DNA of 27,204 bases from a virus: IMG/VR virus record IMGVR_UViG_3300031576_000248, positions 1 through 27,204 of that record; one strand, written 5' to 3'. Positions 1-27,204 of the stretch are shown piece by piece. Position numbers and translations under genes: made by a program. The notes under the pieces were generated by a model. That model was not told where the DNA came from, made no database searches, and was given only the letters and a program-made list of their open reading frames with translations. Every line of letters begins with the position of its first letter. Position 1 is the first letter of the stretch.

Positions 1-99
1 TTTGAGGTACTGCGCCAGGATGAAGTCGGGCGTGTTACTCGCGTTCTCCTGAGAAGTGCGGTTGATCGCGGAGCGGAGATCTTCCTCGAAGGTCGTCAT
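1..99 (-). CDS. Conserved small phage protein, N-terminal part (runs off window)
   Basis: Reading leftward from the ATG at 99, the frame gives MTTFEEDLRSAINRTSQENA followed by SNTPDFILAQYLK and is still open at the edge. The NTPDFILA-type motif after an acidic, charged start is familiar from small uncharacterised proteins in many temperate phages; no function is known to me. A clear Shine-Dalgarno sequence (AGGAGA, about 6 bases upstream) fixes the start. It is the last visible gene of the leftward early operon, directly after the 101-271 gene. Confidence 0.75.
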   Translation of the reverse strand, partial: MTTFEEDLRSAINRTSQENASNTPDFILAQYLK

Positions 100-100
100 G

Positions 101-271
101 TCAGTCTCCTGTTGGTAGATTGGATGGCCGTAAAGCAGCGGCTTTAACGTGCTCGCGCAACTCCTCGATCACCACGCGGTTGCGCTCCCAAAATTGGGCG
201 CTCGGCGGCTTATCGGCGCCGTCTTTGATGGCGAGCTTGACGAGAAGGAAGAAGGCTTCACAGATTTGCAT
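101..271 (-). CDS. Small hypothetical early protein (56 aa)
   Basis: I do not recognise this protein. It begins MQICEAFFLLVKLAIKDG, a short amphipathic or hydrophobic helix, and continues with a charged middle segment (FWERNRVVIEELREHVKA). An ATG at 289 is also in frame, but GGAGG lies 6 bases before the ATG at 271, so the shorter form is preferred. It lies between the 295-570 gene (23-base gap) and the partial gene at 99, same strand, so it is probably co-transcribed. Base composition is less GC-rich than in the late genes. Confidence 0.65.
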   Translation of the reverse strand: MQICEAFFLLVKLAIKDGADKPPSAQFWERNRVVIEELREHVKAAALRPSNLPTGD

Positions 272-294
272 CGCGTTCCTCCGCCTCATGCGTG

Positions 295-570
295 CTAATC
301 ATCGGCGCGGCGCGGATCGAGCAGGTCGCATAGTTCTGCCATGTTGATCGCCCCGAGCTCCCCCAGCGTCAGCTTGTTGATCTCATCGCGAGGCAGTTTG
401 AGCAACGCGCGGACGCTGCCAAGTTCGGCCAGCGCGCAATAGCCGTGCATCCACACGCCCCGCGAAATCTTCGGCATGAAGCGATCATCGCCGATCCGCT
501 TACAGCGCGCGCAACCGCGAAGGCGCCGAATGTCGTGCGCCTTCTCTAATCGGATGCTCGGCTCCGGCAT
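295..570 (-). CDS. Small protein with Cys/His cluster, possible zinc binder (91 aa)
   Basis: The protein has a C-x2-C pair (CARC, about residues 18-21) and an H-x2-C pair (HGYC, about residues 41-44), the spacing of a small treble-clef or ribbon zinc site; metal binding is inferred. The C-terminal half (LPRDEINKLTLGELGAINMAELCDLL) looks helical. The start at 570 lies 2 bases past the stop of the peptidase-like gene 573-1022, with an AGGT-type ribosome site upstream; a longer in-frame start at 684 would overlap that gene heavily and is disfavoured. Function unknown; perhaps a regulator or host-interaction protein. Confidence 0.65.
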   Translation of the reverse strand: MPEPSIRLEKAHDIRRLRGCARCKRIGDDRFMPKISRGVWMHGYCALAELGSVRALLKLPRDEINKLTLGELGAINMAELCDLLDPRRADD

Positions 571-572
571 GT

Positions 573-1022
573 TCAACCTGCTGACCGTGAAGCAGGAGCG
601 AACTTCCACCAGCACTTGACCCACCGGCTCATGCGCCCACGATAGCTGGCGATATCGAGCGGGATGTTGGTGTGGGTGTCGCAAATCTCGCCGCCGCCCA
701 CGGCGACGTAGTGCCCCATCAGCTGCACGATGAACGGCCCATCCCGGCCGCGCGCGGCGCAGAAGTGGCCGAGCCGATAAACGCGATCCCGCGGCGGCCG
801 CCCTTCCTCAACGATGCGCCAGCCCAAGAGCGCCATCGCGTCTATCAACCATACATTACGCATGCCCATGACGGGATGCTTGGCGCCGGCGGCGGTTTCC
901 ATGCGCCCGCTGACCTCGCGCACCGCATCGTGGACGAGCGAAATAGGCAGGCCGGTCACGGCCCCCGTAGCTGTCGGACCGCAGAAAGCGGAGCGCGTGT
1001 CGTAGTTCGGCGTGTGCAACAT
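573..1022 (-). CDS. Papain-like (C39-type) cysteine peptidase candidate (149 aa)
   Basis: The N-terminus reads TRSAFCGPTA with a candidate nucleophile Cys14 at the start of a helix, the signature of C39-like and papain-like folds. A later strand carries LMGHYVAV with His104, followed by the acidic residue Asp115 in ICDTHTN. Order (Cys, His, Asp), spacing and total length suit a minimal papain-like domain; there is no signal peptide or transmembrane segment, so it should act in the cytoplasm. The target is unknown. The start at 1022 is supported by GGGAG 7 bases upstream and by an extended -10 promoter at 1048-1056; the longer frame up to 1142 would run through that promoter. Enzymatic activity is an inference from motifs only. 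Confidence 0.6.
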   Translation of the reverse strand: MLHTPNYDTRSAFCGPTATGAVTGLPISLVHDAVREVSGRMETAAGAKHPVMGMRNVWLIDAMALLGWRIVEEGRPPRDRVYRLGHFCAARGRDGPFIVQLMGHYVAVGGGEICDTHTNIPLDIASYRGRMSRWVKCWWKFAPASRSAG

Positions 1023-1047
1023 TGCCGTACTCCCATTGAGAAACGGC

Positions 1048-1056
1048 ATTATAGCA
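1048..1056 (-). promoter_or_regulatory. Internal early promoter, extended -10 (TGCTATAAT)
   Basis: On the minus strand TGCTATAAT matches the extended -10 form TGnTATAAT exactly. No -35 box is visible at the usual distance, as is common for extended -10 promoters. Transcription would start near 1041, giving a leader of about 19 bases with GGGAG at 1030-1034 before the ATG at 1022. The rest of the 109-base gap 1023-1131 shows nothing else. Confidence 0.55.
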
Positions 1057-1131
1057 AATCGACTTTCGCCACTTCCGCGAGCATCAATGGGTTGCACGGT
1101 GTTCGGCCCCGAAATCATTGGTGAATAAAGT

Positions 1132-1395
1132 TTACTTGACACGGTTTTCGCGTTCCTCGCGTTGAGATTTGGACAGCGGCTCTACGTGGTCACAGAGCCA
1201 GCTCGGCAGCACAAGCACGGAGTAATTTCCCCAACACGGACGCTTCGTCCAGCGGCGCCGCAACGGTTCATAGCGGAGAATCTGATACTCAATCTGCCCG
1301 TGGGCGACGAGACGCTCGGCAACAATCTCAATGAACGCATCGAAAGAGCCGCCGCCATTGCCAACGCCGGGGTTCAGCAGACCGTAGCGTTTCAT
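1132..1395 (-). CDS. Hypothetical early protein (87 aa)
   Basis: I do not recognise this protein. It has a glycine-rich start (LLNPGVGNGGGSFDAFIEIVAERL), then a mixed segment rich in Trp, Arg and Tyr, and a charged tail. Its ATG overlaps the stop of the upstream gene as ATGA (1392-1395), and GAGGT precedes it, so translation is probably coupled. It is the last gene before the 109-base gap that holds the internal promoter. Confidence 0.6.
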   Translation of the reverse strand: MKRYGLLNPGVGNGGGSFDAFIEIVAERLVAHGQIEYQILRYEPLRRRWTKRPCWGNYSVLVLPSWLCDHVEPLSKSQREERENRVK

Positions 1396-1736
1396 TTCTT
1401 GACCTCGTGATTGCCAGCCAGCCGATCCAGCCGCTCGATCTCGGCGACGATCAGCGCTGCGGCGCCCACGAGATCATGGCGTCGCGTCTTGGGCTTCCAC
1501 CATTTCTTCGCCCACGGCCAAACGCCCTTCGGCGCCGACGTGTCCGAATAGTGCGATAGCTCGCGCGTCTCGCCGCGCTCAGCCATAACTGCCGCCGCGG
1601 CGCCGGCGACCATCGCGTAACAAGCACCCGCACGGGCTAATTCGCCGTGAACGTGCTCGTCGTCGTGCGCGGCGCGAAATCGCTCAACTTCGCCTTGGCG
1701 CTTCCGTTCGGCGGCAATTTCTTCGATCACGCTCAT
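1392..1736 (-). CDS. Conserved phage protein of the EHDDEH/GELA type (114 aa)
   Basis: The protein starts MSVIEEIAAERKRQGEVERF and carries AHDDEHVHGELARAGACYAM, then VWPWAKKWWKPKTRRHDLVGAAALIVAEIERLDR. This arrangement (ERxRQ, HDDEHxxGELAxAAxxYA, PW..WWKPK, RRDLVxAAALIxAEIERLDR) is a widespread phage family that I know from sequence only; its biochemical role is unassigned as far as I know, although the conserved acidic and His residues would suit metal binding. The start at 1736 is set by the ATGA overlap with the upstream gene; an in-frame ATG at 1799 would overlap that gene more. Confidence 0.8.
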   Translation of the reverse strand: MSVIEEIAAERKRQGEVERFRAAHDDEHVHGELARAGACYAMVAGAAAAVMAERGETRELSHYSDTSAPKGVWPWAKKWWKPKTRRHDLVGAAALIVAEIERLDRLAGNHEVKK

Positions 1737-1963
1737 CGGCTCTCTCCGTCGTGACGGACCATCATCAGCGCGGCGGGTCTTTCTCGACCGGCGCGGCATA
1801 ATGCGCGTCGAGCAAGGCCAGCGTGCTTGATCACCGCAAGAGCGGCACGGCCGCGCTCGACGCGCGCCGCCGCCGTATCCGCACGGAAAGGCCTACCCGG
1901 CGGACGCAAGTGCGCACTTGCGAATGGGGTTAGCAGGCCGGCGCCGCCGCAATCGCCCGTCAT
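1733..1963 (-). CDS. Small basic hypothetical protein (76 aa)
   Basis: Evidence is mainly positional: a perfect AGGAGG lies 7 bases before the ATG at 1963, that ATG overlaps the stop of the upstream gene (ATGA at 1960-1963), and its own stop overlaps the next start (ATGA at 1733-1736). The protein is Arg/Ala-rich (DTAAARVERGRAALAVIKHAGLARRALC) and resembles no family I recognise. Composition alone would not separate it from a GC-rich shadow frame, so the call rests on the ribosome site and coupled starts. Confidence 0.55.
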   Translation of the reverse strand: MTGDCGGAGLLTPFASAHLRPPGRPFRADTAAARVERGRAALAVIKHAGLARRALCRAGRERPAALMMVRHDGESR

Positions 1964-2142
1964 TTGCCGTCCTCCTGCTGCGGCGCTACGGCCGGCGCAG
2001 CGGCGGGCGGGATGAGCACGCCCGCCGGGGCACCTGCGCCGGCCGCTTCCCCGGCCATCGGCGCGGCCGAGCTTAGGGCGAGCCGGCGGAACGCGCCGCG
2101 GCTCGCGAGATACATGGCTTCGGGATCGGCCGCGCGCCTCAT
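1960..2142 (-). CDS. Small Ala/Pro-rich hypothetical protein (60 aa)
   Basis: Starts MRRAADPEAMYLASRGAFRR and becomes an Ala/Gly/Pro-rich low-complexity tail ending APQQEDGK. The start at 2142 overlaps the preceding stop by ATGA. Such flexible Ala/Pro tails are frequent in small early phage proteins, but I cannot assign a function. A longer in-frame form reaching 2307 would overlap the neighbouring gene by more than 160 bases and is rejected. Confidence 0.5.
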   Translation of the reverse strand: MRRAADPEAMYLASRGAFRRLALSSAAPMAGEAAGAGAPAGVLIPPAAAPAVAPQQEDGK

Positions 2143-2402
2143 GCCGCCGGCTCGCTGTCGCACGGGCGACCCTCGTAGAGGCGCGCGAGGCGCTCGAACT
2201 CGCACCCCTGCTCGAGCGCGGCGGTGACGACGGCCCACCCTATGCGCGGCGGCGCCAGCTCGGCGTGGGCCGCGCCCAGCAGCCCCCCGGTCAGGAACAC
2301 GCGGCACGGGCGATCGGCGAGGATCTCGAGGCGGCCGCCGGCGCGCAGCACGACGACGATTCGCGGCAGCGGCAAGGCGATGGGGATCGGGCGGCCGGTC
2401 AT
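2139..2402 (-). CDS. Hypothetical early protein (87 aa)
   Basis: The sequence MTGRPIPIALPLPRIVVVLR continues as a beta-rich first half (RLEILADRPCRVFLTGGLL) and a helical second half (GWAVVTAALEQGCEFERLARLYEG). No family is recognised. The start is fixed by the ATGA overlap with the stop of the upstream membrane-protein gene, and its stop overlaps the next start in the same way, so it belongs to the tightly coupled early operon. Confidence 0.55.
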   Translation of the reverse strand: MTGRPIPIALPLPRIVVVLRAGGRLEILADRPCRVFLTGGLLGAAHAELAPPRIGWAVVTAALEQGCEFERLARLYEGRPCDSEPAA

Positions 2403-2560
2403 GGGCGCAACCAGTCGCCGACTGCGGCGCCGATCACGCCAGCCAGGAAGGCCACAATCAGCAGCACCCACGGCAAGCGGCCATGCTCGGCCCCGCGCCG
2501 CCGCGCGCGCACCGTCGCAAGGCTCAGAAGATCGGGGCGGCCGAGCGGCGGCGGGATCAT
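2399..2560 (-). CDS. Single-pass small membrane protein (53 aa)
   Basis: After a basic N-terminal half (RARRRGAEHGR) there is one strongly hydrophobic segment, LPWVLLIVAFLAGVIGAAVG (residues about 30-49), ending DWLRP. The Arg-rich flank before the helix predicts a cytoplasmic N-terminus. It could be an exclusion or host-membrane-interacting protein, but its early-operon position does not suit a holin. The start at 2560 overlaps the stop of the upstream gene (ATGA). Confidence 0.6.
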   Translation of the reverse strand: MIPPPLGRPDLLSLATVRARRRGAEHGRLPWVLLIVAFLAGVIGAAVGDWLRP

Positions 2561-2808
2561 GGCCGCGCGCCCCGGGCGCTGTCGTTCGGCCCTTGGCCGA
2601 ACAGCGCGAGCTGCTCGGAGCGGGAAAAATGCTGGCAGGCGGAGGTGTCGCGGGCGCAGGCCATGAACACCCGCGGCGAGCGCGGGTTGCGGCAGCGCTT
2701 GACCGTGCCGCCCTCGACCGGGCGCCAGGCGCCGCAATGGCCGCACACATCGCGCTCGGAGAGGATCAGCGGCTCGGGCTCGGCTAAGGTCTCGGCTGGC
2801 ATGGCCAT
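2557..2808 (-). CDS. Cys-rich small protein, likely zinc binder (83 aa)
   Basis: Begins MAMPAETLAEPEPLILSERD, then VCGHCGAW (C-x2-C), a lone Cys in VKRCRN, and MACARDTSACQHF, giving several Cys and His that could form one or two zinc sites. The C-terminus is low in complexity (GQGPNDSARGARP). Two ATGs at 2808 and 2802 are possible; that at 2808 forms a TGATG junction with the upstream stop, suggesting stop-start reinitiation. Function unknown; small zinc proteins of early operons often bind host proteins or nucleic acid, which is only inference here. Confidence 0.6.
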   Translation of the reverse strand: MAMPAETLAEPEPLILSERDVCGHCGAWRPVEGGTVKRCRNPRSPRVFMACARDTSACQHFSRSEQLALFGQGPNDSARGARP

Positions 2809-3116
2809 CACCCGCGCTCGGCGCCGTGCCGGATCGCGACGCGGCCCGCGCGCACTACGCGGGCCGCGCGCGCGCTCGAGCGGTCCAGCGCGCGGCCGGC
2901 GGCCCTGATCCCGCCCTCGCGAAGCCAGCCCTCGCGGGCGCCAGCGTCGGCGGCCGGCGCCGCGATGCTGAGGATCGCGAGAAAGGCCTGCTCGACATCG
3001 CCGTCGCACGCGAACTCGATCACCAAGCTCGGCCCGCCGCCGCGCCCGGTCCCGCAGGTGGTGCGCGCCACCACACCGGTCCGTCGCGCGAGAACGGATG
3101 ACAATGCTTCTGGCAT
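2808..3116 (-). CDS. First gene of the leftward early operon, hypothetical (102 aa)
   Basis: The protein MPEALSSVLARRTGVVARTT continues with LVIEFACDGDVEQAFLAILSIAAPAADAGAREGWLREGGIRAAGRALD and an Arg-rich end. I do not recognise a family. GGAG lies 7 bases before the ATG at 3116, which is preferred over the in-frame ATG at 3137 because the latter falls closer to the promoter and has no ribosome site. It is the promoter-proximal gene of the operon, about 30 bases downstream of the -10 box, and should be controlled directly by the operator at 3150-3168. Confidence 0.6.
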   Translation of the reverse strand: MPEALSSVLARRTGVVARTTCGTGRGGGPSLVIEFACDGDVEQAFLAILSIAAPAADAGAREGWLREGGIRAAGRALDRSSARAARVVRAGRVAIRHGAERG

Positions 3117-3145
3117 GGCGTTTCTCCGGGAAATCATGGTTGCGG

Positions 3146-3174
3146 ACTATGTAGGCGTTTCGCCTACAAGTCAA
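3146..3174 (-). promoter_or_regulatory. Leftward early promoter (PL-like)
   Basis: On the minus strand: -35 TTGACT (3174-3169), a 17-base spacer, -10 CATAGT (3151-3146). The -35 matches sigma-70 consensus in five of six bases and the -10 in four. The spacer is filled by the 19-bp operator palindrome, so repressor binding would block polymerase directly. Confidence 0.65.
3150..3168. promoter_or_regulatory. Operator OL, perfect inverted repeat TGTAGGC-GTTTC-GCCTACA
   Basis: A perfect 19-bp palindrome (8-bp arms, 3-bp centre). In terms of TGTAGGC half-sites the spacer is 5 bases, the same geometry as the two sites between the repressor and Cro-like genes. It fills the spacer of the leftward early promoter. 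Confidence 0.75.
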
Positions 3175-3192
3175 GCGGAAGATGTGGCCAAG

Positions 3193-3208
3193 TGTTTCAC
3201 GTGAAACA
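3193..3208. promoter_or_regulatory. Exact bacterial parS (ParB-binding) site
   Basis: The 16 bases TGTTTCACGTGAAACA form a perfect palindrome identical to the chromosomal parS consensus first defined in Bacillus subtilis and conserved widely, including in Caulobacter and other alphaproteobacteria. An exact 16-mer is expected far less than once by chance in 27 kb. It lies 18 bases upstream of the leftward -35 box and 26 bases before the nuclease ATG. No parA or parB gene is present here, so binding by host ParB is the inference. Confidence 0.85.
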
Positions 3209-3234
3209 TCGGCGCAATCAGCTACACTTTGGGC

Positions 3235-3825
3235 ATGTGGTGGCTCCGACTGCTCCTAGTCTGCTTACCGGCCGCGGTGAACGCGCAATCCTGGAGCGAC
3301 AGAGATCGCGAATATCCGCCGTTGACCCTCGACGCCTACATTCCCGAGAAATTGCGCTTTGCGGGTCCGGTGCGGGTGATCGATGGCGACACCGTCGACA
3401 TGCAGACGCGCTACGTGCTCGATTTCGCTGGCAAGGAATGGGGCGGCCGCACGGAACGGCTGCGTCTCGCCGCCATTGATGCACCCGAGGCGCGTGAACC
3501 CTTTGGCGCGGCCGCGACGGAACGGCTGCGCACCTATGTCGAGGGCGCCGAGACCCTACGTTGCATCTGCATGCCGGCCAATGGCGCTAACCCGGGCGAT
3601 GGGTGTTTGTATGATCGCTACAAACGGGTAATCGTGAAGTGTGGGACCGATGTTGCCGGGACAATTCGTACCGAGGATGTCGGCCGCGAAATGGTGCGCC
3701 ACGGCCTTGCGCGCGCCCGCTATGGCTGCGACTATGCCGCCGAGCATCGAACCGCGTGCGCCGCCAAGATAGGCTTGTGGGCGGACTGGCGCGGCGATTG
3801 CGAGCCACGCTGCGATTGGCGATGA
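3235..3825 (+). CDS. Secreted thermonuclease-like (SNase-fold) nuclease (196 aa)
   Basis: A staphylococcal nuclease-type domain that would cleave DNA or RNA with calcium. An N-terminal signal peptide (MWWLRLLLVCLPAAVNA) predicts export. The family motifs are present: VIDGDTVD (48-55), RLRLAAIDAPE (75-85) and DRYKR (127-131), keeping the equivalents of the catalytic Arg35, Glu43 and Arg87 and the metal-binding Asp21 and Asp40. The mature part has eight Cys residues, suggesting disulfides in the periplasm or outside. The ATG at 3235 is chosen over TTG at 3229; there is no clear Shine-Dalgarno. A weak -10-like TACACT at 3223-3228 would place the transcript start at or near the ATG, so leaderless translation is possible. 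Placed between the leftward promoter and the repressor, it looks like cargo expressed in the lysogen. Confidence 0.9.
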   Translation: MWWLRLLLVCLPAAVNAQSWSDRDREYPPLTLDAYIPEKLRFAGPVRVIDGDTVDMQTRYVLDFAGKEWGGRTERLRLAAIDAPEAREPFGAAATERLRTYVEGAETLRCICMPANGANPGDGCLYDRYKRVIVKCGTDVAGTIRTEDVGREMVRHGLARARYGCDYAAEHRTACAAKIGLWADWRGDCEPRCDWR

Positions 3826-3832
3826 GGGCGGC

Positions 3833-4009
3833 ATGCAGGAGAAGGAAAAACGCGGCTTGATCGGCCTTGCGGCGTGGGCCGTGATCGGGTTTTTCTTGAT
3901 CGCCGGCATCCAGCAGACCTTGGGCGCCTTCGTGGCCGGGCTTGCCGGATTTGCCTATGTCTTCGCGATCGGCTGGTTCCTCGAGCACGCCCCGGAGTGG
4001 TTTTCCTAG
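3833..4009 (+). CDS. Small two-helix membrane protein (58 aa)
   Basis: Starts MQEKEKRGLIGLAAWAVIGF and contains two hydrophobic helices, roughly residues 9-25 and 31-50, with a short polar turn (GIQQTL) and an acidic end (EHAPEWFS). GAGGG precedes the ATG and the nuclease stop is 7 bases upstream, so the two form a pair. The last four bases (CTAG, 4006-4009) are shared with the end of the convergent repressor gene. A superinfection-exclusion or nuclease-associated membrane role would fit a lysogen-expressed cargo pair; a holin is less likely away from any endolysin. Confidence 0.75.
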   Translation: MQEKEKRGLIGLAAWAVIGFFLIAGIQQTLGAFVAGLAGFAYVFAIGWFLEHAPEWFS

Positions 4010-4713
4010 CCGGCGGGCGGCGTCACCGGGATGGTGACGCTTTCGACGATTCCGAGGATCTCCGCATTGTCTTCCGCGTCGGGCGTGTAGTCGATCGTCC
4101 CGTCCCTGGCGACGGCGCCGCGCTCGCCCGAGGCACTCATTCGCACCGAGATCGAGGCCCCGATCCGCCGATTCCGGGTCTGCAGCACCACGACGATGTC
4201 GCCATTGACCGCGATGTCGAGCAGCCCCACCACCGTTTCGATGGCTTCGCCGGCCGCGCGCGTGCTCTTGAAGTGGCGCGCCACCACCTGCTCGCCGCGC
4301 CGCAGCCGCCGCCCGATGTGCTCGAGGCGGCGATAGACGCCAGCGCTGCCCGGCGGATAGCCGAGGCGGTCGGCGCTGTCGTCGGCGATGAAAAACCCTC
4401 GGCAGTGCTCGGGATTGACCACGGATTTCGGCGCCTCGATGTAGTCTATGCGGCCAGCCGATATGATCCCCTCAACGCTTCTCGCATTCACGAGCACGTA
4501 GCAGAGCACATCAATCCGTAAGGAAAAGCCACCAACCAGATCGCGTGGTGCGACTTCGTAAACTTTCGCGAGCTTCCTGATCCATTTGTCGTTCAACCGC
4601 CGCCGGCCATCCTCGAGTTTGTAGATTTCGCCGCGGTCGCACGGCACGCGCCGCGCCACCTCCGCGACGCTCAGCGCGCGCATCTCGCGAATTTCCTTAA
4701 GCCTGTTTTCCAT
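4006..4713 (-). CDS. Phage repressor: XRE-type HTH with S24-like C-terminal region (235 aa)
   Basis: Residues 3-60 form a typical helix-turn-helix (LKEIREMRALSVAEVARRVP...IYKLEDGRRRLNDKWIRKLAKVYEV). The C-terminal half (from about 105) resembles the S24/LexA dimerisation fold: DDSADRLGYPPGSAGVYRRL, LRRGEQVVARH, then VNGDIVVVLQ. The usual Ser-Met nucleophile motif is replaced by DDSADR and I see no clear catalytic Lys, so self-cleavage is doubtful. It is divergent to the Cro-like gene, with operators of one design at both its own control region and the leftward promoter. The start at 4713 begins exactly at the HTH; the in-frame ATG at 4800 or earlier would run through the operators. Confidence 0.85.
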   Translation of the reverse strand: MENRLKEIREMRALSVAEVARRVPCDRGEIYKLEDGRRRLNDKWIRKLAKVYEVAPRDLVGGFSLRIDVLCYVLVNARSVEGIISAGRIDYIEAPKSVVNPEHCRGFFIADDSADRLGYPPGSAGVYRRLEHIGRRLRRGEQVVARHFKSTRAAGEAIETVVGLLDIAVNGDIVVVLQTRNRRIGASISVRMSASGERGAVARDGTIDYTPDAEDNAEILGIVESVTIPVTPPAG

Positions 4714-4722
4714 GCGCCCTGA

Positions 4723-4750
4723 CTTGTAGGCACACGGTATTGTGCGTAAA
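4723..4750 (-). promoter_or_regulatory. Repressor promoter (PRM-like)
   Basis: Minus strand TTTACG (4750-4745), a 16-base spacer, and TACAAG (4728-4723). Each box has four of six consensus matches, so the promoter is weak, as expected for a maintenance promoter. A half-site TGTAGGC (4725-4731) overlaps the -10 box and the operator at 4750-4768 abuts the -35, which would permit autoregulation. Confidence 0.4.
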
Positions 4751-4768
4751 GCAGGCAAAATGCCCACA
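4750..4768. promoter_or_regulatory. Operator OR2, degenerate AGCAGGC-AAAAT-GCCCACA
   Basis: Matches the TGTAGGC-N5-GCCTACA design with 5/7 in the left arm and 6/7 in the right, spacing exactly conserved. It sits just upstream of the rightward -35 box, its centre about 32 bp from that of the stronger site at 4779-4803. Confidence 0.55.
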
Positions 4769-4772
4769 TCTA

Positions 4773-4802
4773 TTGACATGTTGTGGGCCATCCGCCTACA
4801 AC
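4773..4802 (+). promoter_or_regulatory. Rightward early promoter (PR-like)
   Basis: TTGACA (4773-4778, perfect -35), an 18-base spacer, then TACAAC (4797-4802, four of six for -10). The expected start near 4809 leaves a leader of only about 10-20 bases before the Cro-like gene. Operator OR1 covers the whole spacer and the -10 box. Confidence 0.65.
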
Positions 4803-4803
4803 A
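4779..4803. promoter_or_regulatory. Operator OR1, inverted repeat TGTTGTGGGC-N5-GCCTACAACA
   Basis: Ten-base arms with one mismatch around a 5-base centre, the same arm core and spacing as the operator at 3150-3168. It overlaps the spacer and -10 box of the rightward promoter, so repressor bound here should shut off the Cro-like gene and replication operon. Confidence 0.7.
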
Positions 4804-4817
4804 CGCGAAAGCTAGTG

Positions 4818-5069
4818 ATGCTGGTTGACATGCGCGACCATTCCCCTCTGGCCGACTACCTCGACGACAAGAACAAGTCCGAGTTCGCGCGTCGGCTGGG
4901 CTTTCGCCACACTCAGGCGCTGTTCGACTACCTCCCGCGACGGGACGGCCGCCCGCCGCGCCGGGCGATGACCGCTCAGCTCGCCCGCCGCATCGTGGCG
5001 CTGACGGGCGGCGACGTTGACTATAACGCACTGTTCGGCCCGATCCCGTCGCAGAAGGCCGCAGCCTGA
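4818..5069 (+). CDS. Cro-like HTH regulator (83 aa)
   Basis: A short protein whose centre (KSEFARRLGFRHTQALFDYL) has the spacing of a helix-turn-helix, followed by RRAMTAQLARRIVALTGGDV. Divergent to the repressor and first in the rightward early operon, it is best read as the Cro counterpart that lets the lytic programme proceed. Two starts are possible, ATG 4818 or ATG 4830; neither has a good Shine-Dalgarno and the promoter lies very close, so a short-leader or leaderless start is likely. The stop overlaps the next start as TGATG. Confidence 0.75.
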   Translation: MLVDMRDHSPLADYLDDKNKSEFARRLGFRHTQALFDYLPRRDGRPPRRAMTAQLARRIVALTGGDVDYNALFGPIPSQKAAA

Positions 5070-5218
5070 TGTACACCGTCAACCTTCGCAAGATGCAACG
5101 CCGGCAGCGCGGCTACGCGTCCGGCCCCGGCAAGGTGCGCGGCGGCAACAGCGTGTGCCAAGAGCGGCAATCGCCGCCGCCGAACAAGCGCGCCGCCATC
5201 AACGCCGGCGTGCGCTGA
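5069..5218 (+). CDS. Tiny basic hypothetical protein (49 aa)
   Basis: Starts MYTVNLRKMQRRQRGYASGP and is rich in Arg, Lys and Gly, ending RAAINAGVR. No family recognised; the charge would suit nucleic acid binding. It is joined to the Cro-like gene by a TGATG overlap (5067-5071) and followed 2 bases later by the next ATG, so it sits in the coupled chain of the replication operon. Confidence 0.5.
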   Translation: MYTVNLRKMQRRQRGYASGPGKVRGGNSVCQERQSPPPNKRAAINAGVR

Positions 5219-5220
5219 CC

Positions 5221-5490
5221 ATGCCCCGCCGCGTCTTCGCCTTCGACAGCCTCTTGCGCACCGATTGGCCGTGGATTGTGTTCGACCGCGACGGCCACGC
5301 CCAGGCCCGGGGGCCGACGCGGCTCGGCGTGATCGTCCGCCACCAGAGAGCGGAAGGTTGGTGCCATCATCGGAAATTCGCGATGGTCAAAAACCTTTCG
5401 ACCGGCGAGATCTGGGATCGCATCAACGGCTCGTGGAGCCGGCGCGCCGTCCCCCCGGCGCCGCCCAAGCGGCGGGCGGTGCCGGCGTGA
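5221..5490 (+). CDS. Hypothetical protein (89 aa)
   Basis: Starts MPRRVFAFDSLLRTDWPWIV and looks like a small beta-rich domain (WPWIVFDRDGHAQARG...FAMVKNLSTGEIWDRINGSW) with a basic Pro-rich tail. Three Trp residues and a repeated strand-turn pattern suggest a folded protein, not a shadow frame. The stop overlaps the following GTG start (GTGA, 5487-5490). No function assigned. Confidence 0.6.
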   Translation: MPRRVFAFDSLLRTDWPWIVFDRDGHAQARGPTRLGVIVRHQRAEGWCHHRKFAMVKNLSTGEIWDRINGSWSRRAVPPAPPKRRAVPA

Positions 5491-5681
5491 GCTATCTCGA
5501 TCTCGACGAGTCGGCGCGGGCGGCGTTCCTCGCGCGGCAGTTAGCGGCCCGCGATCCGATGCGGAAAGACCGCGCCGGGAACGGTCCCACCTATCTCGAG
5601 ATGACGCCCGCCGAGCGCCGGGCGTTGCTCGCGCGCCAGCAAGAGCGGCGCTGGCGCGACATCGCCGGCCCGCCGGCATGA
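5487..5681 (+). CDS. Small hypothetical protein, GTG start (64 aa)
   Basis: Two similar stretches are visible: SYLDLDESARAAFLARQLAA and TYLEMTPAERRALLARQQER, each an aromatic-Leu, acidic or turn residue, then an amphipathic Arg/Ala/Leu helix. This internal duplication argues for a real helical protein. The start is the GTG that overlaps the previous stop; the end overlaps the next gene as ATGA. No function known. Confidence 0.6.
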   Translation: MSYLDLDESARAAFLARQLAARDPMRKDRAGNGPTYLEMTPAERRALLARQQERRWRDIAGPPA

Positions 5682-5893
5682 ACGAGACCCGGCGCCTAGA
5701 GGTGCTGGTCGGGGCGGCGCATCAGCCAGGGCCGGACAATCCGGCCGGCGCCGCCCCACATTCCATTGCCCGGATTGCCCGCATCGTCGCCGACCACCCG
5801 AAGCTTGAGCCGATCGCGTTCGGCCTGCTGCCCAAGCTCGGCGCGGCCGCAACCGCGCGCGAGCTCGAATGGCTGGCGGAGAACGTGCGGTGA
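5678..5893 (+). CDS. Small hypothetical protein (71 aa)
   Basis: MNETRRLEVLVGAAHQPGPD is followed by a predominantly helical segment (IARIARIVADHPKLEPIAFGLLPKLGAAATARELEWLAENVR). I do not recognise it. Coupled on both sides by overlaps: ATGA at 5678 and GTGA at 5890. Confidence 0.55.
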   Translation: MNETRRLEVLVGAAHQPGPDNPAGAAPHSIARIARIVADHPKLEPIAFGLLPKLGAAATARELEWLAENVR

Positions 5894-6327
5894 AGCCGGC
5901 CGCGCCGGAGCGCGACCTTGTCGGCCCGCGCGGGCGTCGAACCCTGCCGCCGCGGCGCCTGGCGCTGCGCGAGAAGATCGCGTTCGCCGGCGAACGCGGG
6001 AACGAGATCCGCATCTACGTCACCGCCGGCTTCGACCCCGAGACGCTCGATCTGCTCGAAGTGTTCATCCGCCCGCGCGGCAACGTCGACACCGATCTCT
6101 GCCGCTATTTCGACGACGTGGGCGTGCTGATCTCGCGCTGCCTGCAGTTCGGCGACGCGGTCGAGGCGATGGCCGACGGCATGGGGCGCCTGCCCGGCCA
6201 TGATGGCCGCCGCGCGCACTCGCCGATCGGCGCCATCGTCGACGCGCTCGCGGCACTCAGCCGGGACATCCGACGCACCGGCACGATGCCGCTCGAACGC
6301 GCGCAGCGCGAAGCCGCGGCGCCATGA
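5890..6327 (+). CDS. TSCPD-domain protein (145 aa)
   Basis: Residues about 39-120 (IRIYVTAGFDPETLDLLEVF..., DTDLCRYFDDVGVLISRCLQFG, MADGMGRLPG, SPIGAIVDAL) match the TSCPD pattern: a beta-strand pair, an aspartate-rich helix with VLIS-LQ-G, then the SPIG-VLD ending. TSCPD is known from the C-terminal part of B12-dependent ribonucleotide reductase and as stand-alone proteins in phages and rhizobia, where it may bind nucleotide or metal; the stand-alone function is not established. The GTG start at 5890 is set by the overlap with the previous stop. Next to primase and helicase genes, a link to DNA synthesis is plausible. Confidence 0.75.
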   Translation: MKPAAPERDLVGPRGRRTLPPRRLALREKIAFAGERGNEIRIYVTAGFDPETLDLLEVFIRPRGNVDTDLCRYFDDVGVLISRCLQFGDAVEAMADGMGRLPGHDGRRAHSPIGAIVDALAALSRDIRRTGTMPLERAQREAAAP

Positions 6328-7484
6328 TGGTCGACATCGCCGTGATCGTCCGCGGCCTCGCCGGGCGCATCGAGAGCCTCGCGCGCGAGCTCATGCCGGC
6401 GGGCCGCAAGGAAGGGGCCGAGTGGCGCGACGCCGACGCGCCGGCGGGCAAGGGATCGAGCCTCTACGTGCATACGAGCGGGGCCAAGGCCGGCGTGTTC
6501 TCGCATTTCGCGGCCGGCGTGAGCGGCGACGCCCTCGATCTCGTCGCCTACGTGAAATTCGGCGGCGACAAGAAGCAGGCCTATCATTGGGCGCGCGCGT
6601 GGCTCGGGCTGTTCGATGCCAATGAGGGAAAGGCGCGCGCTGCGCGCCCGTCGCCAGCGCAGATGCCGCCGACCGCGCTGGCGAGCACACCGAGCGAACA
6701 GGAAGAAGCCCGCCGCAAGCGCCAGCGCGCGCTCTCGGGCTTCCTCGCCGCGCAAGAAAGCATCGTCGGCACCGCCGCCGAGTGGTATCTCCGGGCGCGC
6801 GGCATCGAGCTCGCGCGGCTCGGCCGCCAGCCCGGCTGCCTCCGCTTCGATCCGGCCTGCGCCTACCCGCAAAAACTGTATCCGCCCAGCGGGCATTTTC
6901 CCGCGCTGATTGCGGCCATCACCCAGCCCGACGGGACGCTCTCCGGCCTCCACTGCACGTTCCTCGAGGTCCACGCGCTCGGCCGCGCCGGCAAGCTCGC
7001 CACCGTGCCCAAGGCCAAGCTCGTGTTCGGCCAGCAGCGCGGCGGCCTCGTGCGCCTCTGGAACGGCACCATGACCAGCGAGGAGACCGGCGAGATCAAG
7101 GCCGCGCCCAAGCTCGGCGAACTCGACGCGCGGAAAGCCGGCCTCGCCGCGCGCGGCTGGCATGGCCCGGCGCTCGAGGAGATGCACCTCGCCGAGGGGA
7201 TCGAGGACGGGCTCACGCTGCCCATGGAACGGCGGGAATGGCGCGTCGCCGCGGCCATCAACATCGGCAACATGTCGCGCGTGCGCCTGCCCGAGGCCAT
7301 CCGCCGCGTCGTGATCTGGAAGCAGAACGATCCCGCGACGAATAAAGCGGGCGCCGCGCACCCGACCATCGGCGCGATGAACAAGGCGATCTGGTGGTTC
7401 CGCGGCCACGGCAAGTGCGTCGAGATCGCGACGGTGCCGAAGGAGTTCAAGGACGTCAACGAGTACTGGCGGGGCGTCGCGTGA
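6324..7484 (+). CDS. DNA primase-like protein with TOPRIM domain (386 aa)
   Basis: An N-terminal region (residues 42-95: KGSSLYVHTSGAKAGVFSHF..., GDALDLVAYV) resembles the core preceding the TOPRIM domain in phage primases; the CHC2 zinc finger is absent. The TOPRIM part shows EGIEDGLTL with Glu291, AAINIGNM, then VVIWKQNDP (330-337), followed by conserved VPKEFKDVNEYW. The usual DxD metal pair is QND here, so the first Asp is lost. It should make primers or assist the adjacent helicase. The ATG at 6324 overlaps the previous stop, and its stop overlaps the next GTG start. Confidence 0.8.
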   Translation: MMVDIAVIVRGLAGRIESLARELMPAGRKEGAEWRDADAPAGKGSSLYVHTSGAKAGVFSHFAAGVSGDALDLVAYVKFGGDKKQAYHWARAWLGLFDANEGKARAARPSPAQMPPTALASTPSEQEEARRKRQRALSGFLAAQESIVGTAAEWYLRARGIELARLGRQPGCLRFDPACAYPQKLYPPSGHFPALIAAITQPDGTLSGLHCTFLEVHALGRAGKLATVPKAKLVFGQQRGGLVRLWNGTMTSEETGEIKAAPKLGELDARKAGLAARGWHGPALEEMHLAEGIEDGLTLPMERREWRVAAAINIGNMSRVRLPEAIRRVVIWKQNDPATNKAGAAHPTIGAMNKAIWWFRGHGKCVEIATVPKEFKDVNEYWRGVA

Positions 7485-8047
7485 GCGCCGCGGAAGCGAG
7501 CCGCCAAATGCTGGGTATTCCGCATCTTGGCCTGCGTGAGAAAGATGATTTTTATCCGACGCCGCCGGAAGGCACGCAAGCGTTGCTGCGCGTCGAGCGT
7601 TTCGACGGTTCCATTTGGGGGCCGGCCGCCGGCGGCGGTGCGATGGCGCGCGTGCTCGAGGCTGCTGGCCACCACGTAATCAGCACCGAGCTCGTTGATC
7701 GCGGCTTTGGCGAACGACGCGTCGACTTCCTGATGGAATGGAAACCGCGCGCGCGCAACATCGTGACCAACCCGCCGTTCCGCCTCGCCAGCGCGTTCGC
7801 GCGCAAAGCCCTTGCATTGACCACAGGCAAGGTTGCTTTGCTGGTCAAACTTGCATTCGCGGAAGGTCTAGAGCGCGCGGACGTGCTCGACGATCCGCGC
7901 CTTGCGCGGATTTGGGTATTCCGCCGTCGGCTGTCATTCGAGCGCGGCGGCGATCGAGCGTGCGTGCTCCGCAGCGGCATGATGTGCTTTGCGTGGTACG
8001 TTTGGCAGCACGGCTACAGCGGCAAGCCGACACTCGGTTGGGTTTAG
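7481..8047 (+). CDS. N6-adenine DNA methyltransferase-like protein (188 aa)
   Basis: The sequence has DFYPTP (23-28), a SAM-binding loop GPAAGGGAM (47-55), a beta-strand ending STELVDRGFG, and the catalytic-type motif NPPF (97-100). These are hallmarks of phage Dam-like N6-adenine methyltransferases, which protect phage DNA or control promoters. The acidic residue normally starting the SAM motif (D/E-P-x-x-G) is Gly. The GTG start is fixed by overlap with the primase stop. Base composition is noticeably less GC-rich than that of both neighbours, hinting at separate acquisition. Activity remains to be shown. Confidence 0.7.
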   Translation: MSAAEASRQMLGIPHLGLREKDDFYPTPPEGTQALLRVERFDGSIWGPAAGGGAMARVLEAAGHHVISTELVDRGFGERRVDFLMEWKPRARNIVTNPPFRLASAFARKALALTTGKVALLVKLAFAEGLERADVLDDPRLARIWVFRRRLSFERGGDRACVLRSGMMCFAWYVWQHGYSGKPTLGWV

Positions 8048-8050
8048 TCG

Positions 8051-9874
8051 ATGCCCCGCGCCGCCGCGCGCCCGACCGCGTCGTTGGCCGACATTCGCGG
8101 CGCCGCGGTCGAGGTAGCACCCGCCGGCCCGCTCCTCGCCGGCGATCCCGGCAACCCGCTGGGCAGCATGCGCCCGCCGCGCGGCCTGCCCGAGGGCTGT
8201 CTCGTGCAGGCGCTCGGCCACAAGAGCCTCGAGATTTTCTTCTTCATCGGCGCCGACCGCTCGTTCAAGGCGATCCGCGACCGCGATTTCACGCAGAACA
8301 AGATGCTGGCGCTCTACGGCGGCAACGACGATTACCTCGAGACGACCTGGCCGCGCATCGGCGCCAAGGGCAAGCCCACCGGCCTCGACACCGTGCGCTG
8401 CTATTCCGACCACATGGCCGAGTGCGTGCGCATGGGCCATTGGGATCCCTCCAACCGGATGCGCCAGAGCGGCGGCTGGCGCGAGCCCGACGGCACGCTG
8501 GTGCTTCACTGCGGCACCATCATCGTCGCCAAGGCCTTGAACGGCGCCGAGGCCACGCGCGAGCCGGGCCGCCACGGCGATTTCGTCTACGCCAAGGGCG
8601 AGGCCCAGCCGCGGCCTTGGCCCGACCGCGTCGCCGCCAAGGCGATGGCGCCGCTGCTCGAGGGCTTCGCCACCTTCGCGTGGAAGCGCGGCGAGCTCGA
8701 CGCGATGCTGCTGCTCGGCTGGTGCGTCGCCGGCATTCTCGGGGGTGCCCTCAAATGGCGGCCGCTGGTGTGGGTGACCGGCGACAAGGGCACCGGCAAG
8801 AGCACCTTGCACGAAATGATCGAGCACCTGTTCGGCGGCGCGCTGGTGCATGCGTCCGACACTTCGGCCGCCGGCATCTACCAGGCGTTGAAATTTTCCT
8901 CGTGCCCGGTCACCATCGACGAGATGGAGGCCGCCGAGGACAACCGCCGCGCGCAGATGGTCATCCAACTGGCCCGGCAAGCCTCAAGCGGCGGCCTCGT
9001 GCTGCGCGGCGGCCAGGACCATTCCGGCGTGGAGTTCATCGCGCGCTCGCCGTTCCTGTTCTCCTCGATCCTGCGGCCGCCGCTGCTGGCGCAGGACATG
9101 TCGCGGATGGCGCTGCTCGAGCTCGACGAGTGGAAAGGCACGTCGCACGGGCTCGACGCCGACGCGCTGCACGCGCTCGGGCGCAAGCTGCGGCGCCGCA
9201 TCCTCGACGCCTGGCCCGGCTGGGAGGAGCGGCTCGAGCGCTGGCGCCAAGGCGTGAAGGGCGCCGGCCACAATGACCGCACCGCGGATCAGTTTGGCAC
9301 CTTGCTCGCCGGCGCCGACTTGGCGCTGCACGACCGCGTGCCGCACGCCGACAACGTCGACGAGGCGATCGCGCGCTATGGGCTCGAGCACCTGGCCGAG
9401 CAGGCCGACGATTTGCCCGACTGGCAAAAGATGCTCGACCACGTGCTGACCGTGCCGACCGACATTCCTCGCAGCGGTAGGCGCGTGAACGCCGCCCAAC
9501 TGCTCGAGCTGAGGCTCGCCCGCACCGTCACCGCGACCGAGACCGACGCTGCGCAGCGCGATGCAGCCGAGCGCGATCTCGAAAGCATCGGGCTCAAGGC
9601 GCTGCGGAAAGAGGGCCTCTGGTGGCTGGCCGTGGCGAACAACCACCAAGGCCTCGCGCGCCTGTTCGAGACCCCTACCCGTTCGCATTGGGCCGGGCGC
9701 AGCGGCACCGTCGGCGTGTGGGTGCAGGCGGCGCGGCGCGTGCCGGGTGCCATTTGGGACAACCAGGTGCTGCGCTTCAACGGAGCACCGGTGCGCGTGA
9801 CGCTGATTCCGCTCGCGCGCGTGCTGCCCGACGAGCCGGCGCCGCTCACCGCCGCTGGCGCGGATCCCGCCTAG
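8051..9874 (+). CDS. Phage replicative helicase, P-loop ATPase (607 aa)
   Basis: A large protein with Walker A GDKGTGKST (244-252) and Walker B VTIDE (287-291) in the middle, a possible sensor segment SPFLFSSIL after about 45 residues, and a C-terminal half with HNDRTADQFGTLLAG, a pattern seen in phage and plasmid DUF927/D5-type replication ATPases. The N-terminal 200 residues have repeated aromatic motifs but no polymerase signature I can see. It starts 3 bases after the methyltransferase stop and ends the rightward early operon; the primase-like gene upstream completes a primase-helicase pair. Probable role: unwinding at the phage origin. Confidence 0.8.
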   Translation: MPRAAARPTASLADIRGAAVEVAPAGPLLAGDPGNPLGSMRPPRGLPEGCLVQALGHKSLEIFFFIGADRSFKAIRDRDFTQNKMLALYGGNDDYLETTWPRIGAKGKPTGLDTVRCYSDHMAECVRMGHWDPSNRMRQSGGWREPDGTLVLHCGTIIVAKALNGAEATREPGRHGDFVYAKGEAQPRPWPDRVAAKAMAPLLEGFATFAWKRGELDAMLLLGWCVAGILGGALKWRPLVWVTGDKGTGKSTLHEMIEHLFGGALVHASDTSAAGIYQALKFSSCPVTIDEMEAAEDNRRAQMVIQLARQASSGGLVLRGGQDHSGVEFIARSPFLFSSILRPPLLAQDMSRMALLELDEWKGTSHGLDADALHALGRKLRRRILDAWPGWEERLERWRQGVKGAGHNDRTADQFGTLLAGADLALHDRVPHADNVDEAIARYGLEHLAEQADDLPDWQKMLDHVLTVPTDIPRSGRRVNAAQLLELRLARTVTATETDAAQRDAAERDLESIGLKALRKEGLWWLAVANNHQGLARLFETPTRSHWAGRSGTVGVWVQAARRVPGAIWDNQVLRFNGAPVRVTLIPLARVLPDEPAPLTAAGADPA

Positions 9875-9944
9875 CCTCGAGCGCCTCAAGCGCCAGCGCG
9901 ATCGCGCGCGGCACCGGCGCGCGTCGCGGAAATCCTCGGCTTTT

Positions 9945-10439
9945 TCATTCTCTGCCGTCCTCGGCCTGCTCGACGGCGTCGGCCGCCGCTTCCATCCACT
10001 TGGCCGCCTCGCCCGGCGCCGCCGGCTCGATCCAATCGATCTCGCACAGCACCTGCTGCTCGGCCGGGTCCATGCCGTCGGCGACGTAGACCATCCCCGA
10101 TACGGTGTCGGCCGGCTGGTCCTCCGCCAGCGGCGATCCGTCCTCGCCGCACATCACGATCCGCGCCACGAAGCGCGGCGGCAGCGCATGCACGACGTAG
10201 TAGCGTTCGCCGGCGGGGCCGCGGCCGACGATCCATTCGTCGCGCGGCCACGGCCCCGGCGCCATGCCGCCGGAAAGCTCGTCGAAGCGCGCCGCGACCC
10301 AGGCTGGCGCCTCGCCGGCCTCGAGCCAGCGCCGGACCTGGCGCGGCTCGACGCCGAGACGGCGCGCGATCGCCGACTTCCAGCCGACCGCGCTTCGGAG
10401 CAGCGCGATCGAGGCGCGCGTGAAATCGTCGATCGTCAT
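9945..10439 (-). CDS. HTH-containing protein of the accessory operon (164 aa)
   Basis: The N-terminus (residues about 5-50: FTRASIALLRSAVGWKSAIARRLGVEPRQVRRWLEAGEAPAWVAARF) is a convincing helix-turn-helix of the kind found in phage regulators. The rest has beta segments (ERYYVVHALPPRFVARIVMC) and a strongly acidic, Ala-rich C-terminal helix (EAAKWMEAAADAVEQAEDGRE). It is the last gene of the leftward three-gene operon, overlapping its upstream partner by ATGA, and converges with the helicase across a 70-base gap with nothing notable. It may regulate its own operon or the late genes; DNA binding is inferred. Confidence 0.7.
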   Translation of the reverse strand: MTIDDFTRASIALLRSAVGWKSAIARRLGVEPRQVRRWLEAGEAPAWVAARFDELSGGMAPGPWPRDEWIVGRGPAGERYYVVHALPPRFVARIVMCGEDGSPLAEDQPADTVSGMVYVADGMDPAEQQVLCEIDWIEPAAPGEAAKWMEAAADAVEQAEDGRE

Positions 10440-10621
10440 TGCCGGGCGGTTTCCAACGCAGCGGCCACGCGCACGAACGCTTGCCGCGCCGCATCGTGGT
10501 CGGCTTCATTCCATTTCGAGCGGCCGGCATCGCGCATGGATTTGTTGCCGGCATCCCACCCGGTGGCGTGGGCGGTGCGGTAGGTGGCGGGCGACAGGAA
10601 AGGATTGGGGCACTCGATCAT
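10436..10621 (-). CDS. Small hypothetical protein (61 aa)
   Basis: Starts MIECPNPFLSPATYRTAHAT, then GWDAGNKSMRDAGRSKWNEADHDAARQAFVRVAAALE, a helical, polar protein typical of small phage accessory genes that recur without known function. The stop overlaps the HTH gene's ATG. A GGATAGGT sequence precedes the ATG as a moderate ribosome site, and the upstream gene ends 10 bases before. Confidence 0.65.
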   Translation of the reverse strand: MIECPNPFLSPATYRTAHATGWDAGNKSMRDAGRSKWNEADHDAARQAFVRVAAALETARQ

Positions 10622-10631
10622 GACCTATCCC

Positions 10632-11171
10632 TCACTCGGCCTGGAGCCGGAAGCCGCGCGCGGAAAGGTTCTTCCGAATATCGTGCGATCGCAGCACCCC
10701 GACCGGGCGCGGCGGCGTCTTGTCGCTGCGGAAGCACGCGCCACCCATCTCCATGTGGATCGTCGCGAAGCTGCCCTTCACGGTGACCGCCACCCCTACG
10801 GCCGTGTATTCCTTGGCGCGCGGGTGGGCCCGCGTGCCGCTCCATTCGAGCCACGTAACGGTGCAGCCCTCGCGCCGCTCGCCCGCTGCCTTGGGCGCCG
10901 CCTTCCGCGCCGCGATGGCCGCCCTGAGCGCGCGGCGGCAAGCGTACACGTCGAGAAGATCGTAGTAGTCCACGCGCGCGGCGTAGGCGCCGACGTGATG
11001 CCATTCGCCGCTATGCACGGCGGCCTTGATGTCGGCGGCCACGACGCCCTTGAACAGGCCCTTGGCGCGCAGCGTTTCGGCCATCCCGGTGGCCGGGTAA
11101 CGGCCCTCGCGCTCGGCCTGGCGCGCGTTCAAGGATTTCGAATTCGTGTTGCCGGAATACATGGTTGACAT
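10632..11171 (-). CDS. First gene of the leftward accessory operon, hypothetical (179 aa)
   Basis: Not recognised. The N-terminal half (MYSGNTNSKSLNARQAEREG..., FKGVVAADIKAAVHSGEWHH, YYDLLDVYACRRALRAAIAA) looks helical; the C-terminal half (VTWLEWSGTRAHPRAKEYTAVGVAVTVKGSFATIHMEMGG) is beta-rich, so two small domains are likely. A perfect AGGAGG 5 bases before ATG 11171 gives a strong start. The operon direction opposes both the replication and late genes, so it is a separately controlled accessory unit, with the palindrome at 11218-11233 as candidate operator. Confidence 0.7.
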   Translation of the reverse strand: MSTMYSGNTNSKSLNARQAEREGRYPATGMAETLRAKGLFKGVVAADIKAAVHSGEWHHVGAYAARVDYYDLLDVYACRRALRAAIAARKAAPKAAGERREGCTVTWLEWSGTRAHPRAKEYTAVGVAVTVKGSFATIHMEMGGACFRSDKTPPRPVGVLRSHDIRKNLSARGFRLQAE

Positions 11172-11217
11172 GGCGGCCTCCTTGACCTGCCGGGCGGGCG
11201 TGATCGCCCTTCCCTAT

Positions 11218-11252
11218 GACCTAGGCTTAGGTCTTTTAGCTTGGCGTGTCAA
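11218..11252 (-). promoter_or_regulatory. Candidate promoter/operator of the accessory operon
   Basis: On the minus strand a perfect -35 TTGACA (11252-11247) lies upstream of the palindrome GACCTA-GGCT-TAGGTC (11218-11233), which falls where the -10 should be. No good -10 is visible (TAAGCC at 17-base spacing), so the promoter is weak or activator-dependent. The palindrome differs from the TGTAGGC operators and would need another regulator, possibly the HTH protein at 9945-10439. Confidence 0.5.
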
Positions 11253-11380
11253 GTCACGAATTGTTTCAGCGGCAGCGCCACGCTGGCCGCTCGATCACCC
11301 TCGCGCTCCCTCGGCGCCGCCGCGCGCCTCGCATCCCGACCTTGTTTTGATGAAGGTGTTACGCGCGCTACGCCCGCTAC

Positions 11381-11404
11381 AAGGCCGACGTAGCGGCCTT
11401 TTCC
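11381..11404 (+). terminator. Possible weak intrinsic terminator
   Basis: AAGGCCG (11381-11387), a 6-base loop, CGGCCTT (11394-11400), then TT, giving a run of four T. The stem is 7 bp and the T-run short, so termination would be partial. It lies beside the GCTACG repeats. Confidence 0.3.
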
Positions 11405-11429
11405 GTTATCAAACAATGAGATAAGCACG

Positions 11430-11515
11430 CTGCTACGCTCGCTACGCCGCCGGACGCACGGTCGCGCGCGCGCACGCGCGAGGCGTGTGCGTAGCGGGCG
11501 TAGCGAGCGTAGCAG
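11430..11515. repeat. 19-bp perfect inverted repeat made of GCTACGCTC-type units
   Basis: Left arm 11430-11448 (CTGCTACGCTCGCTACGCC) and right arm 11497-11515 are exact reverse complements separated by 48 bases. Each arm contains two copies of the 9-bp unit. A further unit GGGCGTAGC overlaps the right side. Confidence 0.85.
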
Positions 11516-11549
11516 ACAGTATAAAGGTATGAGATCATTCGATTGACCC

Positions 11550-11588
11550 GCTACGCTCAAGGCCTCTCTTGCTACGCTCGCTACGCTC
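11550..11588 (+). repeat. Direct 9-bp repeats GCTACGCTC (iteron-like)
   Basis: Exact copies at 11550-11558, 11571-11579 and 11580-11588, the last two in tandem; another exact copy is at 11432-11440, an inverted exact copy at 11505-11513, and variants (GCTACGCCC, GCTACGCCG) at 11367-11375 and 11441-11449. The pattern resembles iterons bound by a replication initiator. Confidence 0.8.
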
Positions 11589-11962
11589 AAGCGCTAAATA
11601 TGCCCCGGAAATCCTGTTCAGGGACGGTTTCAGGGCGGTATCGGGATGGTTTGCGGCCACGGCGGCGGCGGGAAATTCTCGGGGCGCGGCCGACCTCGGG
11701 CAGCTCCGCGCCAGGCGCAGGGCGATCGGGCGCGTTATTCGGCCAACGTCGCGGCTAAGCCTTTGACGTTGCTCGCGCGAGCCGCTGATGGCGCAGCAGC
11801 GGCGCGCGCCGGATGGGACCCGCGCGACCCGCGCTTGCCCCCCGCGACCGCCGCCCGCGCGCCCGGCGCCCCTTTCACCGCCAACGGGGTGTTGTTCCTG
11901 TTTGGGTTCTCGAAGCGGAAAAAAAACGATCATAGGCAAGGGTCGGGGACGGGGTGCGGGCG

Positions 11963-12535
11963 ATGGTGACCAAGTCCGCGGCCAAGCGCGTGGCGGAGGC
12001 GGCGCTGCTGCGGCTGGGCCCGGCGCAGCTTTCGATGCTGCCGGGATCGGCGGCGACCGTGACCTACACGGGGCGGTCGGGCCGGCCGAAGGGCCGCAAG
12101 AACAACGCGACGCTGATCGCCGAGGCGCAGCTCGACGTGTGGGGCGAGAAGCTGCTGCGCGAGGGTGCCCGCCTCGGCCTCATCGACCCGATCGTGGAGG
12201 CGCGCCGCCGCGTCGCCGAAATCTATCTGCTCGACGAGAATGCCAATCCCAACACGGTGCTGCATCGCGAGGTCGACAAGGACGGCAACGTCTACCAGGA
12301 GGTGACCCTCGCCGAATTGGTGCTCGAGGTCTCGAAGCACTTCGACGGCTTGAAGGCCACCGAGCGCAAGAACGCGCTGCCCTTCGTGCGCCAGAAGATG
12401 GCGCAGTCGATCGACATCACCGAAAAGCACATCGTCGAGATCCGCCAGGTGCGCATGGACGATGACGGTCTCGGCGACGCCGCCACGCGCGCGAAGAACA
12501 TCACGCCGCCGAAACCGGACAAGGAGACGATGTAA
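11963..12535 (+). CDS. Putative terminase small subunit / DNA-binding protein (190 aa)
   Basis: Begins MVTKSAAKRVAEAALLRLGP; residues about 38-50 (TGRSGRPKGRKNNA) contain an AT-hook-like GRPKGRKN stretch, common near the start of phage small terminases and related DNA-binding proteins. The remainder is helical (LIAEAQLDVWGEKLLREGARLGLIDPIVEARRRVAEIYL). It lies one small gene upstream of the large terminase, the normal place for the subunit that recognises the packaging site. I chose ATG 11963; a GTG at 11954 is also in frame. The stop overlaps the next start (TAATG). Confidence 0.65.
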   Translation: MVTKSAAKRVAEAALLRLGPAQLSMLPGSAATVTYTGRSGRPKGRKNNATLIAEAQLDVWGEKLLREGARLGLIDPIVEARRRVAEIYLLDENANPNTVLHREVDKDGNVYQEVTLAELVLEVSKHFDGLKATERKNALPFVRQKMAQSIDITEKHIVEIRQVRMDDDGLGDAATRAKNITPPKPDKETM

Positions 12536-12762
12536 TGCGCTACGTCGACAAGAGATTCGGCGCGGCGGCGACGGTACCGCTCAAGGCCGCGACACGCGCG
12601 CCGGGCGATCTCGTGATCCGCCTGCCGAAGGCGGGAATCGCGATCATATCCAAAACGCGCAGCCTGTACGAGGCGCAGTTCCACGAGGTGTGCGCGCGCG
12701 TGGGCAGTTCGAGCCCGACGAAGCGTGCCGGGGCGCGGCCGCGCGGCGTGAGGGCGCTATGA
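12535..12762 (+). CDS. Small basic hypothetical protein (75 aa)
   Basis: Starts MRYVDKRFGAAATVPLKAAT, continues APGDLVIRLPKAGIAIISKTRSLYEAQFHEVC and ends in a basic tail. The start overlaps the previous stop (TAATG) and the stop overlaps the terminase start (ATGA). Not recognised; its place between the two terminase genes suggests an auxiliary packaging or DNA-binding role. Confidence 0.6.
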   Translation: MRYVDKRFGAAATVPLKAATRAPGDLVIRLPKAGIAIISKTRSLYEAQFHEVCARVGSSSPTKRAGARPRGVRAL

Positions 12763-14438
12763 CCGCTCCCACCATCGTCGAAACCATCGCCGGCCCCGAT
12801 CCGCAGCGCTCGCCGGTGCTGGCGAAGTTCTTCAAGCATTGGCCGGCGCCGTGCCCCGCCATCTGCGGCATCGAGGGGCCGACCGGGTCGGGCAAGACCG
12901 GCACGCTGTTCCGCAAGATGTGGCGCCTCGCGCAGCGCATGCCGGTGTCGCCGGTCGACAAGATGCGCCATTTCAAGATCGTCTCGCTCGCCACCACCTA
13001 CCGCCAGCTCTGGCGCGGGCCGATCCCGTCGCTGCTCGAGCTGTTGCCGCGGCACTTGGGCGACTGGCACGGCTCGCCGCCCGACAGCCCCGCCACCCAC
13101 GACATCGTCACGCGCTGCCCCCCCGTTCGCGACGCGAACGGCAGGGAAATCGAGCCGGCCAGCAAACTCCGCTACCTCCACGAGTTCGTCGCGATCGGCG
13201 AGAAGTATGCGAGCGAGGAAGAGCTCGAGACGATCTTCCGCGGCTGGCCGGCGACGGTGTTCCACCTGGTCGAGGCCGACACCTTGCCGGCGCTGGTGCT
13301 CAATTTCGCGATCAGCCGCTCGGGGCGCTATCCCGCCGTCAAGCACGGCCTCCCGCCCTGGTATGGCGTGGTGTTCGATTTGAACGCTCCCAGACAGACG
13401 TCGTGGATCTACGGCAAGATGCGGCGCGAGTGGGCCGAGGGGAAGGAATATTTCGTGCAGCCGCCGGCGGTGCTGCCCAACGGCACCGGCGGCTGGCGCG
13501 TCAACCCCGAGGCCGAGAACGTGGCGAACCTCGTCCCCGGCAAATACGAGGGCGAGATCGCGACCCAGTCCGATCGCTTCATCCGCCGCATGCTCGCCGG
13601 TCAGCGCATGCCCGACATGCGCGGCAAGCCCGTCTACGGCTTCTACACCGATCCCGAGACCGGCAACACCGCCGGCCATTTCGACGCCCACCGCCACATC
13701 GCCAAGGACGACATCCAGCCGATCAAGGGCGTGCCCCTCTGGTTCGGCACCGATGGCGGCCGCCAGCCCGGCGGCGCCTTCGGCCAGATCGACCCGCGCA
13801 CCGGCCAGGTCCGCGTGCTCGCCGAAATTCTCACCAGCCACGGCACCGGCGAGAAGCGCTACGCCGAAGAGGTGCGTGCCGTGCTCGCGCGCCCGCCGTT
13901 CGACGGCAAGTGGAAGCCCCAGGACATCCAGGGCGGCGCCGATCCTTCGTGCTTCTTCGGCCGCGACGACAAGAAGGGCGAAGGCGATTGGGCGTTCGCG
14001 TTCGAGCGCGAAAGCCGGATCGTGCTCCGCCCCGGCGGCGGCATCGGCAACAAGCTCGCACCCCGGCTCGAAGTGCTGGCCAATCTGCTCGCCGCACCCG
14101 ACGTGGCGCCTGGCATGCCGAAATTCATCGTCTCGCGCGCGTGCGCGTTGATCATCGAGGGCCTCGAGGGCGCCTACCGCTACCGCCAGAAGCAGATCAA
14201 CACCGAGCACGCGCTGTTCGAGGACGAGCCCGAGAAGAACGATCATTCGCACCTGATCGAGGGCCTGCAATACGGGCTCTTGCGCGTGCTCGGCAGCGAC
14301 GCGGCGTGGGGCAAGTACGACACGGGCGAACGCGCCCGCGGTCCCCGCGCGTCGATCACCGAGAACAACGAGGATGGGCGCTGGATCAATCCGAATCCGC
14401 GCGGGCGAAGCGGTGCCCGCGCTCACCGGACGGAGTAG
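12759..14438 (+). CDS. Terminase large subunit (559 aa)
   Basis: The packaging motor ATPase and nuclease. Walker A is GPTGSGKT (40-47). A Walker B-like strand VVFD ends at Asp207, without the usual adjacent Glu, so the exact ATPase residues are uncertain. The nuclease half shows Asp332 in FGTDGG, Asp395 in GGADPS and Asp495 in NDHSHLIEGLQYGLL, the spacing of the RNase H-like terminase nuclease. Length is typical. GAGGG and an ATGA overlap set the start. Together with the portal it would fill preformed heads. Confidence 0.85.
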   Translation: MTAPTIVETIAGPDPQRSPVLAKFFKHWPAPCPAICGIEGPTGSGKTGTLFRKMWRLAQRMPVSPVDKMRHFKIVSLATTYRQLWRGPIPSLLELLPRHLGDWHGSPPDSPATHDIVTRCPPVRDANGREIEPASKLRYLHEFVAIGEKYASEEELETIFRGWPATVFHLVEADTLPALVLNFAISRSGRYPAVKHGLPPWYGVVFDLNAPRQTSWIYGKMRREWAEGKEYFVQPPAVLPNGTGGWRVNPEAENVANLVPGKYEGEIATQSDRFIRRMLAGQRMPDMRGKPVYGFYTDPETGNTAGHFDAHRHIAKDDIQPIKGVPLWFGTDGGRQPGGAFGQIDPRTGQVRVLAEILTSHGTGEKRYAEEVRAVLARPPFDGKWKPQDIQGGADPSCFFGRDDKKGEGDWAFAFERESRIVLRPGGGIGNKLAPRLEVLANLLAAPDVAPGMPKFIVSRACALIIEGLEGAYRYRQKQINTEHALFEDEPEKNDHSHLIEGLQYGLLRVLGSDAAWGKYDTGERARGPRASITENNEDGRWINPNPRGRSGARAHRTE

Positions 14439-14467
14439 GCGCGATGGCAGCAAAGGAAGCGGGCGCG

Positions 14468-14504
14468 CGAACCCAATTGGGTTCGACCTCGCCCCGCAGC
14501 GGGG
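14468..14504. repeat. Two adjacent palindromes downstream of the terminase
   Basis: CGAACCCAATTGGGTTCG (14468-14485) is a perfect 18-bp palindrome; six bases on, CCCCGC-A-GCGGGG (14492-14504) is a perfect inverted repeat. There is no T-run, so neither looks like a standard terminator; a protein-binding site or an mRNA processing signal is possible. Confidence 0.7.
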
Positions 14505-14510
14505 CCTGAC

Positions 14511-14795
14511 ATGACCCTCCTCACCGTACGCACAGCCTTCGCGCTCGACACCGGGGCGGCGCTCGGGCCGCAGCTCGTGGCGGCGCGCGCCGAGCCGCAG
14601 CCGGTCGGGTGGAAGCTGCTTGAGAGCGCGACCGGCATTTGCGAGCGCCAGTTGCGCCGCATCCACGCGGACACGATCGCCGGCTGGCGCGCGCCACATT
14701 TTTCAAAATGGCCGGTCAACCGGACAGACAAACGCCGGGCGATGGGGGAGACTGTGCCGGAACCATCATGGTTGAAAGTTCCCCTCCGGCCATGA
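14511..14795 (+). CDS. Possible small late protein (94 aa)
   Basis: The frame starts MTLLTVRTAFALDTGAALGP and has a plausible folded middle, VGWKLLESATGICERQLRRIHADTIAGWRAPH, with a helix-turn-helix-like look; the end (KRRAMGETVPEPSWLKVPLRP) is less convincing. GGGG lies before the ATG. Two palindromes (14697-14710 and 14712-14723) fall inside it. It fills the only sizeable gap between terminase and pre-portal genes, but it is not overlapped or coupled to either neighbour, so it may be regulatory DNA instead. Confidence 0.45.
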   Translation: MTLLTVRTAFALDTGAALGPQLVAARAEPQPVGWKLLESATGICERQLRRIHADTIAGWRAPHFSKWPVNRTDKRRAMGETVPEPSWLKVPLRP

Positions 14796-14822
14796 GTGTT
14801 CTGCCTGTTGCAAGGCCCACTG

Positions 14823-14851
14823 GCCGGCGAGGGCCCCCGTCCCTCGCCGGC
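14823..14851. promoter_or_regulatory. Strong hairpin upstream of the pre-portal gene
   Basis: GCCGGCGAGGG (14823-14833), a 7-base loop and the exact complement (14841-14851) give an 11-bp GC-rich stem ending 23 bases before the ATG at 14875. No T-run follows. It may stabilise or process the late mRNA, or act as a partial terminator. Confidence 0.65.
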
Positions 14852-14874
14852 ACTCCTTTGGCGAAGGACCGCCG

Positions 14875-15090
14875 ATGAGTTTCATCGCCCGCGCGCTCGG
14901 CATCGGCAACACACCGGATCGTCCGGCGCCGATCGCGGCGCCGTCGCGCGCCGACCCCGCGGTCGAGGACGCGCGCCGCCGCGAGATCGTCGCCGCCGGC
15001 AAGTTGAAGGGCGCCGGCGCCAATTATCTCACCAGCGGCACCGATCTCGGCGAGGCACCGGCCGCGCGGAAATATCTCACTGGCCAGTAA
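14875..15090 (+). CDS. Small pre-portal protein (71 aa)
   Basis: Starts MSFIARALGIGNTPDRPAPI, then a charged helix (DARRREIVAAGKLKGAG) and ends NYLTSGTDLGEAPAARKYLTGQ. Small proteins with the same plan (charged helix, then a Leu-Thr-Gly-rich segment ending in a TLLG/YLTG-like tail) commonly precede the portal gene in podoviruses; their role is not defined. AAGGA precedes the ATG, and the stop overlaps the portal start (TAATG). Confidence 0.7.
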   Translation: MSFIARALGIGNTPDRPAPIAAPSRADPAVEDARRREIVAAGKLKGAGANYLTSGTDLGEAPAARKYLTGQ

Positions 15091-16727
15091 TGCCCGACCT
15101 CTCCCCCCAAGATTTGATCGACGCGACCGACGCGCTGATGGGCGAGCGGCGGCCGTGGGAGACGGGCTGGCGCGAAGTGGCGAGTTACATGCTGCCCGAC
15201 GGGCCCGACTTCAACCAACAGGACGTTCCCGGAGCGCAGCGACGGGACCTCATCGTGTCGAATTTCGGCGAGACCGCGCTTGAGGAAGCGGCCGACGGCC
15301 TCATGGGCCTCGCCTGCATGCCCGGGACGCGGTGGAAGGGCCTGTCCGTGGGAGCGCTCCCGGAAGACGCCCACGACGAACGCGTCTGGCTCGAGGACGC
15401 CAACGACCGCATGCTCGCGGTCTACGACAATCCCGCCAGCCGCTTCATCCCGGCGATCAAGGCGCTGGCGCTCGAATGGTTGGGCTTCGGCACCGGCGCG
15501 CTGTTCCTGAACGGCCGGCCCGGCCGCCTGCCGATCTTCGAGCACCGTCCGCTCGCCGAGATCGCGGGCGCCGAAGGCGAGGACGGCTTCATCGACGAGA
15601 CCTGCTGGTTCTTCAAATGGCCGGCGAAGAAGGCCTATCAGCGCTGGGGCGAGGCGCTGCCCAAGAATATCCTCGACGCCGCGCTCGATCCCCGGAAGCG
15701 CCACGAGCCGTTCGAGTTCCGCCACTACGTCTACCCGCGCCTGGACTACGACGGCGCGAAACGCGACGCGCGCTCGCGGCCTTACCGCGAATGCTGGCTG
15801 GCGCTCGCCGACAAGTCTCTGATCGAGGAAGGCGGCTTCTTCACCAACCCCTACATCGTCGGCCGCACCGGGAAGCGCGGCTGCTGGGCCTATGGCCGCG
15901 GCCGCGGCGTGAAGGCACTGGGCAACATCAAGATGCTGCAGCGCGTCGCGCGGTCGACCATCCAGGCCGCCGAGAAGACCATCAACCCGCCGACCCAGAG
16001 CCCCGACGACGGCGTGATGGGCACGCCCGATCTCCGCCCCGGCATGGATAACCCGGTGCGCCCGGAATATTTGATGCGCAACGCCGGCATCCAGCCGATC
16101 ACCACCGGCGCCCGCCCCGACATCGGCATGGACTTCATGGAGTGGGTGAAGCAGGCGGCGGGCGATCCCCTTCTAAGGAAAGCCCTAAGTTTGCCCCGGG
16201 AACCGCGCATGCTCGTCGACCAGGTCATGGCGATCGAGGAAGAGGCGATGCGCGCCGCGTCTCCCATCGTGGGAGAATTCCAGACCGAGATCCTGGGGCC
16301 GATGGACGGAAGGCTGTTCGATATCATCGCCCGCGACCGCGGCTTCGCGCCGTGGCCGGACTCGCTCGCCGGCGCCGAGATCCAGCCGCAATTCGAGGCG
16401 CCCGCCGCGCGCGCCCGCAACCTCGGCGTCGTGCGCGCGATCGCCAACCGCAACGCGATCATGGGCCCGGTGTGGCAGGCGCAGCCCGAGCTCATGGACC
16501 TCCACGATTTCGAGCGCGAGGAGCGCACCATCGGCCAGATCCTCGGCATCCCCGCCGATCTCTACCGCGCCCCCGAGGTCTACGCCGCGATGCAGAAGGC
16601 GCGCGCCGAAGTGGCCAAGCAGCGCGAAGAGCGCGAGGCGCTGAAGGACGACACCACGGCGCTCAAGAACGCGACGCCCGCGCTGAGCCTCATCCAGGGC
16701 GGGAAGCAGGAGGAGGCGGCGGCGTGA
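15090..16727 (+). CDS. Portal (head-to-tail connecting) protein (545 aa)
   Basis: Matches the podovirus head-to-tail connector type: an opening helix (LIDATDALMGERRPWETGWREVASYMLP), LMGLACMPGTRWKGL, a central segment FGTGALFLNG, then WAYGRGRGVKALGNIKMLQRV and PGMDNPVRPEY, with a helical C-terminus ending in Lys/Glu-rich repeats. Twelve copies would form the portal ring through which DNA enters and leaves. Size is typical. The start overlaps the upstream stop and the stop overlaps the GTG of the Bbp19-like gene. Confidence 0.9.
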   Translation: MPDLSPQDLIDATDALMGERRPWETGWREVASYMLPDGPDFNQQDVPGAQRRDLIVSNFGETALEEAADGLMGLACMPGTRWKGLSVGALPEDAHDERVWLEDANDRMLAVYDNPASRFIPAIKALALEWLGFGTGALFLNGRPGRLPIFEHRPLAEIAGAEGEDGFIDETCWFFKWPAKKAYQRWGEALPKNILDAALDPRKRHEPFEFRHYVYPRLDYDGAKRDARSRPYRECWLALADKSLIEEGGFFTNPYIVGRTGKRGCWAYGRGRGVKALGNIKMLQRVARSTIQAAEKTINPPTQSPDDGVMGTPDLRPGMDNPVRPEYLMRNAGIQPITTGARPDIGMDFMEWVKQAAGDPLLRKALSLPREPRMLVDQVMAIEEEAMRAASPIVGEFQTEILGPMDGRLFDIIARDRGFAPWPDSLAGAEIQPQFEAPAARARNLGVVRAIANRNAIMGPVWQAQPELMDLHDFEREERTIGQILGIPADLYRAPEVYAAMQKARAEVAKQREEREALKDDTTALKNATPALSLIQGGKQEEAAA

Positions 16728-17104
16728 GCACAAACGACGATCGCGATCCTTTCGCCGGCCTGCCGATCATGGGGCCCGACGATCCGCTGCAAGCCGAGCG
16801 CCGCGCGCGCGCGGCGAAAGCCGAGGAACTCAAATCCGCCTATCGTGCCCTGTTCGCCGGCCAATTGGCCGAGCTCGTGCTCGCCGACATCGCCGAGCAG
16901 GGCGGCGTGTTTCTGCACAACATCGGCGCGGACGAATTCGAGCACGGCAAAAACGAAGGCCAGCGCCGCTTGGCACTCCGCATCCTGAAGCTGAGCGGCC
17001 GCGAGGTGCCGACGCCGTGGGCGCCGCGCGCCCATTCCGCCACACCCCCGGCGAACGGCCGCCCGCGCGAAGCGATCACCGAGAACAGCGAGCCCGAACA
17101 ATGA
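16724..17104 (+). CDS. Bbp19-like phage protein (126 aa)
   Basis: The central part (YRALFAGQLAELVLADIAEQGGVFLHNIG..., EFEHGKNEGQRRLALRILKL) fits the Bbp19-type domain named after Bordetella phage BPP-1, marked by F/YxxLF, VLADI, GGVF and an EGQRRLAL helix. In BPP-1-like phages it lies near portal and scaffold genes, as here, and is thought to be a virion or assembly protein. The GTG start at 16724 comes from the GTGA overlap with the portal stop; the tail (residues 100-126) is low in complexity. Confidence 0.75.
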   Translation: MSTNDDRDPFAGLPIMGPDDPLQAERRARAAKAEELKSAYRALFAGQLAELVLADIAEQGGVFLHNIGADEFEHGKNEGQRRLALRILKLSGREVPTPWAPRAHSATPPANGRPREAITENSEPEQ

Positions 17105-18057
17105 GTGGAACACCCGCCGCACCGAACCCCGCCGCGCCCGACGCTGCACCCGCCCCCAGTGGCGGAACGCCTGCGTCCGCCGCGGCACCGGGAGCCAACG
17201 GCGATGCGAAGTTTTGGGACGCAATCCCCGGCATTACGCCCGAGGCCAAGGAATATTTGGCCGGCAAGAACCCGAAGGACATCAACGAGTTCGCGAAAAG
17301 CTATCGCGAGCTCGAGGGCAAGATCACGGCGAAGGGCCTGATCCTTCCCAAGGACGACGCACCCCCCTCGGAATGGGCCGAGTTCCACAAGGCGCTCGGG
17401 CGGCCCGAGAGCGCCGGCAAATACGAGATCGCGATGCCGCCCGGCGTCGAGGCCACCGAGATCGACAAGACCCTCCAGGCGGACATGCGCCAGGCCTTCT
17501 ACGAGGCCGGCCTCACCCCGAAGCAGGTGGCGCGGCTCAACAACGCCTATAACGGCGTCTACGGCAAGGTGGCGCAGCAATTGAAGGACGGGCTCGCGGC
17601 CGAGCGCGCCGCCGGCGACAAGGCGATCGAGACCTGGGAGGCCGGCATCCGCAAGGCCGGCGGCGATCCGGTGAAGGCGCGGGCGCTGGCGCAGACCGCG
17701 GCGCAGACCATCCTGCCCAAGGACAGCGCGCTCTACGCCCAGGTCGAGACCGCGCTCGCCAGCGACGGCAAGCCCGGCTCCGGCTCGGCCGCGATGGTCG
17801 ATCTCTTCCACCGCGTCGGCCTGGTGATCTCGGAAAGCGGCGGCGTGCTGCGCCCCGGCCAGCAGCCGGGCTTCGGCCCGATGACCGGCCCGCAAGCCAA
17901 GGTCGAGCTCGACCGCATGAAGGCGGACCCGAACATCCGCAAGGTCCTCGCCGAGCCGCAGCACCCGCAATACAAGGCCACGCAGGAGCAGTGGAACAGG
18001 CTCGTCGAGACCATGGACGCCGAAGAGAAGCGCAAGGCCGCGGCGGCGAGGGCCTAG
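17101..18057 (+). CDS. Scaffolding / capsid assembly protein (318 aa)
   Basis: An Ala/Pro-rich disordered start (first 35 residues) is followed by a mostly helical charged protein: WDAIPGITPEAKEYLAGKNP, FAKSYRELEGKITAKGL, LGRPESAGKYE, then helices with LDRMKADPNIRKVLAEPQHP and a Lys/Ala tail. The order (portal, Bbp19-like, this gene, capsid) and the GRPESAGKYE motif are characteristic of podovirus scaffold proteins, which direct capsid assembly and leave before maturation. The start overlaps the previous stop by ATGA. Confidence 0.85.
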   Translation: MSGTPAAPNPAAPDAAPAPSGGTPASAAAPGANGDAKFWDAIPGITPEAKEYLAGKNPKDINEFAKSYRELEGKITAKGLILPKDDAPPSEWAEFHKALGRPESAGKYEIAMPPGVEATEIDKTLQADMRQAFYEAGLTPKQVARLNNAYNGVYGKVAQQLKDGLAAERAAGDKAIETWEAGIRKAGGDPVKARALAQTAAQTILPKDSALYAQVETALASDGKPGSGSAAMVDLFHRVGLVISESGGVLRPGQQPGFGPMTGPQAKVELDRMKADPNIRKVLAEPQHPQYKATQEQWNRLVETMDAEEKRKAAAARA

Positions 18058-18058
18058 C

Positions 18059-18307
18059 ATGGCGCCCGATCAGCTCATCCGCCTTGAATGCTTGAAGCTG
18101 GCGGTGACGGTGCCGGGCGCCGAGCGCGGCGCGCGCTCCGTCGTCGACCAAGCAACCGACTATGCAACTTTCGTGCGAGGTTCAGACAAGGACGCTGGCG
18201 AAGAGGCCAGCTTAAGGCGAAGCGAAGGCGCTTCGCTGGCGTCCCCTGTGCCCGCACAACCGAGCAAACCGCAGGATAAGGCCCCGCTCCGCCACGATCG
18301 GCGATAG
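18059..18307 (+). CDS. Small conserved phage protein with a palindromic insertion (82 aa)
   Basis: The first 42 residues (MAPDQLIRLECLKLAVTVPG..., VVDQATDYATFVRG) have the RLECLKLA...A..Y..FV.G pattern seen in small phage structural-module proteins of unknown function. From about residue 44 the sequence is low-complexity (SDKDAGEEASLRRSEGASLA) and coincides with the paired-hairpin element at 18190-18244, which seems to have extended or altered the original C-terminus. GAGGG precedes the ATG, one base after the scaffold stop. Confidence 0.65.
   Translation: MAPDQLIRLECLKLAVTVPGAERGARSVVDQATDYATFVRGSDKDAGEEASLRRSEGASLASPVPAQPSKPQDKAPLRHDRR
18190..18244. repeat. Composite palindromic element inside the 18059-18307 gene
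   Basis: Outer arms GGACGC (18190-18195) and GCGTCC (18239-18244) enclose hairpin CTGGC-N6-GCCAG (18195-18210) and a hairpin with arms GCGAAGCG / CGCTTCGC around AAGG (18217-18236). The GCGAAGC/GCTTCGC core recurs at 23892-23912. Confidence 0.7.
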
Positions 18308-18462
18308 GGGGTTCCCTGTCCTGGCGGCACGGTCAGCCGCCCGCACCAGGTGCCGCGTGAGAGCACTAGCCGAGGGTCCGTGATGGTGGCTGCGTAACCG
18401 CAGTCAGATTTCGGCGGGCAACCCCAGCGATCCGGTTCAACCGTTTCGTGGGGGTTTCCCCG
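18308..18462 (+). promoter_or_regulatory. Structured leader of the major capsid gene
   Basis: GGGGTT (18308-18313) can pair with AACCCC (18420-18425) to close a domain of about 115 bases. Inside, GGCTGCG-TAAC-CGCAGTC (18388-18405) makes a stem-loop, and 18320-18356 can form three mutually exclusive stems (CCTGG/CCAGG, GGCGG/CCGCC, GCGGCAC/GTGCCGC). A final GGGG-TTT-CCCC hairpin (18451-18461) covers the likely ribosome site one base before the ATG. This may tune capsid translation; no known riboswitch class is recognised. Confidence 0.4.
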
Positions 18463-19359
18463 ATGTCCGACCAAATCGCAACCTCATTCAGCCGCAAATA
18501 CGCCGAAGGCATCGAGCTGACGGCGCAGCAGATCACGTCCGAGCTCGAAAGCACGCTCGACGTCTATCCCAATCCCGTCGGCGAAATCGTGTTCTGGGAT
18601 CAGGTCGGCGTCGTGCGCATGCAGCCCAAGACCGGCACCGCCATCGACATTCCGACCCTGAACACGCCGCACCGCCGCCGCGCGCTGCACCCGCAGGATT
18701 TCCAGCACCGCGACTTCATCGACAAGTTCGACACCTTGAAGACCCTCAACAACCCGATCAACGACTACACCAAGGCCCACGTCGCGGCCGGCCAGCGCAA
18801 GAAGGACAAGGTCATCATCGACGCGCTGCTCGGCGACGCCTACACCGGCAAGCTCGGCACGACGGTGGTAGCACTGCCCGCGGCGCAGAAGATCGTCAAC
18901 GGCGCCACCGGCTTCACCTTCGCCAAGCTGCAGGAGGGAATCCGGCTGCTGCGCCAGCGCAACGCGATCATGAAGGGCGAGGCCGTCACCGTCGTCTACA
19001 CCTCGTTCCAGGAAAAAGAGTTCATGAACGTGGCCGAGGTGAAATCGGTCGACTACAACACGCAGAAAGTGCTGGTCGAGGGCGAAATCGGCACGTTCTA
19101 CACCTGCTTCTTCAAGCGGGTCGAGGACGAATACGACGACGACGCCAACGTCGTCCGCTTCCTGCCGCTCGCGGCCACGATCCGCTCCTGCCTGATGTAT
19201 CCCAAATCGGCGGGCAAGACCGGCACCTGGCTGCCCTTGAGCGGCGTGGTCGAGTGGGTCGTCGAAAAGCACGTCTGGCAGGTCGTGCCGGAAATGTCGT
19301 TCGGCGCCGCCCGCGGCCAAGAGACCAAGGTCGTCCAGATCGACGTCGTCGAAGCCTAG
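18463..19359 (+). CDS. Major capsid protein, Phage_capsid_2 type (298 aa)
   Basis: MSDQIATSFSRKYAEGIELT followed by AQQITSELESTLDV, FWDQVGVVRM, DIPTLNTPHRRRALHPQDFQHRDFIDKFDTLKTLNNPINDYTKAHVAAGQRKKDKVIIDALLGDA matches the HK97-fold capsid family found in BPP-1-like podoviruses: an N-terminal SDQIATxF, the D(T/I)P-H-RR loop and the ID..D.L...NNP...Y spine. Length is typical. It directly follows the scaffold module. ATG 18463 is favoured over GTG 18448 by this family start. A 13-bp hairpin follows the stop. Confidence 0.9.
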   Translation: MSDQIATSFSRKYAEGIELTAQQITSELESTLDVYPNPVGEIVFWDQVGVVRMQPKTGTAIDIPTLNTPHRRRALHPQDFQHRDFIDKFDTLKTLNNPINDYTKAHVAAGQRKKDKVIIDALLGDAYTGKLGTTVVALPAAQKIVNGATGFTFAKLQEGIRLLRQRNAIMKGEAVTVVYTSFQEKEFMNVAEVKSVDYNTQKVLVEGEIGTFYTCFFKRVEDEYDDDANVVRFLPLAATIRSCLMYPKSAGKTGTWLPLSGVVEWVVEKHVWQVVPEMSFGAARGQETKVVQIDVVEA

Positions 19360-19367
19360 ACCAACGG

Positions 19368-19402
19368 CCTCGGGCGCCGGGCCGAAACCCCGGCGCCCGA
19401 GG
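19368..19402 (+). promoter_or_regulatory. 13-bp perfect hairpin just after the capsid gene
   Basis: CCTCGGGCGCCGG (19368-19380), loop of 9, exact complement (19390-19402), beginning 8 bases after the capsid stop. Without a T-run it is not a standard terminator; it is well placed to protect the capsid mRNA 3' end or to lower downstream expression. The rest of 19403-19487 is GC-rich and shows only minor dyads. Confidence 0.65.
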
Positions 19403-19487
19403 GCACCAACGCGCGAAGGCGCGAACCGCGGCGGGGCCGCGCGAACGAAAACCGTTCGGCTCCGCCGCTTTCGAAAGGACCGAAACC

Positions 19488-19991
19488 ATGGCCGTCGCCA
19501 ACACCAAGGCCACGATCATCACGAACGCCGATGCGTTCCCGCGGGTGATGAACCCGACCACGTTGTTCCATGGCCGAATGCGCGAGCAGATCGGGATCAC
19601 CGAGATCCTCGCCGCCGACGACAACAACAGCGTGTATCGCTGCGCGCGTCTGCATTCGTCGTGGCGCATTTCCGAAGTCGAAGTCCTCAACGACGCGATC
19701 ACGTGCGGCGCGGATTTCGACCTCGGCCTTTACCGCACGCTCGCCGACGGCGGCGCCGCCGTCGACGTCGACCTGTTTGCCGACGCCGTCGTGATGGCGA
19801 CCGCGCGCGCGGCCTGGCTCGACGTGCTGACCGAGCTTCTCAACATCGACCAGCGCGAAAAGCGCATCTGGGAAATGCTGGCGCTCGCCGGCGATCCCAA
19901 TATTTGGTACGACCTCGCCTGGACCGGCGTCGCGGTCGGCACCGCCGCGGGCACGCTCCTGACGCGCACGCGCTACGTCGACGGCTCATAG
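19488..19991 (+). CDS. Minor head protein / capsid-associated protein (167 aa)
   Basis: Starts MAVANTKATIITNADAFPRV, then MNPTTLFHGRMREQIGITEILAADDNNSVYRCARLHSSWRISEVEVLNDAIT, DFDLGLYRTLADGGAAVDVDLFADAVVM and a WYDLAWTGVAVGTAAGTLLTRTRYV end. Genes of this length and type regularly follow Phage_capsid_2 capsids; the beta-rich pattern fits a capsid decoration or head protein, but the exact role is unknown. AAAGGA precedes the ATG at a good distance. Confidence 0.7.
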   Translation: MAVANTKATIITNADAFPRVMNPTTLFHGRMREQIGITEILAADDNNSVYRCARLHSSWRISEVEVLNDAITCGADFDLGLYRTLADGGAAVDVDLFADAVVMATARAAWLDVLTELLNIDQREKRIWEMLALAGDPNIWYDLAWTGVAVGTAAGTLLTRTRYVDGS

Positions 19992-19993
19992 CG

Positions 19994-20692
19994 ATGGACG
20001 CAAGGCGTCCCTTCCAGCGGGCGTCGTCTTTGACGCCCCGCGAACTCTGGACGGCGCTGGGCGGCTCCGCGGAGCCGCCCCGCATCGCCGGCGCCTCTAC
20101 CGGCCCGCTGCTCGTGCTCGGCTGCGCGCGCCATGTTTGGCAGGATTTGGCCGCGCTCGGTCCGTGGCACGGCGATACGATGGCGATCAACGACATCGGC
20201 ACGCACTGGGCCCAGCCGCTCACGCATTGGCTGAGCCTCTACCCGAAGCTGCTGCCTGCCTGGGCCGCGATCCGCGCCACGCGCTACGAGGCGTCGAACG
20301 CGCCGCGTCCGTTTACCCATTCGCATCGCCAGCGCGAAGGCATCGACCACGCCTGGCCGCCCGGCATCGTCGGCGGCGGCGGTGGCATGGCGGCGGCGCT
20401 TGTCGGCCTCATGCTCGGCTACGAGCATGTCATCCTCGCCGGCGTGCCGATGGACGGCAGCGGCCACTATTACGACCCGCCGGAATTCCGCAATCCGGGT
20501 CCGCTGCGCGCGAACCATCAAGAGGCCTGGCTGAAGGCCGCCGATCTCTTCGCCGGCCGGGTGAAATCGCTGAGCGGCAACACGCGTAGGCTACTAGGCG
20601 CCCCGGCAATAGGCCCGCGCGTCGCCGGCCTCGAAATCATCGCCGCGGTCGCGCGCCTCGAAGCCGGGCTGCCGGCCGGCGGCGGCCCATGA
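19994..20692 (+). CDS. Rossmann-like protein resembling MptE/DUF115 domains (232 aa)
   Basis: A strand-loop start (PLLVLGCARHVWQDLAAL) is followed by DTMAINDIGTHWAQPLTHWLSLYPKL, a glycine-rich turn GIVGGGGGMAAALVGLMLGYEHVILAGVPMDG and HYYDPPEF. The order (LGxG strand, VND/AINDI, W-S-P-L, SGxxA--A-LLGY--I-L-G-DMxG) recalls 6-hydroxymethylpterin pyrophosphokinase MptE-like and sugar-handling DUF115 proteins. A transferase activity is only a guess. Its place between head and tail genes is unusual; it may modify virion components. The stop overlaps the tail tubular A start by ATGA. Confidence 0.55.
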   Translation: MDARRPFQRASSLTPRELWTALGGSAEPPRIAGASTGPLLVLGCARHVWQDLAALGPWHGDTMAINDIGTHWAQPLTHWLSLYPKLLPAWAAIRATRYEASNAPRPFTHSHRQREGIDHAWPPGIVGGGGGMAAALVGLMLGYEHVILAGVPMDGSGHYYDPPEFRNPGPLRANHQEAWLKAADLFAGRVKSLSGNTRRLLGAPAIGPRVAGLEIIAAVARLEAGLPAGGGP

Positions 20693-21282
20693 GCACCAAG
20701 ACCGCGATCTGCAATCTCGCGCTTCAGGCGATGGGCGCGCGGCCGTCGCTGAACGACGTCGACGCCGACGCCACCAAGGTGGCGTCGGAGCTCAAGGCCG
20801 CCTACGACAACGCCCGCGACGCCGTCATCCGCTCGCACGAATGGAAATTCGCGACCGCGCTCGGAACCTGGGCGGCGATGGCCACGGCACCCGCGTTCGG
20901 TTTCGGCAAGAAATACGCGCTCGCCGCCGATCCCCACTGCCTCCGCGTGCTGCGCCTCCATCCCGACTATCACGGCGGTGCCCCCTTGTGGCGCGTCGTC
21001 GGGCGCGAGCTCCACACCGACGAGGGGGCGCCGCTCTACGTCGAGTTCCTGTTCCGCGTCACCGACACCGCGCTGATGGACCCGATGTTCGTCGAGGCGC
21101 TGGCGTTGAAGCTGGCGCTGGCCACGGCCGCCAACATCATCGGCGAGAAGGCGAACAAGCAAGCCGAGCTCGCGCGCCGCCACGCCGAAGCGATCCGCGA
21201 CGCGCGCTGGGCCGGCGCCATCGAAGGCCGCCGCCGCGACCCGCCCGCGGGCGACTTCCTCTCCGCGAGGGCCGGCGCATGA
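20689..21282 (+). CDS. Tail tubular protein A-like adaptor, T7 gp11 type (197 aa)
   Basis: MSTKTAICNLALQAMGARPS with DVDADATKVASELKAAYDNARDAVIRSHEWKFAT is the standard opening of podovirus adaptor proteins: a CNLAL..LG helix, a long helix and the R..HxWxFA motif. Later KYALAADPHCLRVLRL and PLYVEFLFRVTDTALMDPMFVEALALKLALATA complete the fold. It would ring the portal base and connect it to the nozzle (gp12 type), encoded next. ATGA overlaps mark both ends. Confidence 0.85.
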   Translation: MSTKTAICNLALQAMGARPSLNDVDADATKVASELKAAYDNARDAVIRSHEWKFATALGTWAAMATAPAFGFGKKYALAADPHCLRVLRLHPDYHGGAPLWRVVGRELHTDEGAPLYVEFLFRVTDTALMDPMFVEALALKLALATAANIIGEKANKQAELARRHAEAIRDARWAGAIEGRRRDPPAGDFLSARAGA

Positions 21283-21371
21283 TGGTTCGAGGCTCGCAAG
21301 CGCTCGCACCTCACCATGAGGCCCTCATCCTGGGGAGCGCGCCCGCTTGGGCGCGCCTCGAAGGATGCTAG
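21279..21371 (+). CDS. 30-codon bridging frame derived from a palindromic element
   Basis: An ATGATG at the gp11-type stop opens a short frame (MMVRGSQALAPHHEALILGS...) ending in TAG at 21369-21371, overlapping the ATG of the next gene at 21365. Most of it is the palindromic element at 21326-21367. It is probably not a functional protein but could carry ribosomes across the insertion and preserve translational coupling. Confidence 0.35.
   Translation: MMVRGSQALAPHHEALILGSAPAWARLEGC
21326..21367. repeat. Alphaproteobacterial-type palindromic repeat element
   Basis: Outer arms CATCCT (21326-21331) and AGGATG (21362-21367) surround an inner 8-bp stem GCGCGCCC / GGGCGCGC with a GCTT loop (21337-21356). 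The layout CTCATCCT-GGAGCGCGC-GCGCGCCTCGAAGGATG matches a dispersed palindrome I recognise from alphaproteobacterial chromosomes, where it occurs in many copies. Here it lies between two tail genes and supplies the ATG of the second. Confidence 0.7.
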
Positions 21372-23764
21372 TCGCCCCTCACCAGGCCAGCATGGCCGCC
21401 GGCGAGATCGGGCCGCCGCTGTGGAACCGCACCGATCTCTCGTGGCACAACTCGGCCGCCAAGGAGTTGGAAAACTTCATTCCGACGCCCTGGGGGCCGG
21501 TCGTGTTCTCGGCGGGCCTCCGCTTTGTCGCCGAGGTCGACGACAGCGCCAAGCTCCACCGCTTGACCCCCTTCAGATTCAGCGTCGCCGACGCCTACAT
21601 GCTGATCCTCGGCGATCTCACCATGCGCTTCGGCCGCGCGAAGGGCATCGTCGAGAACCCGCCGGGCACCCCGGTCTCGATCGTGACGCCGTGGGTCTCG
21701 GCCGATCTCGCGCAGATTCGCACCACCCAGGACAAAGACGTGCTCTACATGGTGCACCACGGCTACGATCCTGTGGAGCTCCGCCGCGCCTCGCACACCT
21801 CGTGGACGATCCCCGAATTCGACTTCAAGGACGGCCCCTACTACGCCGAGAACACGACCACGCGAACCCTGGCGCTCTCGGGCACCACCGGCTCGGTCAC
21901 GGCGACACTCAGCAACGCCGACGCGGTCAACAACGGCCAAGGCTTCCTCGCGACCGATGTGGGCCGCCTGTTCCGCTGGAAGGACCCGGCCAACAACTGG
22001 ACCTGGCTCGAGATCACCGCGCGTGCCTCGACCGTGTCGGTCACGGCCACGATCCGCGGCGCCGACGCCTCGGCCGGCACCGCGACCGCCGCGTGGCGCA
22101 TGGGCCTCTGGTCCGACACCACCGGCTGGCCCGCCGCCACCGTGTTCTACCAGGGCCGCCTCTGGTTCGGCACCAACCCGCTGTGGAGCCTGCCCCGCCT
22201 CGACGGCAGCAATTCCGGCGACTTCCCCAATTTCGCGCCCTCGCTGCCCAACGGCACGATCGCCGACAACCACGCCGTCTCCAAGCTGATCGGCGCCGGC
22301 GAATTGAACACCATCCACGATTTGAAATCGGTGCGCGACCTGATCGTGTTCACCGCCGGCAGGGATTTCCGCGTTACCTCGGGCCGCATCGACGAGCCGA
22401 TCACGCCCCTCAACATCGAGGCGTTCCCGCTCACCGCCCACGGCACCGCCGATGTGGAGCCCGTGGAAGCCTTCAACTCCGTGCTGTTCGCGCAGCGCGA
22501 CGGCGCCACCTTGCGCCAGTTCGGGTATGCCATCGAGCAGGACGGCTACACCGCCAAGGACCAGACCATCCGCGCCCCGCATATCGGCCACAGCGGCCCG
22601 GCCGACGTGGACGGCGGCTTCAGCCAGATCGCGTATGCGCAGAGCCCGATGAACCAGGCGCTCGTGGTGCGCGGCGACGGCGTGATGCCGGGCTTCACCT
22701 TCCTGCCCGAGCAGGAAGTGTTCGCCTGGATGCGCCACGCGCGGGCACCCACCAATGGCGGGACCACCACGGCCTTTGCCCCCAGCGCGATCGAGAGCGC
22801 GGCCGTGATTCCGTACAACAAGATCGACCAGCCCTGGGTCATCGTGCGGCGGACGATCGGCGGCGTCACCAAACGCTACGTCGAGATCCTCGAGCAGCCG
22901 CTCGGCGACGACGATCCGATCGAGGACGCGTTCTATCTCGACAGCGGCTTGACGCTCGACAACACCGGCACCCTCATCGGCTACGGGACCTTGACCCCCG
23001 GAGTGGGGGCCAATGTCGTCGATACGGTCAACGTGACCTTCACCGCCTCGACGGGCGGCTTCACCAGCGCCCATGTCGGCCGCAAGCTCCTCTACCGATA
23101 CAAAGACACGGCCACCTATCCGCCCTATGGCCGCCATCCGATCGCCAAACACATTGTTTGGAAAACCGCGATGGCCGAGATCACGGCGCGCGACAGCGCC
23201 ACATTGGTCAGGTGCACCATCCGCGCCGCGTTTCCGTCGCTGGCCGCGATCGCCGCCACGGATTGGCGGCTCACGGTGTTGACCGTCTCCGGCCTCGCGC
23301 ACATGAACGGCGAGAGCGTGGCGGTGTGGGGCGACGGGGCGCCGCAGGACGCCAAGGTGGTGAGCGCGGGTGCGATCACTCTAGAGAGCGAGGCCGCGAC
23401 CGTGCAGGTGGGCCTGGCCTATACCGGCCGCTTCGATCCGATCCTGACCGATATCAAGGGCGCCTCCCGCCACGGCACCCGGCAGAAGATCGTGTCGGTC
23501 TCGCTCGATTTGTGGAGATCGGTGGGCGGCCGGGTGCGCATTCCCGCCAAAGAAGATGGCGAGACCGCGCCGCCGGCCGAGCAGATCCCGTACCGTTTTA
23601 CGGATGCGGAAATGGCAAGCCCGATCCAGCCTTTCTCGGGCTGGACCGAAAAAATCAACGTCCCCGACGGCTGGGACGAGAACCCGATGCTGCTGATCGA
23701 GCAAGACCTCGCCGGCCCCATGCAAATCCGCGGCATCAAGCCGGTCTTCGAAAGCAATGCTTAG
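21365..23764 (+). CDS. Tail tubular protein B-like nozzle, T7 gp12 type (799 aa)
   Basis: The start, MLVAPHQASMAAGEIGPPLW followed by NRTDLSWHNSAAKELENFIPTPWGPVVFSAGLRFVAEVDDSAKLHRLTPFRFS and YMLILGDLTMRF, is the classic opening of podovirus nozzle proteins (xGExSPxLxGRxDL-Y--A--L-NF-P-P-GG---R-GxRFVAEV). The rest is a long beta-rich protein. It would form the tail nozzle below the adaptor. The ATG at 21365 comes from the palindromic element; AAGG touches the ATG, so ribosome loading probably depends on the bridging frame. The stop overlaps the next gene by 8 bases. Confidence 0.85.
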   Translation: MLVAPHQASMAAGEIGPPLWNRTDLSWHNSAAKELENFIPTPWGPVVFSAGLRFVAEVDDSAKLHRLTPFRFSVADAYMLILGDLTMRFGRAKGIVENPPGTPVSIVTPWVSADLAQIRTTQDKDVLYMVHHGYDPVELRRASHTSWTIPEFDFKDGPYYAENTTTRTLALSGTTGSVTATLSNADAVNNGQGFLATDVGRLFRWKDPANNWTWLEITARASTVSVTATIRGADASAGTATAAWRMGLWSDTTGWPAATVFYQGRLWFGTNPLWSLPRLDGSNSGDFPNFAPSLPNGTIADNHAVSKLIGAGELNTIHDLKSVRDLIVFTAGRDFRVTSGRIDEPITPLNIEAFPLTAHGTADVEPVEAFNSVLFAQRDGATLRQFGYAIEQDGYTAKDQTIRAPHIGHSGPADVDGGFSQIAYAQSPMNQALVVRGDGVMPGFTFLPEQEVFAWMRHARAPTNGGTTTAFAPSAIESAAVIPYNKIDQPWVIVRRTIGGVTKRYVEILEQPLGDDDPIEDAFYLDSGLTLDNTGTLIGYGTLTPGVGANVVDTVNVTFTASTGGFTSAHVGRKLLYRYKDTATYPPYGRHPIAKHIVWKTAMAEITARDSATLVRCTIRAAFPSLAAIAATDWRLTVLTVSGLAHMNGESVAVWGDGAPQDAKVVSAGAITLESEAATVQVGLAYTGRFDPILTDIKGASRHGTRQKIVSVSLDLWRSVGGRVRIPAKEDGETAPPAEQIPYRFTDAEMASPIQPFSGWTEKINVPDGWDENPMLLIEQDLAGPMQIRGIKPVFESNA

Positions 23765-24317
23765 GTTCCGCCCATACCGCGCGGGCGACGTGGCCGCGAT
23801 CGAGATCGCCGGCGAGGGCAAGGTGCCGCCGAGTGTCGACGCGCTCGCGCAAGAGGCGTGGTCGCACACCGCCGTCGCCTTTGGCGGCTTGGGGCGAAGC
23901 CTTGCTTCGCCCGTAAGCCCGCCTTCCGAGGCGGGAATCATCATCGCCTGCGGCGGCATCCTTCGCGTCGAGCCGCACCGCGGGGTCGCCTGGGCGCTGT
24001 TCGCGCGCGGCCTGCCGCTGCGCGTCATGGTCCGCCTGCGCCGCCGCTGCAGGGCGGCGCTGAAACTCGCCGAAGCGGACGGCTTTCATTGTTTGGAAGC
24101 GGAGGTGGCCAAGGACTTCATCGGCGGCCATGAATTCGCCGGCGCGCTCGGCTTCCGCTTCGCGGGTCCGTGCGCCGGCCGTCTCGCCGGCGGCGCTCCG
24201 ATGTTCCGCTACGTGCGCTCGCCCTATTGGAACGAAGTGCCGCCCCGCGTGCGCGCGTGCCTCGCGCTGGCCGCGGACAGCCTCCGCCACCACCTCGTGC
24301 TGAGGGAGGCGGCGTAG
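23757..24317 (+). CDS. GNAT-fold internal virion protein candidate, T7 gp13-like position (186 aa)
   Basis: MLRFRPYRAGDVAAIEIAGE has the R.Y..GD...I opening of GNAT-fold domains; GGILRVEPHRGVAWALFARGLPLRVMVRLRRRCRAALKLAEADGFHCLEAEV and FAGALGFRF fit the core strand, a basic helix and the LGF(R/E) end of acetyltransferase folds. Phages of this group often place a GNAT-like protein between nozzle and internal core genes, like T7 gp13; acetylation is not shown. Residues about 44-60 (GLGRSLASPVSPPSEAG) come from the palindromic insertion at 23892-23935. Confidence 0.65.
   Translation: MLRFRPYRAGDVAAIEIAGEGKVPPSVDALAQEAWSHTAVAFGGLGRSLASPVSPPSEAGIIIACGGILRVEPHRGVAWALFARGLPLRVMVRLRRRCRAALKLAEADGFHCLEAEVAKDFIGGHEFAGALGFRFAGPCAGRLAGGAPMFRYVRSPYWNEVPPRVRACLALAADSLRHHLVLREAA
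23892..23935. repeat. Two tandem hairpins inserted in frame in the GNAT-like gene
   Basis: GGGCGAAGC-CTT-GCTTCGCCC (23892-23912) and, 5 bases on, CCCGCCT-TCCG-AGGCGGG (23918-23935) are both perfect. The reading frame stays open. The first hairpin shares the GCGAAGC/GCTTCGC core with that at 18217-18236. Confidence 0.7.
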
Positions 24318-24859
24318 TGAGCTTTGAAACCCTCGCCATCGGTGCGCTGGTGGCCGGCGCCGGACTCTCGGCGTTCGGCAGCATTCAACAGGGCTACGCC
24401 GCGCAGGAGCAGGCCGAATACAACGCCGCGGTCGCCGAGAACAACGCCGCCGCCGCGCGCTCGGCCGCGGCCCTCGACGAGGAGAACGTGCGTAAGCGGA
24501 ACGCGCGCATCCTCGGCACGATCCGCGCCCGCGGCGCCATGGGGTCGGGCGAGCTTGGCGGCAGTGCGCTCGACGTGCTCGGCGACAGCGTCAGCGAGGC
24601 CGAGCTCGAGGCGCTGGTGGCGCGCTACACCGGTGAGGTGCAGGCGCGCCGCTTCGAGAGCGAGGCCGCGTTCACGCGCAAACGCGGCAAGGACGACATC
24701 TTCGCCGGCTACACCGGCGCCGCGGCGGCGCTGCTGCAGGCGGGCACCTCCGCCTACAAACTGTTCAGCCCGGCAAAGGAAAGCGGCGGCGGCATTCCGG
24801 CGCTCAGCACCACCGTGCCCTATCTCGGCAGCTCCGGCCGCAAAGTGGGGAGCGTGTAG
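24317..24859 (+). CDS. Internal virion protein, T7 gp14-like position (180 aa)
   Basis: A GTG start overlapping the previous TAG by one base. The N-terminus has a hydrophobic segment (LAIGALVAGAGLSAFGSI) and then QQGYAAQEQAEYNAAVAENNAAAARSAAALDEENVRKRNARILGTIRARGAMGSGELGGSALDVLGDSVSEAELEALVARYTGEVQARRFESEAA, a pattern I know from phage core proteins: Gln/Ala/Asn-rich helices, a Gly-Ser turn with SALDVL, then another long helix. It would be carried in the head and take part in forming the ejection channel. Confidence 0.75.
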   Translation: MSFETLAIGALVAGAGLSAFGSIQQGYAAQEQAEYNAAVAENNAAAARSAAALDEENVRKRNARILGTIRARGAMGSGELGGSALDVLGDSVSEAELEALVARYTGEVQARRFESEAAFTRKRGKDDIFAGYTGAAAALLQAGTSAYKLFSPAKESGGGIPALSTTVPYLGSSGRKVGSV

Positions 24860-27058
24860 ATGGCACGGCTGCCGCAAATCCTGTCCGAGGCCCGCATTCC
24901 GTCCGTGGGCGGCGCGGTCGAGGACCGCGGCGCGGCCGGCGTGGAGGGCCTCGCAATCGCGAGGCTTGGCGGCGAGGTGGTCAACCTCGCCTCGACCGTG
25001 CTCGCGATCGAGAGGAAGGCGCGCGACGAGAACGATGTCCTTGCCGCCTACACGGATATGACGCAGAAGCTCGACGCCTACCGCATCGAGCTCGATAAGG
25101 ACCCCGACTACGCCAGCCGCGAATTAAAATTCAACGCCTACGCCAAGGGCCTCGAGGCCGAGCACGCGCCGAAGCTCTCGCGCGCGGCGAAATTCGATTT
25201 CAACCGGCGCATCGGCTCGCTCTACGCCAGCCAGGCCCATTCGGTCAGGAACGAGGCCCGGCGCGACGAGCTCGCGAGCATGCGCGTCGACCTCGACGCC
25301 TCGGTCACCGCGATGCTCGACAGCGCGGTGACGGCCCGGAACGGCCTCGAGCGCAGGGTCAAGATCGACGCGATCCAGGAGGCGATCGGCCGCGCCGCCG
25401 CCACCGGCGTGCTCTCGTCCGCCCAAGCGAAAGCGTTCCACAAGGAGACCTTGGGCAAGCTCGACGAAGTCACCGCGATGCGCGCGATGCGGACCAATCC
25501 GGGCCAGGCCATCCGCCTGCTCGACGACCGCGCCGCCACCCCCTCGCTCGACCCGATCCGCCGCGAGCAGTTGAAGATCCAGGCGCAGGGCCGGCTCGAG
25601 CAGATGGGGGCGCTCGCCAAGGCCGACACCGCCGCCGGCGTCGCCGCGGTCATCGACGCGTTCAGCAAGGGAAACTTGAAGCCCGCCAACCTCGAGGACG
25701 TGCGCGCCAAGGCGCTGGCCTTCCCCAAGCTCAGCCAGCAATTGCACCAGGCGGAGTATGTTTACAATTCGGCCGCGGATTTCACCGCCAAATCCATCCC
25801 CGAGCAGCGCACCATCATTGCCTCGGCCGCCGAGAGCGAGAAGGCCGGCCGCGCCACCCCGACCGACACGGCGCTGCGCGACGCCTACGAGAAGATCCAC
25901 GCCAATCTCGTCAAGAGCTACGCTGCCGACCCGGGCGCGACGGCGATGCGGCGCGCCCCGGCCGTGGCCGAGGCGCTGGCCGTGGCCGAGCGGGCGTTGG
26001 CCGATCCCGCGGCCACGCCGGCCGACCGCGCGGCGGCGACCGAGCGCTTCCGCGCCGGCATCGACACGCTCGCCGACCAGCAGCGCGCGGATGGCCAGCC
26101 CGAACATCGCATCCGGTTCCTGACCAAGCCCGGCGCCGAGGCGCTCGAGGCCGGCCTGCAAGGCCCCGGTCCCAAGGCGCTCGCCATCCTCCAAGCGCAG
26201 CGCGATGCCTACGGCCCGGTCTTATGGTCGCGCGTGCTGCGCCAGCTCGACGAGGGCAAGAAACTGCCCATGGCGGTGAAGATCCTCGGCGCCATGCCGG
26301 GCAACCTCGCCGGCAGCAAGGACGCGATCACCATCATGGAGGCGATGAGCCTGCCCGACGCCAAGATCGACGAGCTGATTCCCGACAAGGACGCTCGCAG
26401 CAAGTTTAAGGAACTTGCTGGAGCTTCCGGGGAAGCCGCGCGCCTCACCATGAGCAGGACGCCGGGCGAGATCGAGGCCTATGCCGATTACGCGAGCACG
26501 GCGCAGCGCGTGGCCGAGTATCTGTTTGCCACCAAGCGCGCGAGCTCGCCCGAAGCGGCGACGCGGGCCGCGTGGAACATCGTGTGGGGCAATCATTGGG
26601 CCGCGGCCGGCACGGTGCGCGTGCCCAAGGTCGACAAGGTTCCGGTCATCGACCCCGACATGGTGTCCGCCTTCGGCGACTATGTGCGCGTCAATCTCGG
26701 CGCCTACTACCTCGCAGCACCGGCCGCCCACTACGCCACGCGGCTTTTGAGCGAGGCGCAACGCCTCGACCAGTGGCGGAGCCACCTCGCGCGCTTCGGG
26801 GCCTTGACCGTGGACCGCGCCGAGACCGGCGTGATGCTGCGCGACGGCGAAGGCATGCCGGTGCGCGGCCGGAACGGGCAGGTCATCGGCGCCTCGTGGA
26901 CCGAGATCGCCGCCGACAAGGCGTTCCAGGCGTGGTGGCGGAGCCAGCAGCGGCTGACGGCGCCGGCCATCCACCCGGGCCTCGAGCGCGACCCGGTGCT
27001 CGAGAAGATGTTGCGGCTGCCGATCGAGCCCGGCGGCCTTCCCTATGAGGGAAGATGA
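24860..27058 (+). CDS. Large internal virion (ejection) protein, T7 gp15-like position (732 aa)
   Basis: A long, almost wholly helical protein: IARLGGEVVNLASTVLAIER, YTDMTQKLDAYRIELDKDPDYASRELKFNAYAKGLEAEHAPKL and many Ala/Glu/Lys/Arg heptad-like stretches to residue 560, then a more mixed end. Such proteins follow the gp14-like gene in podoviruses and form the inner core that is ejected with DNA. No enzymatic domain is visible. The ATG directly abuts the previous stop. Confidence 0.75.
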   Translation: MARLPQILSEARIPSVGGAVEDRGAAGVEGLAIARLGGEVVNLASTVLAIERKARDENDVLAAYTDMTQKLDAYRIELDKDPDYASRELKFNAYAKGLEAEHAPKLSRAAKFDFNRRIGSLYASQAHSVRNEARRDELASMRVDLDASVTAMLDSAVTARNGLERRVKIDAIQEAIGRAAATGVLSSAQAKAFHKETLGKLDEVTAMRAMRTNPGQAIRLLDDRAATPSLDPIRREQLKIQAQGRLEQMGALAKADTAAGVAAVIDAFSKGNLKPANLEDVRAKALAFPKLSQQLHQAEYVYNSAADFTAKSIPEQRTIIASAAESEKAGRATPTDTALRDAYEKIHANLVKSYAADPGATAMRRAPAVAEALAVAERALADPAATPADRAAATERFRAGIDTLADQQRADGQPEHRIRFLTKPGAEALEAGLQGPGPKALAILQAQRDAYGPVLWSRVLRQLDEGKKLPMAVKILGAMPGNLAGSKDAITIMEAMSLPDAKIDELIPDKDARSKFKELAGASGEAARLTMSRTPGEIEAYADYASTAQRVAEYLFATKRASSPEAATRAAWNIVWGNHWAAAGTVRVPKVDKVPVIDPDMVSAFGDYVRVNLGAYYLAAPAAHYATRLLSEAQRLDQWRSHLARFGALTVDRAETGVMLRDGEGMPVRGRNGQVIGASWTEIAADKAFQAWWRSQQRLTAPAIHPGLERDPVLEKMLRLPIEPGGLPYEGR

Positions 27059-27120
27059 TGGAACGGGGCCCCGCGCGGACTTGGGTTGGCGGGCGGCAAG
27101 GCCGCGCGGGGGGCAAATAA
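27055..27120 (+). CDS. Possible 21-codon linking frame
   Basis: The ATG at 27055 overlaps the large internal protein's stop (ATGA), and the TAA at 27118-27120 overlaps the next ATG (TAATG). The product (MMERGPARTWVGGRQGRAGGK) is low in complexity, so this may be only a coupling device or chance. Confidence 0.3.
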   Translation: MMERGPARTWVGGRQGRAGGK

Positions 27121-27204
27121 TGGCCCTCTGGACCCAAGAGCGCGAATACGAGACCTTGCCGCTCGGCGAGTATCAAGCCTCGCGCGGCGAGTATCTCGCC
27201 GCCG
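27120..27204 (+). CDS. Next late gene, N-terminal part (runs off window)
   Basis: Begins MALWTQEREYETLPLGEYQA and is open to the window edge (28 codons seen). GGGGGG lies 6 bases before the ATG. By position the next gene would be a large ejection protein, often with a lytic transglycosylase domain in T7-like order, but nothing in the visible residues proves that. Confidence 0.6.
   Translation, partial: MALWTQEREYETLPLGEYQASRGEYLAA

Follow-up and report, generated by a model that had tools for sequence, protein, structure and literature searches.

The chromosomal partition protein ParB binds its target site, parS, closes on the DNA as a CTP clamp and slides, and ParA and SMC act on the DNA so loaded (PMC12704722). 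The idealised consensus parS of ParB work is the 16 bp sequence TGTTTCACGTGAAACA (PMC7383237), and the two parS sites of the alphaproteobacterium Hyphomonas neptunium are identical to it (PMC7022226). Two precedents for the use of another replicon's ParB are described, each of them a single system: the phi29 genome is trapped in Bacillus spores by way of the host ParB, Spo0J (Meijer et al. 2005, as cited in PMC9437464), and the parS mimics of SGI1 hijack the parABS system of the IncC plasmid and so stabilise SGI1 (PMC10954446). In a related strategy, alphaproteobacterial phages use host CtrA sites (PMC9437464). A full-text literature search found no report of host parS as a general feature of phages.

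A consensus parS between divergent phage genes

The window (the whole stretch of DNA that was analysed) is an entire linear virus record of 27,204 bases with 68% G+C. It encodes portal, capsid and terminase genes and apparently comes from a podovirus-like, temperate-looking phage; it is treated as a partial genome, having no end repeats and structural genes that continue up to its end. The features referred to below are as follows.

2808–3137, minus strand: first ORF of the leftward operon; function not assigned, no Pfam or PHROG match
3146–3174, minus strand: leftward sigma70-type promoter; −35 TTGACT (3174–3169), spacer 17, −10 CATAGT (3151–3146); 9 of 12 matches, 0.3 expected
3150–3169, no strand: operator-like inverted repeat TGTAGGCGTTTCGCCTACAA in the spacer of the leftward promoter; probable phage repressor operator
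3193–3208, no strand: parS-identical palindrome TGTTTCACGTGAAACA; predicted loading site of host chromosomal ParB, by consensus match
3222–3227, plus strand: weak −10-like TACACT immediately upstream of the nuclease ATG, where a leaderless start is possible; below the promoter-scan threshold
3235–3825, plus strand: staphylococcal-nuclease-like gene (PF00565, E 1.6e-8) with N-terminal signal peptide MWWLRLLLVCLPAAVNA, read by eye
4006–4713, minus strand: HTH (XRE-type) repressor (PF13560, E 7e-10; PHROG repressors)
4782–4801, no strand: second operator-like site TGTGGGCCATCCGCCTACAA, between repressor and cro-like gene; similar copy of 3150–3169
4818–5069, plus strand: small cro-like ORF divergent from the repressor, named by position alone; no family match
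6324–7484, plus strand: DUF7146/Toprim_3 primase (profile match)
12759–14438, plus strand: terminase large subunit (TerL; tblastn to annotated TerL)
14796–16727, plus strand: portal (head-tail connector; PF12236, E 7e-71)
18448–19359, plus strand: major capsid protein (PF19821, E 2e-51)

At 1392–1799, an ORF matches several long PHROG families (phrog_6628 among others; E as low as 2e-33), all of unknown function, over their C-terminal ∼100 residues.

The palindrome at 3193–3208 is identical to the consensus chromosomal parS, and its symmetry ends precisely at the edges of the 16-mer, where the flanking g and t are unpaired. It lies in a 97-base gap between divergent genes, with the leftward operon (from ATG 3137) and its repressor-type promoter on one side and the gene for the nuclease, which is predicted to be exported, on the other (from ATG 3235); its surroundings are thus phage genes on both sides and not the parAB/oriC vicinity of chromosomal parS. 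It is the sole site with three or fewer mismatches in the 27,204-base window, and just 3 of 100 dinucleotide shuffles of the window contain any site within three mismatches. Exact copies expected from composition number 4.1e-7 (zero order) or 5.8e-7 (first order), lower still than the chance of about 1e-5 or less that the first-pass annotation had estimated when it called the palindrome an exact chromosomal parS consensus, an identification that agrees with the published sites (PMC7383237; PMC7022226). The distances it gave are also correct: 18 bases (3175–3192) separate the site from the leftward −35, and 26 bases (3209–3234) from the nuclease ATG. It had seen no parA or parB, and profile searches of the 27,204-base record, a partial genome, likewise found no ParB (PF02195), ParA (PF13614) or tyrosine integrase (PF00589). 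A role of the palindrome as an RNA hairpin or terminator was considered and is unlikely, since both predicted starts are downstream of it and nothing there resembles a terminator.

The leftward promoter is the only promoter-like sequence that a promoter scan found in 2700–5300. The operator-like repeat in its spacer is 80% identical to the copy at 4782–4801, and both of these probable repressor operators have the form TTGTAGGC-N-GCCTACAA (TGTAGGC..GCCTACA). Because the spacer palindrome recurs in the gap between the repressor and the cro-like gene, the leftward operon is probably under phage repressor control; parS, upstream of the −35, is an element separate from this repeat. The presence of a palindrome in the control region of a temperate-looking phage might suggest that the 16-mer is the operator of a phage-encoded regulator and equals parS by coincidence, but the phage's own operator-like repeat has a different sequence at both 3150 and 4782, parS occurs once and is not in the repressor-cro gap, and no ParB-fold protein is encoded in the record, so that this explanation seems very improbable.

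The main rival reading is that the site acts chiefly on its neighbors. Host ParB bound at parS, or spreading from it, would repress the leftward promoter and/or the nuclease gene and in this way tune the lysogeny switch or the nuclease cargo to the host ParB level or the cell cycle. Such a role accords with the short distance to the −35 of the leftward promoter, which has an operator-like palindrome in its spacer, and, given TACACT as the −10, the −35 region of the nuclease gene would overlap parS; moreover, Pseudomonas aeruginosa ParB represses promoters beside parS3/parS4 (PMC5521831). On the other hand, control of the leftward promoter needs no more than the operator-like repeat, the −10 of the nuclease gene is weak, and the genes near parS differ widely among the viruses discussed below. 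We regard local regulation as the main role as possible but not probable.

The nuclease gene looks like cargo adjoining the control region, and tblastn found no homologue of it in cultured phages. In one other parS-bearing virus stretch (L002), a staphylococcal-type nuclease gene likewise lies ∼430 bases from parS.

Relatives and probable host of the phage

Single-protein searches with the primase and the capsid protein found no close relatives of the window phage. In capsid protein, its best relatives are 49 and 47% identical to it (two contigs from a single Pseudomonadota MAG), followed by one at 41%; the best have only structural genes in common with the window, and none of them has its nuclease, repressor or primase region. 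These best genome relatives, all of them distant, lack the site, as do prophages with 29–36% terminase identity. A parS within one mismatch is missing from all 49 virus records selected by capsid protein, and the circular Bradyrhizobium phage NZ_CP094518 (26% TerL identity) has none within three; no relative that lacks the site is close, and none has the window's control region. The absence of the site from all relatives found, its single occurrence in the window, and the look-elsewhere effect that comes with a scan for many motifs in many windows would all fit a coincidental or recently host-derived 16-mer that is functionless in the window phage.

Bacterial genomes holding capsid-related phages of this kind carry parS-like sites in ten cases of ten (exact in six), which makes the host side plausible. 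Of six alphaproteobacterial genomes that hold distant relatives by terminase, three have exact sites in pairs ∼1.4–2 kb apart, always on contigs other than the one with the terminase match. The statement of the first-pass annotation that alphaproteobacteria use this consensus is in keeping with these exact copies on alphaproteobacterial chromosomes that carry distantly related prophages. The host of the window phage is probably an alphaproteobacterium.

Host-type parS sites across IMG/VR viruses

The exact 16-mer is present in at least 120 IMG/VR stretches, as is a second natural parS, TGTTCCACGTGGAACA (also at least 120), whereas scrambled palindromes of the same half-site composition have 3 and 5 matches (the one with 5 retains the TTCACGTGAA core); chance thus accounts for at most ∼4% of such sites. 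Together with the minute number of copies expected in the window (4–6e-7), the intergenic position of the site there and the end of its palindrome at the ParB footprint, this scarcity of scrambled matches makes a chance or relic origin improbable for the window site.

Among the matches listed, the stretches with the exact site fall into 69 groups that are unrelated at the DNA level (11 clusters comprising 62 contigs, and 58 singles), and 67 of 146 parS sites (46%; p 1e-30) lie outside ORFs of at least 60 codons, which cover 91% of the DNA in parS-bearing stretches and leave ∼9% intergenic; six of the eight scrambled control sites are inside such ORFs. More than one site within two mismatches is found in 27 of the 120 listed stretches, and the additional copies among these matches are mostly exact or are variants known from chromosomes, for example TGTTTCACGTGGAACA and CGTTTCACGTGAAACA. 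The genes adjoining parS in the listed matches are viral, including terminases, phi29-type encapsidation and capsid proteins, and connectors, and the genomes include pelagiphage-, phi29- and microvirus-like kinds. The occurrence of parS in viruses that lack ParB is well above chance, in support of the first-pass reading of the window site.

The microvirus-like contigs with parS encode an F capsid protein, a scaffold protein and a replication protein; three of them, 4.4–6 kb long, have one exact site each (L006 at 3842, L026 at 1966 and L076 at 2536). A phi29-like contig, L010, has exact sites at 5525, 5551 and 12130 and a one-mismatch site at 12154. On a 116-kb "viral" contig with ParA and integrase genes (L087), twelve parS, mostly the TGTTTCACGTGGAACA variant, lie within 5 kb (8906–13878); this array may be a host or plasmid centromere or belong to a phage-plasmid. 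L087 and L116 look like clustered centromeres, and some of the IMG/VR stretches may come from host or plasmid genomes. Contamination by host chromosomes was judged insufficient to account for the whole set, as ParB and ParA genes are rare in it and the flanking genes are viral, though single contigs such as these two may be contaminants.

The largest parS group is related by its terminase to pelagiphages such as HTVC027P (64% identity). In at least 14 of its contigs, all chosen for having the site, parS lies 17–127 bases upstream of TerL (L007, L019, L027, L029, L042, L066, L083, L093, L097, L101, L119, L120 and others), a placement that also fits local regulation. Perfect conservation of the site among these contigs was dropped as evidence because they had been selected for an exact match, and viruses selected by terminase were used instead. 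Eighty viruses were picked by terminase alone, and the 400 bases upstream of the gene were scanned in the 71 with enough sequence there. The site was exact in 9 of the 71 and present with at most one mismatch in 11, a fraction that leans upward because the terminase query alignment came largely from parS-bearing contigs; 200 shuffled palindromes gave no exact or one-mismatch match in the same regions. Most positives belong to the clade closest to the query, and the distribution is patchy, with parS absent from many close terminase relatives. The cultured phage HTVC027P has an intergenic one-mismatch site, CGTTTCACGTGAAACA, at 16412, and exact parS occurs in three of five Pelagibacteraceae genomes. 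A second phage group, with ∼28% TerL identity to the pelagiphage-like family, has three to five exact parS upstream of its terminase (L017 2657–3444, L044 10535–11462 and L053 240–961).

Among the matches listed there are 49 long parS-bearing records besides the window, and in these, as fragments that can miss genes, ParB (PF02195) is not found in 45, ParA (PF13614) in 48 and tyrosine integrase in 41. Since most parS-bearing records have no integrase, stable partition of lysogens is unlikely to be the general role, and across viruses this argues for a role of parS that is not just lysogen partition. The frequent lack of an integrase and the inclusion of apparently virulent kinds (pelagiphage-, phi29- and microvirus-like), for which lysogen partition is no option, are what would be expected if phage parS served in lytic growth as a decoy that titrates ParB, or loaded SMC, and thereby upset host segregation or protected and organised the phage DNA. 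A cell contains hundreds of ParB molecules, however, so one site per genome would be a weak sponge, and the window phage looks temperate; for the window site we consider a decoy or disruptive role slightly less probable even than a chance or relic origin.

Proposed role and comparison with known systems

The reading that we favor, and hold about as firmly as we doubt it, is that the 16-mer is a genuine parS that would load host ParB, most likely to tether or segregate the phage DNA, with the adjacent promoters possibly silenced. The first step alone, recruitment of host ParB to the window site, is likely, and loading at 3193 is to be expected of a host ParB with the common specificity. During infection or lysogeny, the chromosomal ParB of the host would nucleate at the phage parS and form CTP clamps that slide on the phage DNA, and the clamps would then link the phage genome to the host ParA/SMC segregation machinery. 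The main payoff would most likely be that phage DNA is retained and evenly segregated as long as it is extrachromosomal or dormant; a local effect, secondary but probable, would be weaker transcription from the leftward promoter and at the nuclease start, next to which clamps would sit. Binding and clamp loading of ParB, like tethering and silencing, are all deduced here from DNA sequence. The first-pass interpretation is partly supported, and the plasmid-like lysogeny, ParB sequestration and silencing that it put forward are hypotheses. A role at the level of the genome is preferred to control of a single gene because the neighbors of parS vary, and it is this variation together with the phi29 and SGI1 precedents that favors tethering or segregation of unintegrated DNA. 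Counting against the favored reading are the absence of the site from the relatives found, its uneven presence within the family examined most closely, the incompleteness of the record, the frequent lack of an integrase in parS-bearing records, the probable share of host or plasmid DNA in such clusters as L087 and L116, and the single site here, where many chromosomes and the phi29-like contig L010 have several.

For the wider set, our confidence is as evenly divided that tailed and ssDNA viruses, mostly without a detected integrase, have repeatedly and by convergence come to carry host-type parS without ParB, a strategy that would recruit ParB clamps, and perhaps SMC, to infecting genomes in lytic or dormant infection, and of which the window phage would be one case. 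If this is true, many unrelated viruses exploit a protein at the core of chromosome segregation by means of a 16 bp address, phage biology is linked to work on the ParB CTP clamp and SMC, phages that have neither integrase nor partition genes gain a route of maintenance, and parS is a sequence mark by which such phages can be found.

The window site is the same 16-mer as in the chromosomal ParABS systems of Hyphomonas neptunium and Caulobacter, but it is on a phage, single and away from parA and parB. With P1, some mycobacteriophages and other phage-plasmids that have their own ParABS, the window phage has in common a centromere-like site on a phage; unlike them, its site is of the host type, and its 27,204-base partial record has no ParABS of its own. 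The likeness to the CtrA-site phages is that a host cell-cycle DNA-binding protein would be borrowed by way of its binding sites, although CtrA is a transcription factor and the window contains no full CtrA site. The phi29/Spo0J case is closer, in that a ParB-less phage places its genome through host ParB, and the phi29-like contig has three exact sites; phi29, however, is virulent and its host forms spores, whereas the window phage is temperate-looking, high in G+C and probably alphaproteobacterial. SGI1 is likewise a mobile element with parS copies and without a cognate ParB, and the 27-kb record shows just this arrangement, a copy of another replicon's parS with no ParB to match; SGI1 uses a plasmid ParB and has been tested experimentally, whereas the window site matches chromosomal ParB and is a prediction from sequence. 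With phi29 and Spo0J, and SGI1 and the IncC ParB, as precedents, the exploitation of host ParB, which the first-pass annotation thought would be a notable strategy, has forerunners. The window parS would be a case of foreign parS mimicry; of greater interest is the broader pattern, in which unrelated viruses carry parS and mostly no detected ParB.
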